A stretch of 64,000 nt of DNA, from positions 1 through 64,000 of the IMG/VR virus record IMGVR_UViG_3300003690_003399. One strand, 5' to 3'. Shown piece by piece: positions 1 to 64,000 of the stretch (positions are counted from its first letter, which is position 1; each line of letters starts with the position of its first letter). A model generated the notes under the pieces. That model made no database searches. It saw only the letters and a list, made by a program, of their open reading frames with translations, and was not told the DNA's origin. A program made the position numbers and the translations under genes. Source of the stretch: a virus.

Positions 1-467
1 TGAAAGGAATTGTACCGCAAACTTCAATGCCTTATCAAATATCCGATCTTCAATGGATTCCTTGGGTTGGCTCAGTACCTGATCTCCAAAAATTCTCGGT
101 AAGTTGGCGACCCAATGCGAATCACGTTATAATTGTTTTTACCGACGAAGATGGCCAAAGTTATATGAATTCTCCGACCCTCCCTCCAATCGATGGAAAA
201 ACAGCATATGGAAATGGCTATATTACACAACCCATATTGTTAGACTTGATTAAACAAGATCCTAAGTTATCAATTTATACATTCACGCCGCTTTATTACA
301 AAACATATAATTATGCTGGTAAATCAGGTGGCTGGGAGCCACTTTCTTTGGCCAGCGCATTAGGAAAGTGGTTCGAACTGACAAATTCAGCAACAGAGAT
401 ATACGCACACCTCTCAGAAATTTTAAGCGAAACTGCATGTGGCGAAGAAGCGGGTACGACGCCATGA
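1..467 (+). CDS. VWA-like domain protein, 5'-truncated
   Basis: The frame is open to the left window edge, with no stop before the first ATG at 27, so this is most likely the C-terminal part of a longer gene. The stretch HVIIVFTDEDGQSY, then a helix ending LLDLIKQDP, a strand SIYTFTP and a final helix EIYAHLSEIL, has the alternating strand/helix pattern of the second half of a von Willebrand factor A domain. The N-terminal MIDAS motif would lie outside the window, so metal binding cannot be judged. The stop overlaps the next start as ATGA. The VWA call is by pattern only; the protein could be another Rossmann-like fold. Confidence 0.5.
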   Translation, partial: KGIVPQTSMPYQISDLQWIPWVGSVPDLQKFSVSWRPNANHVIIVFTDEDGQSYMNSPTLPPIDGKTAYGNGYITQPILLDLIKQDPKLSIYTFTPLYYKTYNYAGKSGGWEPLSLASALGKWFELTNSATEIYAHLSEILSETACGEEAGTTP

Positions 468-694
468 AATGGATTATTATAGCAGGCTTTGCCATTATAA
501 TAATGATTTTCGGATGCGATATTGAAGGTAAGATAGACGACGCAAGCATGAGATGCGAAGATAAGATTTCAGAGCTTTTAGAAGGCGCCGAAGATATATG
601 TTTAACTAAAGAAGAAATATTAGAACTAATTACTTCCGTGCAGGGCCTTGAAGACACAGGAAACTTAAATGAAACTAATTACGAAGAAGAATAA
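464..694 (+). CDS. small predicted lipoprotein
   Basis: The product is 76 residues. It starts at the ATG that overlaps the previous stop (ATGA), which is preferred over an upstream alternative start inside the VWA gene. Residues 1-17 are a signal peptide with a hydrophobic core ending in the lipobox MIFGC, so Cys18 is the likely lipidated residue. The mature part is short, acidic and helical with two more cysteines. It is probably anchored to a host membrane. The tight overlap with the VWA-like gene suggests translational coupling and perhaps joint action at the membrane. No family is recognised. Confidence 0.7.
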   Translation: MKWIIIAGFAIIIMIFGCDIEGKIDDASMRCEDKISELLEGAEDICLTKEEILELITSVQGLEDTGNLNETNYEEE

Positions 695-1014
695 TGATTA
701 TTACTGAAAAAGCAATCAAAAAAGTACACGATTTAGCAACGCAACGAAATTTAGTAGATTGCGGTCTACGTATTATGGTAGTTGGCGGTGGCTGTTCTGG
801 ATTTACCTATGATATGGATCTGGAAACCAAGGAAAACCCAGGTGATCAGATTTTTGACGAAAATGGACTCAAAATTTATGTCGATCCCATGAGTTACCAA
901 TATTTGGACGGTACGACCATCGACTACATCGAGTCGTTTAAGTTCTCCGGATTTCACTTTGAAAACCCGAACGCGACTCGCACGTGCGGCTGTGGTTCTT
1001 CCTTCGCCGTTTGA
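694..1014 (+). CDS. A-type iron-sulfur cluster carrier (IscA/ErpA/HesB family)
   Basis: This 106-residue protein covers the whole A-type carrier fold. The three conserved cysteines are Cys34 in GGGCSGF and Cys98/Cys100 in the CGCG motif near the C-terminus, which is the spacing of IscA/ErpA/SufA. Family members receive Fe-S clusters from the scaffold and pass them to target proteins in the cytosol. The start codon overlaps the previous stop as TAATG. In this window the possible clients are the radical SAM enzyme (30995) and the Cas4-like nuclease (21394), but that link is inference. Such carriers are known as auxiliary genes in marine phages. Confidence 0.93.
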   Translation: MIITEKAIKKVHDLATQRNLVDCGLRIMVVGGGCSGFTYDMDLETKENPGDQIFDENGLKIYVDPMSYQYLDGTTIDYIESFKFSGFHFENPNATRTCGCGSSFAV

Positions 1015-1226
1015 AGCTCCTAGCTGAAAAAAATAAAAGAAAATTTACAGTTGGCGACTTAGTACAATTTGATATATCACATATATTAGGAATTGTAACT
1101 GACATAAAAATAGCTGAAACCTTTAGCCCTTTAGAAGAAATATTAGATGTACAAGTTCGCTGGATCGATGGCGAAGAGTTTTGGTGTTTAGAATTCACTT
1201 TAAAGCTAATTTCTAGCGTTAAGTAA
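1011..1226 (+). CDS. small SH3-like hypothetical protein
   Basis: The frame is open from a GTG at 984, but a TTG at 1011 overlapping the preceding TGA (TTGA) fits the coupling style of this genome and gives 71 residues. The body (VGDLVQFDI, GIVTDI, VQVRWIDGEEFWC, LKLIS) alternates short beta strands with Gly turns. It resembles small SH3/KOW-like barrels common in T4-like phages and echoes the proteins at 15860 and 38384. The function is unknown. The start is uncertain because no clear Shine-Dalgarno is visible for either candidate. Confidence 0.65.
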   Translation: MKLLAEKNKRKFTVGDLVQFDISHILGIVTDIKIAETFSPLEEILDVQVRWIDGEEFWCLEFTLKLISSVK

Positions 1227-1236
1227 CTATTTAATA
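1225..1236 (+). promoter_or_regulatory. AACTATTTAATA motif, candidate phage promoter element
   Basis: The 12-mer AACTATTTAATA lies in the short gap upstream of the gene at 1262. The identical 12-mer recurs at 5493, just before the gene at 5509. Both copies sit in rare intergenic gaps, which suggests a phage promoter or processing element. The factor that reads it is unknown. Confidence 0.35.
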
Positions 1237-1261
1237 ATACATATATAAAAAGGGTTCTCCT

Positions 1262-2203
1262 ATGAAAAACGACATGATGCTTATAATGGAAAATTGGCGC
1301 AAAGGTCAAGAAAAACTTTTACTTGAAGGTAAAATTCTTGATTGGATTAAACAAAGCATTAAAAACGGCTTTAAGAAATTAACAAAGAAGCCCGAAGTGT
1401 TTGATGCAATGGTAGAAGACGCAAAAGCATCCTTCGAAGAAATAATGATGGATAAATTAAAAAACAATCCTGAAGTCCAAGAAATAGGAAGAGAAGTTGC
1501 AGATATAATTAACGCACAACAATCTTCAAATGATGAATTGGCTTTAAATGAGGGCTGGACGGATCCCGAACCGGCCGGCGCGCAGCCCGAAGATCCTGAA
1601 GACCCTGAAGACCCTGAAGACCCTGAAGATCTCGACCCAGAGACTCCCGAAACTGAAGAAAAAAAAGAATTATCCGATGATGATTTGAGAGAAATAGGTT
1701 TATCTGATGAACAGATTGATAAATACAGGGAGAAGTTTTCAGAAATAATTGCATCGAGCATTCTCGAAGCAGCGGAAGAAGCTACTGGTAAAGTGGCCCC
1801 ACCAGAAGTTAAAGATTTCCTTGTGCGGTTTTTTAAACGATCATCGAAGATGATTGCATTTGGATTTGTTGATAACTTTATTATGATCACAGCCGGAGAC
1901 TATATTGATCCTGAATTAAAGAATTTGTTAGGTACTTCTACTATGTTTGCAGCCGGAATAGGAAATATGATATCAGATGTCGCTGGTGAAGAGGCCGGCG
2001 GCCTACTCGACTCTACATTAGAAAAAATGGGCCTGGATATCCAGGATGTCTCTGATGAACAAATGGAGGTGTCGCCGGGCTGGATGCGATTTATGGACAG
2101 ACGCGCAGGAACGTTTGGTGTCGCAATTGGCTGCCTTTTAGGAATGATTCCACTGGCATTTATGGAAGATAAGGAAAAAGATGACCGTGAAACTCTTATT
2201 TGA
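1262..2203 (+). CDS. hypothetical protein with ENWR leader, acidic linker and hydrophobic C-terminal region
   Basis: The product is 313 residues and of unknown function. The N-terminus has the leader MLIMENWR followed by KLLLEG, the same layout as the leader at 3329 (MKLLFENWR ... LLIEG). A LLE-G site here fits the T4 prohead protease consensus (L/I)xE. Residues about 100-125 are a Pro-Glu-Asp repeat (five PED units). Two hydrophobic, Gly-rich segments follow, near residues 195-240 and 285-303 (FGVAIGCLLGMIPLAF), and could be membrane-active. An internal head or ejected protein is plausible, by inference. Confidence 0.75.
   Translation: MKNDMMLIMENWRKGQEKLLLEGKILDWIKQSIKNGFKKLTKKPEVFDAMVEDAKASFEEIMMDKLKNNPEVQEIGREVADIINAQQSSNDELALNEGWTDPEPAGAQPEDPEDPEDPEDPEDLDPETPETEEKKELSDDDLREIGLSDEQIDKYREKFSEIIASSILEAAEEATGKVAPPEVKDFLVRFFKRSSKMIAFGFVDNFIMITAGDYIDPELKNLLGTSTMFAAGIGNMISDVAGEEAGGLLDSTLEKMGLDIQDVSDEQMEVSPGWMRFMDRRAGTFGVAIGCLLGMIPLAFMEDKEKDDRETLI
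1586..1630 (+). repeat. five tandem 9-bp units coding for Pro-Glu-Asp
   Basis: Five consecutive 9-bp units close to CCTGAAGAC encode PED-PED-PED-PED-PED inside the gene at 1262. The central three are identical. They form a short acidic linker, probably expanded by slippage. Confidence 0.8.
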
Positions 2204-3332
2204 AAATTGGCGAGAATACCGATTGCAGGAGGCCGAAGAAGCAGAGACTGAAGAAGAAACTGAAGAAGAAACTTCTGAGGATGCTGTATTAGATTTATCA
2301 AGAGAGTTTGATTCTGGTTTCTGTAAATATAACCCCCTTATAAACGAGTATGCACAATACTCTCCAGATCAATTAGCTGATGTATTAATGTTTGTAATCG
2401 GTACACAACAAATGAGGTGGTATGATGTAGTGCCAAAGTTTCCAATATTATTAAAATTTGTTCATGAAAATGATGGTTTAATGACTGATAAAAATTTGCT
2501 GAACCCGGGCAAAAAGAAACCTAGATATGATTTTTCTGGATTTGGCCAATTGGTTATGGGCCCGCGCAAACATGCAATTGATTATTTGTGGAAAAACAGA
2601 GAAAAGATATATTCTAGTTTTAGTAGCTTGTTCAGTGAATATAATAATTCTAGTGGACTAAAAAAAGAAGAAGCATTGTTTAATATTTATTTGCAAACAT
2701 TAACATTACCAGGATTTGGCTTACCAAAAGCGGCGTTTGCAACTCAATTAATCATTGGTCGTTTGGGTTGTATTGATTCAATTAACCTCAACATATATAA
2801 AGGAATATCAAAAGAATTTAACATATTGACACCTGGAGGTAAAGGATTTCGAGCACCTAAAGTTACTACATCTGGTAAAAAAGTTATTCAAGCGGGGGAA
2901 TTCGATAGCAACATAATTAAGCTCGGACCTAGGGGCATTGAATTGGCCGAAAAATACGTAGAATTTTTAAGGCAAATTGCAAAAGAAACTGGTGCTAGTG
3001 ATATCTCTCACAAATTGTGGGATTCTTGGGTAGAGTTGGTAGCTAAAAAAATCAACATAAAAGACGACATCAAAGTAATAATGCCAGATGGGTCTGAGCA
3101 TGTTGTACCTAATGATTATTCCAAAAATATAAAAGGAGCAGAAACAAATCCTTCTGCCGCCTTCAGAAAAAAATATATAGGTAAAATAACCGGTCAAGAT
3201 GTTTCTAGACAACATCATATACCAACAATGAATGAAAACAAAAAAGATCAACTATTATTTGAAAGCTGGTCCAAATATTTTTATAACTCTTTAAAAGAGC
3301 GTTTAATTAGAATAAAGGTCAAAACAAGATGA
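2181..3332 (+). CDS. helix-hairpin-helix-like protein with MKLLFENWR leader
   Basis: The product is 383 residues. The ATG at 2181 has an AAGGA site 5 nt upstream; the GTG at 2187 would give exactly MKLLFENWREY and may be the true start. The leader ends LQE-A, a possible (L/I)xE cleavage site, followed by a Glu-rich tract. Around residues 180-215, LPGFGLPKAAFATQLIIGRLGCIDS resembles the helix-hairpin-helix found in many T4-like phage proteins and in HhH-GPD folds, implying DNA binding. The C-terminal end carries a second leader-like motif, LLFESWSKYF (near residue 360). The gene overlaps both neighbours. The role is inferred: a DNA-associated virion or replication protein. Confidence 0.75.
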   Translation: MTVKLLFENWREYRLQEAEEAETEEETEEETSEDAVLDLSREFDSGFCKYNPLINEYAQYSPDQLADVLMFVIGTQQMRWYDVVPKFPILLKFVHENDGLMTDKNLLNPGKKKPRYDFSGFGQLVMGPRKHAIDYLWKNREKIYSSFSSLFSEYNNSSGLKKEEALFNIYLQTLTLPGFGLPKAAFATQLIIGRLGCIDSINLNIYKGISKEFNILTPGGKGFRAPKVTTSGKKVIQAGEFDSNIIKLGPRGIELAEKYVEFLRQIAKETGASDISHKLWDSWVELVAKKINIKDDIKVIMPDGSEHVVPNDYSKNIKGAETNPSAAFRKKYIGKITGQDVSRQHHIPTMNENKKDQLLFESWSKYFYNSLKERLIRIKVKTR

Positions 3333-5494
3333 AGTTATTATTTGAAAATTGGCGAAATCATTTAGCTTCCCTCGAAACACAACTTTTGATTGAGGGCATT
3401 GTAAAAGATGTCAAAACGAAATATATACATATCTCTGAAGTGATTGACCATCTGGTAGAAAATCTACAACCTTTCGACGGGATTAAATATCTTAGGTGGG
3501 CGGCTAAACAGGCCATGAAATCTTATGATGCGGCGAAGGCTCACGATCACGTCGATCCCAAAGAACCCGCAATGGGACAGGCAGTCATGTTAATTCCACA
3601 AATTAAAAGATTCGATGAATCTAAGCAACGCTTCCCGAAATTTGGCTTCTCTACAGATATTAATTCTTATCAGTCTTTCGAAGATCTACAAAGTGCAGTT
3701 GAAACCGTCGAGGCAGAAGAAACACAGAAAACAAAAAGAGCAGAAGAAAAGCGCGCAGCTTTTAGCGAAGCGGATATACTTACAGGCCAAGATAAAGGTG
3801 ATGATTTTTTTATTGTTCGCCCATATACGAAAAAAGCCGCCTGTTATTTTGGTCAAAGATATGGCGGCACACAAGTAAAATGGTGTATCACTCAAGAAGA
3901 GATGGACTATTTTGATGACTACACTGATCGTGGAGACGCCTTTTATTTTGTTTTTCCGACACATCTTTCAAAGGATAATCAATATAAAAAATTAGCTTTT
4001 GTTTTTAACTCAGATCTGCGCGTTACAAGCGTATGGGATGCGCCGAATAGTACTATAGACAAAGAAGAACAAGAGCAAGTATTCGTACAAAATCTCCTGC
4101 GCCAGGGTGAAGAAGAAGGAGCCTGGATGACCTATTTGTGGGCCACGGAGGGCAAGTTTGAAGATGAGGCGACCCAAAAAGATATAGAAAAATATAATCA
4201 AGCATTAAAAAGACTCGGATTACCCACATTAACCACAGTAAATGAATGGAAGGTCAAGAGAAGTGAGGACCCATCGCCCACCGAAGCGATTGCTCAAAGC
4301 CGTCTGAGTGAATACAAGAACGATGTACAGAAAGAAATTAAGGATTGGTCAAACGAAGCAATTCTCAAAAAGGCAAAAGACGCCCTGCGCGCAGTTGAAG
4401 ACGATACCCGCGAACATCTAAGAGAGAACCCGGTTGAATATACTGGACCAACATTTGCAGACTTTGAAGAGATCAAAGACGAGTACGAGGAAGAAGCAGA
4501 AAACATATGGATTGACCTTGAAGAATCAGATGATCCTCGCAATCCGTATTGGTCCGCGGGCGGCCAATTTGATTTTGTTCAAACAGATGAAGAAGGAAAC
4601 GAGCACATATTTGAATCAGATGATATACTGAATATGCTTGAACAGTCGTCCACCGAGGCTGGTATTTATATGGAGAACATCCAGGCCTCTATTGACGGTG
4701 GTGCAAACGTTCATTTCACCGCGGATCGTGATGAACATGGCTTAGAAGGATTTAGGTCATGGATCAATAGAATGAAAGAATGGGATGAAAAATGGGATGA
4801 ATTGTATGCTGACACGCTTAAGGCGCTGAAGCGACAAGAAATTTCAAGAGCCCGAAAAGGGGGCATGCCCGAAACTAAACATTTCAAAATAGAAGAAAAA
4901 AGAGAGGATTTAGAAGCTACTGCGGTGATAGAACTTAAATTACCAGGAGTACTTAATTTGTTAGGCGACCTCGGCGCCATGGACGAAGTCGAGTCGCACA
5001 GAGCAAGAGTAAACCTCAAGATAAAAACTAGAGATCTCTTCGATAGATATACTATAGCCAGAAATATTTATTTTAAAAGAATACAAGCCTATATTGATGA
5101 AGCTGAAAAAATAGCTGCAAAACAGTTAAATCTGCCGGGCATTGATGCACCGGAAAAAGAAAAAGTAGGTATACCCGCACTTGATGGGGTCTTTGCCAAT
5201 ACAAACTTTGATGTAGACAATGAAACTTTATACACTACACTTATGTTTACCATCCGCGGAGCACGTCAGGATGATGAAATAGAATATATTGTAAACTTCA
5301 TTAAATATCTAGATGATCATTTCGAAGAAATGATGCAAATATTAGCAGATTCAACGATACAGATGTTACGCAGAGCTATTAAACAGGGGTTAGAAAATTT
5401 ATTTGATTTTGGAGCACCGCCCGAGTCAAGCCTATCAGAATCAAAGAAAAGAACCAAACTTATCATCGAGATAAGAAAAAGAAAACAAACATAA
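3329..5494 (+). CDS. large hypothetical protein with MKLLFENWR leader and a WCIT...FDDY domain
   Basis: The product is 721 residues. It begins MKLLFENWRNHL and has LLIEG near residue 20, a match to the (L/I)xE prohead-protease consensus. Residues about 150-250 contain a compact domain (DFFIVRPYTKKAAC, VKWCITQEEMDYFDDYTDRGDAFYFVFP) like an uncharacterised module I recall from other marine T4-like phage proteins with a WC(I/T)..FxxY..G.xYF signature. The rest is charged, helical and partly coiled coil. The start overlaps the previous stop by four bases. No catalytic residues are recognised. It is a candidate internal head protein because of the leader. Confidence 0.75.
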   Translation: MKLLFENWRNHLASLETQLLIEGIVKDVKTKYIHISEVIDHLVENLQPFDGIKYLRWAAKQAMKSYDAAKAHDHVDPKEPAMGQAVMLIPQIKRFDESKQRFPKFGFSTDINSYQSFEDLQSAVETVEAEETQKTKRAEEKRAAFSEADILTGQDKGDDFFIVRPYTKKAACYFGQRYGGTQVKWCITQEEMDYFDDYTDRGDAFYFVFPTHLSKDNQYKKLAFVFNSDLRVTSVWDAPNSTIDKEEQEQVFVQNLLRQGEEEGAWMTYLWATEGKFEDEATQKDIEKYNQALKRLGLPTLTTVNEWKVKRSEDPSPTEAIAQSRLSEYKNDVQKEIKDWSNEAILKKAKDALRAVEDDTREHLRENPVEYTGPTFADFEEIKDEYEEEAENIWIDLEESDDPRNPYWSAGGQFDFVQTDEEGNEHIFESDDILNMLEQSSTEAGIYMENIQASIDGGANVHFTADRDEHGLEGFRSWINRMKEWDEKWDELYADTLKALKRQEISRARKGGMPETKHFKIEEKREDLEATAVIELKLPGVLNLLGDLGAMDEVESHRARVNLKIKTRDLFDRYTIARNIYFKRIQAYIDEAEKIAAKQLNLPGIDAPEKEKVGIPALDGVFANTNFDVDNETLYTTLMFTIRGARQDDEIEYIVNFIKYLDDHFEEMMQILADSTIQMLRRAIKQGLENLFDFGAPPESSLSESKKRTKLIIEIRKRKQT

Positions 5495-5504
5495 CTATTT
5501 AATA
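5493..5504 (+). promoter_or_regulatory. second AACTATTTAATA motif
   Basis: This copy is identical to the 12-mer at 1225 and lies in the 14-base gap between the genes at 3329 and 5509, ending 5 bases before the ATG. If it is a promoter -10 region, transcription would start inside the coding region or with a tiny leader. It could instead be a translation-initiation context, since no Shine-Dalgarno precedes this ATG. Confidence 0.3.
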
Positions 5505-5508
5505 TATA

Positions 5509-7152
5509 ATGCCTTGTACAATCAACAACAACACTTCCCACGACCTATCTCAGTTGGAAGACTTAACCAAGAAATTAGTTCCTTTTGCGCAAAAGCAAAT
5601 AGGCTTTAATCGACCACCAACAATTAATTTTAATGATGACGAAAATAACGCAGCTAACCCGCTTGGAAGAACGGCGCAATACGATCCTTCAAATATGGAA
5701 ATTATTATCTTTGTTACAGGGCGCCACACAAAAGATATTCTGCGCTCAATTGCACACGAGCTAGTTCACCACGGACAAAATTGTAGAGGCGATCTGGACG
5801 GTGACATTCAGACAGAACTTGGTTATGCACAAAACAACAAACACATGAGAGGGATGGAGCGCGAAGCGTACGAAGTCGGCAATCTTTGTTTTCGAGATTG
5901 GGAAGACGGGATAAAACAGCAATTACCGCTACATGAAACTATTTATAGGGAATCTCTTATAGGAGGAGAAAGCATGACACTTAAAAACTGGAGAATCAAG
6001 GAACTTAATGATCTTATGATGGAAAAATGGGGGTATAAACCGCCCGTTAAAAAGAAGCTTGATGAAGAACTTGATGCCTACATGGATATGCTCGATTATC
6101 AAACTGGTGAAGAGAGTTTAGATGAAGACGACGATGACGATGACGGTGATGGCGATGGGGACGGCGATGACGATGATGAGTCTAGTAGTCATCTACATTT
6201 AAATCCTCAAAGCCCTACATTTAGGCTCAAAATAAAAAGCGGCCGAAAGCGACTGCAGGAAGTTGTCCCACCGAGAAAGCCGCCGCGAAAGCCGCCGCAG
6301 AGAAGGCGAACAGCGGCGGATATACAGATTAAGAAGGCCGCCGCTGTGGGACACCACCGGACATTCTGGACGACATTTACATGGGCCCCGCGCACTTCAC
6401 CAGCTAGTTGGACCCCTAGACAAGTTCACAAAGCCTACAAACAACTTCATCTGACAAAGGGCAAGCTGAAGCCCGGAAGCTGGCCCGGCGAGGCTAGGGT
6501 CCGGGTAGCTTTGGAAAATATGTACAACACAGGAAAATTTACATTACCACCCGCCCCGATGCTTCCAATACGCAGGTGGGAAAAAGAAGGAAGAGTAAAA
6601 AAAGATAAAGATAAACGAACAAAAGAGCAACAAAAAAAAGATCATGACAAATTAAAAGAACTAGAACGAGATTTTTGGGAAGAAGGGCCAGAAGTTATAC
6701 AAAAAGGCCGCTGGCGGCGATGGTGTGGGGGGCACAAAGGTGTTTGTACACTACTCTGGGTTGCCGGTATTGCCACCGCCACAACATTCCTCGCTAAATC
6801 ATTTGACGTAGACTTGCTACAGCACTATCGCAACTGGCAAAAAGGGTCAGCAACACCTCGCGCGGCGGAGTGGGAAACAAAAGTAGGTACCATAGAAGGA
6901 AGCCCGGGCGAACAAATACCAGCTGCGCCGGTCACAGCACCAGTAAAACAAGCCACCGCGGAGAAGTGGAAAACTATAAAGAAAGACGGTACCCCATGTC
7001 CTACAGGCACCTGGACTCAATTAACAGCTCATGGGGATCCCGTAGAATGCGGAGTTTCATTGAACGGTCAGATTAATCCTGATACCAAAAGAAAAACGGC
7101 GAAGTGTAAGTGGGTAAATGGGTGTCCTGAATTTAATCCCACTATCGAGTAA
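5509..7152 (+). CDS. HExxH zinc metallopeptidase domain followed by acidic, basic and TM regions; possible two-product gene
   Basis: The product is 547 residues. Residues 80-90 hold HELVHHGQ (His83, Glu84, His87), the HExxH zinc-peptidase motif, with MEREAYEVG (residues 116-124) offering a third ligand. After about residue 155 the character changes. A leader-like MTLKNWRIKEL at residue 156 is preceded by a consensus ribosome site (see 5961). Then come an Asp/Gly tract (about 205-225), a Pro/Arg/Lys-rich stretch and a TM helix (about 412-430). The first ATG lacks a clear Shine-Dalgarno. The gene may therefore yield a full-length peptidase and a shorter protein of 392 residues. The region 6200-6410 may carry compensated frameshifts. 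Confidence 0.75.
   Translation: MPCTINNNTSHDLSQLEDLTKKLVPFAQKQIGFNRPPTINFNDDENNAANPLGRTAQYDPSNMEIIIFVTGRHTKDILRSIAHELVHHGQNCRGDLDGDIQTELGYAQNNKHMRGMEREAYEVGNLCFRDWEDGIKQQLPLHETIYRESLIGGESMTLKNWRIKELNDLMMEKWGYKPPVKKKLDEELDAYMDMLDYQTGEESLDEDDDDDDGDGDGDGDDDDESSSHLHLNPQSPTFRLKIKSGRKRLQEVVPPRKPPRKPPQRRRTAADIQIKKAAAVGHHRTFWTTFTWAPRTSPASWTPRQVHKAYKQLHLTKGKLKPGSWPGEARVRVALENMYNTGKFTLPPAPMLPIRRWEKEGRVKKDKDKRTKEQQKKDHDKLKELERDFWEEGPEVIQKGRWRRWCGGHKGVCTLLWVAGIATATTFLAKSFDVDLLQHYRNWQKGSATPRAAEWETKVGTIEGSPGEQIPAAPVTAPVKQATAEKWKTIKKDGTPCPTGTWTQLTAHGDPVECGVSLNGQINPDTKRKTAKCKWVNGCPEFNPTIE
5961..5976 (+). promoter_or_regulatory. consensus ribosome binding site with in-frame internal ATG
   Basis: AGGAGGAGAA at 5961 stands a few bases before an ATG at 5974 in the same frame as the host gene. 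Translation from here would give MTLKNWRIKEL..., a leader like those at 1262, 2181 and 3329. The outer start at 5509 has no comparable site. Confidence 0.6.
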
Positions 7153-7165
7153 AGGAGACTATATA

Positions 7166-10100
7166 TTGAATATTTGCCTTAAAAAGTCACCCCCCTTGCT
7201 CACCGAACAACAAACAAAACCGAGCGGCATTTCTGCATACGTTGTAGGCACCATAGATGGTACGGTATTAGGAAACTATCGCGGCAATAAAACTTTTTAT
7301 GGCGCGTCAATGGAAAAGCCTATCCTGGCATTAATGAATGCCATATATTATACTAATATAAAATACCATACGATTACTACTAAAAAAGATGATGAATCAC
7401 ATGAAGCTCATGTAAAACGGGATAACAAAGTATTTGCTATGGCCAAACGACTACAGCACGGGTGGATAACGTGCCCCGAGCAGTTAACGGGGGCGCCCCC
7501 AATCTGCTCAGAACTCATTCTTGACGAGAAGATTTTCTACCAAGAGGCAAAAAATCATTTATTAACAGATGAAGAACTCGATGGACTTTTGGGTTATCGT
7601 GGGCTAAATTCGAATGCTGTGAATAGAAGTATCAAGGGCACAAACCCCGGCGTTAAGTGGAGCACAGCCGACAAACGATATACAAATAGTAGAAATGGTA
7701 GGTGTACACCAAAACCGTGTGGCAAACCACCGCTGGCGGTCCCAATTTCTGCAATGAAGCAAATTTTACAAGATATTGACCCTAACGGACTTTTAAAAGG
7801 AATACGATTTGCAAATGGTCGACAGACCGCCTTAAGCATGTACAACTTCATGATGTTTTTACTAAATGCAGAAACAATACCCGCGCTAAAGGATTACAAC
7901 CCGCAAGTAAAGAGAATTTTAAATTATATGACGCGAAGCGTATTCGGCGACACATACCCTGGTGGGTATGATCGAGACTCAGCCGGGATTATTAAATTAA
8001 AAAAAGAATTGAATCGTTACTGGCCTAATAAAATTACGAGCATATGGGGAAAAGGAGGGTTCACACAAAAAACACCAGTTTTAAACTATGCTCTCGTAAT
8101 CAACAACCAATATATATTAGTTGTATATACTAGACAACCAATAATGAACACTGCGTGCAAACCACAACAATATCGCTGCGCTAAAAATGCAGCATTTCCA
8201 CCACTTACAAATGCAATAGTTCAAGCCTTGTCGAGTGCAGAAGTATTTGGAGCACCAACAACACAAGTTAAGAAAAAAGCAACATTTATAGACATAAGTA
8301 AGAGTGAAGAAGTGCCTGAGAATATAAGTTTTTTCCCAGGTACGAAAAATGCATGCGGTACAGCTGCCATGCAACGATATGTGATGATCGTCTTAGGTAC
8401 CAATTTACAAAATTACGAGTGGTGTGTTGGAGACATTAGTAAATGTCCAACTGGCGGACCTATCGCGGGACATGATTCTCATAAAATCGGCATTGATATT
8501 GATGTAGCTCTTCCAACGGAAAGCCGAGGCCTCACAGGCTGCTCGACCAACCAAAAAGAAGGAAAATGGATAAAAAAGGGCGGCCAAAAATTTAAAAATA
8601 TAACCCCCGAACAATTAGATGCTACCGCTGCATTCAATTTTTTAAAAGCAACAGCACCATGGGCTCAGTATGTCGGCGTAGATAAACAATTCTGGCCGAA
8701 GATAAAGGAAGCTGCCGAAAAAGCTGGAATGGTCAAAGATAGCGCAGCATATAAACGTACCTTCTCTGTGTTGAGAGCGTGGAAACACCATAAAAGCCAT
8801 TTTCATGTACGACTAGGGACGAATACCGTAATCCGGGTGGCCCCGACGAAAGCCGGCGGAGCCACTACTGTCACAGCAACCGCACAACCCAGTATATCTT
8901 CCGAGATAGAAAAAATAGGCCAAGAAAAAGGCGCCGCCGTGGTGCGCTGCAATCAGTGGAAAGTCGAGGAATATAAAGACGCCAACAACAACGCCTGTGT
9001 GAAGGGGACAGCTGGGTGCAAGAAACGTGGTCAGCCGGCGCCCGGATTTGAGTATGATCCAGATTTTTCTTTTGCAGATTTTTATTGTGATCTTGAGCTT
9101 TGGGCGCCCTGGATTGATAAGAATCTTAAAAGCGCTGAAGACATTTTAAAAAAGTACGACGCAACACTTAATTGGATTTATGATGGTGGTCACGATAAAG
9201 CAGCCGATGTATTGCAAAAGGCATGGCTGCAAGCAGAGATTGCGGACAAACTAAGCCAACAACGAGAAGAAGAGATTGATTTCATGGGCCCCGAATGGCA
9301 AAAGTTGCTGCAGCAGCTTAAAAATAAACCCGGAGTCTCGTACCCCACTCCTATTAATTGTGGCGGTCGCGACGCTCTTTGTGGAAAAAACCAAACATGC
9401 GAGGAGTGGCCAGGGAAAAAGCGATGGAGATGCGTTTACAAAAAGAAGGAGGTAAAAGAAAATATGCTACCGAAAAGTATTAATAAGACAATACATTTGT
9501 CTATTCAAAAAACTAATTATAAGAAGTACCTTTTGGAGAAAAAGCCAGTGAAGGCTGAAAAAATAAAAATAAATAAAAACCTCCTACAAGAAAGCATTAA
9601 ACAAAAGCTATTAAATAACCCACAGCTATTAGATCGGCTCGCTTTAAACGAAGGCCCTGTTAGGTGGTTGAGAGAATTCGTCGCTATTTTTAGGGGAATG
9701 TTCCCCAAAATGGCGCCACGAGGAAAGGGCACGTGGGAATTTGTAAAGAGAGCATCAAAACGGTCAGCGAACGTTATGGGAGGATCTTGGAAACTGACAA
9801 AGCACATGAGACACACTCTATTTAATAAGTACGAGGGCTTGGCGACAGGGATTTGGATGACGAGCATGTTTTTAGACGACGAGGGCGATCAACCCCTTAC
9901 ACAAATCTTCAATGCGTTATATTCGAACTTCACCATGAGCGGCCAACTTATTTATATCTTTCAAAGGTATGGCATGAAAAACCGGTCACAACAATTTATA
10001 TACTGGACCCAGGGAAGGCCCGAAAGATGGGAAAAAATGGGAAAAAAACAATACCTTATGCTTCCACGTAATAGGTACAAAGGAGCCGTCGAGTGCGAAG

Positions 10101-11152
10101 AAGATGCTGAAGGAAATCTCGTCGATACAAACTGCTGGGCTAGCGATGATTTTTGTGGTGATCTAGAAAAAAAGTACCAAGGCGCCAAATCCTGTGGGCC
10201 CTCCTATTCTGGACATACATCTGGTCTCGGGACATCGTACTGGACATTTATGAATCCATTCCTGTTTGCACAGAACGTCAAACAATATCTCAAAGCAACT
10301 GATACACTGCCCGAAGATAAGAAAAAGGAAATTATTGACTCCTTTGATGCTGCGATGTCTGCAACAAGAAACTTTGAAAGCCAGTGTGGCAAAATGTACC
10401 CTGAAGATGAGAAAGGTCAGAAGGTATGTCTCCTATTGGGCAAAAAAATGCTTGCTGCGAATACGGCAATGACGCTCATCTGGGATAAATACCTTGGCGC
10501 ACTTCAAACACCAGAAGGATCGCCGTATTCTCCAACAAGCCCATTCATACATTCTCCCGAGGCTCAAGAAAAGAGCAGAGAGGTGAAAGAAAAACAAAAC
10601 GTGGCCATGCAACTACAGTATGGATATTTTGTGTTAAGCAAGTGTGAATATTATGTCAAAAATGGCCCACCAGGCGGGGCGCCAGATCCGGTTTATGACT
10701 GTAAAAATCTAAGTCCTAATTACAAACGATGCGCCTCAGAGTGTCCACAGAAGCATACAATGGTTGGTGGGCGCCCCGGCGATCTACTTGAGCTAGGTTC
10801 ATCTCCTATGAATGGCCCGGGCTTTAAATATTGGTTCCAGAAGTACGTTAATGATCCTAAAAATAATTTTGGTGGCATAACTGCGTATGAAGCAATGTGT
10901 ATGTTGGTAAATACTGGCAACACCAAAGGGTGCAAAAGCCCCGGCGTGGATCCGGAACTATGGCCATTGACGGCGCGCCTATGCGGCATTTGTCCCCAAC
11001 TTAAAAAGGGGCAAAGAGCGAGTGCCCATGAGTATGTATATGGGCCCCCCGGATGGATTTCACCAGCTACTAAAAAGACGCTTCCTGCGCGCCCAACTGC
11101 GCCGCTGACCAGCGACGAGCCAGAAGAATTCCAACCAGAAGAGGAATACTAA
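7166..11152 (+). CDS. multidomain murein-active protein: serine beta-lactamase-like domain plus MepA-like (M74) endopeptidase
   Basis: The product is 1328 residues from TTG at 7166, which has AAAGGAG 8 nt upstream; the ATG at 7118 lies inside the previous gene. Domain 1 (about 30-345) shows Ser48-Met-Glu-Lys51 (SxxK) and Lys296-Gly-Gly, the nucleophile and KTG-like motifs of class A beta-lactamase/DD-peptidase folds. Domain 2 (about 395-550) has GHDSHKIGIDID (His436/His439...Asp) and HFH (545-547), the zinc ligands of penicillin-insensitive murein endopeptidase MepA. The remaining Cys-rich C-terminal half (from about 767) follows an in-frame ribosome site and ATG at 9464 and is unrecognised. 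It probably acts on host peptidoglycan; whether it is a virion or lysis protein is inference. Confidence 0.8.
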   Translation: MNICLKKSPPLLTEQQTKPSGISAYVVGTIDGTVLGNYRGNKTFYGASMEKPILALMNAIYYTNIKYHTITTKKDDESHEAHVKRDNKVFAMAKRLQHGWITCPEQLTGAPPICSELILDEKIFYQEAKNHLLTDEELDGLLGYRGLNSNAVNRSIKGTNPGVKWSTADKRYTNSRNGRCTPKPCGKPPLAVPISAMKQILQDIDPNGLLKGIRFANGRQTALSMYNFMMFLLNAETIPALKDYNPQVKRILNYMTRSVFGDTYPGGYDRDSAGIIKLKKELNRYWPNKITSIWGKGGFTQKTPVLNYALVINNQYILVVYTRQPIMNTACKPQQYRCAKNAAFPPLTNAIVQALSSAEVFGAPTTQVKKKATFIDISKSEEVPENISFFPGTKNACGTAAMQRYVMIVLGTNLQNYEWCVGDISKCPTGGPIAGHDSHKIGIDIDVALPTESRGLTGCSTNQKEGKWIKKGGQKFKNITPEQLDATAAFNFLKATAPWAQYVGVDKQFWPKIKEAAEKAGMVKDSAAYKRTFSVLRAWKHHKSHFHVRLGTNTVIRVAPTKAGGATTVTATAQPSISSEIEKIGQEKGAAVVRCNQWKVEEYKDANNNACVKGTAGCKKRGQPAPGFEYDPDFSFADFYCDLELWAPWIDKNLKSAEDILKKYDATLNWIYDGGHDKAADVLQKAWLQAEIADKLSQQREEEIDFMGPEWQKLLQQLKNKPGVSYPTPINCGGRDALCGKNQTCEEWPGKKRWRCVYKKKEVKENMLPKSINKTIHLSIQKTNYKKYLLEKKPVKAEKIKINKNLLQESIKQKLLNNPQLLDRLALNEGPVRWLREFVAIFRGMFPKMAPRGKGTWEFVKRASKRSANVMGGSWKLTKHMRHTLFNKYEGLATGIWMTSMFLDDEGDQPLTQIFNALYSNFTMSGQLIYIFQRYGMKNRSQQFIYWTQGRPERWEKMGKKQYLMLPRNRYKGAVECEEDAEGNLVDTNCWASDDFCGDLEKKYQGAKSCGPSYSGHTSGLGTSYWTFMNPFLFAQNVKQYLKATDTLPEDKKKEIIDSFDAAMSATRNFESQCGKMYPEDEKGQKVCLLLGKKMLAANTAMTLIWDKYLGALQTPEGSPYSPTSPFIHSPEAQEKSREVKEKQNVAMQLQYGYFVLSKCEYYVKNGPPGGAPDPVYDCKNLSPNYKRCASECPQKHTMVGGRPGDLLELGSSPMNGPGFKYWFQKYVNDPKNNFGGITAYEAMCMLVNTGNTKGCKSPGVDPELWPLTARLCGICPQLKKGQRASAHEYVYGPPGWISPATKKTLPARPTAPLTSDEPEEFQPEEEY
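9446..9466 (+). promoter_or_regulatory. perfect Shine-Dalgarno (AAGGAGGT) with in-frame internal ATG
   Basis: AAGGAGGT at 9446-9453 is a full anti-Shine-Dalgarno match, followed after 10 bases by ATG at 9464 in the frame of the surrounding gene. A product of 562 residues starting MLPKSINKTIHL would lack both murein domains. The first 50 residues from this start are Lys/Leu-rich (KYLLEKK, NLLQES), similar in character to the leaders of nearby genes. Confidence 0.6.
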
Positions 11153-13557
11153 TGGGAACACCAGGACATATGGCACACCCGTTTGGCGACGAAGATCATC
11201 CTAGTTTATGGCAGCGCGTCAGAACTGGTCAAGATTTACTACGATACTTTCACGATATCAAAGAATTTCTCGAATTAAATCCTGGTAGTCTTAAAATTGA
11301 TGGCATCAATGTAAGTTTTAAGCTTATAACCACAGAAGGCGGCAAAAAAGAATTCCGAATGGATCGTGGTACAACGTACACTGAATCTGTTATCGGAATG
11401 ACCGCTGAAGATGCCTACAAAAAATGGCTACCCACACTAGAAGCTGATCCTGAAAAAACAGAAATGTGGAATACCCTTGGAAAAGATGAACAAAGAAACG
11501 CTTTTTTAAGGTTTCGCGAACTGCAATCCGAGCAAAAAACAGAAGAGGAAATATCTCAAGAAATGGGAGCATATTTTCAGAGCATAGAAAGATTGCCTGA
11601 TGAACATGTTCGTATGCTGCCTGGATTGTTTGTGGATGGATCATTTAAAGAACATGGCATGCCGGGCGCAATCAAAACTCTTTTAGAAATATTCAACGAG
11701 GCCTTACCAAGTATCCAGTACGAGCTTAAAGATTTGGGAATGTGGGACAATCCCCAAAAATTCTTTAACACTGAATATGTCGAAGGAAAAACAAACGTCC
11801 AACAATATGATAAAAACTTTTTAGCTATTCATGGTATTAATCAATTCTACGAAAAGAAAGCTCCTAAGTCTTGGGTAGCAGCTGGAAAATCCATGGACCG
11901 CAAGGGACTAGAAAGACCAACAAACCCCAAAACTGGTAAACTCGTTAAAGACGCAGGCGTCGAAATTCTTTATAATAGAGGCGCTTTAGAATCTCTTATC
12001 AAAAAAGTTAAACCAATTGCCTCGCAGCGCGGATTTGAAATTTATGGCGATATACCAACCCAACTCATAGCAGAAATCGATTATACTGAGACTCTCGGAT
12101 CTCCTTTTACAATTCAAATGACGGCGGAAGAGCAAACCACACATTCTTTAAGTGAATGGCTTGAGGAAGTACATAACCCTAAAAATGAAAAAGTTACAAA
12201 AGCCGATGGAACAACGGTCCCAGCTATTGGCAAAGATGTTTACATGGCAGTAACAAAACATATTCCCCTTACTGAATATCTCAAATCTCCAGAAGACGTA
12301 AAGAGGGCCGTTAGCGGCGCCATTTTTAATCACGCGACTCGAATGCTAGGAAATGACGTTAAGAGCGCTCTAGATAGCTCTATGGGCTCCGTAACGGATC
12401 ATGAAGGGGTAGTACTTAGGGGGATGGAAGATTTTCCAGTAAAAGTCACTGGAGAATTTATTGTTGGCGGTATGCAAACAGCATTTCGAGAGGGGGTGAT
12501 AAAAGAAGTCGAAGAGCTAAAAGGCATAAAAGATGTAGAAGAAGAATACAACATAGAAACTGTTAATATGGATGAGCCAGAAGCAAAGAAAAAGATTGCT
12601 TTAATTCCAGGGGGCTTTAAACCGCCACACAGAGGACATTTAGCTTTAGTTACACACTATTTAGAAGAAGTTGCACCGGACGGAAAAGTAATTCTTTTTA
12701 TGGGCAGTGGAGGCAAAACGCCGCGAACAATTCATGGGAAAGCTATAACTTATGAACACGCTTTACAAGTATGGAAAATATATTTAAACAATGAAAATAT
12801 TGCGTTCCCCAATGAAATTTTAGAGATTAAAGAAATTAAAGACGCCGGCCCAGTTGGTGCAGTTGTAGACTATATTAAAGAAGTCGACCCAGATAAAGAA
12901 ATTATTTATTTAGGCGCCGGAGAAAAAGATTCCGAACGATGGAAATTTATGCTTGATAACCCCAAGTATAACCCCAATAATGTAAAAGTATTTATTGAGC
13001 CTGTACCAAACTATAATGACAAAGAAGGCAAGCCAATGAGCGGCACAAATTTTCGTGATGCCATAGAAAGCGCCGATGAAGAATTAATTAAAAGCTACAT
13101 GCCAGAAGCTAGCCAAGATTCTTATAGAGAATTCATGGACGCTTTTGAAGATAGGCTAAAGGAGTCCCAGCAGCCGCTGGGCATATTTCTGCGGTTAATA
13201 GAGCAGACGCTTAATGAAACAATACCTGGTAGCGATATGACTAATATGTTTGGTTACGCTGCTGGGAACCTGAGCAATATAACTCGCCCCGATATCGCCA
13301 CTGGATCGGAAGAAGAGGAAGAAGTAGAAGAAAAGCCAACGGCCAAAGACGTATTCGAAGCATTTATTGCTGCGATAAAAGGCGTAGCAGAAGAAAGTGG
13401 TGTTAAAAATGGCGATGACGAAGAATTAGAAGAAATATCGGCGATGGGAGCAGGCGCAGTTGAAATGGGCGCAGGCAAGCGCGATGATAAAGAGAAAGAA
13501 ACGTTAATTCGTGAGGTTGAAGACTATTTATTTAGTACTTTAGGAGATATTTTATGA
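11152..13557 (+). CDS. KxDG (nucleic-acid ligase-like) domain fused to HxGH cytidylyltransferase-type nucleotidyltransferase
   Basis: The product is 801 residues; the start overlaps the previous stop (TAATG). The N-terminal part contains Lys48-Ile-Asp-Gly51 in SLKIDGINVSFK, the KxDG signature of covalent nucleotidyltransferases (DNA/RNA ligases), followed by a beta-rich stretch ending MDRG. From about residue 480, IALIPGGFKPPHRGHLALV (His493-Arg-Gly-His496) and later SGTNFRDAI (near 628) are the T/HxGH and C-terminal motifs of the NMNAT/PPAT nucleotidyltransferase superfamily. The last 120 residues are acidic. Fusions of this kind are known in T4-like phages; the substrate is unknown. A role in nucleic-acid end repair or NAD metabolism is inference. 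Confidence 0.8.
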   Translation: MGTPGHMAHPFGDEDHPSLWQRVRTGQDLLRYFHDIKEFLELNPGSLKIDGINVSFKLITTEGGKKEFRMDRGTTYTESVIGMTAEDAYKKWLPTLEADPEKTEMWNTLGKDEQRNAFLRFRELQSEQKTEEEISQEMGAYFQSIERLPDEHVRMLPGLFVDGSFKEHGMPGAIKTLLEIFNEALPSIQYELKDLGMWDNPQKFFNTEYVEGKTNVQQYDKNFLAIHGINQFYEKKAPKSWVAAGKSMDRKGLERPTNPKTGKLVKDAGVEILYNRGALESLIKKVKPIASQRGFEIYGDIPTQLIAEIDYTETLGSPFTIQMTAEEQTTHSLSEWLEEVHNPKNEKVTKADGTTVPAIGKDVYMAVTKHIPLTEYLKSPEDVKRAVSGAIFNHATRMLGNDVKSALDSSMGSVTDHEGVVLRGMEDFPVKVTGEFIVGGMQTAFREGVIKEVEELKGIKDVEEEYNIETVNMDEPEAKKKIALIPGGFKPPHRGHLALVTHYLEEVAPDGKVILFMGSGGKTPRTIHGKAITYEHALQVWKIYLNNENIAFPNEILEIKEIKDAGPVGAVVDYIKEVDPDKEIIYLGAGEKDSERWKFMLDNPKYNPNNVKVFIEPVPNYNDKEGKPMSGTNFRDAIESADEELIKSYMPEASQDSYREFMDAFEDRLKESQQPLGIFLRLIEQTLNETIPGSDMTNMFGYAAGNLSNITRPDIATGSEEEEEVEEKPTAKDVFEAFIAAIKGVAEESGVKNGDDEELEEISAMGAGAVEMGAGKRDDKEKETLIREVEDYLFSTLGDIL

Positions 13558-14324
13558 ACCAAGAAGAAGCAAGGCTCAGAGCATTGATTAGAAAAGGCAT
13601 TCAGATTGTAACAGAGCGCAAAGAACAGCAACAAACTGAAGTACAAAGATTACGCAATGTTATTCATCATTTAATTGGCGAAGTTAAAGGTACCACCGAT
13701 GTTGCCGATAGAGTAATTCATAAAAATAGCGGAATTAACGTTTTAGACACTCTCCTAAAAAATGTTATTAAACAAATAGAAAGCTATTATAAAGATCTCT
13801 CTTCAAATGATCAACAGCGTAAATCCTTTAGATATCACTTTTTAATTAATTTTAAAAATGCTCTCGCGCCCATTAATGCAAATAGAGACGCACCAGATAA
13901 AGAGGCATTAGCAGAGCAAGATCTTAGTGTATTAATCGATGATGAACTAGATGATGAGGACATTGATACTCCTCCCGATGAATCAAAATTCCTCCCCGCG
14001 AGACCTCAAGATGAAGAAGAAGCCAAAGACGAAGAAGAAAAAGAAACTGGTTTTATTAAGTTAGACTCCGATGATCCTTCGGTTCGACAGGGCGCCGCAT
14101 TTGCTGAAAAAGCCTGGAATGATGTAGAGAATCAAATTCAAACTGCATACGAAGATTTGATTGATCCAGAAGATGCCGCGGCATTTTATGATTGGGGTCT
14201 TACAAATTTAAAACTTTATTTTGATAAATTTGAAGATGAAATGGCAGAATCTGGACAAGAACCGGAAAGTCCCGATTACCCACCAACGGGGCAGGCCCCT
14301 CTAGAAGAAACATATGAAATATGA
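13554..14324 (+). CDS. acidic hypothetical phage protein
   Basis: The product is 256 residues; its ATGA start overlap couples it to the ligase/nucleotidyltransferase gene. The N-terminal 110 residues are helical and mixed-charge (possible coiled coil around residues 5-40). A strongly acidic linker follows (LIDDELDDEDID, EEEAKDEEEKE) and then a helical C-terminal third. No motif is recognised. The composition fits a scaffold-like or DNA-mimic protein, but there is no direct support. Confidence 0.7.
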   Translation: MNQEEARLRALIRKGIQIVTERKEQQQTEVQRLRNVIHHLIGEVKGTTDVADRVIHKNSGINVLDTLLKNVIKQIESYYKDLSSNDQQRKSFRYHFLINFKNALAPINANRDAPDKEALAEQDLSVLIDDELDDEDIDTPPDESKFLPARPQDEEEAKDEEEKETGFIKLDSDDPSVRQGAAFAEKAWNDVENQIQTAYEDLIDPEDAAAFYDWGLTNLKLYFDKFEDEMAESGQEPESPDYPPTGQAPLEETYEI

Positions 14325-14665
14325 AACTAACTAAATCAAAACTTAAACAGCTAATCAAAGAAGAGTTGCGAAAAGCGCTTCATGAATCATTTGATGAAAA
14401 AGAGTTTCAAACTTGTGTACAACAAATAATAACTAAAGACTACACGGGTACTAATTTCCAAAAGAAATACGACGCCACAATGTCATGTTGTACAGAATAC
14501 TGGAAAAGAACGGGTCGATCCACTCACGAAACATACGATCAAAATGTTGCAGATTGTAAATATGTTCGATGCATCCAAATAATAAAAGGCACTAGTGGCT
14601 ACCAAAAGGCTGATGCAAGTGGGAAGAAAGAGCGTATGCAAAGGTGCCGTCGGTGGCATCCTTGA
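14321..14665 (+). CDS. small Cys-rich protein with MKLTKSKLKQLIKEEL leader
   Basis: The product is 114 residues. The N-terminus MKLTKSKLKQLIKEELRKAL is a basic amphipathic helix of a type I have often seen at the start of marine phage proteins; it ends in IKE-E and LHE-S, which could serve as (L/I)xE cleavage sites. The mature part has several cysteines (CCTEY, DCKYVRC, RCRRW) that could form disulfides or bind metal. ATGA overlap with the upstream gene. The function is unknown; I group it with the leader-bearing proteins upstream. Confidence 0.7.
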   Translation: MKLTKSKLKQLIKEELRKALHESFDEKEFQTCVQQIITKDYTGTNFQKKYDATMSCCTEYWKRTGRSTHETYDQNVADCKYVRCIQIIKGTSGYQKADASGKKERMQRCRRWHP

Positions 14666-14721
14666 AAATATAACTAACTAATTACTTAAATATTATACCA
14701 TATTTCAGAATTTAAATTAAG

Positions 14722-15081
14722 ATGGCATGGAATAAAAAAAGAAGACTCTTTGGAAAAAATGCTTATTACAGCATATCCAAAAAATTAAGAAGAGAAGGCA
14801 AATCTAGCGAAGAATTTGAGCTAATGCTCAATGGCCTTTCTTTAGAAGATGTTATTGCCCTTAAATTAGAATTAGCAACAAGACCATTCGGCGGTAAATC
14901 TTTTGGAATTCCCATATGGCATTCCATGAGAGAAATTGTACAAGACGCTGTGCTTAAAATGGCCCTATCTACCACTAGATCAAAAAAAGAAGCTGCGAGA
15001 TTTTTAGGACTCATTCCTCAAGACTTCAGGAAATTAATGAAGAAATACAAGACTGAGAGCTTTTTTGAAGAAAAAGATTAA
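14722..15081 (+). CDS. Fis-type helix-turn-helix protein
   Basis: The product is 119 residues and basic. The C-terminal 45 residues (VQDAVLKMAL, SKKEAARFLGLIPQDFRKLMKKY) match the shape of the Fis/NtrC C-terminal helix-turn-helix, where the AARFLG helix and FRKLMKKY recognition helix are typical. This suggests a DNA-binding regulator or recruitment factor. It stands alone between a 56-base gap and the tmRNA promoter, and is the last gene before the tmRNA. The target is unknown. Confidence 0.75.
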   Translation: MAWNKKRRLFGKNAYYSISKKLRREGKSSEEFELMLNGLSLEDVIALKLELATRPFGGKSFGIPIWHSMREIVQDAVLKMALSTTRSKKEAARFLGLIPQDFRKLMKKYKTESFFEEKD

Positions 15082-15087
15082 AAAAAC

Positions 15088-15116
15088 TTGACATATAATA
15101 TAATATTGTATATACT
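15088..15116 (+). promoter_or_regulatory. strong sigma70 promoter of the tmRNA
   Basis: TTGACA at 15088-15093, a 17-base spacer and TATACT at 15111-15116 give a near-perfect sigma70 promoter. A run of six A residues precedes the -35 box. Transcription would start about 12 bases before the mature tmRNA 5' end. The 13-mer AAAAAACTTGACA is shared with the promoter at 20078. Confidence 0.85.
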
Positions 15117-15135
15117 TATTACAGATCTTTAACAT

Positions 15136-15509
15136 GGGGACGAAACGGTTTCGACGAAGAGCGAAGAAAATAGCACGCAAGACTGTGTGAGTAACACAGT
15201 AAAAATGCTCAAACTTTATAAATGCCAACGATAACGTTGAATTTGATTACGCCTTAGCTGCATAATCGGAAGTTGTTAGTGACTTTCTAAAAGAACACTA
15301 GACGTTTTCAATTTTAGGAAAAATTGATAGGAACTTAGTCATTTTGGTGACTATGTATATCTCGGTAGCCAACACCTTAAGTTGGTAAATGGATTCCCTG
15401 ACTTTGATCAAGGTGGCTGGTACTTCGGCGGTGAATGTACCAATTTCTTGTATATCGCGTTATTTTTGATTCTTTTCGGACTCGGGTTCGACTCCCGACG
15501 TCTCCACCA
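15136..15509 (+). ncRNA. ssrA: phage-encoded one-piece tmRNA; tag ANDNVEFDYALAA
   Basis: About 374 nt. The 5' end GGGGACGAAACGGTTTCGAC and the 3' end with a T-arm (GGGTTCGACTCCC) and GTCTCCACCA pair to form the tRNA-like acceptor stem; the CCA is encoded. The tag reading frame at 15224-15265 starts with resume codon GCC and ends TAA, reading ANDNVEFDYALAA, a typical C-terminal degron ending ALAA. It rescues stalled ribosomes. The RNA is continuous, not the permuted two-piece form of alphaproteobacteria. It follows its own promoter; no terminator is visible, so processing must set the 3' end. Confidence 0.97.
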
Positions 15510-15529
15510 AAGACATAAAAGGAGAAATT

Positions 15530-15613
15530 ATGAGTGGACTAGTAGGTTATTTAGTTACGCTTGCAGCAGGTGCCGTTATTGGCATCGCGCTGGTTAAGAA
15601 AGGCGTAGTATAA
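15530..15613 (+). CDS. 27-residue single-pass membrane peptide
   Basis: ATG at 15530 has AAAAGGAG 5 bases upstream and the stop overlaps the next ATG (TAATG), so translation is well supported despite the size. The peptide MSGLVGYLVTLAAGAVIGI... is one hydrophobic helix with small Gly/Ala faces and a Lys-Lys-Gly C-terminal tail. It is probably inserted in the inner membrane. It is the first protein gene behind the tmRNA and would share its transcript. The role is unknown. Confidence 0.75.
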   Translation: MSGLVGYLVTLAAGAVIGIALVKKGVV

Positions 15614-15918
15614 TGGAAGAAACTCTAAGAACAAAAGATTGGAAAACTGTTGGTACTTTTTCAACTTACGAAGAAGCAGACAATCTTCGAAAAGAATTAG
15701 TAGAAAAACATACATCAGTTAAAGTCAAGAGAGGGGCCCTAGCAAGCAAAGAAGATGTTTTTAGAGTTAAATGCTGGGACCCTCCTCCTATTAAAAAAGA
15801 AATAAAAAAAGAACGAAAGCATCTTAACAGGGGCAAAAATAATAGAAGGCAGCTAAAAAATGAAAACAGGAAGATACGCGCTGGACGAAACAAATCGGAA
15901 GATTTTTATCGGAAGTAA
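15613..15918 (+). CDS. small basic hypothetical protein, SPOR-like N-terminus
   Basis: The product is 101 residues. Residues 8-55 (WKTVGTFSTYEEADNLRKEL, VKVKRGA, VFRVKCW) have the beta-alpha-beta-beta look of small SPOR-like or substrate-binding folds. The C-terminal half is almost entirely Lys/Arg/Asn and probably disordered or nucleic-acid binding. The start overlaps the membrane-peptide stop and the end overlaps the next gene by 59 bases. The function is unknown. Confidence 0.7.
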   Translation: MEETLRTKDWKTVGTFSTYEEADNLRKELVEKHTSVKVKRGALASKEDVFRVKCWDPPPIKKEIKKERKHLNRGKNNRRQLKNENRKIRAGRNKSEDFYRK

Positions 15919-16066
15919 AGTGAAATACAAAAATCGTATTTTTCTTGTTGAGGACATTCAATATTTAGACTGGACTATTAAGCAATTTTTAACCCTTGTA
16001 GATAATAAGAATAAAAATAAAAAATTAGAATTTATCTCACCTAAAGATGTAAAGGCACTACGTTGA
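15860..16066 (+). CDS. small SH3-like hypothetical protein
   Basis: The product is 68 residues. The stretch KIFIGSKVKYKNRIFLVEDIQYLDW, then QFLTLVDN and KLEFISPKDVKAL, is an all-beta pattern like a small SH3/KOW barrel. It recalls the products at 1011 and 38384. The overlap with the previous gene is long (59 bases), but the downstream TTGA coupling to the GAPDH-like gene supports it being translated. The function is unknown. Confidence 0.6.
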   Translation: MKTGRYALDETNRKIFIGSKVKYKNRIFLVEDIQYLDWTIKQFLTLVDNKNKNKKLEFISPKDVKALR

Positions 16067-17115
16067 AAAAAAATATATTGATTGTTGGTACTGGCACAAT
16101 TGGAGAACCTCTTATTGGTCTCCTGGCAGACTTCAGAAAAAAATTAAATATTGGACATGTGATATTTCACAAGCGCACCCCCCTAGTAGACGAAGTGGCA
16201 AAAGTTAATAGTTTAATAAAAAGAGGTGCGAGACTGGCTGTAAATGAGGATCTGATTCCAGCTTTTAAAGACCTGGGGCACGATGTAAAATATGATTTCC
16301 AGACAGCGTTGAAGGCGGCGGATGTTGTAATTGACTGCACCCCCGCTGGCAATGAACATAAAAAGAAGCATTACGTAAAATACCCAGGCAAAACTTTTAT
16401 AGCACAAGGAAGCGAAAAGGGATTTGGAGTGCCATATGCACACGGCATCAATGACGAGGTACTCGATAAGAAACCAGCTTTCATTCAAGTTGTTAGTTGT
16501 AACACACACAATATTGCTTCTATTTTAAATTCAATCGACCCAAGCGTTGCTAGCATAGAGCGTGGAGACTTTGTTTGTATTCGGAGAGCTAACGATATAA
16601 GCCAAGAAGGGGGCTTTATACCTTCCCCACAGGTAGGCGCCCACGATTCTGAAAAATTTGGTACCCACCACGCCAAAGATGCATATGACCTGTTTCGCGC
16701 GAAGGAAAAGTTTGTTAATATTTTTTCAAGCGCCCTTAAAGTTAATTCTCAATATATGCATATTATTCGCTTTAATGTGGTAGCTTATGGATACATATCA
16801 AAAGAAAATTTAATTAATCGCTTTAGAGAGAATAAGTTTGTAGCACTCACCCACAAAGAAGCTACAAATAGAGTATTTTCTTTTGGGAGAGACCATGGAT
16901 ATTATGGACGTATTTTTAATCAAACGGTAATATCAATACCAACCCTCGCAGTCGAGAATCTACCGGGCAAAACAAAAATAAGTGGATTTTGCTTCACGCC
17001 ACAAGATGGAAACTCACTTCTCAGCAGCGTTGCGGCCGCACTATACGGAATATACGAAGAAGAATATCTTTCTAAAATGAAGTTATTTGATGATTTTCTT
17101 TTTGCGGAGATCTAA
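16063..17115 (+). CDS. archaeal-type (type II) glyceraldehyde-3-phosphate dehydrogenase-like enzyme
   Basis: The product is 350 residues from TTG at 16063 (TTGA overlap; there is no nearby ATG). A Rossmann motif opens it (VGTGTIGEPL, residues 8-17). ADVVIDCTPAGNEHKKK (86-102), FIAQGSEK (112-119) and VVSCNTHN (143-150) line up with archaeal GAPDH motifs VIDCTPEG, FQGGEK and VVSCNTTG, making Cys146 the catalytic cysteine. Further on, IRR..D, an IPSP-like segment and a HHxxD-like stretch also match type II GAPDH. The family oxidises glyceraldehyde-3-phosphate with NAD(P). The phage substrate is unproven. Neighbours are small unknowns, so the pathway is unclear. Confidence 0.8.
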   Translation: MKKNILIVGTGTIGEPLIGLLADFRKKLNIGHVIFHKRTPLVDEVAKVNSLIKRGARLAVNEDLIPAFKDLGHDVKYDFQTALKAADVVIDCTPAGNEHKKKHYVKYPGKTFIAQGSEKGFGVPYAHGINDEVLDKKPAFIQVVSCNTHNIASILNSIDPSVASIERGDFVCIRRANDISQEGGFIPSPQVGAHDSEKFGTHHAKDAYDLFRAKEKFVNIFSSALKVNSQYMHIIRFNVVAYGYISKENLINRFRENKFVALTHKEATNRVFSFGRDHGYYGRIFNQTVISIPTLAVENLPGKTKISGFCFTPQDGNSLLSSVAAALYGIYEEEYLSKMKLFDDFLFAEI

Positions 17116-17441
17116 TGAAATTTAATCGTAGCTACGTTTGCGAACCAAATAATATATCGATAACAGCTGAAAACACTCCCCACCACAGCAAGGGAATCAA
17201 ACTTATTTTTTATTTTGACAATAAAGAAGCATTTGCCACAACACAAGGTTTACCAACATATATTCCCGATAATGATGATATTGATAATATAGTTCGTTCC
17301 TATTGTAATTTGATAAAAGGCTGTACTAAAAGGTATATACAAGACAGATTTCCAACAGATAAAGTAATGGTAATCATGTTAGTAAATAAATCTTTAAAGA
17401 CGGTGCGCGCAAAAACTGGAAAGCTAATTTGGAGAAGCTAG
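17115..17441 (+). CDS. hypothetical protein
   Basis: The product is 108 residues, coupled to the GAPDH-like gene by TAATG. A central beta-rich part (GIKLIFYFDNKEAFAT, KVMVIMLVNKSLKTVRAKTGKLIW) surrounds a helical stretch. No motif is recognised. Its stop codon directly abuts the stop of the convergent minus-strand gene with no spacer, so no terminator separates the two transcripts. Confidence 0.65.
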   Translation: MKFNRSYVCEPNNISITAENTPHHSKGIKLIFYFDNKEAFATTQGLPTYIPDNDDIDNIVRSYCNLIKGCTKRYIQDRFPTDKVMVIMLVNKSLKTVRAKTGKLIWRS

Positions 17442-18185
17442 CTAAAGGTGATAATATTTAGCACTTTTTTCTTCAATAAAGTCCATCAATGAGTTATAAG
17501 GTGGCCCAATAGAAATTTGAGGAAATCTTCTAAGTAACGAGTGAATTAACCCTATTAATTCAAATTTATCATTTAAAACCATTGATCCTGAAGATCCCGG
17601 CGCCGCCATCAAAGTGTAGACAGAAACGCGATCAAGGCCCCATTTGTTAGTGGCTTCTCCGTTATAAAAACCCTCATTGATTGGCACCATTTGATAATCG
17701 AATATTCCTATGGGCGCGCCAATATTGTATATACGGGATCCAGGCAATGGCTTGTATGCCGCAACCTTTAGTGGGGGCCTACGTAAGTCTTTAGAGAAGA
17801 GCATACATATATCACTAGCATTATCTTTTGTTAATAAACGGGCTTTATATTTTTTACCATCAATATCGATCAATTTAAATGTGGTATAAAAAGCGGTGGG
17901 CGCCGAAGTGCAAACATGAGCAGCGGTTATAACTAAACTTCCATTATTGGTATTTTTTATTACAAAGCCAGATCCGATATAATGAGCAGTCTGGCCAATT
18001 TTAAAACATCTCTTAAAAAGACATATTTTACTTTCTTCCTTCACAGTCACAAACATAAAAGATTCGCGAGGTAAATTATGAGCCGTTTCTTCTGCGGTAT
18101 AGTTATAAGTATTTCTATGATGGTGGTGAGTATATGTACAAGTCATCAAAAAAAGAACTAATAAAGGCATTAGAAATTTTTTCAT
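17442..18185 (-). CDS. secreted trypsin-like serine protease, predicted lipoprotein
   Basis: The product is 247 residues on the minus strand. The signal peptide ends in the lipobox FLMTC (Cys16). The catalytic triad of the trypsin/HtrA fold is visible: His90 in ITAAH, Asp125 in NASDICM and Ser199 in GSSGS. There is no PDZ domain. Two cysteines at 55 and 60 may form a disulfide. The mature enzyme should act in the periplasm or on the outer envelope. It forms an operon with the gene at 18182 (ATGA overlap, that gene upstream). A phage lipoprotein protease is unusual; defence against superinfection or cleavage of envelope proteins is speculative. Confidence 0.88.
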   Translation of the reverse strand: MKKFLMPLLVLFLMTCTYTHHHHRNTYNYTAEETAHNLPRESFMFVTVKEESKICLFKRCFKIGQTAHYIGSGFVIKNTNNGSLVITAAHVCTSAPTAFYTTFKLIDIDGKKYKARLLTKDNASDICMLFSKDLRRPPLKVAAYKPLPGSRIYNIGAPIGIFDYQMVPINEGFYNGEATNKWGLDRVSVYTLMAAPGSSGSMVLNDKFELIGLIHSLLRRFPQISIGPPYNSLMDFIEEKSAKYYHL

Positions 18186-18646
18186 TTCTTAGCCAACTCC
18201 AATTTCCATTTTATTTTAACACTTTTCTTCCCATTCTTATCTTTGAATTCCTTTTCTTCATATTCTGCAACCACTCTCATTCCTTTATTTGTCCACTTTG
18301 CAACCACCTTTTCAGGATCCATTTCAGGATAGCGACCCATTACTACGTCAATTATAAATTGTATACTTGCTTTAATAAGAGCTGCATCTTCTGTTTCATA
18401 TCGCGTGACTACATGCTTTTTTTTATCCTTATGAATTTTATCCAACCAAACAAGACATCTTGCAAATTTGGGTAAAATTTGCATTTTAATTGAGGCCTCC
18501 TGTGATGCGCTAACTTCATATAAAAATCCTTTAATGGCATATACCTGGTCGTTATCCATGGGGGTACAACCCTTCTCACATAAGGCGATTTTAGCTTGCG
18601 CTATAGTCGGGATAAGTAAGAATGTAACTATCAATGCTTTTTTCAT
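18182..18646 (-). CDS. small secreted protein, operon partner of the serine protease
   Basis: The product is 154 residues on the minus strand. Residues 1-19 are a clean Sec signal peptide ending AQA-K. The start has AGGAGA upstream (plus-strand 18655-18660 as TCTCCT). The mature protein is mixed alpha/beta with three cysteines (CEKGC, then RCLVW) and a Lys-rich C-terminus. The ATGA overlap with the protease gene suggests coupled expression and perhaps a protease inhibitor, chaperone or substrate. No family is recognised. Confidence 0.75.
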   Translation of the reverse strand: MKKALIVTFLLIPTIAQAKIALCEKGCTPMDNDQVYAIKGFLYEVSASQEASIKMQILPKFARCLVWLDKIHKDKKKHVVTRYETEDAALIKASIQFIIDVVMGRYPEMDPEKVVAKWTNKGMRVVAEYEEKEFKDKNGKKSVKIKWKLELAKK

Positions 18647-18721
18647 TTTTAAAAAGTCTCCTAATAATAACTATGAATGAATTAAAACAACAGTTCTTTT
18701 TCTTATTAAAATAATTAAAAC

Positions 18722-18729
18722 TATTTATA
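18722..18729 (-). promoter_or_regulatory. T4-like late promoter (TATAAATA) for the minus-strand operon
   Basis: On the minus strand this octamer reads TATAAATA, the exact T4 late-promoter -10 consensus. It lies 76 bases upstream of the start of the gene ending at 18646, in a divergent intergenic region. The window encodes a gp55-like late sigma factor (39378), so late expression of the secreted pair is a fair inference. Confidence 0.5.
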
Positions 18730-18755
18730 ATGTGTATTAAATACAAATTATTTAT

Positions 18756-20072
18756 ATGGCGAAGAAAACTTATATCCTAGACACAAGCGTGTATTTGACA
18801 GACGCTACCGCAATAACGGCTTACCACAATAATGATATAATTATTCCATTTAAAGTGTTGGAAGAAATTGATAAGCACAAAAAACGACAAGACAACGTTG
18901 GTTCTAATGCTCGAAGAACAATTCGGACGTTAGATTCACTAAGAGAACGAGGGTCTTTATATAAAGGTGTTCGTTTAGCCAAGGGCAAAGGAATCGTCTT
19001 TGTTAAAAGCTGTGATAAGATCACAAAAAATTTAGATTTATTTGTCGCAGACAATGAAATAATTACAGTTGCGTTAGAAGAACAACAACGAAACCCCCAA
19101 AGAAAAGTAATTCTTGTTTCACGCGATATTAATATGCGCGTTAAATGTGATGCGTTGGGTCTTTTAACAGAGGATTACATTATTAATCAAGTAGTTGAAG
19201 ATACGGATCATTTATATACAGGCTTTAAAACACACCTCGTTGATGAACAAACTATTGATCAATTTTATAATGGTGAAAAAATTTACTTAGATAAAGAAGA
19301 AGTTAAATTACAGCCAAATCATTTTTTGATGCTAGTTTCAAATTCGAATGAAAAGAAAACAGCACTTGCAAGATTTTATAGTTATTCGAAACCACTTAAA
19401 AGGATTAATGGAGAATACAAACAGGGAATATGGAGCGTTCGTCCCCGGAATAAAGAACAAAGCTTCGCTTTTGAATTATTGATGGATCCAGATATACGAG
19501 TTGTAACATTAGTTGGAAAAGCCGGCAGCGGCAAAACGCTTTTGACAATTGCTGCAGGCCTTGCACAAGTTGTGGAAGAGTCAAAAGAATCTATATACAA
19601 AAGATTAATTATTTCACGCCCAATTGAACCCTTGGGCAAAGATATTGGTTATTTACCAGGAACTATGGAAGAAAAAATGATGCCATGGTTAAGCCCAATC
19701 CAAGATAATTTAAGATATTTAATGGGGAACGATAAAGAAACCTTAAGAATGTATACTTCACAAGGTATAATAGAAATTGAAGCTTTGACTTACATAAGAG
19801 GCCGGTCAATTGCAGATGCCTTTATTATAATTGACGAAGCGCAAAACTTGACAGCACACGAATTAAAGACTATAATTACAAGAGTGGGCGAAAACACAAA
19901 AGTTATACTAACTGGAGATATCGATCAAATTGATAATGCCTATGTTGACGAAACGTCAAATGGACTAGCATATGCAGTTGAAAAATTTAAGAGTCATAGC
20001 ATAGCAGGACATATTACACTAGTTAAAGGTGAAAGATCTAAAGTTGCGACACTAGCAGCAAAAATTCTTTAA
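18756..20072 (+). CDS. phoH: PIN-PhoH family ATPase (PhoH2-like)
   Basis: The product is 438 residues. The N-terminal PIN domain (about 1-145) shows LDTSVYL, a conserved acidic helix (VLEEIDKHK) and ADNEIITVA, the usual acidic nuclease residues. The PhoH ATPase domain has Walker A GKAGSGKT (254-261) and Walker B IIIDEAQ (Asp360). PIN-PhoH proteins act as RNA helicase/nucleases in bacteria, and phoH is a common phage marker gene. The length is normal. It is transcribed divergently from the secreted-protease operon. No clear Shine-Dalgarno is seen, and the upstream region is extremely AT-rich. Confidence 0.95.
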   Translation: MAKKTYILDTSVYLTDATAITAYHNNDIIIPFKVLEEIDKHKKRQDNVGSNARRTIRTLDSLRERGSLYKGVRLAKGKGIVFVKSCDKITKNLDLFVADNEIITVALEEQQRNPQRKVILVSRDINMRVKCDALGLLTEDYIINQVVEDTDHLYTGFKTHLVDEQTIDQFYNGEKIYLDKEEVKLQPNHFLMLVSNSNEKKTALARFYSYSKPLKRINGEYKQGIWSVRPRNKEQSFAFELLMDPDIRVVTLVGKAGSGKTLLTIAAGLAQVVEESKESIYKRLIISRPIEPLGKDIGYLPGTMEEKMMPWLSPIQDNLRYLMGNDKETLRMYTSQGIIEIEALTYIRGRSIADAFIIIDEAQNLTAHELKTIITRVGENTKVILTGDIDQIDNAYVDETSNGLAYAVEKFKSHSIAGHITLVKGERSKVATLAAKIL

Positions 20073-20077
20073 AAAAC

Positions 20078-20106
20078 TTGACAAGGTAATATATTATATA
20101 TATAAT
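20078..20106 (+). promoter_or_regulatory. perfect consensus sigma70 promoter
   Basis: TTGACA (20078-20083), a 17-base spacer and TATAAT (20101-20106) match consensus at all twelve positions, with an A-tract immediately upstream. The expected start is around 20113, only a few bases before the ATG at 20117, so the first mRNA would be almost leaderless. It shares AAAAAACTTGACA with the tmRNA promoter. Confidence 0.85.
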
Positions 20107-20116
20107 GGAGATAAAT

Positions 20117-20383
20117 ATGAGTATTGAAAATGAAAATCCAGATCTGCTTAAGCCAGTAGAGAAATCGAATGAACTAAAAGAGTGGCTTGTAGACTACGTA
20201 GGAAACAAATATGATCCAGATTCTGAAGAAGTAAATGTAGAAATGATTATTAAAACAATGGCTGACGAGTTTCCTGAATTTCTTTTAATTTTAGCCGAAG
20301 AAAATTTTATACGAGGATACCAACAAGCCATGGCTGACATCGATGAAGGAGAAAAGTTGATGAGAAAAGAAGGGCTGATCTAA
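20117..20383 (+). CDS. small acidic hypothetical protein
   Basis: The product is 88 residues. An ATG at 20105 lies inside the -10 box of the promoter, so the ATG at 20117 (GGAG 6 bases upstream) is chosen. The protein is acidic and helical (EWLVDYVGNKY, MIIKTMADEFPEFLLILAEENFIRGYQQAMADI). It directly follows a perfect host-type promoter, so it is probably expressed very early after infection. No family is recognised; a host-takeover role is a guess. Confidence 0.75.
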   Translation: MSIENENPDLLKPVEKSNELKEWLVDYVGNKYDPDSEEVNVEMIIKTMADEFPEFLLILAEENFIRGYQQAMADIDEGEKLMRKEGLI

Positions 20384-20385
20384 CA

Positions 20386-21087
20386 ATGAACTATATTTCG
20401 GAAAGTGCCGAGAGGGCGAAAAATAATAGTAGAGAAAAATATATTTATGGAGATAAATTAGTTTACATAAAAGATCAATTGCCTTATGGATTTGATTTAG
20501 ATTACGTACTCAAAACAATTGAGAATTTGATTCCGCGTAATTTTTTTGAAAACATTGATTCAATTTATATAGGAAAGTTTAAAGACTTTGAAAATGGAGA
20601 CCTCCCCTTTAACGCAAAATACAAAGACAACGCTTTATATGTTACAAACAAACAAGATAACGAAAATGATATGATGGATGATATTATACATGAAGTAGCA
20701 CATGCTGTCGAAGAACGTTTTGGAGACCAAATTTATTCTGATTTTACAATAGAGAATGAATTCAAAGGCAAAAAGCGCACCCTTTATCACCTTTTAGATC
20801 AGGAGGGCTATGAACCTTCTTTAGAACAATTTGATAATGTTGAATATGACAAACATTTTGATCGATATCTTTATAAAGTAGTAGAATACCCCACCCTTAG
20901 TACTTTAACGACGGGCCTATTTTATTCTCCCTATGCGATAACCTCACTTAGAGAATATTTCGCCAACGGGTTCGAGAACTACTTTTTAAGAGACAAAAGC
21001 TATTTAAAGAAAATAAGCCCAGCAGTATATAGCAATATTGCTGATTTATTAGATAAACAATTAGGAGAAGAAAAAAATGAATATTGA
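20386..21087 (+). CDS. zinc metallopeptidase-like protein (HExxH...EYFA)
   Basis: The product is 233 residues. IIHEVAHAVEERF (His102, Glu103, His106) is an HExxH zinc site. REYFANGFENYF (Glu190) about 85 residues later gives the third ligand in the pattern seen in anthrax lethal-factor-like (ATLF) and related gluzincins. There is no signal peptide, so it acts in the cytosol or is packaged. It is the second gene after the consensus early promoter and so is probably early. Cleavage of a host protein is a reasonable guess; the substrate is unknown. Confidence 0.8.
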   Translation: MNYISESAERAKNNSREKYIYGDKLVYIKDQLPYGFDLDYVLKTIENLIPRNFFENIDSIYIGKFKDFENGDLPFNAKYKDNALYVTNKQDNENDMMDDIIHEVAHAVEERFGDQIYSDFTIENEFKGKKRTLYHLLDQEGYEPSLEQFDNVEYDKHFDRYLYKVVEYPTLSTLTTGLFYSPYAITSLREYFANGFENYFLRDKSYLKKISPAVYSNIADLLDKQLGEEKNEY

Positions 21088-21394
21088 GTTCATTAATGAA
21101 AATACTGTTAAAATAAATGCATCAATGCATTGGTCGGGCCAAAGACCGCCGTCACCTCAGAGGAGCTTTATAAAAAAATCTGATGTGGCTAGAAAGTTTA
21201 ACGAAAAGCACCGACGCTATGAAATTAAAAATATTACCGGTCCAGACGAGATATGTAACTTTAGAGGAGAAGGGCATTCTAAAGGTGAATGGATTCTCAC
21301 CGTCGAGAAGACGACACCCAAAAAAGTTTTCCCCAGACCTACCATCACTACAGTTAAACCATCTACAAAAAAGACCACCAAGAAAGGTGCATAG
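21077..21394 (+). CDS. hypothetical protein with beta-rich body and Lys/Thr tail
   Basis: The product is 105 residues, overlapping the peptidase gene by 11 bases. It has strands such as NTVKINASMHW and GEWILTVEK, with basic residues, and a Thr/Lys/Pro-rich tail that looks disordered. No motif is recognised. TAGTG overlap joins it to the nuclease gene, suggesting a shared early operon from the promoter at 20078. Confidence 0.65.
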   Translation: MNIEFINENTVKINASMHWSGQRPPSPQRSFIKKSDVARKFNEKHRRYEIKNITGPDEICNFRGEGHSKGEWILTVEKTTPKKVFPRPTITTVKPSTKKTTKKGA

Positions 21395-22170
21395 TGCCAC
21401 ATATATCTTTTTCAGAACTGAAATTATGGAATGAGTGCCCCTGGAAACACAAATTAGTCTATTTAGATGGGATTAAAGTTTTCGAGGGCAATGAGCATAC
21501 TGCTTTCGGCACTGCCGTTCATTCAACCTGTGAACAGTTAGTCGAAAACAATATTAAAAATGCGGCCGAATACTTTCAGGAACAATTTTTGAAAGAACTG
21601 AAAGAACTTCCAGAAGGCTACGATCTCAAAAAAGACCTTATAGCCAGTATGCGCATGCAAGGATGTATGCTGACTGGTCATATACTGCCTTCACTAAAAG
21701 AATATTTTGGCCAATATACTATGATTTCTGTGGAAGAGAAACTATATGAAGACATCGAAAGGTACGATGATTATAGTTTTAAAGGGTATATCGATTTAGT
21801 TTTAAAGACTTCAGATGGAAAATATCATATCATTGACTGGAAAACATGTTCGTGGGGATGGGACACGAGACGTAAAAGCGAAAGAATGACGACATATCAA
21901 TTAACACTATATAAGCATTTCTTTTGCGCAAAACACAATATAAATCCATCAGATGTAACTACACATTTTGCATTGCTTAAAAGAACAGCTAAAAAAAATA
22001 ATATAGAAATATTTAAGGTTACAAGCGGTAACAAAAAAACTGAAAATGCCCTTAAATTATTGAATAAATCTCTTTATAATTTAACTAATAAAAATTATAT
22101 TAAAAATCGCATGGCATGCCAAGGAAAATTTGGTCTTTGCGAATTTTTTAAATCACAAAATTGTAACTAA
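21394..22170 (+). CDS. PD-(D/E)xK nuclease of the Cas4/RecB type with Fe-S cysteines
   Basis: The product is 258 residues from GTG overlapping the upstream TAG. His43 (GTAVH), Asp134 (GYIDLVL), Asp148 and Lys150 (IIDWKTC) and Gln169 (TYQL) form the RecB-family nuclease core. One cysteine near the start (Cys15, NECPWK) and three at the end (Cys242, Cys249, Cys257) match the four-Cys Fe-S site of Cas4/AddB nucleases. Similar phage proteins act in DNA end processing or host DNA breakdown. There are no cas genes nearby, so this is not a CRISPR locus. Confidence 0.9.
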   Translation: MPHISFSELKLWNECPWKHKLVYLDGIKVFEGNEHTAFGTAVHSTCEQLVENNIKNAAEYFQEQFLKELKELPEGYDLKKDLIASMRMQGCMLTGHILPSLKEYFGQYTMISVEEKLYEDIERYDDYSFKGYIDLVLKTSDGKYHIIDWKTCSWGWDTRRKSERMTTYQLTLYKHFFCAKHNINPSDVTTHFALLKRTAKKNNIEIFKVTSGNKKTENALKLLNKSLYNLTNKNYIKNRMACQGKFGLCEFFKSQNCN

Positions 22171-22179
22171 AAGGCCAAC

Positions 22180-23448
22180 ATGAGCGAAAAAATTAAGATC
22201 ATGACCATTAGTGATATGCCTTTCGCGCCTTCTGGCGTGGGCACGCAAACAAGATATATCATCGAAGGCATGTTAAAGACCGGTAAATACCAATTTGTTA
22301 GTTTAGGCGGAGCTATGAAACACCCCAATCATAATCCAATTAGGACAGAAGAGTGGGGCGATGATTGGGTCACATTTCCTGTTGATGGATACGGTTCACA
22401 AGAGATTGTGAGATCTATCCTGCGACAGGAAAGACCCCATATTCTTTGGTTTATGACTGATCCACGTTTTTGGGGCTGGCTGTGGGAAATGGAAAATGAA
22501 ATCCGCCCATTAGTTCCTATGATATATTACCACGTTTGGGATAACTACCCTTATCCCACTTATAATAAAAAGTTTTATGAATCAAACGACTTGATTGCAA
22601 CCATCTCCAAAGTAACTGATGATATCGTTAAAACAGTTGCCCCCTCAGTAAAAACAATCTATTTGCCACACGCAGTTAACACGGAAGCATTTAAAAAGTA
22701 TGATGAAGAAAAGGTTAAACCATTTATTATGAATAGTTTTGGCGACAAATATGATCCAGATAAATTCATTTTCTTTTGGAATAACAGAAATGCGCGCCGA
22801 AAACAAAGCGGTTCATTAATTTTTTGGTTCAAAAAGTTTTTAGATAAAGTAGGACACAATAAAGCATCTTTAGTAATGCACACTGATATTAAAGACGCGC
22901 ACGGGCAAGATCTCGAAGCCATTATTCAGCACCTAGGAATAAACAATGGAGAAGTAATGTTCTCACAACAAAAAATAGAACCAGAAATGTTAGCGCTTTT
23001 ATATAATATGGCTGATTGCACTATTAATATATCAGACGCAGAAGGCTTTGGTCTCTCAACTTTAGAATCATTAGCATGCGAAACTCCAATAATTGTCAAT
23101 ATGACGGGAGGGCTTAAAGAACAAGTAACAGATGGTAAAAAATGGTTTGGTATCGGTGTAGAGCCAACATCTAAAGGAGTAATTGGTTCCCAAGAAATAT
23201 CATGGATTTATGAAGATCGTCTCTCAGAAGAAGTGGTAGTCAACGCATTACTAGAAATATACAATAAACCAAAAGAAGAGAGAGATGAGCTAGGTCGTAA
23301 AGGGCGAGAGCACGTGATGACTAACTATAATTTTGATGACTTCATTCAAAAGTGGGATGAGTTATTTACGATGGTTTATGAAGAATACGGTTCTTGGGAT
23401 ACACGCAAACCGCATAACGACCGCTGGATTCTAAAGGAGATCGCATGA
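22180..23448 (+). CDS. GT4-family glycosyltransferase
   Basis: The product is 422 residues with a GT-B fold. The N-terminal Gly-rich acceptor loop is FAPSGVGTQTRYI, and the C-terminal nucleotide-sugar motif is SDAEGFGLSTLESLACETPII, with the E-x7-E signature of retaining GT4 enzymes. The length is normal, and the C-terminal helix ends VYEEYGSW. It opens the 16-kb glycan island and overlaps the next GT4 gene by ATGA. Donor and acceptor are unknown. Confidence 0.92.
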   Translation: MSEKIKIMTISDMPFAPSGVGTQTRYIIEGMLKTGKYQFVSLGGAMKHPNHNPIRTEEWGDDWVTFPVDGYGSQEIVRSILRQERPHILWFMTDPRFWGWLWEMENEIRPLVPMIYYHVWDNYPYPTYNKKFYESNDLIATISKVTDDIVKTVAPSVKTIYLPHAVNTEAFKKYDEEKVKPFIMNSFGDKYDPDKFIFFWNNRNARRKQSGSLIFWFKKFLDKVGHNKASLVMHTDIKDAHGQDLEAIIQHLGINNGEVMFSQQKIEPEMLALLYNMADCTINISDAEGFGLSTLESLACETPIIVNMTGGLKEQVTDGKKWFGIGVEPTSKGVIGSQEISWIYEDRLSEEVVVNALLEIYNKPKEERDELGRKGREHVMTNYNFDDFIQKWDELFTMVYEEYGSWDTRKPHNDRWILKEIA

Positions 23449-24455
23449 AAAAAAAAGTATTAGTTCGAGCCCCAGTTTTGACACGCTCTGGTTATGGAGA
23501 GCATTCTAGATTTGTTTTGCGATCTTTGCGCACACAAGAAGATAAGTTGGATATATATCTACTACCAGTCTCTTGGGGTCAGTGCGGTTGGATTTACAAC
23601 GACGACGAAGAAAGACTATGGCTGGATCGCCTCATCACCAAAACCGCTCAATATCATCAACAACAAGAAAATCCTCAGTACGATATAAGCATTCAAGTTA
23701 CTATACCAAATGAATGGGAAAAAATGGCACCTGTTAATATTGGTGTCACGGCTGGTATCGAAACTAATCGAACTGCTCCGATTTGGCTTGAAAAAGCGAA
23801 TATGATGGATAAAGTTATAACAATTTCTAGTCATTCAAAAAATGTTTTTTTGGATACAGTATATGATGCAGTACATAAAGAAAGTGGTCAAAAGCTTCAA
23901 TTGAGGTGCAACAAACCGGTAGAAGTTGTACACTACCCTGTAAAAGAGTTTGAAAGTATAAATCTTAATTTAAAATTGAAGACTGATTTTAACTTTTTAG
24001 CGGTTGCTCAATGGGGCCCCCGAAAAAATTTAGAAAACACAATCAGATGGTTTGTAGAAGAATTTATCGATCAGCCTGTTGGTCTCGTTGTTAAAACTTT
24101 CAGGAAAGGCAACTCTATTATTGACCGCGCGCATATTGATACCCTAATTACAAATTTATTAAAAAGCTATGAGAACAGAGAGTGTAAGATCTATTTATTA
24201 CATGGAGATATGACAGACGAAGAGTTACATTCTCTTTATAAACATCCAAAAATTAAAGCATTTATTTCGCTTGCTCACGGAGAAGGGTTCGGGCTACCAC
24301 AGTTTGAAGCCGCATATTCGGGACTTCCCGTAATAGCGCCAGAATGGAGCGGCTATCTTGATTTTCTTTGCGCGCCTAAAAGAGATAAAAAGACGGGGAA
24401 AGAAAAAATTAAACCATATTTCGCATGTGTAGATCCCACAACAAGGTTCATATAA
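23445..24455 (+). CDS. GT4-family glycosyltransferase, C-terminally truncated
   Basis: The product is 336 residues. The acceptor loop LTRSGYGEHSRF and the donor motif HGEGFGLPQFEAAYSGLPVIAPEWSGY are intact, but the protein ends only about 45 residues later, without the final helices expected for GT4. The next gene begins with about 50 residues that look like that missing tail, in another frame, and codons before its ATG extend the similarity (IPQQGSYK). A deletion or frameshift near 24430-24455 is the likely cause. It may be inactive or need the neighbour for completion. Confidence 0.85.
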   Translation: MKKKVLVRAPVLTRSGYGEHSRFVLRSLRTQEDKLDIYLLPVSWGQCGWIYNDDEERLWLDRLITKTAQYHQQQENPQYDISIQVTIPNEWEKMAPVNIGVTAGIETNRTAPIWLEKANMMDKVITISSHSKNVFLDTVYDAVHKESGQKLQLRCNKPVEVVHYPVKEFESINLNLKLKTDFNFLAVAQWGPRKNLENTIRWFVEEFIDQPVGLVVKTFRKGNSIIDRAHIDTLITNLLKSYENRECKIYLLHGDMTDEELHSLYKHPKIKAFISLAHGEGFGLPQFEAAYSGLPVIAPEWSGYLDFLCAPKRDKKTGKEKIKPYFACVDPTTRFI

Positions 24456-24456
24456 A

Positions 24457-25410
24457 ATGAAGCTTCGAGAAGTTTATAAAGATCATGGAAGATTCAAGAA
24501 ACAAGCAAAAAATTTACAAAAATGGATTCTGGAAAACTTTGCAAGCGAAAAACAGTATTCATTACTTATAGAGAATATTTTCGATAAAGAATTTTTAAAA
24601 GCTTTTGATTATAAGAAAGTCAGTATTAATGAGATCCCCAAAATAAGTTTAATCACATCGGTTTTTAAGGCCGATGATTATATTGAACAGCTAATGGAAG
24701 ATGTCACTAGACAAACCATTTTTGAAGATAAATGTGAATGGATTATTTTAAATGCTAACGAAAAGGGTCACGATTATGAAGAAAAAGTCATTCTTAAGTA
24801 TGCAGAAAAATATCCTAATAACATAATTTACAAACGATTGGAAAAAGATCCGGGCGTTTATGATACTTGGAACATGGCAATTGAAATGTCGACCGGCGAA
24901 TATATTACAAATGTTAATTGCGATGATCGTCGACGACCGGATGGTCTAGAAGAACAAGCGAAATTGCTTACATACAATTCAGATATTGATCTAGTTTATA
25001 ATGATTCTTATATTGTACGCGAACCTAATATGAAGTGGGAAGACATAAGCCTAGAAACTTCAAGGTATAATTTCGATCAGTTCTCTAAAGAAGCGATGTT
25101 AAGAGGCAACCTTCCTCATAACAATCCCATGTGGAGAAAATCTCTTCATCAAAAGAATGGCTTTTTTAATCAAAAATATAGATCTGCCGCTGACTGGGAT
25201 TTGTGGTTAAGATGTGCGTTTAATGGCGCCAAATATTTGAAACATCCTGAAATATTAGGAGTTTATTATTATAATCCAACTGGGGTCTCCACCAATCCAG
25301 AGCACGATTCCTGGAAAAAAGAAGAGGAAAAAGAAATATGGACGGTATACCGTAAAAAACTGCAACAAGAAAAGGAAGACGAATCAACACCAGAGAGTAT
25401 TATTTTATAA
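24457..25410 (+). CDS. GT2 (GT-A) glycosyltransferase with a GT4-like N-terminal tail
   Basis: The product is 317 residues. Residues 1-50 (MKLREVYKDHGRFKKQAKNL...) look like a GT4 C-terminal helix pair. From about residue 62, ISLITSVFKADDYIEQLMEDVTRQT, DPGVYDTWNMAIEMSTGEYI and NCDDRRRP form a GT2 domain with its metal-binding acidic motif, followed by AADWDLWLR. It is probably a sugar transferase of the glycan island. The frame is open eight codons upstream of the ATG to a stop at 24430, consistent with fusion of a detached GT4 tail. Confidence 0.88.
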   Translation: MKLREVYKDHGRFKKQAKNLQKWILENFASEKQYSLLIENIFDKEFLKAFDYKKVSINEIPKISLITSVFKADDYIEQLMEDVTRQTIFEDKCEWIILNANEKGHDYEEKVILKYAEKYPNNIIYKRLEKDPGVYDTWNMAIEMSTGEYITNVNCDDRRRPDGLEEQAKLLTYNSDIDLVYNDSYIVREPNMKWEDISLETSRYNFDQFSKEAMLRGNLPHNNPMWRKSLHQKNGFFNQKYRSAADWDLWLRCAFNGAKYLKHPEILGVYYYNPTGVSTNPEHDSWKKEEEKEIWTVYRKKLQQEKEDESTPESIIL

Positions 25411-25412
25411 AA

Positions 25413-26207
25413 ATGGTTACGACTGTAAAAGATACCCAATTGAAAGCATTAAAGGATGTTGGTGCTTTTCTTAAAAACACAGATCAGAACAATCCACAGT
25501 TAGCTTCAACAATATGGAAGTATATTAACGATAACAATATCCAAACAGTCGTGTCACAAGCGGAATCTAATGATTATAGTGAGAATTGGTCACAAGAACT
25601 GGTAGGAAAATTACAACGAATATTCGTTAATTACCAACTTCGACAGCTTAATTTGGGAAATCCCTCCCCGGTTTTTTTTAAACTAAAAGAAGCTTTAGAT
25701 GTTCTACTGGATGAAAACCTTAGCTTGTCTTTGATCGATATTGGATGCACGAGTGGTTATTACTACGATGTTATTAACTTTTATTTTTCTAATAAATTCT
25801 ATTATACGGGATGTGATTATAATAAAGAATCAATTGAATTGGCCAAAGAATATTATCCTACGATTAATTTTCAAGTCGAAGACATAACAGAACTAAGCTT
25901 TAAAGACCGTGAATTCGAAGTTTCTTTATTGGCGGGCGTTATTGAACATGTTCCACAGTATAAAAAGGGATTAAAAGAGCTATGCAGAATAACGGATAAA
26001 TATATTGTTTTACACAGAATTTGGCTAACAGATGATGAGACTATTTGCAAAAAAGGAACACAATATTTTGTTCCTGTGATAAGAAACATGTATAATAAAG
26101 AAGATTTTTTTCATATTTTGAAAGAAAATAGTTTTACAGTTAAATGGAGTGGCGATGTTTATGACCAGAATTGTAGAACGTATATTTTAGAGAGAACAAC
26201 TGAGTAG
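25413..26207 (+). CDS. class I SAM-dependent methyltransferase
   Basis: The product is 264 residues. Motif I is LIDIGCTSGYYYD (about 107-119); the acidic motif II is YTGCDYNKESIELAK, and VEDITELSF plus SLLAGVIEHVPQY give motifs III-IV. The N-terminal 100 residues are helical. It lies directly behind the GT2 gene (gap of two bases) and probably methylates a sugar or sugar nucleotide; the acceptor atom cannot be told. Confidence 0.88.
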   Translation: MVTTVKDTQLKALKDVGAFLKNTDQNNPQLASTIWKYINDNNIQTVVSQAESNDYSENWSQELVGKLQRIFVNYQLRQLNLGNPSPVFFKLKEALDVLLDENLSLSLIDIGCTSGYYYDVINFYFSNKFYYTGCDYNKESIELAKEYYPTINFQVEDITELSFKDREFEVSLLAGVIEHVPQYKKGLKELCRITDKYIVLHRIWLTDDETICKKGTQYFVPVIRNMYNKEDFFHILKENSFTVKWSGDVYDQNCRTYILERTTE

Positions 26208-26214
26208 GATTTTT

Positions 26215-27036
26215 ATGCTATTACCAGTAGCTTCTGTTGTAACTAATAAGACTATTTGCGAATTTGATTTACTTAAATTAAGCTTAGAACAATATCATGA
26301 GTGTAGCTGGGTCATTTCATGCGATGAAACGGCTTATCAAAAATACAATAATGTTGAAAATATTGAGTGTTTGAAGTTAATAGAAAGCGATGATTGCGAT
26401 CATAATATAGCTTCAGAAGAACAGAAAGATAATTGGATGAAAGTCATGATGACCAAGTTTGATGCTGTTGAACGTTTAATCCTAAAGTTTAATCATGCTT
26501 TATTTTTAGATTCTGATATGATTTTTGTAAACCCCATTGAAGATAGAATATTAGAAATATTTAACAATGAAAATATTGATGCGTGTATATGTCAACATAT
26601 GACTAATGATTGGCAGAATGAAGCTCAACATGGATTATATAATGGTGGAATGTTTCATGTAAGAAGCAGTGATTTTATTGCTGAATGGAAAAGTCTATCT
26701 AAACAGTATAAAAAATATGGGTTTTATTTTGAACAGCAGCCTCTAGAATTTGTACAAAGAAATTTTAATTCTTTTAATCTCCCCATAAACTATAACATTG
26801 GGTGGTGGAGATTTAACAGGCCTAGCACTCAAAATAGATTGAATTTATTAAAGAATCTCGACGACAAGATATTTTTTGGCAACAAACCAGCAATTAATTT
26901 TCATGTGCATGCTTTACGTGAAATTGGATATCAAAACTTTGGTCAGTTTTTAGTTGAGAAAATTTGCAACTTATTAGATAACACATCTAATAAAAATTAT
27001 AGGACGATTTTAGGGGTTATTAGAAATGGCGTTTGA
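26215..27036 (+). CDS. GT8-like nucleotide-sugar transferase
   Basis: The product is 273 residues. ALFLDSDMIFVNPI carries the DxD metal/nucleotide motif in the hydrophobic strand typical of GT8/GT-A enzymes, followed by LYNGGMFHV, the usual acceptor-side loop, and a late INFHVHAL stretch. The next gene overlaps its end by 11 bases. The sugar is unknown. Confidence 0.75.
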   Translation: MLLPVASVVTNKTICEFDLLKLSLEQYHECSWVISCDETAYQKYNNVENIECLKLIESDDCDHNIASEEQKDNWMKVMMTKFDAVERLILKFNHALFLDSDMIFVNPIEDRILEIFNNENIDACICQHMTNDWQNEAQHGLYNGGMFHVRSSDFIAEWKSLSKQYKKYGFYFEQQPLEFVQRNFNSFNLPINYNIGWWRFNRPSTQNRLNLLKNLDDKIFFGNKPAINFHVHALREIGYQNFGQFLVEKICNLLDNTSNKNYRTILGVIRNGV

Positions 27037-27649
27037 TTTGGTTGGAACAAATTATGGCGGTTGGATGATTGACATTGATTTGATACCGCACCAAAGCGTC
27101 ATTATTTCTGCCGGTGTGGGAGAGGATATAAGCTTTGATTTACAATTGATAAAAATGCGGAATTGCAAGATTATTGGTATTGATCCTACTCTCAAGAGTC
27201 ATAGGTTTATAGAAAACCGAAAAAATCTTGATAACTTTAAGTTAATAAAGGGCGCCCTGCACCCTGCTGATGGTGATGTTATCAAAATATACAAAACGAA
27301 GAGAAGTGACTATGTTTCAGAATCCATTTTACCAGATCATCAAAGCGTAAATAATTTTGATTCATATTTTTCAGAAACAATCAGCTTAAATAAAATCTTC
27401 GAAGAATATGAAGAGATTTCTGTTATCAAAATGGATATTGAAGGTTCTGAATACGGGGTAATACAGGCTTTAAAATACATTCCTGATAGCGTTAAACAAT
27501 TTTGTGTTGAATTCCATCATTTTTGCACCAGCAAAACCATTGAAGACACTAAAGAAATGATTAAAATGTTAGCAGAGTTAGGCTTCAAGAATTATGTCGA
27601 AAAGCCTTCTACCCAGCATTTAAACGAATTAACGTTTTGGAGGGGCTAA
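27026..27649 (+). CDS. FkbM-family methyltransferase
   Basis: The product is 207 residues. SVIISAGVGEDISFDLQLIK, CKIIGIDPT and SVIKMDIEGSEYGVIQAL (about 128-145) are the motif I, motif II and conserved DIEGxE signature of FkbM-type O-methyltransferases, which usually methylate sugar hydroxyls in glycan clusters. The start overlaps the GT8-like gene; the stop abuts the next ATG. Confidence 0.88.
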   Translation: MAFDLVGTNYGGWMIDIDLIPHQSVIISAGVGEDISFDLQLIKMRNCKIIGIDPTLKSHRFIENRKNLDNFKLIKGALHPADGDVIKIYKTKRSDYVSESILPDHQSVNNFDSYFSETISLNKIFEEYEEISVIKMDIEGSEYGVIQALKYIPDSVKQFCVEFHHFCTSKTIEDTKEMIKMLAELGFKNYVEKPSTQHLNELTFWRG

Positions 27650-28444
27650 ATGGATTATTTCACTGACACAAAGAAAAAAATTATTTATGATCCAATAGAA
27701 ACCATCGAGGCCCTAAAAGAATTTCATAATTTATATGCTAAACGCCCCGTTAAAAATAATTCAGGAGGGATGCAGTCTCCTCATCTTTTTAATACTTGGT
27801 ATGCATTAAAAAAACTAAAACCTAAATTAGTAATTGAGAGTGGGGTGTGGAAAGGCCTCGGAACGTGGGCGATAGAGAAGGCGCTTCCCAGCGCTCAAAT
27901 AATTTCAATAGATGTTGATTATTCACATTTAGAATTTAAAAGTTCAAATGCGACTTATCTAGATAAAGATATTAAAACTCATAACTGGGATAAAGTATTC
28001 AATGAACAATATCCCGATATTAAGAGAAATGAAATTGTAGTTTTTTTAGATGATCATCAAGATTTTTTAGAGCGATTAGAATTTATTTATAATTTGGGAA
28101 TAAAGCATATCTTATATGAGGATAACTATCCTTCTTCACAAGGAGACGTTCTTTCTCCTAAGAAAATTTTATCTTGTCAAGATTATATAATGGAGAGAAG
28201 AGGTATCCCCCAAATGAATCAATTTTCATATTTTGATTATGATAAATTTGTAAATTTTGTCAAAACTTATGAAGAGCTGCCCCCCATTTTTAAACTAGAT
28301 AAAACTCGATGGAAAGATAAATGGGATCCCCATACTTATCCTACGATAAAAGCTTTGTTACCTTTAGAAAAACAAAATGAATTTCCTATTTTTTTTGAAG
28401 AAGCATTATCATATACATGGCTATGTTATATGGAATTAAAATAA
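27650..28444 (+). CDS. TylF/CmcI-like class I methyltransferase
   Basis: The product is 264 residues. LVIESGVWKGLGTWAIEKALPSAQIISIDVDYSHL (about 60-95) is a SAM-binding Rossmann start with ESGVWKG as the glycine loop, and EIVVFLDDHQDFLERLEF supplies the acidic DDH metal-like motif seen in TylF/cephalosporin hydroxylase-type enzymes. It probably methylates a sugar in the island. A tight gap (0 bases) separates it from the FkbM gene. Confidence 0.75.
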   Translation: MDYFTDTKKKIIYDPIETIEALKEFHNLYAKRPVKNNSGGMQSPHLFNTWYALKKLKPKLVIESGVWKGLGTWAIEKALPSAQIISIDVDYSHLEFKSSNATYLDKDIKTHNWDKVFNEQYPDIKRNEIVVFLDDHQDFLERLEFIYNLGIKHILYEDNYPSSQGDVLSPKKILSCQDYIMERRGIPQMNQFSYFDYDKFVNFVKTYEELPPIFKLDKTRWKDKWDPHTYPTIKALLPLEKQNEFPIFFEEALSYTWLCYMELK

Positions 28445-28455
28445 GATACGATTAA

Positions 28456-29274
28456 ATGAACACGATTTACATAATGAATTTTGATGACGTAAACGACCCT
28501 GTTAAAACCGAAGAAACTATCTTCAATCAATTATGGGAGCTTAAAGACACGATTAATACAGATTATGTGTATGTTGTTTTTCCGTGGGCATTTTCCATCA
28601 ATCATCATGGCATTGTCCATACCCAGAAGCTTATTGATCAAATTTGTACTCAACACTGTGATAAAAAAATGTTTTTTGTTTGCCAACATATTTTAGTGAA
28701 CAAATTAAACTTTCACGGTAATTTGGTCTTTACGCCGCATGCAACTATTTTAGATTCTTATGTGCCAATTCCACATTATTCTTGCAATTATGAGTTAGAA
28801 TTAGTTAAACCCTGGGATGAAAGAGAATATGAATTTAGCTTTATTGGATCTTTTCGTACACACCCTGTAAGGCAAAAGCTTTATGAATTTTTTAAAGCAA
28901 GGAAAGATTGCTTGATTGTTGATACCGGCTCTTGGCATTTTGAAGCATCCGAAAAGAAGCAAGAAATTAATGCAAGAAAGTACATTGAAATTTTAGGTAA
29001 TACGAAATATTCGCTTTGCCCTAGAGGCACAGGACCATCTACTATTAGAATATGGGAGTCTATGGCAATGGGATCCTGTCCTGTGATTGTAAGTGACTAT
29101 TTAAAAATGCCTTTAGAGCGTGAATTAGATTCTACAATGTGGTTAAGAGTACTGGAAAAGTGTGATAATATAAGGGATATAGATTTTTGCTTTGATAACG
29201 AAGAGTATTGGGAGTGGTTTTCTAATGAGAATTTGTATAGGTCGATTCTCAGCGCGCTAAGGGATAAAAAGTGA
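28456..29274 (+). CDS. exostosin-like (GT47-type) glycosyltransferase
   Basis: The product is 272 residues. The C-terminal part has YSLCPRGTGPSTIRIWESMAMGSCPVIVSDYLKMP, the hallmark exostosin/GT47 donor-site motif, preceded by FSFIGSFRTHPVRQKLYEF. The N-terminal 100 residues form the other Rossmann half. It is slightly short for the family but looks complete. It overlaps the next start as GTGA. The likely role is transfer of a sugar in the island glycan. Confidence 0.82.
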   Translation: MNTIYIMNFDDVNDPVKTEETIFNQLWELKDTINTDYVYVVFPWAFSINHHGIVHTQKLIDQICTQHCDKKMFFVCQHILVNKLNFHGNLVFTPHATILDSYVPIPHYSCNYELELVKPWDEREYEFSFIGSFRTHPVRQKLYEFFKARKDCLIVDTGSWHFEASEKKQEINARKYIEILGNTKYSLCPRGTGPSTIRIWESMAMGSCPVIVSDYLKMPLERELDSTMWLRVLEKCDNIRDIDFCFDNEEYWEWFSNENLYRSILSALRDKK

Positions 29275-29960
29275 CAGAAATTTTAGTTATTGGAAACAAA
29301 CCTTATACTAATCTATGTCTTAACAAGGTTGTTGATCGTTTTGATATAATTTATAGATTTAATCTTGCTTATCCCGGTAAAAATAATGGTACAAAATTTG
29401 GTAAGTTGGCAATGTGTCAACATGTGTACAATAATTTTGTAAAAAATCCTATTAGCAAGGAGCAAATAATACAAATATATGGTCGAGAGCAGGAAGCAGT
29501 ATTTGTAAGTGACTGGTATGATTTCTTTCAAGAAAATAAAGAAAACTTTGATGAGATATTTCATGAAAATGAACACAATTGGGGGGAATGGAACAGGATG
29601 CTTGAAAAATATGGCAGTCCTCATAAATTTTCAAAAATGGCGTCAACAGGATATTCAGTTATTTTTAGAAATTTAGCAGCTGGCAATAGAGTATATGTTT
29701 CGGGCTTTACTTTATGTAATAATGAAATTAGAAAAACAATAGGAGAGAAAGATGAAGTTGTCAAAGCAAAAAATCAAGGGAAAACCTGTCACTCATTTTC
29801 TGACGAAAGTCGCATCTTAGCTTGGTTGCACAACAATAAAAAGATCGACGCAACATTGTGTATGTTAGATGACACCGACGAACTTAGTCTAAAAATCAAC
29901 GAATATAACACAGAACCTTCGGAGTTCATACTTAATTTATTAAATGGGAAAATATTATGA
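29271..29960 (+). CDS. sialyltransferase-like (GT29/GT42-type) glycosyltransferase
   Basis: The product is 229 residues from GTG overlapping the upstream TGA. ILVIGNKPYTNLCLNKVVDRFDIIYRFN (N-terminal) is a nucleotide-binding strand and loop like that of bacterial sialyltransferase-fold proteins. The late ASTGYSVIF, RVYVSGFTL and a His..Glu helix (HSFSDESRILAWL) match the expected C-terminal pattern. These enzymes use CMP-activated acid sugars. With KdsA and KdsB in the same island, CMP-Kdo is a candidate donor, by inference. The family call is tentative. Confidence 0.5.
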   Translation: MTEILVIGNKPYTNLCLNKVVDRFDIIYRFNLAYPGKNNGTKFGKLAMCQHVYNNFVKNPISKEQIIQIYGREQEAVFVSDWYDFFQENKENFDEIFHENEHNWGEWNRMLEKYGSPHKFSKMASTGYSVIFRNLAAGNRVYVSGFTLCNNEIRKTIGEKDEVVKAKNQGKTCHSFSDESRILAWLHNNKKIDATLCMLDDTDELSLKINEYNTEPSEFILNLLNGKIL

Positions 29961-30307
29961 AAATACAAGGTAAAGTGTGGGGAAAGACCCAAGATATATT
30001 TAAAAACTCTAATTTTGAGCTTCATAGAATCGAGGCCAGAAAAGGCGGGTTTTGCTCAAAGCACCAACATAAGCATAAATATAATGCTTTTTTTGTTGAA
30101 AAAGGCAAGCTAAAGATAACAATATATGAAATTGATTATGATTTGGTCGATGAAACTATCATCTCCACAGGAGAGCTAACAATAGTTAAGCCTGGAGCCT
30201 ACCACAGATTTGAGGCACTCGAAGATACAATTTGTTATGAAATCTATTGGGTAGAATTGGATCATGACGACATAGAAAGGGAAGACGTTGGCGGGAACAT
30301 TAAATAA
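29957..30307 (+). CDS. cupin-fold protein
   Basis: The product is 116 residues. KHQHKHKYNAFFVEKGKLKI and PGAYHRFEAL are the two cupin motifs with metal-binding histidines and a Glu (or Tyr) in the first. Small cupins in glycan clusters often act as sugar isomerases or epimerases, or bind sugars. ATGA overlap with the sialyltransferase-like gene and a 20-base overlap with kdsB place it in the acid-sugar part of the island. Confidence 0.85.
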   Translation: MKIQGKVWGKTQDIFKNSNFELHRIEARKGGFCSKHQHKHKYNAFFVEKGKLKITIYEIDYDLVDETIISTGELTIVKPGAYHRFEALEDTICYEIYWVELDHDDIEREDVGGNIK

Positions 30308-30998
30308 AATAGGTATCATACCAGCGAGACTACACTCAACAAGGTTTCCTAAAAAAATATTAACAGATATAAATGGAAAGCCGATGGTGATATGCACAGC
30401 CGAACAAGCGTCTAAAGCTAAAAGTTTAGATAGAGTACTTATAGCTATTGATAGTGACGAAACATATCAAGCCTTAAAAGACTTTAATTATGAATTAGTA
30501 ATGACATCAAACGAGCACAAGTCAGGAACAGATAGAATTGCAGAAGTGGTAAAGCGCATTAAAAGTATTGATATAGTTGTTAATATTCAAGCAGATGAGC
30601 CTTTTATCGACCCTACACTAATTGATAAACTAACAGAAGCCCATCTTGATTCAACTGTAGAAATGTCAACACTGGTCAGCACACAACTATCAACAAAAGA
30701 CTATGATAATGAAAGCATTGTCAAAGCTTTTTTAAATGAAAATAATTTCGTAACAGACTTTAAAAGAAAATCTAGGGCGCGCCATAAGCATTTAGGCATA
30801 TACGGTTTTACAAGAAAAACATTATTAGATTTTATATCATTTGAACAGACAGTCAACGAAAAAAACAGAAATCTAGAGCAAATGAGAGCGCTCGATAATG
30901 GGATTAAGATTAAAGCTGTGTTAACCAGTAAAGATTCTTTATCTATTAACACATTAAATGATCTTTTATATGTTTATAAAAAGGGCAATACGCGATGA
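30288..30998 (+). CDS. kdsB: CMP-Kdo synthetase (3-deoxy-manno-octulosonate cytidylyltransferase)
   Basis: The product is 236 residues from TTG at 30288 inside the cupin gene; AAAGGGAAG lies upstream. GIIPARLHSTRFPKK (about 8-22) is the KdsB/NeuA CTP-binding signature. The later motifs SGTDRIAEVV and VVNIQADEPFI, plus a terminal ISINTLNDL, fit KdsB. It activates Kdo with CTP to CMP-Kdo. KdsA (35911) in the same island supports Kdo over sialic acid. The length is close to the usual 250. Confidence 0.93.
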   Translation: MAGTLNKIGIIPARLHSTRFPKKILTDINGKPMVICTAEQASKAKSLDRVLIAIDSDETYQALKDFNYELVMTSNEHKSGTDRIAEVVKRIKSIDIVVNIQADEPFIDPTLIDKLTEAHLDSTVEMSTLVSTQLSTKDYDNESIVKAFLNENNFVTDFKRKSRARHKHLGIYGFTRKTLLDFISFEQTVNEKNRNLEQMRALDNGIKIKAVLTSKDSLSINTLNDLLYVYKKGNTR

Positions 30999-31906
30999 AA
31001 CCCTTAGATATATCTAAAAAGTCTATGAAAAAAGGAATGAAAGACAACATAGAAAGGAAGCAGCCTTCTATAAACGATGTCGTTAGACACAAAGGTCTCC
31101 CCTTGTTCAGCTTTATTGAATTAAATATAAATGAAATTTGTAATAGAGTATGTCCTTTTTGCCCAAGAGTGGATCCAAAAATATATCCTAATCAAAATAT
31201 CCACATGGATATGGAAATAGTGGAAAAAATAGCTGAACAACTTAAAGAATTGAATTTTACTGGTATTGTGAATATAAGCGGTACCGGGGAACCGCTACTA
31301 ACCAAATATATCACTGATATTATAAATGAATTTGGAAAACGAGGAATTCATATTGAAATAGTGACCAATGGTGATGTACTGCAAAGCCGGAAAGGGCCAG
31401 AGTTAATCAAAAATTTATATGCAGCAGGATTGCAACAGTTTGTAGTTAGCATGTATGACGGCCCTGAGCAAATAGAATCATTTAATACGTTATTTGCTAG
31501 TTGTGGTATAGATGAAAGCTTATACTCCTTAAGGGATAGGTGGTACGATGAATCAGAGGATTATGGGCTCCTGTATACAAATAGAGCCGGTAACATAGGG
31601 TTTGAACATTTATCGGACATAGCTAAAGAAAAGTTAATAAATTCAGGCAAGTCGGCTTGTTTTTATACACATTATTCTATGATGATTGATTGGAATGGTG
31701 ATGCGTTATTGTGCTGCCAAGACATGTATAATCGTACAGTAAAATTTGGAAATGTTAAAAACAAATCTCTTATCGATATATGGAGAGATACAAAACTAAT
31801 GGAATTTAGAAATAAACTTAAAAATGGGGAGAGGTCATCATCACCCTGTAATAATTGCAATGCAAATGGTCAAATATTTGGAAGCAATCATGTAAAAGCA
31901 TGGTAG
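30995..31906 (+). CDS. radical SAM enzyme with SPASM-like C-terminus
   Basis: The product is 303 residues. Cys49-x3-Cys53-x2-Cys56 (CNRVCPFC) binds the SAM-cleaving [4Fe-4S] cluster; ISGTGEPLL is the GGE-like SAM motif. The C-terminal segment (MIDWNGDALLCCQDMYN... SPCNNC) has the Cys pattern of a SPASM auxiliary cluster. Such enzymes in sugar clusters perform dehydration, epimerisation or C-methylation, among others. It overlaps kdsB by ATGA and is followed by a methyltransferase. The substrate is unknown. The A-type Fe-S carrier at 694 may help mature it. Confidence 0.9.
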   Translation: MKPLDISKKSMKKGMKDNIERKQPSINDVVRHKGLPLFSFIELNINEICNRVCPFCPRVDPKIYPNQNIHMDMEIVEKIAEQLKELNFTGIVNISGTGEPLLTKYITDIINEFGKRGIHIEIVTNGDVLQSRKGPELIKNLYAAGLQQFVVSMYDGPEQIESFNTLFASCGIDESLYSLRDRWYDESEDYGLLYTNRAGNIGFEHLSDIAKEKLINSGKSACFYTHYSMMIDWNGDALLCCQDMYNRTVKFGNVKNKSLIDIWRDTKLMEFRNKLKNGERSSSPCNNCNANGQIFGSNHVKAW

Positions 31907-31914
31907 GTCGAAAA

Positions 31915-32562
31915 ATGAATTATATTTTTAAACCAAATGGAGACAAACTAGAGTTTGTTGGCGATTTTGAGGCACTTTATCAAAATGACAACGACCCGTG
32001 GAATCAGTCAGGAAAAGATGGAGAAATAAGCTATTACTATGCTCATAGCAGAAAGAGGCTGGTCGATCAGCTAAAGAAAATCAATCCCGACTCTTTGCTT
32101 GAAACCGGATGCGATTTGGGCTATACTACCAAGATCATTCAGAAATCTTTACCAGATTGCAATGTTGTTGGCATGGATATTAGTAGAACGGCAATAGTGA
32201 AGGCTGTAAACTTATTCCCTAATTTGGACTTCATAACTGAAGATATTGGTAGCGCAAACTTTAATTCAGATACAAAATATGATGTAGTTATTCTAAATCA
32301 ATTGTTGTGGTATGTCTTAGAATCGCTTTCCGAGACATTTGAAAATTGTTTTTCTATACTAAATCCAAATGGTAGGATAATAATCAGCCAAGCATTTTTA
32401 CAGGCACCACAGAAATACGGGAAAGATATTTGTGATGGGTTTGATGGGTTAATCAGTTACTTGAGCGACCACAAGTTTAATATAGAATATTCTCAATTAG
32501 ATAATTCTAATTCTTTTGTCCATAATGATGGGCTGATCATATTAAAAAAGCATGATAGTTAA
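31915..32562 (+). CDS. class I SAM-dependent methyltransferase
   Basis: The product is 215 residues. The frame is open further upstream into the radical SAM gene, but the ATG at 31915, nine bases after the previous stop, fits best. SLLETGCDLGYTTKIIQ is motif I, VVGMDISRTAI motif II and YDVVILNQLLWYV motif IV. It is related to small-molecule methyltransferases of the NodS type. The acceptor is unknown. Confidence 0.85.
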   Translation: MNYIFKPNGDKLEFVGDFEALYQNDNDPWNQSGKDGEISYYYAHSRKRLVDQLKKINPDSLLETGCDLGYTTKIIQKSLPDCNVVGMDISRTAIVKAVNLFPNLDFITEDIGSANFNSDTKYDVVILNQLLWYVLESLSETFENCFSILNPNGRIIISQAFLQAPQKYGKDICDGFDGLISYLSDHKFNIEYSQLDNSNSFVHNDGLIILKKHDS

Positions 32563-33679
32563 AAAAGCCTATAAATGTTATATTGAAAATGATAAAGGTG
32601 TCAAGCTAATTGACACCTCAATGGGGTCAGGTGTCCAAATAATAGGACACAACAACCCGTTGATTAAAGAAATGGGCAAGCAGATAGAAAGAGGAACTAT
32701 TTATACAATTCCCAACTGCCACACAGGTAAGGTAAATTCTTATTTGAAAGAACACATAAACCCCGATCTTGATGAGCAATACATATTCTGTAATTCGGGT
32801 ACGGAAGCTAACATGAGGGCTATAAGATTAGCCCGTGCATACACAGGCAAAAATTTAGTTGGCAGATTCCATGGCGGCTGGCACGGCGGACTAGATGGTT
32901 TCCTAGAAGAACACCCCGACAACAAGGGTATACCTTCAGAGACTGATAGCTTGTTTAGGGTCTTGCCCTACAATGATGATCAGTGTTTCGAGAAGATTAC
33001 TCATGATATGGCTGCTGTAATAACAGAGCCCGTGCAGGGATCTAATCCTAGATCTGACGTTAAACAGTTTCTGCAAAAATTAAGAGCCCATTGCACCAAG
33101 ACGGGAGTATTGTTAATATTTGATGAAGTTCTGACGGGATTTAGATTATCCGCAAAGGGTGCCGCTGGTGTTTTTAATGTGATGCCCGATATAGTAACTT
33201 ATGGGAAAGTTTTAGGAGGAGGATTCCCAATTGGAGCGGTTGGCGCCAAGTCAGAAATTATAAAAACAAAAAATGTTTTTTATGGAGGAACTTTTTCTGC
33301 GAATCCATTAAGCATGTATGCCGCTATCCTAATTCTTGAAACTATAATTGATACAAAGTACATTCAATACGATAAGCTAAATTATGCTGGAAAGCTATTT
33401 AGAGGTGAATTAAATAAGTTTTTTATTGCGGAAGATAAAAAAATGAGAGTAATAGGCTGCGGCGCAGTCAATAGAATTATCTTTACAGATAAATTTATCA
33501 AAAATAGAAAAGATAGAGATAACTTTGAGCCTAAAAATGCACAAGAAATGTTTTCTAATAAACTAAAAGAACTGGGTGTGTTTATTAATGGAAATGGACT
33601 ATATCATTTTTCTATGAGTCATACACCAGAGGTTATTAAAGAACTTATTAATATAATCAAACTAGCGAGCAAAACATGA
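32552..33679 (+). CDS. class III (glutamate-1-semialdehyde aminotransferase-like) aminotransferase
   Basis: The product is 375 residues. NSGTEANMRAIRLAR (81-95), FDEVLTGFR (Asp191) and YGKVLGGGFPIGAVG (PLP-binding Lys219) are the class III aminotransferase motifs closest to GSA aminotransferases. In a glycan island it may convert a keto or aldehyde group to an amine on a sugar precursor rather than make haem. It is shorter than GSA aminotransferase (about 425) but has all catalytic motifs. ATGA overlap with the next gene. Confidence 0.9.
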   Translation: MIVKKAYKCYIENDKGVKLIDTSMGSGVQIIGHNNPLIKEMGKQIERGTIYTIPNCHTGKVNSYLKEHINPDLDEQYIFCNSGTEANMRAIRLARAYTGKNLVGRFHGGWHGGLDGFLEEHPDNKGIPSETDSLFRVLPYNDDQCFEKITHDMAAVITEPVQGSNPRSDVKQFLQKLRAHCTKTGVLLIFDEVLTGFRLSAKGAAGVFNVMPDIVTYGKVLGGGFPIGAVGAKSEIIKTKNVFYGGTFSANPLSMYAAILILETIIDTKYIQYDKLNYAGKLFRGELNKFFIAEDKKMRVIGCGAVNRIIFTDKFIKNRKDRDNFEPKNAQEMFSNKLKELGVFINGNGLYHFSMSHTPEVIKELINIIKLASKT

Positions 33680-34485
33680 AGATTGAAAAGTGCTGCAAAG
33701 AGGATATATTTAAATGTATAGACCTACAGGAAAATGATGTTATCTTATATTTGGGGGGAAGAATTGACGATGACGCCCTATACCCGCCGGGATACAGAGA
33801 ATATTTAAAGGCTAAAATAAAAAAGTTGAAGCCAACTAAAATAATTTGTCACAACCACTGGTATGCTAAGAAATATTATGAGAAGGGAATCTTAACCAAG
33901 CATACTAAAATAGATATGGTATTAGTTTGTTACCACCATCTTAGAAACGGTAATTTCCCATCAATTGATCCTGCGGATTATATCGATCATCGCACCTACA
34001 TGAAGACATTGATAGATAAGAATCCTAGCATAGTCTATGCAATATATATAAGCCAGGGAAACAAGCCCCCCTCGGTGGATGTTAACGATGGTTGGTTTAG
34101 AGAAGATTACGATCTAAATAATGCTAAATACTTCTCTTTCGATAGAACATATTCTCCCAAGGATTTAACGGATGAGGAACTGGGTCATGGAGGACGAACA
34201 AGAAATGCTAGTGATGGGTTTGCTATGGTTGCCAATTTGGTGAAGGCGGGTTTTAAGAATATAAATATACTTGGATTTTCTGCATTTGGATCCGATGAAG
34301 ACATGTCTTATCATACTGCGTATAAGTCAGGAGACCGTAGGCTCTTCGGTCGAAAATACTTCAATCTTGGTACCTCGGAAGATCAACCAGCAGAAGCAGA
34401 TATATTGCAATTTTGGGTAAAAACTAAAAAGATAAAGAACGTGGAAGATTATAGTAAATTGATGTTTCACTTAAAGGAGAAATAA
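33676..34485 (+). CDS. sialyltransferase-like glycosyltransferase, second copy
   Basis: The product is 269 residues. DVILYLGGRIDDDAL, then the long C-terminal stretch RNASDGFAMVANLVKAGFKNINILGFSAFG and a closing E-x-DILQFW helix, repeat the pattern of the gene at 29271 and of CST-I/GT29-like proteins (asparagine/serine-glycine loop, GF strand). Sequence identity to known enzymes looks low, so the call is tentative. Presence of two such proteins beside KdsA/KdsB suggests use of a CMP-activated acid sugar. Confidence 0.42.
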   Translation: MKIEKCCKEDIFKCIDLQENDVILYLGGRIDDDALYPPGYREYLKAKIKKLKPTKIICHNHWYAKKYYEKGILTKHTKIDMVLVCYHHLRNGNFPSIDPADYIDHRTYMKTLIDKNPSIVYAIYISQGNKPPSVDVNDGWFREDYDLNNAKYFSFDRTYSPKDLTDEELGHGGRTRNASDGFAMVANLVKAGFKNINILGFSAFGSDEDMSYHTAYKSGDRRLFGRKYFNLGTSEDQPAEADILQFWVKTKKIKNVEDYSKLMFHLKEK

Positions 34486-34487
34486 AT

Positions 34488-35198
34488 ATGGTAGACAAAA
34501 AAAAAAGAGAGGAGTATAACAAATCTTTGGAGTACAACGGACAAGCGTTGGCAGACAAATTTGTTTTAAATTGCACAGGTTTTAAGAGGGGTGGTTACTT
34601 TTTAGAACTAGGATCTAGGGAGTTTAAACGGAACAACAACTCTTATATTTTAGAGAAAAGTTTTGGATGGAAAGGTGTGATGGTCGAAAAGGTCGCTACA
34701 CACAAAGGAGACTATAAATCCAATAGACCGAACAGCATACCTATCATCCAAGACGCCACTCAAATAAACTATAAAAAAGTATTTGAGGATAATAATTTTC
34801 CGTCTAATTTGGATTTTTGGCAATTAGATTTAGAGGTGAGAGACAATACCGCTTTAGATACCTTAATAAAGATTAACGAAGAAATACTGGGTTATTATAG
34901 TTTTGCAACAGTAACAATGGAACACGATATTTATAATGGTCTGCAAAATTCTGTCAATACTCGAATTAAATCAAGAGAGATTTTAGAGAGCAGAGGTTAC
35001 TACTGTGTGTTTAGAGATACTATGACTTTCATGGACGGTCCGCCGAACTCTCCCTACGAAGATTGGTGGGTCCATCCAGACTTAGTTAATATGGAATATA
35101 TAAAATCCCTTCAGGAAAGAAATCAAGATAATTATTCATTAATTAATGTAAAGGGAAGAAATATAGAGTGTTTCAACTCTGATCTGATAGAATATTAA
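34488..35198 (+). CDS. FkbM-like methyltransferase
   Basis: The product is 236 residues with a good AAGGAGAA site upstream. GGYFLELGSREFKRNNNSYILEKSFGWKGVMVEKV (about 35-69) is the SAM-binding region of FkbM-type proteins (glycine loop, then an acidic residue after the second strand), and DFWQLDLEV stands at the usual DIEG position. It probably methylates a glycan component. The ending is a little divergent, so activity is not certain. Confidence 0.75.
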   Translation: MVDKKKREEYNKSLEYNGQALADKFVLNCTGFKRGGYFLELGSREFKRNNNSYILEKSFGWKGVMVEKVATHKGDYKSNRPNSIPIIQDATQINYKKVFEDNNFPSNLDFWQLDLEVRDNTALDTLIKINEEILGYYSFATVTMEHDIYNGLQNSVNTRIKSREILESRGYYCVFRDTMTFMDGPPNSPYEDWWVHPDLVNMEYIKSLQERNQDNYSLINVKGRNIECFNSDLIEY

Positions 35199-35213
35199 AT
35201 AGAGGGTAATAAA

Positions 35214-35906
35214 ATGCAACCAACCATAAAAGACCTTTTCGATAAAATTCAGAATGCAGAAGTTCAGACTGAACCGTTTGATCATCTGGTTGTAGATAAT
35301 TTATTACCTGATGATTTTTTTAAAGAGCTAGCTAAAGAATTAGAGGCTGAGGACTTTCCTAGCAATTATGTAAGGGGGCCTTACGGAAATAAAGAACGCT
35401 TTGGGGTAGATTTAACAGATTATTCTGCTTGGAAAACCTCTGGAAAGAATCTTCCCATAAAGATCCACGAGGGTAATTACAAATCATTATCATCGGGAAA
35501 GAGTGCCAATGTTCAATTCTTTGTTGACCTTCTTTTGGAAAATGAAAAGGGCTTTTATTCTTTACTTGGCTCTAAACTGCCTACTGAGAGATTTCAAGAT
35601 AACTATTTTTTTCATGTAAATATGACCAAAGATAGCGTAGGCTACACAATAGAAGCCCACACAGACGATAAAGAGAACATTTTTACTATTCTTTTCTACA
35701 CTCCAGAGACAGATGTAAATAAAGAGTTCGGACTACATGTCTGTAAAGAAAAAATAGATTTTATGCCTAATAGAATGATCATTTTTGCTCCCTCTAAACC
35801 ACACAGCGAGAGGACACCCACTTGGCATGAAGTAAAGCGCTTATCAGATAAATTAATTGGAACGAGAAATTCGTTCCAAATGTTTTTTTTAAGAAATAAT
35901 AGCTAA
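35214..35906 (+). CDS. 2-oxoglutarate/Fe(II)-dependent oxygenase
   Basis: The product is 230 residues. EAHTDDKENIFTILFYTPE carries the HxD iron motif, and PNRMIIFAPSKPHSERTPTWHEV supplies the distal His (in PHSER) and downstream 2-oxoglutarate contact, as in the prolyl-hydroxylase-like family. In phage glycan islands such enzymes may hydroxylate or oxidise sugars or proteins. The substrate is unknown. Confidence 0.85.
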   Translation: MQPTIKDLFDKIQNAEVQTEPFDHLVVDNLLPDDFFKELAKELEAEDFPSNYVRGPYGNKERFGVDLTDYSAWKTSGKNLPIKIHEGNYKSLSSGKSANVQFFVDLLLENEKGFYSLLGSKLPTERFQDNYFFHVNMTKDSVGYTIEAHTDDKENIFTILFYTPETDVNKEFGLHVCKEKIDFMPNRMIIFAPSKPHSERTPTWHEVKRLSDKLIGTRNSFQMFFLRNNS

Positions 35907-35910
35907 GGAT

Positions 35911-36681
35911 ATGATAAATACTAAATTCATAATAGCTGGACCATGTGTGTTAGAATCAAAAGATATGTGTCTAGAAATAGCAAAATATTGTAAATCTATT
36001 TGTGATGAATACGGCTTTACATATGTTTTTAAAGCTTCGTTTGATAAAGCAAACAGGACTTCAATAAATTCATTTAGAGGCCCCGGATTGAAGAAATCAA
36101 TAGATACATTCGTTGAAATAAGAAAGCATGTAGACTTCATAACTACCGATATACACGAACCTTATCAGGCAAAAGAAATTGCTCCATATGTAGATGTAAT
36201 ACAAATACCTGCTTTCCTTTGTAGACAAACAGATCTGCTAGTTGCAGCAGGAGAGACTGGTAAAATTGTTAATATTAAAAAAGCCCAATTTTTATCTGTT
36301 GATAAGATGGAGCACGCAATTAAAAAAATCTATCATACTGGTAACAAAAATGTGATGTTGACAGAACGAGGTTCCATGCTGGGCACGGACGATTTAGTGG
36401 TTGACTTCAGGAATATACATAAATTAAAACAATTTGGCTGTCCAGTTATTATGGATGTTACGCATGCTTGTCAAACATATAAGCAAACAAATGGTATAAC
36501 TGGCGGGAATAGAATTTATGGTCCACTCTTTGCTCAGTGTGCTAAAATATTTGGTGCTGATGGCACCTTCGCAGAGGTCCACCCAAAACCAGAGGCAGCA
36601 TTGAGTGATTCTGCAAATACTATGAATTTTAATATGTTTGAGAACATGGTAAAAGCATTAGCAACATTGGAGGATGATTAA
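35911..36681 (+). CDS. kdsA: 3-deoxy-D-manno-octulosonate 8-phosphate synthase, metal-dependent class
   Basis: The product is 256 residues. It condenses PEP and arabinose-5-phosphate to Kdo-8-phosphate. FKASFDKANRTS (40-51) is the family signature. The metal ligands of the metal-dependent class are all present: Cys12 (AGPCV), His185 (DVTHA), Glu222 (AEVH) and Asp233, matching the Aquifex enzyme positions almost exactly; E. coli has Asn in place of the Cys. TAATG overlap couples it to the HAD phosphatase that follows. Confidence 0.96.
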   Translation: MINTKFIIAGPCVLESKDMCLEIAKYCKSICDEYGFTYVFKASFDKANRTSINSFRGPGLKKSIDTFVEIRKHVDFITTDIHEPYQAKEIAPYVDVIQIPAFLCRQTDLLVAAGETGKIVNIKKAQFLSVDKMEHAIKKIYHTGNKNVMLTERGSMLGTDDLVVDFRNIHKLKQFGCPVIMDVTHACQTYKQTNGITGGNRIYGPLFAQCAKIFGADGTFAEVHPKPEAALSDSANTMNFNMFENMVKALATLEDD

Positions 36682-37001
36682 TGATTTATTACGTTGATAT
36701 TGACGAAACAATTTGTGATTATGAAGGCGGCGATAAATACGCCGCAAGGGATTATGAGAACGCTAGACCAATAAAAGAAAACATTCAGAAAATAAATGAT
36801 CTATTTGATGAAGGGCATACAGTGGTTTATTGGACAGCCAGAGGTAGTACCACTGGAATTGATTGGTATGATCTTACTGGCCGCCAACTAAAAGAGTGGG
36901 GTGCTAAGCACCATAACTACAAGGTTGGAAAGCCTGCTTATGATGTTTTTATATGTGACAAAGCAATAAATTCTGAAGTTTTTTTTAAGGAAGGAGAATA
37001 G
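36681..37001 (+). CDS. small HAD-superfamily phosphatase, candidate Kdo-8-phosphate phosphatase
   Basis: The product is 106 residues. YYVDIDETIC gives the DxD nucleophile pair (Asp6, Asp8), YWTARG the motif II Thr, and a late GKPAYDVFICDKAI the Lys and acidic residues of motifs III/IV. Direct coupling to kdsA (TAATG) suggests it may do the KdsC step, although KdsC proper is longer (about 180). That assignment is inference from position. Confidence 0.8.
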   Translation: MIYYVDIDETICDYEGGDKYAARDYENARPIKENIQKINDLFDEGHTVVYWTARGSTTGIDWYDLTGRQLKEWGAKHHNYKVGKPAYDVFICDKAINSEVFFKEGE

Positions 37002-37002
37002 A

Positions 37003-37554
37003 ATGAAAGAATACAATAACACTGATCGAACTGCTAGCTTAGAAAGACTCGCACCGGATTTGTTCAAATATAAATCGGTTTTGAATATAGGCGCCCGCAC
37101 TAGTCGATTTAATTATGGACAAGAATTTAGAGAAGCGGGGTATAATATTACGGTTTTGGAGCCGTTTAAACCAAATGTAGAATATTTGCGTACATTACTG
37201 TGGATACATGAAGTTATTCAAGGAGACGTTCGTGATTTGAAAGTTTTTAAGGAAAGAGAGCAAAAATTTGATGTTGTTTTCTGGTGGCATGGCCCCGAGC
37301 ATGTGATAGAAGAAGATATGATAAAGGTTATACCCGAACTAGAAAAAATTTGTAATCATCTGGTTGTGTTGGGGTGTCCATGGGGACATTGCCCGCAAGG
37401 CGAGATTCATAATAATCCATGGGAAAAGCACATTGGGCACTATTCATATTATGTGTTCGAAGAATTTGGTTATGATGTTGAATGCTTGGGCCTACAGAGC
37501 GTCGCAGGATCTAACATTACAAGCGTGAAGAGAATAGACGGGAGAAAAAAATGA
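37003..37554 (+). CDS. class I SAM-dependent methyltransferase
   Basis: The product is 183 residues. SVLNIGARTSRFNYGQEFREAGYNITVLEPF gives motif I and II, and FDVVFWWHGPEHV the motif IV region with a characteristic HGPEH sequence. A GGAGAATAG sequence lies just upstream. It overlaps the dehydrogenase gene by ATGA. The acceptor is unknown, probably sugar related. Confidence 0.8.
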   Translation: MKEYNNTDRTASLERLAPDLFKYKSVLNIGARTSRFNYGQEFREAGYNITVLEPFKPNVEYLRTLLWIHEVIQGDVRDLKVFKEREQKFDVVFWWHGPEHVIEEDMIKVIPELEKICNHLVVLGCPWGHCPQGEIHNNPWEKHIGHYSYYVFEEFGYDVECLGLQSVAGSNITSVKRIDGRKK

Positions 37555-38387
37555 AAGTTGGAATTGTTGGTCAAGGATTTGTAGGACAAGCTCTTAAAAA
37601 AGGTTTTGAAAAATATTTTCATATTGAAACTTATGATAAGTTTAAGAAGAAAGAATCAAGTTGCTTAAGTTTAGAAGAGCTAACATCTAAAACAAAGATA
37701 ATTTTTATTTGCGTGCCCACCCCAATGAACAAAGATGGTACGTGTAATTTAAATATAGTTAATGAAGTCGTACGGAACATTGATTTTTGTAATAATAAAA
37801 ATGTTGTCGTAATCAAATCTACCATCCCACCAAACACCACCGCTATGTTAAACGCTGAGTGTAATAATATACAAGTTATTTTTAACCCAGAATTTTTAAC
37901 AGAAGCTAACTTTATTGAAGATTTCAAAAATCAAACTAGAATTATTATTGGCGGTCCGCGCCCAGGTTCAACACTGGTTAAAAATTTATACAGAAAAGCA
38001 TTTCCTGAGACGCCATTGATTAAAACTAGTTCAACAATTGCAGAAATGGTTAAGTATTTTACTAACTGTTTTTTAGCCACAAAAGTTAGTTTTTCTAATG
38101 AAATTAAACAAATATGTGAAAAAATTGATATAGATTATGATAAAATAGTAGAGTACGCTTTATATGATAGCCGATTGGGGAAAACGCACTTCTCAGCTCC
38201 GGGCCCAGACGGAAAAAGTGGGTTTGGTGGATCCTGTTTTCCTAAAGATTTAAATGCGCTAATTAAAACGGCTGAAAATTTAGATATAGATCCTAAAGTT
38301 TTAAAATCAGTCTGGGAAAAGAATCTTGAAGTAAGACCAGAGAAAGACTGGGAAAAATTAAAAGGAAGAGCCGTAAGCGAATCATGA
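37551..38387 (+). CDS. UDP-glucose/GDP-mannose 6-dehydrogenase, short form
   Basis: The product is 278 residues. The N-terminal NAD site is GIVGQGFVGQAL; FICVPTPMN and STIPPNTT are family motifs; GFGGSCFPKD holds the catalytic Cys230. The usual C-terminal UDP-binding domain (another 120 or more residues) is missing, as in some other phage versions. It oxidises a nucleotide sugar to the uronate. It closes the glycan island and overlaps the next gene by ATGA. Confidence 0.9.
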   Translation: MKVGIVGQGFVGQALKKGFEKYFHIETYDKFKKKESSCLSLEELTSKTKIIFICVPTPMNKDGTCNLNIVNEVVRNIDFCNNKNVVVIKSTIPPNTTAMLNAECNNIQVIFNPEFLTEANFIEDFKNQTRIIIGGPRPGSTLVKNLYRKAFPETPLIKTSSTIAEMVKYFTNCFLATKVSFSNEIKQICEKIDIDYDKIVEYALYDSRLGKTHFSAPGPDGKSGFGGSCFPKDLNALIKTAENLDIDPKVLKSVWEKNLEVRPEKDWEKLKGRAVSES

Positions 38388-38560
38388 AATTAGGAATTGG
38401 AGTATTGGTAAAACACACTCGACGTTGGGATTTAAGTTTGGGGCTTGTGACCAAAATTTTATATACCGAAGAAAAAACCCCTTTATACGATGTTTTATGG
38501 GCACAAGTACAAAAACGAACAAGTCGTCACTTAAAAGACGAACTACAATTAGCATATTAA
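38384..38560 (+). CDS. 58-residue SH3-like hypothetical protein
   Basis: The start overlaps the dehydrogenase stop (ATGA). The product MKLGIGVLVKHTRR..., GLVTKILY, YDVLWAQVQKRTSRHLKDEL is an all-beta small protein of the type often found in T4-like phages; it recalls the products at 1011 and 15860. Codons are in keeping with the neighbours. The function is unknown. Confidence 0.7.
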   Translation: MKLGIGVLVKHTRRWDLSLGLVTKILYTEEKTPLYDVLWAQVQKRTSRHLKDELQLAY

Positions 38561-38576
38561 AATATAGGAGAATAAT

Positions 38577-38813
38577 ATGTCAAAAGAAATGAATATGTCA
38601 GATCAAGCAGTGGGAGCCGTTATGATGGCTCTACAAAAGAGTTTAATGGAACAAAGCGATATTGTCCCAGTATTAAAGGCTTTTAAATTTAAACTCTCAG
38701 AGCAAGGACTAGCCGTAGTAAACCCGCCCATTGTTAAAGTCAATGAAGAAACCCAAAAGAATTTTCAAGAATGTTTAGACTTTGAAGAGCCCCCCGAAAT
38801 TGTAAAATCATAA
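38577..38813 (+). CDS. small hypothetical phage protein
   Basis: The product is 78 residues with an AGGAG site upstream of ATG. The body is helical (AVGAVMMALQKSLMEQSDIVPVLKAFKFKLSEQGL), with a Pro-rich middle and a short acidic tail. No family is recognised. TAATG couples it to the zinc-ribbon gene. Confidence 0.7.
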   Translation: MSKEMNMSDQAVGAVMMALQKSLMEQSDIVPVLKAFKFKLSEQGLAVVNPPIVKVNEETQKNFQECLDFEEPPEIVKS

Positions 38814-39067
38814 TGCCCATTTATATTTATGGTTGCGGTCACTGTGGAAGCGAAATAACAGTTAGTCACTCAATGACTGAGACAATAGAAGACTGCGAAG
38901 TATGTGAGATCTCCGGTTCTTTAACTAGACGGCCCCCAATGTTTTCTAATATTAAGAAAAAACCACAGCACAAACCCAAAATTGGTGATTGCGTTAAAAG
39001 CTTCATAGAGGAAGCCAAGGAAGACCTGCACCAACAAAAAGATAATTTAAGGAAGAAAAATGATTGA
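38813..39067 (+). CDS. FmdB-type zinc-ribbon protein
   Basis: The product is 84 residues. MPIYIYGCGHCG (Cys8, Cys11) and CEVC (Cys28, Cys31) form the zinc ribbon of the FmdB family, followed by LTRRPP, the usual end of the domain, and a charged helical tail. FmdB-like proteins occur in many T4-like phages near late-gene regulators. The role is unknown; nucleic-acid or protein binding is likely. Confidence 0.85.
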   Translation: MPIYIYGCGHCGSEITVSHSMTETIEDCEVCEISGSLTRRPPMFSNIKKKPQHKPKIGDCVKSFIEEAKEDLHQQKDNLRKKND

Positions 39068-39374
39068 AATATTACTAGGAGTATCCATTTTAGTTAGTGG
39101 ATTTTTAATATGGTATGTTGTTAGGTTAATAAAGAAATTTCTTCATATTTCTGAAGAGTTAGAAAATCTTTTTATTCTTTTAGAAGAATATGCAGACGAT
39201 ATAGAAAAAGTATATAATTTAGATAGATTTTATGGTGATACAACATTGGAACACCTAATGAAACAGTCTAAGTTTGTGGCCGAAACCTCTAAGAACTTCC
39301 GTGCCATTTATGATATAAATTATGATTTAGAAGAAGATGAAGAAGACGAAGAATACGAGGAAGAGGAAGAATAA
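39060..39374 (+). CDS. single-pass membrane protein with acidic tail
   Basis: The product is 104 residues. Residues 2-23 (IEILLGVSILVSGFLIWYVVRL) are a transmembrane helix; the rest is helical and ends in a run of Glu/Asp with Tyr. It overlaps the zinc-ribbon gene by 8 bases. The function is unknown; position before the late sigma factor gene is the only clue. Confidence 0.7.
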   Translation: MIEILLGVSILVSGFLIWYVVRLIKKFLHISEELENLFILLEEYADDIEKVYNLDRFYGDTTLEHLMKQSKFVAETSKNFRAIYDINYDLEEDEEDEEYEEEEE

Positions 39375-39377
39375 TGT

Positions 39378-40070
39378 ATGACCAGTAAAAGAAAAAAAAA
39401 CCACTACTTTACTAAAGTTCATGAACAGGCAATTATAGATTATTGTTCGTCTCATGATCAAAAAGAAAGAAACCAGTTGTATAATGAGTATATTGGACCC
39501 GCTTTTAACGAAATGGTAGATAAAATCGTTTATACATATAAGTTTACCAACTTACCAAATTGTGATTATTTGAGAGAAGATTGTAAAAATTGGCTAATAA
39601 CTGTATTAAACAAATACGATCCAGAAAGGGGCTCGAAAGCTTTTTCTTATTTTAGCGTTATTACAAAAAATTGGTTTATTCATAAAGTCAAAAAAAATTC
39701 ACAAAGATCTAGAAGAGAGGTGGTGATCGAAGACTATTGTGCCCCGATCAGTCAACAACAAAATATGCGCCACCCCTTAGTGGTCTACAACACATATATT
39801 CAGGATAGTATAAAAAATGAATTTTGGACCTCTTTTAGAGAACAAATAAGTGATTGGGAAAAAATACCTGTTAGAAATAATGAAAAAAAAGTTATTCAAG
39901 CTGTTAAGATTCTTTTCGAAGAATCTGAAAATATAGAAATTTTTAATAAAAAAGCTATTTACTTATACATACGAGAAATTACGGGCTTGAATACCAAACA
40001 AGTTGTTAGTAGTTTGAATAGAATCAGAGTTCGGTATAGGGAATTTAAAGAAAAATGGGACAAAGAATAA
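39378..40070 (+). CDS. T4 gp55-like late-transcription sigma factor
   Basis: The product is 230 residues. The part YFTKVHEQAIIDYCSSHDQKERNQLYNEYI ... YDPERGSKAFSYFSVITKNWFIHKVKK matches the sigma region-2-like body of gp55-type proteins (the ERGSKAFSYFSVITKN stretch is most typical). gp55 directs host RNA polymerase to TATAAATA late promoters together with the sliding clamp. A matching octamer exists at 18722 (minus). The C-terminal part differs from T4. Confidence 0.82.
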   Translation: MTSKRKKNHYFTKVHEQAIIDYCSSHDQKERNQLYNEYIGPAFNEMVDKIVYTYKFTNLPNCDYLREDCKNWLITVLNKYDPERGSKAFSYFSVITKNWFIHKVKKNSQRSRREVVIEDYCAPISQQQNMRHPLVVYNTYIQDSIKNEFWTSFREQISDWEKIPVRNNEKKVIQAVKILFEESENIEIFNKKAIYLYIREITGLNTKQVVSSLNRIRVRYREFKEKWDKE

Positions 40071-40360
40071 AAAATGTTGACAAGTACATTGAAGAATCAC
40101 TTACCAATATAAGGGACGACCGCGCAGTAACTTCTACTCTTTTAACTGAGCTGTTAATAGAGATGAAAAAAGCTGGCGACCTTGAAACTCACAAACAGTT
40201 AGGCCTCATCGCTTCTAAATATGTTGAAACTCTCCAGCGTTCCAACGAACAATTAGTTAAAATTGCCGCGCTGCTAAATAAAAGACAGGGCGGCTCTATT
40301 GAATTAGATGAAAGCGACAAACAAGAACTTTTTGACTTAATCCAGGGAGAAGGTAATTAA
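40055..40360 (+). CDS. helical hypothetical protein
   Basis: The product is 101 residues, beginning inside the end of the sigma factor gene and coupled to the next gene by TAATG. It is all helical (IEESLTNIRDDRAVTSTLLTELLIEMKKAG, KYVETLQRSNEQLVKIAALLNK). Adjacency to the gp55-like gene invites comparison with the small co-activator gp33, but no sequence feature supports that. Unknown. Confidence 0.65.
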   Translation: MGQRIKNVDKYIEESLTNIRDDRAVTSTLLTELLIEMKKAGDLETHKQLGLIASKYVETLQRSNEQLVKIAALLNKRQGGSIELDESDKQELFDLIQGEGN

Positions 40361-43300
40361 TGGCCATTAATATGCGCGGCGACGCGTCGACGACTCCAGC
40401 AACGATGCATTATCGGCCGGGTACTCTAAATGTATTGGACACGCCCGAATGGGCAATTGCGATTAGCCCCAATGACAGCGGCAAGTCTGTGCAATACTTG
40501 ATTAATCAACATGTACTTACACCCAACAAGTTTGAAAGTGTTGGCACTCTGTATGGCATTTTGTTACGAGAAAATAGTCCTTACAGCGACAATGATCCTT
40601 ACACACCTTTAGATATTTTGCACGCGGCAACTTTTGCCATGCGCGGCGCCGATGGTCTCAGGTTACCCACTTATAAAGTTCGCATACCAGAACTTCATTT
40701 TATGTTACCGATTCCTAAAAATTTGAATAACCCCACACAGACTGATAAAATTATTATAGATTGTTATCCCACCATACAAGCAGTTGATACAAAAGTATCA
40801 CGCGCACAACCCGGCGACATAGTAAAAATTGAAATGGCAAATAGAGGCACTATTTCTAGGCTTTATTATCTTGGTCCCGTTGATCCCGACAGTACAGCAA
40901 ACCCATGGGTTGTTGGCCCACACAGTCCTCCTTATAACTATGGGCAACTTCTTGAAGAGTGCAAAAAGAAATATTCTAATGCTGGCTCTCGCGGAGATGT
41001 AATCGGCAGGGGTGACAATGTGGCAAAACCAAATAGTGATGTTCCCATCGTTGTTAAAGGCCTCGGCCACGGAGAAAATAAAATCATCATTGGTACGGTA
41101 TATAAAAAGTGGCTTCATAAACTATTTCAAAGATTAAAGGCTGAAGACAAATATAAAGGCCTCGTGTGGCTAGGGGTGTGTAAAAACAATGGCGCAGAAG
41201 ACCAAGAAAAAATGCTCACAGGCAATGGTGCAACCATAGGCCGCGGCACCGGACGTTCTACTATAATCTACATGCCGGCTAGCACAGATCCCCATTCTCC
41301 ACTAGAGATAATTTATTGGTTTCATGACGCCTTGGGGTTTAAAAACAACACAAAAGAGTGGAATAAACTTTGGGTCTCCTTAAAAGCGATGTCAAAGAAA
41401 AAGAGCACACTCGACGGCGCTCGCCGCAATTTTATTCTTGTTATTCCTGAAATGTTGTGGTCCGAAGAGGCATCTGGAATATATTCTTCAAGAGAGGGAG
41501 AATTGATATTTGGCGCCTCAGCCATGCCCACAACAAACGGAGCTTTTTCAGGAGGCTACAAAAATAGAGAGTGGGCTGCATGGGGGTTTGATGGCATACC
41601 AAACGAAAAAAATATAGTATGGGAAACGTTTGGGGACAAATCTATTTCATTTGCGCCAATTTCTTACTCCGAAGCCGGCGCCCCAGTGTATACAGGTGCC
41701 GACCTCCTAAAGATCCCCGCGGGCCATTCGTCTCTTTCCATGGTCGGCAACCCTCGCCTAGGCATACCATTTGGATTTCAACCACTTTCTTCACAAGTCG
41801 CCCCCATACCATTCGGCGATACAATTACTTGGCAGTGGGTCCAAGGTTTGCCATCGAACGTCGCCGGAGATATGGTGCTTCTTCACCAAGAAATATTAGC
41901 AATATTGAAGGATCGCTTTGGTGTCGCCACCGATACTAATAAATATGTAACGCTAGTTGGCCACAAAAAAGGAGGAATTGCAATTGCTAATTTGGCGCGC
42001 CTAAACAAGCTTGGCAAAGGCCCCGCGCAACTATATGCTTCAAAAATATCTTTCATTGACGGAGATTATGCTGGGATGAATTATGTGTCTCCAAAAAAAC
42101 TCTACGACTATGGAAAAAATTGGTATCATGGTGGCGATTTATACGAAGTTATAAGAAACATAGATGATAGTACTACACTAGAAATACATCTTAGTTGGGG
42201 CGCAGGGACTCCCCTACGACCAAAACAGACAGCCGGCGCTTTCCTCGGCGCACTGCAACATGTCCGAACATGGGCACTTGCACTTCCTGGTTTTAATTTT
42301 GATAAGGGGGTTGAAGCATTAGACAAATTTTATTCTTATATTTGGCCAAAATATTGGCCCAACGACTGGAGCATGACCGGCCCAGCGTACACTTCGATTG
42401 TAACTTATCCAGTCTGGTCCAGCGCCAAGTTTTTGAAAAAAACTTATACTGAAGGATACGGAGCCATACAGGGGAAAATAAATGAGATGATACAATTACC
42501 TTCTCCTTTTTCAAATATCATTTTTAAAGGATGGCCAACCTCCGATGCCCAAGGCGCCTTAGCGTGGCTCCCCCACAATGCACCAATGTCCGTTGCAACC
42601 GTGAAAGAAACCACACAAGATAAATTTTATAAAAAGTTTAATATAGATCCAGATATTCCATCTAATATAAAAAATATATTTAAAGACTTTAGAGGCAATC
42701 TCATATTATATAGATCTCAAAATGTTGGGCCCAGTAAGACTGTAGCGATATTAGAGCCATACGGTACGGCTGCACAGGCGCCCTATGAGCTTATTTATTA
42801 TTTCCATGGAGATATAGGATTAAATGGGGCAGCAAAAACATTCCAATCAGCACTAAAAAATCAATTTAATGTTATGATAGGAAATAAACGAAATGTGATT
42901 ATTGTTTTAATGGATATTGATCCATATCCTATGAGCCCATCATCAAATTTGTGGGATCTAGATCATGATCCTTCGGCAAGCTCGTTTGGTGATTTTCATC
43001 AAGAAGTTTTAAATAAAATATCTTCTATTTGGAGCGCAGATTGGCTGGACACCTTTGGTCATTTCGTATACCCCGAGTCGGACGCGCAAGAGTTAGGCCC
43101 TGTCGAGCAACAGCATTACTCGGAGAATGTACTCCCGTCCTTTGAAATGGCCACATATCCCTCGTTTATCACATTTAAGGCCCACGGTGGCGCCGGCCGA
43201 ATGCTTAAACACATTATAGATCATATGAATAATAACGATATCACTTCTACTTGGCAGACAACAACTAAATGGAAATATGACCCCCTCACCGGCGTACCCC

Positions 43301-44694
43301 TTCCTGACCCGACCACATATTCAATTACGACCCCCCTTCGAAGAATAGATTTTTGGGACGCAAATTGGGGCCCCGAATATGGGATATTTAATAAAATATA
43401 TTATACTTGGCCAGCCGCAACACTAGGACCGGCCCAAATGAAAATTAACCCGGGTACAAATTTTGAGATTCAAATGGTAGCAACTCCCCGTACATTCCCT
43501 CCACACAAGGTAACAGCAATCCAGCGCGCCAAAAAATATATGGCAGGCGAAAAAGATGCAAAACCAGGTCTCTGGGTTGAACAGACAATTGCCGCTCATG
43601 GCACACTTCCTTTTAAGTTTTTTTCAAAACCAAGCAAACTTGATAAATATGTTCCTCCAACGCCACCCGCAGGGGCTCTGGAAAACAAGGAATATGGAGG
43701 ATCCCCCCCTGGCGAAGGAGCTAAAAATGTTCCACCCGTGCCCTTGAAATTCGACAATAAAGGGAAAGCATATACCCTAGATGGAGAAAAAATGCCGGCC
43801 TATGATTTAAAAAAGGCAGCAGCTTTTATTAAAGGCCTCTTGAAAAATCATATCCCGTCAACAGAACAAATCGGAGGAACCATGGGTTGCGAAGTGGGCT
43901 CAAGAAAAACCTATGGTATTACAAAAATCCCATCCATGTCACCAGTCGGAGGAGAGATGTATAAATGCAAAACAAATCCGCTTGGATTAGTGGAATATGA
44001 GACATCACAGTTTGCTAGCATCAATATAAGCCCAACCAGATCGGGATATTCGTGGGGCTCTAGTGAACTAGACAGTTATTTAAAGGGGATAGATAATATT
44101 TTTTGGACCACGACTTCCCCACCGACCACCTGGGTTGTCAAAGATATATCGCCCCAAGGAGTTAATGGTATCGACAAAGTCCGAGGACACGATTCTCATA
44201 GAGAGGGTATAGACGTTGATATACTGTTGCCACAATTAAATATTGATACATCACCCCCAACCCCAACCGGAAAACCAAATGAGAAAAAAAAGGTGGTTAC
44301 AGTAAAAGAATTTAATGTTGATAAGGCGCTTATATTTATAATGTTATCTAAATTTTATGGCGCAAAAGTAATCTTTTTAGATAAAAAGTTTTTTAAGCGC
44401 ATACGAGATCGAGCAATCTTTATAGCAACAGATGGCACCCCAACGGGCTCTTCTGACAAGTTTTTAAAAGTAGATAAAGCATATAAATCATTTTTAAAAG
44501 AAAATTTATTTGGAAAGTTAGATTTTGTTAATCAATTGATGCGCCTTCTTAAACACAAAAAACATCATGAGAACCATTTTCATGTAAGAATCGGGCGTGA
44601 GTGGGGCTCTCATGAAACAAGTGATTATCCTAAATGGGCACTCCAGCGTCTAAAAAGCTTGGGATGTGATTATAAAAATTCAAGCATTATATAA
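40360..44694 (+). CDS. large virion protein: two alpha/beta-hydrolase-like folds (nucleophile lost) plus C-terminal MepA-like endopeptidase
   Basis: The product is 1444 residues. IIYMPASTDPHSPLEIIYWFHDALGF, FILVIPEMLWS and VTLVGHKKGGIA (Gly534-His-Lys536-Lys-Gly-Gly) outline an alpha/beta hydrolase in which the nucleophile of GHSxGG is Lys. A second copy starts at about residue 785 (YELIYYFHGDIGL, VIIVLMDID) and its elbow reads KAHGGAGRM. The C-terminus has GHDSHREGIDVD (His1277/His1280...Asp) and HFH (1406-1408), the MepA zinc ligands, as in the protein at 7166. Position before baseplate genes suggests a tail-tip enzyme that opens peptidoglycan at entry, like T4 gp5. Confidence 0.78.
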   Translation: MAINMRGDASTTPATMHYRPGTLNVLDTPEWAIAISPNDSGKSVQYLINQHVLTPNKFESVGTLYGILLRENSPYSDNDPYTPLDILHAATFAMRGADGLRLPTYKVRIPELHFMLPIPKNLNNPTQTDKIIIDCYPTIQAVDTKVSRAQPGDIVKIEMANRGTISRLYYLGPVDPDSTANPWVVGPHSPPYNYGQLLEECKKKYSNAGSRGDVIGRGDNVAKPNSDVPIVVKGLGHGENKIIIGTVYKKWLHKLFQRLKAEDKYKGLVWLGVCKNNGAEDQEKMLTGNGATIGRGTGRSTIIYMPASTDPHSPLEIIYWFHDALGFKNNTKEWNKLWVSLKAMSKKKSTLDGARRNFILVIPEMLWSEEASGIYSSREGELIFGASAMPTTNGAFSGGYKNREWAAWGFDGIPNEKNIVWETFGDKSISFAPISYSEAGAPVYTGADLLKIPAGHSSLSMVGNPRLGIPFGFQPLSSQVAPIPFGDTITWQWVQGLPSNVAGDMVLLHQEILAILKDRFGVATDTNKYVTLVGHKKGGIAIANLARLNKLGKGPAQLYASKISFIDGDYAGMNYVSPKKLYDYGKNWYHGGDLYEVIRNIDDSTTLEIHLSWGAGTPLRPKQTAGAFLGALQHVRTWALALPGFNFDKGVEALDKFYSYIWPKYWPNDWSMTGPAYTSIVTYPVWSSAKFLKKTYTEGYGAIQGKINEMIQLPSPFSNIIFKGWPTSDAQGALAWLPHNAPMSVATVKETTQDKFYKKFNIDPDIPSNIKNIFKDFRGNLILYRSQNVGPSKTVAILEPYGTAAQAPYELIYYFHGDIGLNGAAKTFQSALKNQFNVMIGNKRNVIIVLMDIDPYPMSPSSNLWDLDHDPSASSFGDFHQEVLNKISSIWSADWLDTFGHFVYPESDAQELGPVEQQHYSENVLPSFEMATYPSFITFKAHGGAGRMLKHIIDHMNNNDITSTWQTTTKWKYDPLTGVPLPDPTTYSITTPLRRIDFWDANWGPEYGIFNKIYYTWPAATLGPAQMKINPGTNFEIQMVATPRTFPPHKVTAIQRAKKYMAGEKDAKPGLWVEQTIAAHGTLPFKFFSKPSKLDKYVPPTPPAGALENKEYGGSPPGEGAKNVPPVPLKFDNKGKAYTLDGEKMPAYDLKKAAAFIKGLLKNHIPSTEQIGGTMGCEVGSRKTYGITKIPSMSPVGGEMYKCKTNPLGLVEYETSQFASINISPTRSGYSWGSSELDSYLKGIDNIFWTTTSPPTTWVVKDISPQGVNGIDKVRGHDSHREGIDVDILLPQLNIDTSPPTPTGKPNEKKKVVTVKEFNVDKALIFIMLSKFYGAKVIFLDKKFFKRIRDRAIFIATDGTPTGSSDKFLKVDKAYKSFLKENLFGKLDFVNQLMRLLKHKKHHENHFHVRIGREWGSHETSDYPKWALQRLKSLGCDYKNSSII

Positions 44695-44709
44695 GGAGAA
44701 TATTAAAAC

Positions 44710-45849
44710 ATGAGCGAGACATACACGACAACAAGACAGAAGCCACCAAAAAAGACCCTTAGCCGTACAAGAATCGATGGAAATGAAACACGCACCTCTA
44801 ATTTATCGAAAGATCAGGAAGTAGAAGCAAATTCTGGAATCGATGGTGCCAAACTTAATGAAAAATTACCTAAATTAAAATATCCTACCACCTCAACGGT
44901 GATTGGCAATGGACAAGATTTCGGCCGCTGTCACATAGAATTTGGTCGAGACCGAATAAATGAAAGAGACGATAAGTTTGGCACCTTTAAATACGGAAGT
45001 GGGAATGGAGGCCTCGGAGCTATGGCATCTGGCTGCGTACGCATAACCGCAGGATTAGCTTCTTATGATCAATGTCGAGGAAATGTACCCTCTGAGCCTG
45101 TAAATCCGAGCACTGACCGAGACGCAGCGATGTGCTATATTTCTCAAAACGCAAATGTTGATGACGAATTCGATTGTTCGGGGATAAATGTGAAAAACAG
45201 GTCATGTGTAGCTATCAAAGCCGATGAACTTAGATTCCTGGCAAGAGGTACTCTTAAACTTATAACAACGAATGATAAGTTTAATTCGAAAGGGCGCGAA
45301 TTAGGATCGGTGGGAGACATTCATCTTATTGCTGGAAACCAAGACGTAACAGACGAAGACGGCGAGTATACATTATTAGAGGGCGCCGTCCGTATGGGTA
45401 ATCCCCTCGCCGGCGAACCCCCCATCCCGTTACCCGTCCCCACAGGTCAAAATCCATATTTCAAAGTTTTGCAACCAGTCCCGAGAGGAGATCTTTTAGT
45501 AGCGGCTTTAGATGAGGTGGTAGAAAGACTGGCAGTTTTTTCAGATCTTATGTATGATATGTGGAACGCACAAATGACCTTTAACAGTGCAGTAAAATCT
45601 CACAACCACCATTGCCCAGGAACCATAGGTCTTGGCGGGATGGTGGGGCAACCCCTCGGATTGAATGGCGGCAAAAGCTACATGTCTCCAGGCCTTCAAA
45701 TAAAGGGAGTTTTTACTGGTATAAAACAGCACATAGTACAAATCAAAAAACAAGGTCCTTTCCATGTTACTTTACAAGCCGTAAGACAAGAGTATTTAAC
45801 AACAGGCGCCGCAAAGAGTATATTGAGCACAAACGTAAAAACAACTTAA
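44710..45849 (+). CDS. putative baseplate or tail structural protein
   Basis: The product is 379 residues; AAGGAGAATATT precedes the ATG. It is Gly/Asn/Thr rich and beta-like, with a segment IKADELRFLARGTLKLITT ... GDIHLIAGNQD that repeats short strands as in spike or beta-helix proteins, a helical part near residue 265-290 (LLVAALDEVVERLAVFSDLMYDMW) and a basic N-terminal tail. No family is recognised. It sits between the endopeptidase protein and the 2455-residue protein in the structural block. Confidence 0.65.
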   Translation: MSETYTTTRQKPPKKTLSRTRIDGNETRTSNLSKDQEVEANSGIDGAKLNEKLPKLKYPTTSTVIGNGQDFGRCHIEFGRDRINERDDKFGTFKYGSGNGGLGAMASGCVRITAGLASYDQCRGNVPSEPVNPSTDRDAAMCYISQNANVDDEFDCSGINVKNRSCVAIKADELRFLARGTLKLITTNDKFNSKGRELGSVGDIHLIAGNQDVTDEDGEYTLLEGAVRMGNPLAGEPPIPLPVPTGQNPYFKVLQPVPRGDLLVAALDEVVERLAVFSDLMYDMWNAQMTFNSAVKSHNHHCPGTIGLGGMVGQPLGLNGGKSYMSPGLQIKGVFTGIKQHIVQIKKQGPFHVTLQAVRQEYLTTGAAKSILSTNVKTT

Positions 45850-45862
45850 AAGAGAACAAAAC

Positions 45863-48800
45863 ATGGCTGAACAACCAAATATAGATAACTTTTTAGATGA
45901 AGAATTAGAAAAATTATACGAGAGACTTAAAGAATTTCCTGAGATGGGATGGTGGCCAACCGACCCCCCCTTAAAAGAAGATTGGATCGCAGAAAAAAAA
46001 GAAGCTTTTGATAGTTTAGCAGTAGAAACCCCTCCGGTATCTGCATGGAAATTTATAGTTGATTTATACGATCAGTACGGAGTCGCACCGGCATCAACTA
46101 TTATTGATGAAAATCAATATGAGACTATTGCATCTCAATTCTCTTTGAAAAATCGCTGGTACCAGAATACAACCACTCATCTCTCAAAAGATAGAAAATA
46201 TTACATAGTTCCGATAGTTTATGAAAGATTGATTAACAATCCAGGTTTAAAGCCATTTATTTCGACCACAACTGGCAAGTTAAATATCACCGAATTGCTT
46301 GAAAACATAACTCTCTCTTCATATGTATTTTTAAAAGCTGCAAAAAGATGGGCCCTCGAAAAAGCCGCCTCTGATTTGGCGAAAGCTATTAGTTTAGACC
46401 ATCAAGAAAAAGCTGAAACGATGGGTTTTTTCCCAAAGAATTCTCAAGGTATCGACGGCACAGAACCAATTGCTGCCGAGGCCTGGTATATCGATCCCAG
46501 GCCGCCAGAATACCAAAATTTGTTTTTAAAAGCGATGTTTCCAAGAGACTGGATAGATAGTTTGCCGAATAAAATTGAGCCTTGTCCCGTCGGCGGAGCG
46601 ACCCGGACTGTTATTCTCCATACAGACACATTAAAAAAAGATTTGGCTCACCTTCGAGAAATATTAAGACATTTTAATTATCAGATACAAAACACACCAG
46701 TACATATAGATTTTGATGGTATATGTTTTGCACAAAAAGTTTCGAAAATTTTTGAACTTTTAAATAATGTATTAACATTAAATGAAAAGACAAATTTAAA
46801 TATATCTTTAACCGGAGGAGCACTCCAGCTTGGTTTCACCGAAAACATGCAATTAAAATATATAGCCCACAGTGAAATTCCAGATTGCTTATGCGATGAA
46901 AAAAATATTAACGCGTATACATTAAAAAAAGGTGTTCATAAATTAAAGACTACTCCCCCTTTTGATTCTCCAACTGTTAACGGCCTTTTATTTTATCTTC
47001 CAGAAATTATAAGAAAATACGCTCCCTACCTGAAAGGCAATAAACGTATGTATCTATTTGCGGCTCAAGAATCGTGGCTTCACTTCATAAAATCTTATAT
47101 ATTTCCCAAGCCTGAAATAACATACGATACATCCGAAACAGAGGGAGAATTTTTTGTTAAAAAAATAACAGCGATTGGCGACTTAACAAAATCTATAGGA
47201 AGTGTTACCAAAAATATTTTATATACCAGAGATCCCACTGTTCTTATGGCGCCCGATATACGGCAACGAATTCTGGGCGCCGTTAGCCAGGAAATGATAT
47301 ATGGCGGCGACAAAGTGATGTTGGATGCTTTAACTTCTGAGATACTTTCTATGACCGCTCTTTATGATAATTTACTTAATAAAGTACCAATAACAGAATT
47401 AATTAAATTAGCTCTCAGTGCTCTTGTTAAGTGTGTATCAGACGATGATCTTAAGAAGAAGATGTGCGATTCAATTTTAAGAGCAATGCCCGGCTCCGAA
47501 ATAAAAACAAAGGTTATTCCATGCCTACGCGCATCAGGAGCTGATGATGCGATTGCTCATATGGAATCTTTGATGTTAACACGACGCAGCCTTGTATATC
47601 GGCAGGCCCAAGCGCGCGCGCCTGAAAAATTTACAAAAACAGTTGCGGACGCAATGAAATCAGAACTTGATATGGCCGCCGTCAATGAGCTTTATTGTTC
47701 GGACCCAGAATTTCAAGATATCCTCGGGCGCCCAGCTGACGATTTTTCTGAAGAAATGCTTCTTGCGAGGGAGCAAGATAAAGATGACGCAATTTGCGAA
47801 TGCATATTATCAGTTTATGGCCCAGTGGAACAAATATTTGGGTTTATAGAAGAGGCAAAAGATACCGGTGGAGATATTTTAGATATACTAGTATCCAATA
47901 GAGCACAAGCCATTCAACAATCAAGGTCGGATGTAATAGATCGTATCTTGAGGGTATTTCGAACTTCCGACCAACGAACTTTATCAGGTATGGCCACAAG
48001 CATCATGACAGCTCTCGTAGAATCATACGTTGCCGTTGTGCTCGCCGCTATGCTAATTGTTTTGCAGCATGTCAAGAGCACGGTACTTGGAGGTTTAGCT
48101 ACAGATATCTGCGCAGCACCCGCAAACCCATTTTCAGAGAAAAATTTTAGTAAAATGGTTATGAACTCAACTCTCTATAAAGATAATGATTTCAATAAGT
48201 TAAGAAAAAATTTCAATAAGTTAAAAACCTTGGCTGGCCTCAGCGGAGACATTAATGCCATAATAACAGCATGCGATGAGTTAGGTCGACAATTTACCCC
48301 TACCGAGTTTAAACGGATCTTTACTACACCATGCAGTGACAATTCCGCTGATGATTTATACAAGCAAATACATTTTCCAGGTATCACATACGATCCCAAG
48401 AAAACCGGAGACGCCCCCTTCGGATCTTCTTTGGAGTACATTCAAGAAATATATTATGGAAGCGCCACGGCGACAGCGGAAGCCGCGCTTGCTTTAGACG
48501 AGGGAGAGTCGTTGGATGGAATAGTAACTTCTTTTTGTGATATGGATAACGAAGGAGGAAGAGGGGGACTCCCTATCGACGCTAAACATACTTTGCTGTA
48601 CAGCTTTGGCTCGCAGGTTGATGATTCTTTTTATGATGAGATTATAAATGATCATGAAGACCTAAAAGCAGAACTAGCTAATTTTTGTGATCCAGAATCC
48701 ATCGAAATTTTTTCAAAAACTTTAGGTTCTAGTGACATCGCCGCCCATGCGCAAAAAGGCAAAGAGGATATACTCGAAGATATTGTTTCGATATTGCCGC

Positions 48801-51800
48801 TTTTAGACAAAGATAAATTAATGGACATGATGCCGCCTCTATTTTGTGGCCCTTGTAATCCACGAAAAGTTGGCCAAAAGCCCCTAATAGAAAATCAGAT
48901 TCCTGGGCCTCTTTTAGACACATTCGATGAATTGAACAAAGATACGCTTAATACAATTAACAACATGTTTAATAACACGGTTGATTCTTATAAGCCAATT
49001 TTGCTCGGTCAAACAGATGCCCATTCCGACATGATTGATGCCATTGTCCAAGCAGCAGACGACGCTATGCAGGTAAAAGAGAAGGACAAAGACGGGAAGT
49101 TGGTTTATGATGAAGATGGCAAAACAATACCTACCGGTGTATATTACAAAGGCCCCGCCGCGTTCGGCGCATCCGGCAACGCCCAACAAGAGTTAATGGA
49201 AAGTCTCGCTACGTACGCTCAAGACAATGTCAAGGACGCCGATAAAATCATTTCAAAAAATTTGTTAACCGCACTAGAAACAGCGACCACTACAGACTTT
49301 GTTGCATATGAATATGGCGCCTTTAAAGTTTTCGTGTATACGGTGCCACCAGTTGAAGGAAAAAGCCCCGCAAAAACAATATATTTATTATTTAACAAAA
49401 CGGATAGCTCGAAATCGTATCAAAATCGTATGGTGGGCCCGGGCCAAATAAAAATTGTTGTACAAGAAACGGGCTCAGATGTTCCACTATATGAATGGCC
49501 ACCACCCAACAACAATATTGATTTTATGATTGGGGGGGGATCTTCCACTGGTACTGAAATTACTCAAGGGCTCGAAAAGATGGGGCTCGGTCTTGATTTC
49601 GCTGACGTCAGCACTTATGATGGTTATTTTATTAATATTATCCAACTATTGCTTGAAACTATTTTTCTTGAAGGGACCAAACATGATATGTTTAATGGGG
49701 TTGTTTTTAATAAAATACCGTTAACTGATTTAGAGGCATTACAATCTTGTAACTCCGACGTGGGACGTACACCTCTTTTAAATATCGAACAAATTCTTAG
49801 CGACCTGAGAGATACACAAAAAGCTTTAGAATGTGTGGTAAGCAGGTTTGATACGCCCAGCGCGTTTGAAATAACAGCCGTGTATGGGGTATGCAAAGCC
49901 TTATTTAAGAGCTGTATAGTAGAAGAATATTTAAAAAATATATTTATTTTTGGTTTTTTAAGAATTGAAGATATTATGCAATCCAGCGCTTACATGAAAC
50001 TGTTATTAGACAACGTAGTTAATTCTTTGCAATCAGCAGTTGGTGCCGATAGCTATGAAGATGTTTTAGATTATTCATCAAAAATTATTAATGGACGCAT
50101 GCAACTGGGGGAAACTTTCCCCAACCCCCCCGGCTCTTCAGCCGAAGAGTCGCCGGCTAGCGGTCCGCTAGGAGAAATGCAGGTATTGAGATCTTCCGAG
50201 GATTGTTTAAAGATTTTAATTTTGGAAAGCGCGACCGAAATCAGTGATATTCTCGATAATCGAATACAATCAGTTGTCGACCCATCCTGGCAGAAAAAAT
50301 TTAACAAATTTGGCGACGCAGACGGCGCCGCAGCAGAGATAAAGGACACTCTCTCAGAGCGGCTTTTAAATTATGTGGCATCTTCATCGCCAGAATATTG
50401 GTCTCCAAATATATTTCCTTTCGATTATGGAAATGAAGTTAGTCCTTTTGGCAATCTTTGTCCAATGCGTATTGCCCGCGCGTGGGAAAATAATTCGAAG
50501 GCATCGATTCCATGGCCTCTTCAATTTGGTGTTGGCGGCACCAGCGCCGGGGAAAAAGATTCAAGCGAAAGATTCACTAACATGGAGGACTTTTTTAACA
50601 ACACGGGCTGGCCGAACAGAGGCGCCGAAAATGATGAGCCATGGTCAGGAGGCTTCTTTTTTCAACCATATGTAAAGATTATTCCACGAGTATTTGCGTA
50701 CGCTGGGCAGCAGTACCACACGTTGGGTGATGTCGTCATGTCAGACTTAGCAGACAATCTCCAAGTTTTTTGGGAGACTTTTAAAGAATCTTATAAATAC
50801 TACGCGCCTGACGTCATCAATGAAAACAAGCCGCAAATCTCCGGTAATGCGCCCAAAAATGAATTAATTGATCTTATAATAAAACAAGTTGAATACGAGG
50901 CGACTCCGGACGGATTGTTCGAGACTGTCGAAGGAACCGACGGCAAACCCACGTCTTGGGTCATCGGCGGCACCCTCGAAAAGTTTTTTAAGCTTTTCTT
51001 TTCGCCGTACGATAATGTCTCAGAAAGCATAGATTCACAGAAATATAGTAGATCTCTTTTTATGAGATTGGTTTCTTCTTTTGTGCCCAGCAAAGTAGAT
51101 AATACTTTTACCGACTGGAAAGAAGGGTATTACTATTGGGAAGACCATCCAAGCGGTGCTGGAAACGCACAAAAATGGAATTGGATTAACAGGGGTACCA
51201 CATCAGTCAATCTTGCCTCTGGAGAGCCTTTGGGGATGAAAAATTCACAATTAATGGAAGGACGAGATGGAAGTACAATCAGTATGTTTGGCTTTGCTAA
51301 AGAATTGAAAGCCCCAGATGCTCCTAATTTTTATGATAAACTAATTGCATTTGCTACCGAGATGGGTAGTGGAGAATTCGGTGGAGAAGATGAGGTTATA
51401 GCCGATGGCGATGGCGGAACGACCATAGTTCCTTACGCATATGAAACAGAAAAAAACTTTTGGTATGAAATCAGAGATATAATTTTTGATAGTCCATCTC
51501 ATTATTGGTTTGATTTTAAAATAGGCATGCGCTTAAATCTGATAGTTAAAATTAATAATTTAGACTCAGAAGTAAATACTATTGATTCAGTTACATCGGC
51601 GATGGATAACTTTAATTTAAAAAAATATAATGAAGAAAAAGTCTTTATATGGCAAAAAACTGCGGATGAAGCATATTATTGCTTCCCTCTTGAAAGCGAA
51701 GAACAAGAGGCACGGGACATGTTTAGTGGGCTAGTAAATAACTGGCATTGGACATCGAAGTTGGCACCTGCGAAAGTAATATCCCATCCCTCACAAGCGC

Positions 51801-53230
51801 CTTGCTTGTGGGCTATCAGCCGTGCGATAAACCAAAGACTAGACCATGACAACCAAAGCCAAACTTTAGAAAATTTAAAATTAAAATTATTAAAAAAACT
51901 AAAAACGTCAGAATTGCTAACTAAGGCATTTTCTTTTAAAGACTTGGCAGTTCTAGTCGCCATAATATATCGACACTACATGCAATCAGCATATCCGTCT
52001 ATTGATAGATTGTTTATACCCCTAAAGAACACCATTAATAGATATATAGCAGCCACAACTGCAGCAATTAATGGCGATTATCAATATGCCGACCCACTAG
52101 CCGAAGAAACGAACCCTCTCGCCGAACTTCAGGCCGCCGTACCTGATTTTAATGAATTAAAGAAAAAGTTTACAATAATGTGTATTCAAATGGCTGCTAA
52201 TATTGTTGACCCCACTTGGGTAACTCAATGGTTTCTGCCCGGGCCCATTACGCCGATTGGTATAATTGCTAAGACCTTATCTACCAAGTGGACAGAAGAC
52301 AAAGAAGGCCCCGAAGATATTACGACAGAGCTTTGCCCACCCCCCGATTGGGACACTGTGTCTAAGGAATCTGAAGAATATAAAACAGAGCTGCAGGCCA
52401 AGGAAGCTGAAGAGTTTTTCTCTAGTGATGACGCTGTTGAAGGTACCACACTTGAAGCGTGGATAACTATGCTTGAACATACTCAGGATCCCCTTGTGAA
52501 TGAGGAAAGATGGAACAGTGTATTAACTAAATGGACTTTCAATATTCGTTATGCGCTTGGCCAAGCACCCCTCCTCGGGCCATCGCTGTCCGAATCGATG
52601 ATCTCTCACGATATGAATGGATTAACCTTAAAGATTGACTTCAAACATGAGTTATCCCCCCTCTCGGAAATACACACATATGAAGCTGCCCTTGACACAA
52701 GTTTAAATTCATACGAGTCTTCCATCACCCGTATTGGTGTAAAAGATATAGTCGACAATTGCATCGATGGGGCCACAGGGTGTCAGGCACAAATCGGCTC
52801 AGATATACTCTTAGGCCAGGCTATAGTACAAAGTATCCAGGCCTTTATAAATAGCATCGAGTGGCCACCCATCCTTGCACCGCTAGTAACAACTACTTGG
52901 GGCCTCTCGGAGATTGCGCAAGCGGTGGGCGGCGCGGGTAATGTCCATGACGTCTACGGCACTGCTGTTTACATGCAAGGTTTAATTATAAAGCCTCCAT
53001 ATGGAACACTTATTACTACCACCGAAGGACGTCAGCGGCTGACCTACGGCTACCACAATCACGTTTGGACCCCACAGGATATCGTCGCGACGCCTCCGCC
53101 CGATGAGAGTGGGTACCTTAAGTGGGAGTGTGTACCCTGGGACCACAATATAACATCTTGTGATGACCTTTGGTTTATTAATTTCACTAACATGAAATAC
53201 CTTAAAAACAAACCCGTCGGAGTACCTTAA
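45863..53230 (+). CDS. giant structural protein of unknown family
   Basis: The product is 2455 residues with no internal repeats obvious by eye and no long coiled coil as a tape measure would show. One hydrophobic segment (about 716-738: LVESYVAVVLAAMLIVLQHV) could cross a membrane. The rest mixes helical and Gly/Pro/Trp-rich parts; Cys residues occur in several places (CGPCNP). It lies between the peptidase-bearing protein and the gp25 gene, where T4-like phages keep baseplate hub and wedge genes. A baseplate hub or ejected protein is possible; no motif decides. Confidence 0.7.
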   Translation: MAEQPNIDNFLDEELEKLYERLKEFPEMGWWPTDPPLKEDWIAEKKEAFDSLAVETPPVSAWKFIVDLYDQYGVAPASTIIDENQYETIASQFSLKNRWYQNTTTHLSKDRKYYIVPIVYERLINNPGLKPFISTTTGKLNITELLENITLSSYVFLKAAKRWALEKAASDLAKAISLDHQEKAETMGFFPKNSQGIDGTEPIAAEAWYIDPRPPEYQNLFLKAMFPRDWIDSLPNKIEPCPVGGATRTVILHTDTLKKDLAHLREILRHFNYQIQNTPVHIDFDGICFAQKVSKIFELLNNVLTLNEKTNLNISLTGGALQLGFTENMQLKYIAHSEIPDCLCDEKNINAYTLKKGVHKLKTTPPFDSPTVNGLLFYLPEIIRKYAPYLKGNKRMYLFAAQESWLHFIKSYIFPKPEITYDTSETEGEFFVKKITAIGDLTKSIGSVTKNILYTRDPTVLMAPDIRQRILGAVSQEMIYGGDKVMLDALTSEILSMTALYDNLLNKVPITELIKLALSALVKCVSDDDLKKKMCDSILRAMPGSEIKTKVIPCLRASGADDAIAHMESLMLTRRSLVYRQAQARAPEKFTKTVADAMKSELDMAAVNELYCSDPEFQDILGRPADDFSEEMLLAREQDKDDAICECILSVYGPVEQIFGFIEEAKDTGGDILDILVSNRAQAIQQSRSDVIDRILRVFRTSDQRTLSGMATSIMTALVESYVAVVLAAMLIVLQHVKSTVLGGLATDICAAPANPFSEKNFSKMVMNSTLYKDNDFNKLRKNFNKLKTLAGLSGDINAIITACDELGRQFTPTEFKRIFTTPCSDNSADDLYKQIHFPGITYDPKKTGDAPFGSSLEYIQEIYYGSATATAEAALALDEGESLDGIVTSFCDMDNEGGRGGLPIDAKHTLLYSFGSQVDDSFYDEIINDHEDLKAELANFCDPESIEIFSKTLGSSDIAAHAQKGKEDILEDIVSILPLLDKDKLMDMMPPLFCGPCNPRKVGQKPLIENQIPGPLLDTFDELNKDTLNTINNMFNNTVDSYKPILLGQTDAHSDMIDAIVQAADDAMQVKEKDKDGKLVYDEDGKTIPTGVYYKGPAAFGASGNAQQELMESLATYAQDNVKDADKIISKNLLTALETATTTDFVAYEYGAFKVFVYTVPPVEGKSPAKTIYLLFNKTDSSKSYQNRMVGPGQIKIVVQETGSDVPLYEWPPPNNNIDFMIGGGSSTGTEITQGLEKMGLGLDFADVSTYDGYFINIIQLLLETIFLEGTKHDMFNGVVFNKIPLTDLEALQSCNSDVGRTPLLNIEQILSDLRDTQKALECVVSRFDTPSAFEITAVYGVCKALFKSCIVEEYLKNIFIFGFLRIEDIMQSSAYMKLLLDNVVNSLQSAVGADSYEDVLDYSSKIINGRMQLGETFPNPPGSSAEESPASGPLGEMQVLRSSEDCLKILILESATEISDILDNRIQSVVDPSWQKKFNKFGDADGAAAEIKDTLSERLLNYVASSSPEYWSPNIFPFDYGNEVSPFGNLCPMRIARAWENNSKASIPWPLQFGVGGTSAGEKDSSERFTNMEDFFNNTGWPNRGAENDEPWSGGFFFQPYVKIIPRVFAYAGQQYHTLGDVVMSDLADNLQVFWETFKESYKYYAPDVINENKPQISGNAPKNELIDLIIKQVEYEATPDGLFETVEGTDGKPTSWVIGGTLEKFFKLFFSPYDNVSESIDSQKYSRSLFMRLVSSFVPSKVDNTFTDWKEGYYYWEDHPSGAGNAQKWNWINRGTTSVNLASGEPLGMKNSQLMEGRDGSTISMFGFAKELKAPDAPNFYDKLIAFATEMGSGEFGGEDEVIADGDGGTTIVPYAYETEKNFWYEIRDIIFDSPSHYWFDFKIGMRLNLIVKINNLDSEVNTIDSVTSAMDNFNLKKYNEEKVFIWQKTADEAYYCFPLESEEQEARDMFSGLVNNWHWTSKLAPAKVISHPSQAPCLWAISRAINQRLDHDNQSQTLENLKLKLLKKLKTSELLTKAFSFKDLAVLVAIIYRHYMQSAYPSIDRLFIPLKNTINRYIAATTAAINGDYQYADPLAEETNPLAELQAAVPDFNELKKKFTIMCIQMAANIVDPTWVTQWFLPGPITPIGIIAKTLSTKWTEDKEGPEDITTELCPPPDWDTVSKESEEYKTELQAKEAEEFFSSDDAVEGTTLEAWITMLEHTQDPLVNEERWNSVLTKWTFNIRYALGQAPLLGPSLSESMISHDMNGLTLKIDFKHELSPLSEIHTYEAALDTSLNSYESSITRIGVKDIVDNCIDGATGCQAQIGSDILLGQAIVQSIQAFINSIEWPPILAPLVTTTWGLSEIAQAVGGAGNVHDVYGTAVYMQGLIIKPPYGTLITTTEGRQRLTYGYHNHVWTPQDIVATPPPDESGYLKWECVPWDHNITSCDDLWFINFTNMKYLKNKPVGVP

Positions 53231-53307
53231 TAAGCACTTAGAGATTAATATAAAAGCTTAAGAGGAATAATTGTTTTAATTTCTAATTATTAAAAAGGAA
53301 TAAAAAT

Positions 53308-53718
53308 ATGGCAGTTGGCTTTTCTCCCAGTTTACCCTTACGATATGATTCTATTGATGGTTTTTATAAATTAAATAAAACTTTGGGCGATGTCGCAAAA
53401 CAAAATTTAAAGACAGTTGTACTCACCGCCCCTGGCGAGAGAATAATGCATCCGGATTTTGGCGTGGGCGCCCGTAATTACTTATTTGACCAAACCGAAG
53501 GCACATACCAAGACCTTAGTACAAAAATAATTGAACAGGTCCGGAAGTATGTTCCTTTTATTAAAATTATTAATATTGCTATAGTGGATGTAAATTTAGA
53601 TGAGACTCGGAAGTACGATTATAAAGACACTCAATATTTAGGTATCGAAATTATATATTATATTCCAAATTTAAATTTAAACGAAACTTTAAAAATAATT
53701 GTTTCTAGCATCAGCTAA
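53308..53718 (+). CDS. gp25-like baseplate wedge protein
   Basis: The product is 136 residues. LTAPGERIMHPDFGVGARNYLFDQTEG is the signature of the gp25/lysozyme-like family (T4 gp25, Mu/P2 gpW types), which forms part of the baseplate wedge core that holds the sheath. The length is normal. A short noncoding gap (53231-53307) with AAAAAGGAATAAAA precedes the ATG. The gp6-like gene follows, as in contractile-tail systems. Confidence 0.94.
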   Translation: MAVGFSPSLPLRYDSIDGFYKLNKTLGDVAKQNLKTVVLTAPGERIMHPDFGVGARNYLFDQTEGTYQDLSTKIIEQVRKYVPFIKIINIAIVDVNLDETRKYDYKDTQYLGIEIIYYIPNLNLNETLKIIVSSIS

Positions 53719-53738
53719 CCAAGAAGGAAAAACTAAAG

Positions 53739-55529
53739 ATGCCAAAAATGAAACCATCCATAAATTACACTAGTCGAGATTTCGAATCCATTAGGGCAGA
53801 TTTAGAAGCTTACACAAAAAGATACTACCCTGACAATTTTAAAGACTTTACAGAAGCTTCTTTTGGTTCCTTAATGTTGGACACCGTTGCGTACGTTGGA
53901 GACATGTTATCTTTTTACACAGATTATCAAGCTAATGAATCATTTTTAGATACAGCAATGGAATTTAATAATATCTTAAAATTAAGCAGCGAATTAGGTT
54001 ATAAATATAAACCTTATCCATCTTCATTTGGTATCTGTAATTTTTATATAACTGTACCGGCGCAATCTAATTATCCAGCACCAGATAACACCTATAAGCC
54101 GATATTAAAGAAAGGCTCGACTTTCTTTTCTACAGCGAATACAATTTTTACTTTATTAGAAGATGTGGATTTTTCAAAAAGTACCTATCCCATTGTAGTG
54201 GCCGACCAAAATTCAAATACAGGCGCACCTCTTTCATATGCGATACGAGCGGCAGGACAAGTAGTATCGGGCGAGCTGGCAATTCAAGAAATTTCAATTG
54301 GAGAGTTCCAAAAATTCTTAAGAATTAGATTAGATGGCCAAAATATCAGTGAAATAATTTCTATTTTTGACGATAATGGAAATCAATATTATGAAGTAGA
54401 TTATCTCACACAAAACATTTTGCAGGTTCCTGTTTTGAACAAAGGGGATAATTCAAATACAGTCCCTTATATATTAAAACCTGTCTCAGTTTCCAGGCGC
54501 TTTGTGGTCGAGAGCACACCAACAGGTGTGTTTTTGCAATTTGGGTATGGCAGTGAAGAAACACCTGTTTCTTTACAAGATCCTTCAGAGGTCATCCTCC
54601 AGTTGCATGGAAAAGACTATACCACCGCTACTTCATTTGATCCATCGATATTAAATGAAACTGACAAACTTGGAGTAGTACCGGCTAATACTATTTTAAC
54701 GATAATTTATAGAATTAACACAAATGAAAATACAAATGCCGCAGCCAATACTGTAACAAGAGTCGGTACCGCCAATTTCCAATTTAATGCCCCCGAAAGT
54801 TTAAATCAGGGTAAGAGAAATAGTGTTACAAATAGTTTGGCTACTTTAAACGAAGAGCCGATTATTGGTAACGTGACCATAGCCACTGCGGACGAAATCA
54901 AACAAAGAGCCAGAGGGAACTTCGCGGCTCAATATCGAGCGGTCACAAAAGAAGACTATATTAGTCTTGCTTATAATATGCCTTCAAAATTTGGAAAATT
55001 TAAGAGAGTAACAATAGAATTAGATTCCGACTCGTATAATCAGAGAAATCTAAATTTGTATACTATTTCGGAAAACACAGATGGAACTTTGATTAAAAGC
55101 AATGGCACTCTTAAAAATAATTTGAAAACATGGATAACTCAGTATAAGATGATTAATGACACAATGGACATATTAGATGCCAAGATTGCTAATATAGGAA
55201 TTGAGTTTAAAGCCCTAGCTTTCCCCGGGGTCAACAAGTATGATCTTTTAAACGAGGCAGTTACAACTTTACAAGTTGCCTTCGATCAAACATTTTATAT
55301 TGGAGAACCATTTTTAATTACTGATGTATACCAAAATTTAAAATCGATTCCAAACTTAATGGACGTAATCGACGTCAATATTATAATTAAAAGCGGCGCC
55401 GCGTACGCGGATTCTCCAATTAGCATCGAAGAGTCATTGTCGGCAGATGGAAGATATGTTATTCCACCAATGGACACAATCTTTGAAATCAAATTTCCAA
55501 ATTCAGATATAATGGGGACAATACTCTAA
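53739..55529 (+). CDS. gp6-like baseplate wedge protein
   Basis: The product is 596 residues. The start INYTSRDFESIRADLEAYTKRYYPDNFKDFTEASFGSLMLDTVAYVGDMLSFYTDYQANESFLDTA is typical for T4 gp6/J-like wedge proteins. The later TATADEIKQRARGNFAAQYRAVTKEDYISLAYNMPS and an anti-parallel beta C-terminal part also fit. It forms the iris ring of the baseplate together with gp25-like and the next proteins. TAATG joins it to the next gene. Confidence 0.92.
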   Translation: MPKMKPSINYTSRDFESIRADLEAYTKRYYPDNFKDFTEASFGSLMLDTVAYVGDMLSFYTDYQANESFLDTAMEFNNILKLSSELGYKYKPYPSSFGICNFYITVPAQSNYPAPDNTYKPILKKGSTFFSTANTIFTLLEDVDFSKSTYPIVVADQNSNTGAPLSYAIRAAGQVVSGELAIQEISIGEFQKFLRIRLDGQNISEIISIFDDNGNQYYEVDYLTQNILQVPVLNKGDNSNTVPYILKPVSVSRRFVVESTPTGVFLQFGYGSEETPVSLQDPSEVILQLHGKDYTTATSFDPSILNETDKLGVVPANTILTIIYRINTNENTNAAANTVTRVGTANFQFNAPESLNQGKRNSVTNSLATLNEEPIIGNVTIATADEIKQRARGNFAAQYRAVTKEDYISLAYNMPSKFGKFKRVTIELDSDSYNQRNLNLYTISENTDGTLIKSNGTLKNNLKTWITQYKMINDTMDILDAKIANIGIEFKALAFPGVNKYDLLNEAVTTLQVAFDQTFYIGEPFLITDVYQNLKSIPNLMDVIDVNIIIKSGAAYADSPISIEESLSADGRYVIPPMDTIFEIKFPNSDIMGTIL

Positions 55530-57328
55530 TGGCTATTAAAAGATATACAGCGGATGCAGACACAACAATAACAAACGCCTTCAAATCAAACTTGTCTACT
55601 CGCGGTGTGAGTGGAAATATGGGCCAATCAGATATTCTTGAAGTCTTTTCGATTTACGCGCAAGCTTCAACAGCATCGTCGGAGCTAGAAAGAGTTTTAA
55701 TAAAGTTTCCCGCTAGCGGCACAGCCGCTGGCTATATTTCTTATGATCGATCACAGGGGGACATACCAGCCTCCGGGAGTGTTTCATTCTATTTAAGAAT
55801 GTTCGATGCACCTCATTCGCAAACTACCCCTAAAGATTTCAATTTAATTATTTCTGCTGTTTCTCAGTCTTGGCAAGAAGGGCTCGGTCTCGATATGGAA
55901 GAATATTCCGACGAAGACGAGGCCAATTGGCTCTATGCAACCGACACCAAAATTCAAGCTAGTGCCTCGATTACAGTAAGGGCAAATACTGCCGCAAACA
56001 CAATTACTTTTACTGGCTCAAACTCGAATTATTTATTTACATCTATTGATGATGCAACGCCAGCCCCAAATTATTTTCATATTGGTGCGAACACCAGCGC
56101 ATGCGCTACAAATATAAAAACAATAATCGATGCATCTGCAAGCGCTGACTTTAGCGCATCTGTGGATTCTGCAGTTGTCACTATATACGCATTTACCGCT
56201 GGGACATCTGGAAATTCAGATTCTCTATCTTCAAGTTTAGCTAGCGTTTTTGATGTAACCGGAAGTGATAGTGTTGCCAACAGCGGTCTAAGTGGAACTT
56301 TTGCAGGGGGAGCCAACTTTACTTCATGGATAGCGGAAGGAGGCGATTATTTAACAGACGCTTCTTCTTCTTTTACTGCATCTTTTGACACAGGGTTTGA
56401 AGATGTAGAATTAGATATTACTCCACTGGTTGAACAATGGATTAATAGCGCAGGCAATGAAGCAGTCTTAGGTGCTAGAGGGTCACAATTTTTCTTTAGG
56501 CGCCCCTACATAGAAGCGCGTTGGGATTCTTCCACTCAAGACAATCGAGGAAGTTTTTATTATAGTAGTTCATTGGCACCCGCAGCAGACAATTTAAACA
56601 CTATTTATCTATATAATTATGTACGCGGGCAATTGAAAAACATCCCAGATATTGGAACAGGCAATATTTATATTAGGGCCTATTCTGGTTCGGCTGCTAA
56701 TTCTGCCCCCTCGGGATCCAAATTACAATTAAGTATTGGCGGGGGTGTGATATCAACTGATCTTTATAATATCACTGGAGGATATGTATCTCCCGGCGTC
56801 TACTCTGCATCCTTTGCGTTCACAGGATCCACCTCTTTAACACGAATATTCGATGTGTGGCATAGCGGGAGTACACAATATTTTACCGGGACCATCAATC
56901 CAGCTAGCTTAACTCAAGTTTGGCCAGGCCAAGCATATAATCCAAATCAACAATACGTGTCTAGTATCACAAACTTAAAACCCTCGTATTCAAATCAAAA
57001 TACAACTGCTAGATTCCGGTTATACACAAGAAAGAAAAATTGGAACCCAAACATTTATAGTGTGGCATCCGTAGCGGCACCCCTTGATTTGGTAGAGAGT
57101 GCTTATTATAGGATATACCGCGTAACTGATGACCTAAATATTATTTCTTATGGCACTGGTAGTGATAATAATACTAAACTATCTTATGATGATAGCGGCA
57201 GTTATTTTGATTTAGACATGTCGTTACTTGAAGCAGATAACGCATATGGGATCAAGTTTGTATATTATCTAAACGGCCAGTATAATCAACAGCCAGAAAA
57301 ATTTATATTTAGAGTAGAAAAAGCATGA
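55529..57328 (+). CDS. DNRLRE-like structural protein with inserted Ser/Ala-rich domain
   Basis: The product is 599 residues. The start IKRYTADADTTITNAF ... GQSDILEVFSIY and then VLIKFP resemble the DNRLRE/disaggregatase-type beta fold found in phage tail proteins, which resumes near residue 300 (DVELDITPLVEQWINS). Between residues about 145 and 260 lies an insert rich in Ser, Ala and Thr (TVRANTAANTITFTG ... FTAGTSGNSDSLSS) of a kind seen in many tail fibres. It is part of the baseplate operon and may be a wedge-associated or receptor-contact protein. Confidence 0.72.
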   Translation: MAIKRYTADADTTITNAFKSNLSTRGVSGNMGQSDILEVFSIYAQASTASSELERVLIKFPASGTAAGYISYDRSQGDIPASGSVSFYLRMFDAPHSQTTPKDFNLIISAVSQSWQEGLGLDMEEYSDEDEANWLYATDTKIQASASITVRANTAANTITFTGSNSNYLFTSIDDATPAPNYFHIGANTSACATNIKTIIDASASADFSASVDSAVVTIYAFTAGTSGNSDSLSSSLASVFDVTGSDSVANSGLSGTFAGGANFTSWIAEGGDYLTDASSSFTASFDTGFEDVELDITPLVEQWINSAGNEAVLGARGSQFFFRRPYIEARWDSSTQDNRGSFYYSSSLAPAADNLNTIYLYNYVRGQLKNIPDIGTGNIYIRAYSGSAANSAPSGSKLQLSIGGGVISTDLYNITGGYVSPGVYSASFAFTGSTSLTRIFDVWHSGSTQYFTGTINPASLTQVWPGQAYNPNQQYVSSITNLKPSYSNQNTTARFRLYTRKKNWNPNIYSVASVAAPLDLVESAYYRIYRVTDDLNIISYGTGSDNNTKLSYDDSGSYFDLDMSLLEADNAYGIKFVYYLNGQYNQQPEKFIFRVEKA

Positions 57329-60300
57329 GCACAGACTATAGTAAGATATTTGGTCAAAAAGATATTATTTTGACTAATACAGATAGAGACACGTTAGCAG
57401 CATCAGCAGAATCTGTCAACTACATGACAGAATATTTTAATAAAAAACAAAGATTTGTACCGCCAGTAAACTTTTCAAACCCAAAATATTTTGCTAGATT
57501 TGGGTCTGCTGAAAAGTATTATATTGATGCTATCGATAGAATCTATAAAACATATCCCTACGATGGCTCGCTAAAAGAGCGAGTACAGTGGGAACTTAGT
57601 TCTTCCTACCTGGATCTTCACGTTTTTGAAAATGGTTACCCTCGCACAAATGGGTATGTCTTATTTTCTGCTGAAGGGTGGGGAACTCAAGTTGCGACTT
57701 CAGATGGTTATGGTGCACCAGCCACTTCTTCTTATGAATATATCTTATCTAAAGGCGGCCCCAACACATCTTATCGTAGCCAGGGAAAAAACATCAGAGA
57801 TCAGACTGGAGACTATAAAGACGGGTATGCTAATGTTTGGGATGTCGACAAAAATAGAGAATCTAATCTAAAAATTGGCGGTATCGATGGCAATACAGTT
57901 GAATTTTGGTTAAAGAAAGGTGAGTTCTTAGGATCTTCTCTCACCAACCAAGAAGTCTTATTCGACCTTCATACGAGCGAGTTCATTTCATCTAGTTTGA
58001 ACTACGGGCGCCTAACAGTTGAGCTAACTGCATCCACTAGCGGAAGCCCATTCAGAGTCACTTATATGTCCGGGACCGCCGGCTTTTCTTACGAAACTAT
58101 CGGAAGCGGTATAGATACATCTTCTGTAGCAGACGACTCTTGGCACCACTATGCCTTTACTTTAAAAAACACAGAAAGCGCAGTAGAGGTTAACTTTTTT
58201 GTCGATGGCGCGTGTAACCACACAATTATTACTGGTTCTTCAATTAGTTATGTAAGTGGCAACATTAATGCAACACTCGGCGCCTTAGCAACAGCACCAT
58301 CGGGCACGTTTACCCCAACATTAGGGTGGGGTGGTCTATCTGGTTCTATGGATGAATTCAGATTTTGGAAATCCGAAAGAACTTCCCAACAAATAGGGCT
58401 CCAATATATTGAGCCAGTTGGCGGGGGCACCAATACTGACGACGCAAATACTACTCTTGGCGTTTATTATAAATTTAATGAAGGCATTACACTCACCGCT
58501 TCAATCGATAAAACCATTTTAGATTATTCCGGAAGAATTAGCAACGGCAACTTTGTAGGATACAATTCCTCAGCTAGAAATATTAATTCGGCCATGGTGC
58601 AATCTGGCAAAGTCGATAGAGAATTTAAAGATCCCATTTTGTATAACTTCCACCCAGAAGTGGTTTCGTATTATGGCACAAAAAAAGAGGAGGGGAGACA
58701 ATATGATTATTCTAATAATTCATCAATCTATTTTACATTACCAGCATGGATTTTAGAAGAAGATGAAATCAAAGAATACTCTCCATTAAGAAATTTTACA
58801 CAAGTGATCGGCAGCTATTTTGATTCACTTGCTAGCCAAATTGAAGCCATTTCCAAATTAAAGCATAAAAATTATTTAAGTTCAAGTTATAAATCATATC
58901 CTTTTTCTGACAGATTGTTGGAATCTGTTGGGTTTACTTATTTTCCAGAGTTGTTTTCTGACGCTACGGCACTAGAACAGTTTAGGAACAGAGACGATAA
59001 GAAGCTTTTTCAGCAAAAATTATATGATACAAAAAATCGTATTTATCAAAATATTTATAACAACATAGTTTACATTTACAAAACAAAAGGAACGGAAAAG
59101 TCTTTTAGAAATCTTATTCGTTGTTTTGGCTTTGATGATGAGATTTATAAAATTAATCTATATGGTAATCGGGTTACATACCAATTAAAAGATAACTACT
59201 CGTCTGTAGCAGAATCAAAAAATTATGTTAATTTTGCATTAACAGGCACACAAAAAGCAACAGTCCATTCATTCTCTTCGAGCGGCAATCCAAATTCTAC
59301 ATCATTTATTTCGAATGTCACCCCGAAAATGAACTACTTTGGTTTTACAATGGAAACAGAAGTTGCCTTTCCTAGGCGCTACAGTGTCGCAGATTCAAAC
59401 ATTACAGTACAATCGAATAAGGGAACAAGCAAAACTTTTAGAGCCTATGTACCTTTTAAGACAGCTTCTCTTTTCGGGATGCACCAAGTAAACGGAACTA
59501 CCGAGAATGATTTAACATGGGCAACCACTGATTCCGCAAATTTTCAAGTTTATGCTATCAGAGACGAAGACCATTCAAAAAGATGCCGGTTTAAACTAAC
59601 CGGCGTCGGAGCTACGGTCATACCAACATTGACGAGCAGCTATTTTGATGAAGTTTTTGATGATACTCGTTGGATCTTTTCCGTCTCAGTAAAGCCAAAG
59701 ATGTATCCACAAGCAGATTTACCATACTTGACCAGTGTTGCTGTCTCCACCGGCCCGGAACGTGGCTACACAGTAGAGTTTTATGGTGTGGAGAAGATAT
59801 TAGATACTATTAAAAATGAATTTTTATTAACCGGCTCGATTACTTATAGCGACGGCCTCGCGCTATTAAATAATGCAAAAAGTATTTATATCGGAGCCCA
59901 TCGTACCAACTTTTCTGGGTCCCTCCAAGAAAAATCTGATGGACACATTTCTTCTACGCGCGTTTGGCTAATGCCGCTCACTACGGGAACAATACAACAA
60001 CACGCACAAGATGCTAAAAATTACGGAGTACCAAGCCCATATAGAAGTGGATATTTATACCAAACTTCAATGACGGGTACCCGCGTCCCCGAAATACATA
60101 CATTAGTATTAAATTGGGTATTTGATACTTTAACTGGATCAGATTCTAGTGGAGAATTTGTCGGACAAGACTTCTCATCTGGCTCAACGAGTTTACAAAA
60201 TCGCTATAACTGGATTGGGAATATTGTTGGCAAACAATATTTGCCAAAAGGTATTAATTTTCCACCTTCATTTTCCAAAACTCTAAATAAAAAATATGTT

Positions 60301-63300
60301 TATTCAGCAAAGAAACAATTACCAGAGTTTATTAATAGTTCAAACATGGTTAATGTCATGACCGATGATGACATATTCTTTAATAAAGTTGATCTACTGA
60401 GACCTACAAACTATTATCTTCACATTGAAAAAAGCATGTATCAAACAATCTCTGAAGAAATGATAAGAATGTTTTCCTCAATTAAAGATTTTAATAATTT
60501 AATTGGGGAGCCAGTAAACAAATATCGTAGCAAATACAAACACATGGAAAAACTTCGTCAACTTTTCTTTGAGAGAGTAGGGAATACACCGGACCTAGAT
60601 AAGTATATCGATTTTTATAAATGGGTTGACATCACATTAGATGTCCTCTTGGGGTACCTTGTACCAGCTTCAGCAGATATTGGTGATCAGTATGGCAGCA
60701 ATATTCGTACATTAGTAGAAAATCATGTGCTTGCGCGCAATAAATATAAGTGGCAGTTCCCAACGATAGAAGACAAAACTCCAGACATAGAAGGTCATAT
60801 TCTTAGTATTAACGAGCTTTTATATGGCTGGGAGTTCGGTCACAACCCGACAAGTAGTCTTCAGGCCGATAATTGTCTTTGGTGGAAAGAACGCGCAGAA
60901 AGAACCGACGCGCTAGCAAGTGGCGACTCAAATGTTAATAACGATAAACAAGCAATACTTAACTCTATTAACAACGAGACGAATGCTAAGAACTACATGC
61001 TATATGATAGTGCAACTAGCACAACTTATTCTGGTTCTACGTTTGCAATCCGCCGATTAGCTAAACCATACAAATTTAAAGTCGACGAATCTCGTACAAC
61101 TAAGGGTGGTACAAATTATTATCCAAATAAAAAAGTGGACATCATTCGAACGGAAACCAATTTAGAAACTTCTACAAATTTTCTTGCAGCTCCCGCAGCC
61201 AATGTAGAATCATTTAAAGATTGTAATGATGGACTTGATCTGATCACAAAACGTAAATATTCGTTTAATGCTCTTTTAAGAAGTGAATTAACAACAGCGA
61301 CCGAGAAAAACTATTTCAACGCAAAGGGCGCCCTGTTTGCCCCATTCAGTATGTATAGTGCCTCCATTTCAGGGGGTTATTATGATACAGTTTCCAATAA
61401 TTTTAAAACTTCTTTAGATATTACTAACTTACATGAAGATACCTATGGAACTTTATACGGTGTACCAGTACAGGGTCCGTTTACTGACAAGTATGTTGGA
61501 GGTCTTCAATCTCGTCATGTCGCCTTGACCGTTAATCCGGCACTGACAAGCTCCGCTAACCGCCCTGAAGGATGGTCTTTATCGTTTAGTAGCAATATCT
61601 TAACAATGTCAGGCCCAGCTGTGGGGGTCGAAGGCAGTCGTCCGAAAGCAACGCGGCTTAGAGACGAAACTGCTAAGCGCCCCATTAATGTGAGAAACAT
61701 TCAACAAACAACAGGCTCTACAATAATTGGTAACTATACCAAAGATTATGATTTGTTGATGATCGGTGGTCGCTCAATTAATAATCGCTTTTTTGTCAAA
61801 AACGAAGGCGTTTCCGCAAGCTCGATAAATTCTCAAGCTGTAAGTGGTGTTTTAGATTATGATTTACCAGGTGCTGCACAGTCACAAAGAGATCGACAAG
61901 AAGTTGTTATAAATGGTTTGACTTCATCTGCACGCAATGATTATATTATTGTCAACAGATTCTCTGCACCTGGAGACCCTTCAACGATGGGGTTTGCTTA
62001 TTTAGATATCGAGGCGCAGGAATACTCAATTTATAATTCCTTACCATGGCGCAACTTAATTGTTCGCGACAGCCTCCAAGAATTATATACAGATCATGCA
62101 AAACAATTTGGGTATTTTAGTGATGCACAAAATTCAGCAAGCTATGTGTTGGCTGGCATGCCCTATCCTGGAACGAGCGGATCTGTAAACGCTCTAGATT
62201 ATGCTGGAAGCGCGTCGTTTCACAAGGTTAATAGAAACCCGAGAAGAATTATTAAAAGCACAGGAGTAGAGTACGCCAGTTCATATGCTAGTGGAGTCAT
62301 TTATGATAATTGGCACGTACAACATCAGATCCCACAATCTGATTTACAGTATGCGTGGATTACAGCTAGTGTAATTGAAGGATATACCGGCTCAGCATAT
62401 TATGGCTTTGAGCAACCAAATTTCAGCAATGCAAGTCTAGCTTCTACCGATATTACATTTTGTAGTGCTAGTGACTTTGGCTCTTATTGGAAATCAGCAT
62501 GGGGATTACGACTTTTTGGTGGTACATATGCTGAATTCGGATCGGATCAATTTGTTCCGACTGATTTTGCTGGCATAAATTCTAATGTTTATGAGCCTAT
62601 AACGTCGTCTTTGAACATTTTGGGATATCCATCAGGAGTAGGATCTTATGCCAACTGCTGTGTCACCCCTGGCACCTTTCTTGGCTCATCCTACTATCCC
62701 CAACTTCTTAACGCTTTGATTCTCCACCGCCAAGGCCCATACGGGTGGCCTTCTTGGAAACAAATTAGAGGTGAAAGTCACCCTGTAATTAGAAATCATC
62801 GGAAAACTAATCGACAATCATTTTTGAAGCTAGAAAAAATTTCTAATGATACAGACGGTCAACCCCGAGATAAGAAAGTTTTAATTTCTCAAATAGAGCC
62901 GCCAGTAAGTTCAAAATATAAGCCGTTAATTCATAGTCTTTTCTTTAAACAAAACATCGATCCAAACAAGAATAATTGGTGGAAAAATTCTGAAGAAATT
63001 ATTATTGACCACACATATGCAAATGAAAAATGTTATTTTCCCCAAGTCGTTTCGGGCACAAAGGCGCTTATTGATGGAAATATAGACTTAAATAAGATAG
63101 ATTCTATTTCCACTTTGGCTGGGAGTATTTCTCAAGATGATAAAACTTTAATTTATGATTCTCTAAATAAGTTTATTTTTGGAGACACAATGCAACCTGC
63201 GAACCCAATTAGCCAATTTAACTATCTTAAAATTAAAGAGGTTATTTATCCTCGTGAACACTATACGTATCTAAGTGGTACCCGAGAGCGCACGAACTTT

Positions 63301-64000
63301 GCAAATAATTTCTGGCGCGATACACGGAATGCGAGAGACACCGAAGGATCTCCAGATGGAGGTCCATGGGCCAACTCACAAGGCTACATTGTTACCCAAA
63401 GTATGTGGCCACTAGACTGCCGCTCTGACACAAGTGTTCCCCCCATACCCAACTACTCTAATTTTACAGCATCTGCAGGTATGGAAGGGGAGCTACAAAA
63501 TGGATATAGTTTGTTCTTCTCCTCCTCGAACACGGGCCCATTCGCGGCCGCCACCTATCTGCGCCGTGTACCCGATAGTGCGTCAGAGGGAATACTGTAT
63601 GCTGGTGATACCTTGTGGGAAGCAAACACACAAGCAGGAGTAAACCCATTTTATAATAATTATGCAGAATATATTGAAGAGGCAAAGAGGATTGGGAAAG
63701 ATTATGGGATCCTACCAGAATTTAGAATTAGCGAACATATGGATTATTATATTAATAGTAATCCGGACGGCAATCCAAACTTTTTAGTAACCCCACAGCC
63801 ACCAGGCTTATTCACATTGACTGGTTCGGTTCTTTCTAGTAGTGCCGACGAAGGATTTTATACTGTGTATTCATACAGTGATTTTATGAAGTTTTTTGAG
63901 CTAGTTAAAAATGATTATATTAGTACGCCAATACCGCAAAAGGAAGCAGACGAGGACGCCGCCATAAGCACCATGGTCTCATATCCATCTGAATTAACTC
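57325..64000 (+). CDS. giant baseplate/tail protein with LamG-like lectin domain, 3'-truncated by window
   Basis: The frame runs from the ATG at 57325 (ATGA overlap) to the window end with no stop, so at least 2225 residues. About residue 190-370 is a concanavalin/LamG-like domain: SWHHYAFTLKNTESAVEVNFFVDG. Near 590, IYKTKGTEKSFRNLIRCFGFDDEIYKINLYG resembles the gpI-like tail-protein helix pair of contractile tails. The rest is Ser/Tyr/Asn rich beta structure. Its order after gp25-like and gp6-like would fit T4 gp7-type wedge proteins; glycan binding by the LamG domain is inference. Confidence 0.8.
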   Translation, partial: MSTDYSKIFGQKDIILTNTDRDTLAASAESVNYMTEYFNKKQRFVPPVNFSNPKYFARFGSAEKYYIDAIDRIYKTYPYDGSLKERVQWELSSSYLDLHVFENGYPRTNGYVLFSAEGWGTQVATSDGYGAPATSSYEYILSKGGPNTSYRSQGKNIRDQTGDYKDGYANVWDVDKNRESNLKIGGIDGNTVEFWLKKGEFLGSSLTNQEVLFDLHTSEFISSSLNYGRLTVELTASTSGSPFRVTYMSGTAGFSYETIGSGIDTSSVADDSWHHYAFTLKNTESAVEVNFFVDGACNHTIITGSSISYVSGNINATLGALATAPSGTFTPTLGWGGLSGSMDEFRFWKSERTSQQIGLQYIEPVGGGTNTDDANTTLGVYYKFNEGITLTASIDKTILDYSGRISNGNFVGYNSSARNINSAMVQSGKVDREFKDPILYNFHPEVVSYYGTKKEEGRQYDYSNNSSIYFTLPAWILEEDEIKEYSPLRNFTQVIGSYFDSLASQIEAISKLKHKNYLSSSYKSYPFSDRLLESVGFTYFPELFSDATALEQFRNRDDKKLFQQKLYDTKNRIYQNIYNNIVYIYKTKGTEKSFRNLIRCFGFDDEIYKINLYGNRVTYQLKDNYSSVAESKNYVNFALTGTQKATVHSFSSSGNPNSTSFISNVTPKMNYFGFTMETEVAFPRRYSVADSNITVQSNKGTSKTFRAYVPFKTASLFGMHQVNGTTENDLTWATTDSANFQVYAIRDEDHSKRCRFKLTGVGATVIPTLTSSYFDEVFDDTRWIFSVSVKPKMYPQADLPYLTSVAVSTGPERGYTVEFYGVEKILDTIKNEFLLTGSITYSDGLALLNNAKSIYIGAHRTNFSGSLQEKSDGHISSTRVWLMPLTTGTIQQHAQDAKNYGVPSPYRSGYLYQTSMTGTRVPEIHTLVLNWVFDTLTGSDSSGEFVGQDFSSGSTSLQNRYNWIGNIVGKQYLPKGINFPPSFSKTLNKKYVYSAKKQLPEFINSSNMVNVMTDDDIFFNKVDLLRPTNYYLHIEKSMYQTISEEMIRMFSSIKDFNNLIGEPVNKYRSKYKHMEKLRQLFFERVGNTPDLDKYIDFYKWVDITLDVLLGYLVPASADIGDQYGSNIRTLVENHVLARNKYKWQFPTIEDKTPDIEGHILSINELLYGWEFGHNPTSSLQADNCLWWKERAERTDALASGDSNVNNDKQAILNSINNETNAKNYMLYDSATSTTYSGSTFAIRRLAKPYKFKVDESRTTKGGTNYYPNKKVDIIRTETNLETSTNFLAAPAANVESFKDCNDGLDLITKRKYSFNALLRSELTTATEKNYFNAKGALFAPFSMYSASISGGYYDTVSNNFKTSLDITNLHEDTYGTLYGVPVQGPFTDKYVGGLQSRHVALTVNPALTSSANRPEGWSLSFSSNILTMSGPAVGVEGSRPKATRLRDETAKRPINVRNIQQTTGSTIIGNYTKDYDLLMIGGRSINNRFFVKNEGVSASSINSQAVSGVLDYDLPGAAQSQRDRQEVVINGLTSSARNDYIIVNRFSAPGDPSTMGFAYLDIEAQEYSIYNSLPWRNLIVRDSLQELYTDHAKQFGYFSDAQNSASYVLAGMPYPGTSGSVNALDYAGSASFHKVNRNPRRIIKSTGVEYASSYASGVIYDNWHVQHQIPQSDLQYAWITASVIEGYTGSAYYGFEQPNFSNASLASTDITFCSASDFGSYWKSAWGLRLFGGTYAEFGSDQFVPTDFAGINSNVYEPITSSLNILGYPSGVGSYANCCVTPGTFLGSSYYPQLLNALILHRQGPYGWPSWKQIRGESHPVIRNHRKTNRQSFLKLEKISNDTDGQPRDKKVLISQIEPPVSSKYKPLIHSLFFKQNIDPNKNNWWKNSEEIIIDHTYANEKCYFPQVVSGTKALIDGNIDLNKIDSISTLAGSISQDDKTLIYDSLNKFIFGDTMQPANPISQFNYLKIKEVIYPREHYTYLSGTRERTNFANNFWRDTRNARDTEGSPDGGPWANSQGYIVTQSMWPLDCRSDTSVPPIPNYSNFTASAGMEGELQNGYSLFFSSSNTGPFAAATYLRRVPDSASEGILYAGDTLWEANTQAGVNPFYNNYAEYIEEAKRIGKDYGILPEFRISEHMDYYINSNPDGNPNFLVTPQPPGLFTLTGSVLSSSADEGFYTVYSYSDFMKFFELVKNDYISTPIPQKEADEDAAISTMVSYPSELT

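Follow-up and report, generated by a model that had tools for sequence, protein, structure and literature searches.

Near the start of the stretch of viral DNA analysed here (the window; 64,000 nucleotides, positions 1 to 64,000 of IMG/VR record IMGVR_UViG_3300003690_003399), three overlapping genes begin with nearly the same short peptide, which raises the question of what this leader does for the proteins that carry it. The initial annotation took it for a capsid-targeting signal of the kind found on T4 internal head proteins, cut by the gp21 protease. Our analysis supports this reading as the likely one, on the evidence of the leader profile and of the gp21-type L-x-E at the leader end, but presence in the virion and N-terminal processing remain inferences, since there are no virion or proteomic data.

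Leader genes of the window

The claim that the genes at 1262, 2181/2187 and 3329 share a leader held: all three open reading frames (ORFs) are present on the plus strand, with starts as described. They are headed by the late-promoter-like motif ACTATTTA (1226..1233, plus strand), 28 bases 5' of the 1262 ORF. Among the ORFs of the record, the leader HMM gave 23.8 bits to 3329, 19.3 to 2181 and 12.7 to 1262, against a best score of 5.6 in 20 shuffles of the same ORFs.

The first gene (1262..2203) encodes the leader and then a TMEM65-type membrane domain (residues 197-302; PF10507, 3.5e-30); the TMEM65 relative from a Vibrio phage lacks the leader. Its leader core, MLIMENWR, lies at 1277..1300, translation possibly starting at 1262, 1274 or 1277, and its candidate gp21-type site, LLE-G (residues 20-23), at 1319..1330, with the cut inferred to follow the E codon, whose last base is 1327. 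In the second gene (2181..3332), a GTG at 2187, with an AAGGA-like site upstream, may be the best start. From this GTG the leader KLLFENWREYRLQE spans 2187..2231, and its L-x-E stands one place late with A behind it (LQE-A, residues 15-18), so that the inferred cut would follow E17. Its homologues in G033 and L041 (84-85% identical), L021 (54%) and L071 (44%) all carry the leader. Near the end of this gene the initial annotation saw a further variant, LLFESWSKYF, and this was borne out in part: the leader-like copy LLFESWSKYFYNSL (3252..3293) is C-terminal and conserved in the homologues, but alone it scores only 4.4 bits, within the range of the shuffles. The third gene (3329..5494) encodes a 721-residue protein of an unknown cargo family, with the leader MKLLFENWRNH at 3329..3361 (leader HMM, 6.7e-7) and the candidate site LIE-G (residues 20-23) at 3386..3397, identified from its sequence. 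The majority of its homologues start with the same leader or a variant of it; one, L120, has none. Around LIE-G, QLLIEG is kept in L082 and L010, and L024 has LLVES.

Only in 2181 is L-x-E near the canonical place; in 1262 and 3329 it comes 5-8 residues later, and LLE-G and LIE-G lie in stretches also present in relatives, either in addition to the canonical site or in its place. A back-translated peptide search of viral_contigs found no close relatives of gene 3329, and TBLASTN of genes 3329 and 1262 against annotated phages gave a single weak match each. The structure models of 2181 and 3329 were poor (mean pLDDT 50.6 and 57.4, respectively) and unfit for searching. Another proposed variant, MTLKNWRIKEL at 5974, was rejected: it has no HMM match, and a 62%-identical homologue differs there.

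A modular N-terminal tag

The leader is very common in the viral collection, with the 14-residue consensus M-K-L-[LI]-[LMF]-E-[NS]-W-R-x-[YF]-[LIV]-x-E. The DNA pattern for M-K-h-h-h-E-[NS]-W-R occurred in at least 120 stretches of viral_contigs, compared with one for a control in which the codons for W and N had changed places, and 84,980 bacterial and archaeal genomes yielded 68 matches, just two of them real leaders. The leader was absent from 32 random viral records of at least 30 kb, and its profile matched nothing in seven other annotated phage-collection records, six of them from isolated phages. A TBLASTN search of annotated phages with a 30-residue leader-bearing piece was also without match, but this query is too short to be informative.

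A relaxed form of the motif stood at an ORF start in 217 of 223 matches, drawn from 120 loci and seven larger records. After deduplication 185 leaders remained, and the sequences behind them fell into 100 clusters (BLASTP, 1e-3). The profile check thus came out in favour of the initial annotation, the leader being conserved in homologues and heading about 100 clusters of unrelated cargos. The search pattern had fixed M, K and E-[NS]-W-R, and the residues past R were left free. Conservation reaches 2.07 bits at the terminal E, falls to 0.41 at the next residue and then to 0.18, declining further. At this exact end [LIVM]xE is found in 137 of the 185 leaders, against 140 of 7380 control positions; it lies elsewhere within the examined range in 37 and is missing altogether in 11. 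The usual predicted cut site is the L-x-E that ends the leader itself, which corrects the placement further downstream proposed initially. Of the 48 leaders missing the canonical L-x-E, 18 have it one place later, i.e. it moves as a unit, and a hydrophobic P3 and E at P1 co-occur (Fisher p = 9e-10). The P1' residue of the 137 canonical sites is varied (E 28, A 17, S 16, G 15, D 14, and others).

Leader codons vary synonymously while the residues stay, and selection therefore acts on the protein. The peptide is predicted to be helical and has the look of an amphipathic helix, and leader-like stretches also occur at the C-terminus of some cargos. Leader genes come in runs, 33 of 40 lying no more than 3 kb from another (random mean, 10). 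In uncultured T4-like viruses of bacteria, the leader is a module common to many proteins that are otherwise unrelated.

Cut motif, protease and known targeting signals

It is known that T4 gp21 cleaves after a motif which [LIVM]-x-E at the leader end matches. The gp21-type prohead protease, which the initial annotation proposed to look for, is absent from the window's own 80-kb record, as are all other head genes (PF03420 search for the protease), but it is present in large related records and in G033, a near relative with 40 window proteins in common. PF03420 was found in 11 of 40 leader records (taken from 80 listed) and in six of the eight of at least 100 kb, the other two lacking it possibly because they are fragments. 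In the control set, the 32 records of at least 30 kb among 80 listed, it was found in four, and in two of the four of at least 100 kb; the comparison is rough, as the sets differ in size make-up. In six of six relatives, the prodomain of the major capsid protein ends in L-x-E followed by A or Q, which we infer, from sequence alone, to be the expected cut.

The cargos themselves avoid the motif. With one body per cluster (n=100), the observed/expected ratio was 0.84 for [LI]xE (95% interval 0.74-0.96) and 0.61 for [LI]xE[AGS] (0.42-0.83), compared with 1.16 and 1.37, respectively, in 395 other short ORF clusters, and the control motifs LxD, LxK, LxQ and ExL were not depleted in cargo bodies. 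The three window cargos alone, with 17 [LI]xE against about 19 expected, have too few sites and show no clear depletion. Some cargos are small and acidic, others resemble cytosolic enzymes (guanylate kinase, deoxyribonucleotidase, NUDIX, exonuclease) and are not obvious injected proteins, and cargos differ among related phages. A general basic C-terminal tail, an idea taken from the 3329 family, was not seen across 166 complete cargos of this leader.

The closest known counterpart is the capsid-targeting sequence (CTS) of T4 IPII and IPIII, which is likewise N-terminal, 10-14 residues long and placed before unrelated proteins. In IPIII, residues 4 and 7 target, and residues 8 and 10 govern processing (review, PMC9026906). 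T4 ipII and ipIII start with MKTYQEFIAEA, in which Y4-x-x-F7-I8-x-E10 corresponds to W8-x-x-Y11-L12-x-E14 of the leader, so both share the ending aromatic-x-x-aromatic-[LI]-x-E; by this correspondence W8 and Y11 may be the targeting residues. The pattern W-x-x-[FYWH]-[LIVM]-x-E is present in 130 of 185 leaders versus 8 of 37407 cargo positions. The leader profile, however, found nothing in T4 at E 10, and what is shared is spacing and residue class only; we therefore do not claim common descent with the T4 CTS. The leader differs from it in the new E-[NS]-W-R core, in ending at 14 residues and not 10, in a loose P1' not restricted to A or G, and in serving about 100 cargo clusters and not a few. 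T4 Alt, an injected ADP-ribosyltransferase, is processed at both ends: the propeptide at its N-terminus is short and stops at [LI]-x-E, and it has another at its C-terminus (PMC5694885), which recalls the cargos with a C-terminal leader-like stretch; none of the four cargos tried, however, had a Pfam match to an Alt-like domain. The ejection proteins of the giant phages phiKZ and SPN3US resemble the present system in their gp21-like protease, in cleavage after a short x-x-E and in the many head-internal proteins involved (PMC5694885), but their propeptides mostly exceed 100 residues, whereas the leaders here have 14, or about 20 in a second family. In the open-licence PubMed Central literature searched, leaders of this kind were described only for T4 relatives and giant phages.

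This second family is represented in the window by the gene at 14321..14665 (plus strand; MKLTKSKLKQLIKEELRKALHE, assigned by sequence and HMM). The initial annotation had listed its start, MKLTKSKLKQLIKEEL, as a variant of the first leader; it is a real leader, but of a separate family, with four more copies on the record beyond the window (78371, 78788, 79150 and 79535). The MKLTKSKLKQLIKEE leader is distinct in sequence from the first and similar in its properties. Among isolates, Flavobacterium phage immuto carries a single gene with it. Its form MKITKxQLKQIIKEE, of about 20 residues, was N-terminal in 252 of 257 cases and headed 227 tails in 188 clusters; [LIVM]xE stood at +19 or +20 in 114 of 234, and the protease was found in 17 of 18 listed records of at least 56 kb. 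Unlike the first leader, it has no abrupt boundary, and the depletion of [LI]xE in its cargos is less certain (observed/expected 0.86, 95% interval 0.71-1.01). By inference, the KLKQLIKEE leader probably also serves as a targeting propeptide of this type, though with less assurance than for the first.

The motif ACTATTTA lies upstream of scaffold, sheath, tail and leader genes, and in six relatives it is strand-biased and start-proximal. It is a promoter-like motif common to these genes, and its role as a promoter is an inference. In these records, starts show no enrichment of the T4 late promoter TATAAATA.

Alternative readings and the proposed delivery system

Among other explanations, the one that survives best, while still unlikely, is that the leader is an uncut docking helix, with the terminal E as the helix end, recruiting proteins elsewhere in the infected cell (a replication or nucleotide-synthesis complex, the membrane, the tail or the baseplate). 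Its resemblance to an amphipathic helix, the loose P1' and the several cargos that are nucleotide or nucleic-acid enzymes speak for it. It leaves unexplained, however, the conservation of E exactly where homology ends, the shifting of L-x-E as a unit, the avoidance by cargos of L-x-E but not of L-x-D, L-x-K or E-x-L, and the T4 spacing. Much less plausible is a recombination or expression cassette, in which the DNA helps gene swaps or translation start and the peptide is unimportant: the runs of leader genes and the recurrence of ACTATTTA and other upstream stretches before them would fit, but the residues are kept through synonymous codon variation, leader-like copies occur at C-termini too, and conservation of DNA gives no reason for L-x-E depletion in cargos. 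A scaffold core that aids head assembly and is then degraded, not injected, is equally improbable: T4 gp22, gp67 and gp68 are cut small by the same protease (PMC9026906, PMC9958956) and some cargos are likewise small and acidic, but a core protein would be expected to contain many cut sites, whereas the cargos are depleted of them, include enzyme domains and vary between related phages.

We therefore favour the MKLLxENWRxYLxE leader as a likely capsid-targeting propeptide of T4-like phages that delivers many cargos; targeting, cutting and injection are all inferred. Late in infection the leader would direct each cargo, including those of 1262, 2181 and 3329, into the prohead core. Gp21, the S77 protease, would then cut after the terminal L-x-E and the leader would depart, the cargo remaining with the DNA to be injected into the next host cell. 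One leader before many unrelated proteins would let the cargo set change while targeting stays constant.

A bolder reading, towards which the balance tips only slightly, is that marine T4-like phages run a general protein-delivery system, with two sequence-unrelated propeptides loading the head, ACTATTTA as common late promoter and gp21 stripping the leaders, so that the DNA would arrive in the host together with a starter kit. Its cargos would be some hundreds of exchangeable families, among them nucleotide enzymes, kinases, acetyltransferases, peptidases and unknowns. Phage-injected proteins are normally learned from purified virions only. Should the leader prove to be a targeting propeptide, those of uncultured marine T4-like phages could be read from their genomes, the many unknown cargo domains could be considered for roles in anti-defence or in taking over the host early in infection, and new peptides would be available for loading proteins into phage heads. 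If the bolder reading is true, the leader would mark the virion-delivered effectors of uncultured phages in a form that can be read from sequence.

Leader 1 in the window and beyond

All three window genes starting at 1262, 2181 (possible GTG start at 2187) and 3329 open with leader 1, an N-terminal 14-residue stretch M-K-L-[LI]-[LMF]-E-[NS]-W-R-x-[YF]-[LIV]-x-E, with HMM scores of 12.7, 19.3 and 23.8, respectively (top score of 20 shuffles, 5.6). They lie on one strand, the end of one gene overlapping the start of the next, and are preceded at 1226 by the late-promoter-like 8-base motif ACTATTTA. Gene 1262 encodes a TMEM65 domain, a membrane domain forming its C-terminal part (1850-2168); a short relative in Vibrio phage 2.275.O lacks the leader. 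The 1262 ORF (around residue 95) and the 7118 ORF (around residue 843) share an ALNEG stretch following a KLxNNP stretch, possibly an additional gp21-type site.

The leader is kept in all gene 2181 homologues (L041, L062/G033, L021 and L071), where a variable acidic linker separates it from a conserved body; several retain a C-terminal leader-like stretch. The leader or a variant opens gene 3329 homologues L082, L010, L024, L011, L077 and L108, and homologue L120 starts without it. The Salicola phage SCTP-2 homologue begins MKVKHILFENYKDL, which was not scored by the profile and may be a leader variant. The 3329 family ends, in the last 20 residues of the window ORF, with [LIV]xE-SK and a basic, strand-like tail that could be a C-terminal propeptide; such a tail is not general among cargos, the sequences after the leader.

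At least 120 stretches in viral contigs fit a degenerate DNA pattern encoding M-K-h-h-h-E-[NS]-W-R, and one stretch remained when the W and N codons were swapped. Among 84,980 bacterial and archaeal genomes there were 68 matches, two of them leaders (L454 and L473), both from metagenome-assembled genomes; most of the rest are an internal ...ENWRW... stretch, probably that of glucose-6-phosphate dehydrogenase. L454 was binned with Opitutia and L473 with a WOR-3 metagenome-assembled genome, and both DNAs hold leader genes; L454, which resembles phage DNA, has several of both kinds. The profile matched nothing in 32 random viral records, seven records of an annotated phage collection or T4.

The full viral record is linear (80,075 bases, the window covering the first 64,000) and carries T4-like genes, with baseplate genes resembling gp25 and gp6 and a gp55-like late sigma factor. 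No head genes and no PF03420 (gp21, the T4 prohead protease) were found on it, and therefore it is probably an incomplete genome. The window also contains a tmRNA gene (15136-15509, tag ANDNVEFDYALAA), large proteins matching murein endopeptidase M74 (7118-11152 and 40360-44694, the latter below the Pfam cut-off), a metallopeptidase-like protein kept in relatives (20386-21087, sole Pfam match below cut-off) and a long run of what look like sugar and small-molecule enzymes (22180-38387), with one glycosyltransferase confirmed.

Leader anatomy and the T4 protease

The relaxed motif occurred 223 times in 120 loci and seven larger records, 217 times at an ORF start; dropping leaders with identical downstream 23 residues left 185. 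Since the start and E-[NS]-W-R were preset by the search, independent evidence comes only from the residues that follow R. These were [YF] (0.85), [LIV] (0.85), a variable residue and E (0.76), with no conservation beyond. [LIVM]-x-E stood exactly at the leader end in 137 of the 185 (downstream rate, 1.9% per position), elsewhere within +6 to +26 in 37 more, where chance is not small, and nowhere in 11; 18 of the 48 without the exact site carried it one residue later. The leader varies at synonymous codon positions, and its tails fell into 100 clusters, 68 of them singletons.

T4 processing follows L/I-x-E, and in the IPIII leader residues 4 and 7 direct targeting and residues 8 and 10 govern processing (PMC9026906). 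T4 ipII and ipIII start with MKTYQEFIAEA (NC_000866); the spacing in leader 1 is alike, but shifted four residues further on. In six capsid proteins of the clade the prodomain ends in L-x-E. Of 40 leader-bearing records, 11 contained PF03420, including 6 of the 8 that reach at least 100 kb; among random viral records it was present in 4 of 32. The near relative G033 (190,629 bases) encodes relatives of 40 window proteins and carries leaders as well as the protease. Just behind gp21 lies a small gene (L138:4393-4755 and equivalents) that begins MKKxELKxxLKPLIKxCIKE, which recalls the second leader described below, with weak profile scores.

Cargos and depletion of the cleavage motif

Pfam matched 41 families among 100 cargo representatives, mostly once per family, including kinases, acetyltransferases, M23 peptidase, zeta-toxin-type kinase, SET, exonuclease, NUDIX and lipase; PHROGs added deoxyribonucleotidase and endolysins. 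Housekeeping-like enzymes among them are the main oddity for the reading that cargos are injected. A portal match (L061) is probably a chance internal motif, the reading frame being open far upstream.

Cargos would be expected to avoid the gp21 motif if they are in the prohead together with the protease. We compared one body per cluster, leader removed, with expectation from shuffling. In leader-1 cargos (n=100), [LI]xE stood at 0.84 of expectation (95% 0.74-0.96) and [LI]xE[AGS] at 0.61 (0.42-0.83), whereas in the seven larger records 395 clusters of other ORFs no longer than 400 residues gave 1.16 (1.07-1.26) and 1.37 (1.16-1.59). The values for leader-2 cargos (n=188) were 0.86 (0.71-1.01) and 0.72 (0.47-1.01). 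Cargos showed no depletion of L-x-D, L-x-K, L-x-Q or E-x-L. With L-x-D as the reference, the difference from background failed in only 0.02% of the 5000 bootstrap replicates for leader 1 and held in all 5000 for leader 2. K-x-E was low in every set (0.75 to 0.88), indicating some general context bias of E, for which the background sets control. The three window cargos by themselves are too few for this test.

Promoter-like motif, second leader and interpretation

In six large records ACTATTTA occurred 111 times on the coding strand and 9 times on the opposite one, 63 of the 111 within 60 bases upstream of an ORF start (8% for 150 permuted 8-mers, among which AACTATTT scores high because it overlaps ACTATTTA). 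The T4 late promoter sequence TATAAATA showed no comparable strand or start-proximal bias in these records. Behind ACTATTTA lie scaffold genes, a sheath-like gene, tail genes, 10 leader-1 and 6 leader-2 genes; no ORF start was within reach for 36 of 134 occurrences. Non-structural genes, such as a PhoH-like gene, also follow it, and its role as a late promoter is therefore an inference.

The second leader, MKITKxQLKQIIKEE (gene 14321 in the window), was found in at least 234 deduplicated cases with 188 tail clusters. Leader-2 genes lay within 3 kb of leader-1 genes in 15 of 31 cases (random mean 4, maximum 9), 17 of 18 leader-2 records had the protease, and about half of the cases carried L-x-E at +19 or +20. 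We do not regard it as a variant of leader 1; it is probably a second propeptide, with less certainty than leader 1.

The initial annotation had proposed that the shared leader is a capsid-targeting signal, and this was right in substance. With slightly weaker confidence for each single window gene, leader 1 in general is likely to be a capsid-targeting propeptide.

Follow-up and report, generated by a model that had tools for sequence, protein, structure and literature searches.

A phage surface-glycan cluster with KdsA, KdsB and a GT29-like candidate user of CMP-Kdo

Introduction

Viral kdsA and kdsB genes have already been reported as auxiliary metabolic genes (PMC10653327), and the pair alone is therefore not new. 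The marine-phage examples, including Synechococcus phage S-SCSM2R, encode the same two enzymes as the phage analysed in this work, but those reports only list the genes and propose no transferase or cassette logic (PMC10653327); metagenome surveys have so far tallied viral kdsA/kdsB with no purpose given for them. In S-SCSM2R, KdsA and KdsB are convergent and, unlike in this phage, there is no adjoining unit of cupin, radical SAM enzyme (rSAM) and class III aminotransferase (AT3). The giant viruses CroV and Fadolivirus have a Kdo pathway whose KdsA and KdsB are, as here, encoded within a carbohydrate cluster, but these viruses also encode API and KdsC domains and infect eukaryotes (PMC9614988). 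CMP-Kdo is activated Kdo, a bacterial outer-membrane sugar. What is new in this study is evidence suggesting a CMP-Kdo user, i.e. GT29 genes recurring beside viral KdsA/KdsB.

Results

KdsA and KdsB in a surface-glycan operon

We analysed a window of 64,000 nucleotides (positions 1 to 64,000 of IMG/VR record IMGVR_UViG_3300003690_003399), part of an 80-kb tailed-phage fragment. The core of the observation is real, KdsA and KdsB each scoring above a curated cut-off for its Kdo family; they are housed in a 16-kb surface-glycan cluster (Table 1). The operon layout is directly established: nearly all adjacent genes of the cluster overlap or abut. Structural genes are found near the cluster. No host assignment was obtained via the nearest phages.

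Table 1. Features of the surface-glycan cluster (positions in the window).
Feature	Position	Strand	Evidence or content
Whole surface-glycan cluster	22180..38387	+	GT4 (two), GT2, FkbM and other methyltransferases, GT47-like, Kdo genes, UDP-glucose dehydrogenase
GT29 (sialyltransferase)-like glycosyltransferase, best candidate CMP-sugar user	29271..29960	+	motifs; weak fold match
Cupin_2, small cupin, conserved companion	29957..30307	+	PF07883
KdsB, CMP-Kdo synthetase (TTG start)	30288..30998	+	PF02348; NCBIfam; PDB
BtrN-like radical SAM/SPASM enzyme, putative alcohol dehydrogenase	30995..31906	+	PF04055 and PF13186
SAM methyltransferase	31900..32562	+	PF08242; same frame as the 31855 TTG ORF; start 31900 assumed
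Class III (HemL-like) PLP aminotransferase	32552..33679	+	PF00202; PLP Lys K219
Unsupported sialyltransferase-like call, function unassigned	33676..34485	+	no Pfam match
Putative 2OG-Fe(II) oxygenase	35214..35906	+	assigned by eye; no Pfam match
KdsA, Kdo-8-phosphate synthase, metal-dependent type	35911..36681	+	NCBIfam, PDB matches, metal ligands
Minimal HAD hydrolase, EcbF/BcbF-like, phrog_1238, possible Kdo-8-P phosphatase	36681..37001	+	106 aa

The metal-dependent KdsA of the original prediction, with its four ligands, was borne out. The protein passed the NCBIfam model PRK05198 (325 bits, cut-off 242) and was 0.7 bit short of TIGR01362 (313.3 vs. a cut-off of 314); its best PDB matches are KDO8P synthases (E 2.5e-64). 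All four metal ligands (C12, H185, E222 and D233) are present, as is a KANRTS motif at position 46. The DAHP-synthase model scored 103.8, well under its cut-off of 267.75. KdsB was also as predicted, although it is encoded approximately 5 kb upstream of KdsA and the two genes are not adjacent: it passed PRK05450.1-5 (221 bits, cut-off 193), barely passed TIGR00466 (155.3, cut-off 155.2), and its leading PDB matches are all KdsB. The identity of both enzymes, with intact active-site residues, is directly established. Full KdsD/KpsF was found in none of 42 viral KdsA contigs. A phage-encoded CMP-Kdo route via KdsA and KdsB, requiring arabinose-5-phosphate from the host, is well supported by the sequence; the HAD step of the predicted route, by contrast, is unproven.

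The Kdo-8-phosphate phosphatase step

The HAD phosphatase predicted to be coupled to KdsA is present, its start sharing 1 nt with the stop of KdsA, but it belongs to an EcbF/BcbF-like family and is not a KdsC. Its catalytic motifs (DxDxT at 6-10, T52, K84 and D93) speak for an active HAD, and are silent on the substrate. The KdsC model TIGR01670, which matched the E. coli positive control, matched neither the HAD protein nor any other part of the record, nor any of 41 other viral KdsA contigs. A first HMM built for this family strayed into nucleotidyltransferases fused to a HAD domain, and only its short-protein matches were used. The family is present in 379 phage records (vs. 14 for KdsA), and the closest phage relatives (54-57%) occur with aldolases and heptose-type kinases. 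A firm claim of a dedicated KdsC was rejected, as the family is widespread without KdsA and the KdsC model was negative. In this lineage the HAD gene tracks KdsA (4/4 contigs with KdsA; one weak case in the six without), and for this reason it was kept as a possible Kdo-8-P phosphatase. As 0/42 viral KdsA contigs encode KdsC, host KdsC is an equal candidate.

The sialyltransferase-like proteins

One of the two predicted sialyltransferase-like proteins stood, supported by motifs and, weakly, by fold. The GT29-like protein harbours a motif-L-like GN..(x)..VD.fD.IYRfN and an HxxxxE motif (H174/E179), conserved across eight homologues. Sialylmotif L-like and S-like blocks are present, with a profile match (64-74%) confined to the L block; there was no PF00777 match above the gathering score. 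The top eight PDB matches in the fold search were human ST8SiaIII (probability 0.98), but they were weak (best E 1.3e-3, TM 0.39, model pLDDT 65). By contrast, the protein at 33676-34485 showed neither a Pfam match nor a clear fold match and reached a profile probability of 32% against the GT29-like protein; it was rejected as a second sialyltransferase.

The predicted role of such transferases as CMP-Kdo users was upheld in part. PF00777 (GT29) genes lie beside KdsA/KdsB in other viruses, but 52-70% identical copies of the GT29-like gene of the window were found in contigs without detectable KdsA/KdsB, and therefore it is not their exclusive partner. It is our best candidate for a user of the CMP-sugar.

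Radical SAM enzyme, aminotransferase and further companions

The best PDB profile match of the radical SAM enzyme is BtrN (E 1.4e-23), and C49xxxC53xxC56 is present. Seven further viral contigs encode this aminotransferase at 69-80% identity, each with a radical SAM gene at most three genes away. This pair, located between KdsB and KdsA, could perform a putative sugar amination. A scan of genome contigs for a bacterial source of the radical SAM gene revealed no relative. The aminotransferase scan of genome contigs found mostly HemL-like proteins; the best (41%), in a Helicobacter-labelled MAG, adjoins another radical SAM gene. The SAM methyltransferase is kept in three other viral loci (L004, L011 and L102). 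The putative oxygenase, kept in L004 and L104, had a weak PHROG match with an unrelated label.

Viral Kdo loci compared

When viral KdsA loci were reduced to 45 non-redundant groups, 26 of these contained KdsB, in most cases immediately next to KdsA, and 27 a cupin; a cupin was also found in 56/60 GT29 loci. PF00777 matches were detected in 11/49 viral Kdo contigs (nine over the cut-off), from about six lineages. Among 50,697 phage records, by contrast, two GT29 queries matched only three; LR756500, one of these three, also had KdsA and KdsB (chance overlap about 1e-4). The gene orders differ. L011 has a different GT29 (PF00777, 60.5 bits) in the same slot upstream of cupin-KdsB, L005-type viruses have cupin-KdsB-KdsA-GTx-GT29, and L301 has KdsA-cupin-GT29-rSAM. 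A KdsA-KdsB fusion in L301 was rejected, the long C-terminus not being KdsB. In L085, the GT29-like gene is directly 5' of an aldolase and cytidylyltransferase fusion, and CMP-ulosonate donors therefore fit. The Kdo-transferase families tested, WaaA (GT30, PF04413; 0/49 viral contigs over the cut-off) and KpsC/S (GT107-type, PF05159; 0/42), are absent, while GT29 genes neighbour KdsA/KdsB of viruses in several layouts unrelated to one another, a repeated linkage that is directly established. NeuB was not found over the cut-off in viral contigs.

KdsA and KdsB might just boost the host Kdo pool, for LPS upkeep or in place of a degraded host pathway, with no phage transferase using CMP-Kdo. Gram-negative hosts already own KdsC, KdsD and WaaA, the viral contigs have neither KdsC nor a full KdsD, and 19/45 viral KdsA groups had no KdsB within the stretch examined, all of which fit this explanation. 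We nevertheless consider it unlikely, as KdsA/KdsB are located inside dedicated phage glycosyltransferase clusters and beside GT29 in several independent arrangements.

GT29-like-cupin-rSAM-AT3 cassettes (52-86% conserved) were also found in contigs without detectable KdsA/KdsB, and 44/70 scored L005-type GT29 loci had no KdsAB, the contigs in both cases being fragments. Another donor is therefore possible, and KdsA/KdsB look like an add-on supply module serving a transferase able to use CMP-Kdo. Only three changes are needed to explain KdsAB presence on the GT29 tree; consequently, independence counts are modest, and frequent gain/loss was rejected. These conserved cassettes would also be expected if the cluster yielded an amino-sugar unrelated to Kdo (rSAM and AT3 with the GT29-like enzyme), KdsA/KdsB having been inserted by chance. 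However, cupin, GT29 and a rSAM relative recur with KdsA in the unrelated layouts of L301 and L011; repeated chance insertion at such a place is unlikely, and we regard this explanation as improbable.

Discussion

We favour, with a probability of roughly 60%, an add-on CMP-Kdo supply module whose product would be used by the GT29-like transferase to put Kdo or a derivative on a glycan. We infer the phosphatase, the donor that the GT29-like enzyme uses, its acceptor and what the phage gains. In this pathway, KdsA would condense PEP with host arabinose-5-phosphate, Kdo-8-P would be dephosphorylated by host KdsC and/or the adjoining HAD, and KdsB would activate Kdo with CTP to CMP-Kdo. The GT29-like enzyme would then add Kdo, or a Kdo derivative if CMP-Kdo is modified first, to the glycan.

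As acceptor, a glycan on the host surface is likelier than one on the virion. Virion glycosylation occurs in large phages and the cluster is near structural genes, but the sequence holds no pointer to a virion acceptor and Kdo is a typical envelope sugar; a modified virion glycan thus seems rather improbable.

The recurrent pairing of KdsB-KdsA with GT29-cupin suggests a testable purpose for the viral genes, namely that phages decorate surface glycans with Kdo, or a derivative, via a sialyltransferase-family enzyme. With a CMP-Kdo module and a GT29, viruses might be able to recoat infected cells. More speculatively, the phage might make a CMP-activated amino-Kdo, with supply of CMP-Kdo (or Kdo) by KdsA/KdsB, oxidation of a hydroxyl by the radical SAM enzyme, amination by the class III aminotransferase and transfer by the GT29; we hold this doubtful. 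If true, GT29 would include a Kdo-type transferase of microbial, viral origin, and amino-Kdo would have a second route unrelated to the first. GT29 enzymes are known chiefly from eukaryotes, with one Kdo-linked member, the plant protein RCKT1, and small phage homologues with adjoining donor-synthesis genes could ease testing of the GT29-Kdo question.

RCKT1 is the GT29 for Kdo in plant pectin RG-II, on genetic evidence only, its in vitro activity not yet having been shown (PMC11288761). As proposed here, it is a GT29 sialyltransferase-like protein tied to Kdo and not to sialic acid. However, RCKT1 is a plant Golgi protein acting on pectin, and the phage protein is far diverged, below the PF00777 cut-off. 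The Neisseria Lst and Haemophilus LsgB sialyltransferases are members of GT52, not GT29, and draw on the bacterium's own CMP-Kdo. Lst transfers Kdo, and the ability of both to use CMP-Kdo on LOS resembles that of the proposed phage enzyme (PMC8092323). The retaining Kdo transferases GT99, GT107 and GT140 also use CMP-Kdo (PMC12887879); the GT107-type family is the one searched for above. As far as the Shewanella KdnB/KdnA route to 8-amino-Kdo is outlined in PMC5125639, citing Gattis 2013, a Kdo alcohol is oxidised and then transaminated, as proposed for the phage pair. KdnB/KdnA use an iron alcohol dehydrogenase; in the phage, a BtrN-like radical SAM enzyme would take its place, alongside a class III aminotransferase, on a putative substrate.

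Secure KdsA and KdsB in a surface-sugar cluster

On sequence grounds, KdsA (Kdo-8-phosphate synthase) and KdsB (CMP-Kdo synthetase) are secure assignments, as originally predicted. KdsA exceeded the NCBIfam model PRK05198 by 83 bits and missed TIGR01362 by 0.7 bit, KdsB passed curated NCBIfam models, and both matched solved Kdo enzymes. The four metal ligands claimed for KdsA were all present (C12, H185, E222, D233). The genes between and around the two mostly overlap, and include a GT29-like transferase, a small cupin, a BtrN-like radical SAM enzyme (rSAM), a methyltransferase and a class III aminotransferase. The parent record (80,075 bp, IMG/VR virus) carries tailed-phage structural genes (baseplate gp6-like, gp25-like), PhoH and a late-sigma-like gene.

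Features of the Kdo region
Feature	Position	Strand	Evidence or content
Gene-dense surface-sugar cluster	22180-38387	+	GT4, GT4-like, GT2, GT47-like, methyltransferases, sugar enzymes
GT29-like transferase	29271-29960		Sialylmotif-L-like block, HxxxxE, weak fold match
KdsB	30288-30998	+	Curated NCBIfam model, solved-enzyme match
rSAM	30995-31906		BtrN-like
Aminotransferase	32552-33679		Class III, HemL-like
Unknown protein	Between/around KdsA and KdsB
FkbM-like protein	Between/around KdsA and KdsB		By eye; without Pfam match
Putative 2OG oxygenase	Between/around KdsA and KdsB		By eye; without Pfam match
KdsA	35911-36681	+	Curated NCBIfam model, solved-enzyme match, metal ligands
HAD protein, 106 aa	36681-37001, after KdsA		HAD motifs intact; phrog_1238 / EcbF-BcbF-like
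UDP-glucose dehydrogenase-like, 278 aa	37551-38387		N-terminal and central domains only; C-terminal domain match absent

Elsewhere, the window encodes a one-piece tmRNA (15136-15509; tag ANDNVEFDYALAA) and an IscA/HesB-type Fe-S assembly protein (694-1014, PF01521). MepA-like (Peptidase_M74) stretches occur in two very long ORFs (7118-11152 and 40360-44694), one above and one below the Pfam cut-off. Several ORFs that are otherwise unrelated share the N-terminal peptide MKLT(K/N)SKLKQLIKE, and further ORFs have LLFENWR-like N-termini (14321; contig L002 15371, 15788, 16150; also 1262, 2181, 3329); these are perhaps a packaging or targeting tag.

Kdo supply in other viruses

Scanning viral contigs from KdsA gave 146 relatives, of which 80 were kept, forming 45 non-redundant groups with the window. 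Of these groups, 26 have KdsB, mostly as the adjoining gene, and 27 have a small cupin (MKxGKxWGxTE...), which makes the cupin the commonest KdsA companion, level with KdsB. Neither KdsC (Kdo-8-P phosphatase) nor full KdsD/KpsF was found in 42 viral KdsA contigs, partial KdsD/KpsF matches being restricted to about half of the model in two and a weak match in a third. Kdo transferases over cut-off were likewise absent (KpsC/S-type, 0/42 contigs; WaaA-type, 0/49); all these models detected their targets in control genomes. On these results, viral Kdo modules appear to be boosters that depend on the host and end at CMP-Kdo. Since kdsA and kdsB are among the commoner glycan AMGs of surface waters (PMC10653327) and a Kdo pathway is described in giant viruses (PMC9614988), viral encoding of these enzymes is not new. 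In the viral contig L011, KdsA is immediately preceded by a DAHP-synthase-like paralogue and a cytidylyltransferase of short length (8598-10765), which gives this virus two of each kind.

The predicted coupling of the HAD protein, a possible phosphatase, to KdsA gains some support in the window's own lineage, where HAD accompanied KdsA in 4/4 contigs and was absent or weak in six related contigs without KdsA (Fisher p 0.048, or 0.005 with the weak case left out; the contigs are related, so independence is overstated). In L018, HAD adjoins KdsA in a different gene order. However, the family occurs in 379 phage records vs. 14 for KdsA, and in only 6 of the 45 KdsA groups (own count). Its nearest phage relatives are found together with aldolase, carbohydrate kinase and heptose-type adenylyltransferase genes, or with thymidylate kinase. 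The HAD protein is a fair candidate Kdo-8-P phosphatase, no more; host KdsC would serve equally.

GT29 transferases beside viral Kdo genes

Of the 49 viral Kdo contigs, 11 gave a match to the GT29 model PF00777 (nine over cut-off; about six lineages). Two GT29 queries gave only three matches among 50,697 phage records, one of them also with KdsA and KdsB. A marine virus group shows the order JmjC-cupin, cupin, KdsB, KdsA, GTx, GT29. A reverse scan, with the GT29 protein in place of KdsA as its starting point, was ranked by similarity to this KdsA-linked query, so its fractions are not population values: the GTx-GT29 pair occurred in 80/80 loci, the cupin in 56/60 and the optional KdsB-KdsA in 15-17/60. 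Where present, KdsB-KdsA sits exactly between cupin and GTx. Only three changes explain KdsAB presence on the GT29 tree; insertion or loss therefore happened few times.

The window's GT29-like protein, one of the originally predicted users of CMP-Kdo, had no match in Pfam. Its sialylmotif-L-like block and HxxxxE motif are conserved in eight homologues, and the best PDB matches of its predicted structure, a weak model, were all human ST8SiaIII (TM 0.39). In L011, a protein scoring 60.5 bits with PF00777 occupies the same slot, immediately ahead of cupin-KdsB. The 210 kb contig L085 carries a ~60% identical relative of the window's GT29-like gene, followed directly by an HMGL-like aldolase-cytidylyltransferase fusion (10672-12279), possibly another CMP-ulosonate source. 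Together, the GT29 linkage to viral KdsA/KdsB, the L011 slot and the L085 fusion point to CMP-ulosonates, Kdo included, as the putative donor class.

The candidate user is nevertheless not exclusive to KdsA/KdsB contigs. L086, L102 and L104 carry a GT29-like, cupin, rSAM and aminotransferase unit, as does L098, whose rSAM is a different one, and the short L101 has the unit without the cupin; KdsA and KdsB were not found across these five contigs, all fragments. Such units use either host CMP-Kdo or another substrate.

Comparison with known systems

The best solved relative of the rSAM profile was BtrN (E 1.4e-23), a radical alcohol dehydrogenase (PMC9012708). Wherever a viral contig has the class III aminotransferase, an rSAM gene lies at most three genes away, a different or diverged one in L098 and L105; an rSAM gene also adjoins the aminotransferase's best bacterial relative. 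The L098 replacement is 48% identical to a bacterial rSAM (L123), likewise neighbour of an aminotransferase.

Overall, the original observation was confirmed in part and its interpretation partly supported: the enzymes are known ones, their arrangement in a virus is new, and the GT29-Kdo hypothesis is testable. Shewanella amino-Kdo synthesis proceeds by oxidation, through the oxidase KdnB, and then transamination (PMC5125639). The phage rSAM and aminotransferase would fit the same oxidise-then-transaminate logic and, speculatively by this analogy, might aminate a Kdo-type sugar. Precedents for the GT29-Kdo reading are a plant GT29 protein required for Kdo in pectin (PMC11288761) and a Neisseria sialyltransferase able to transfer Kdo (PMC8092323).
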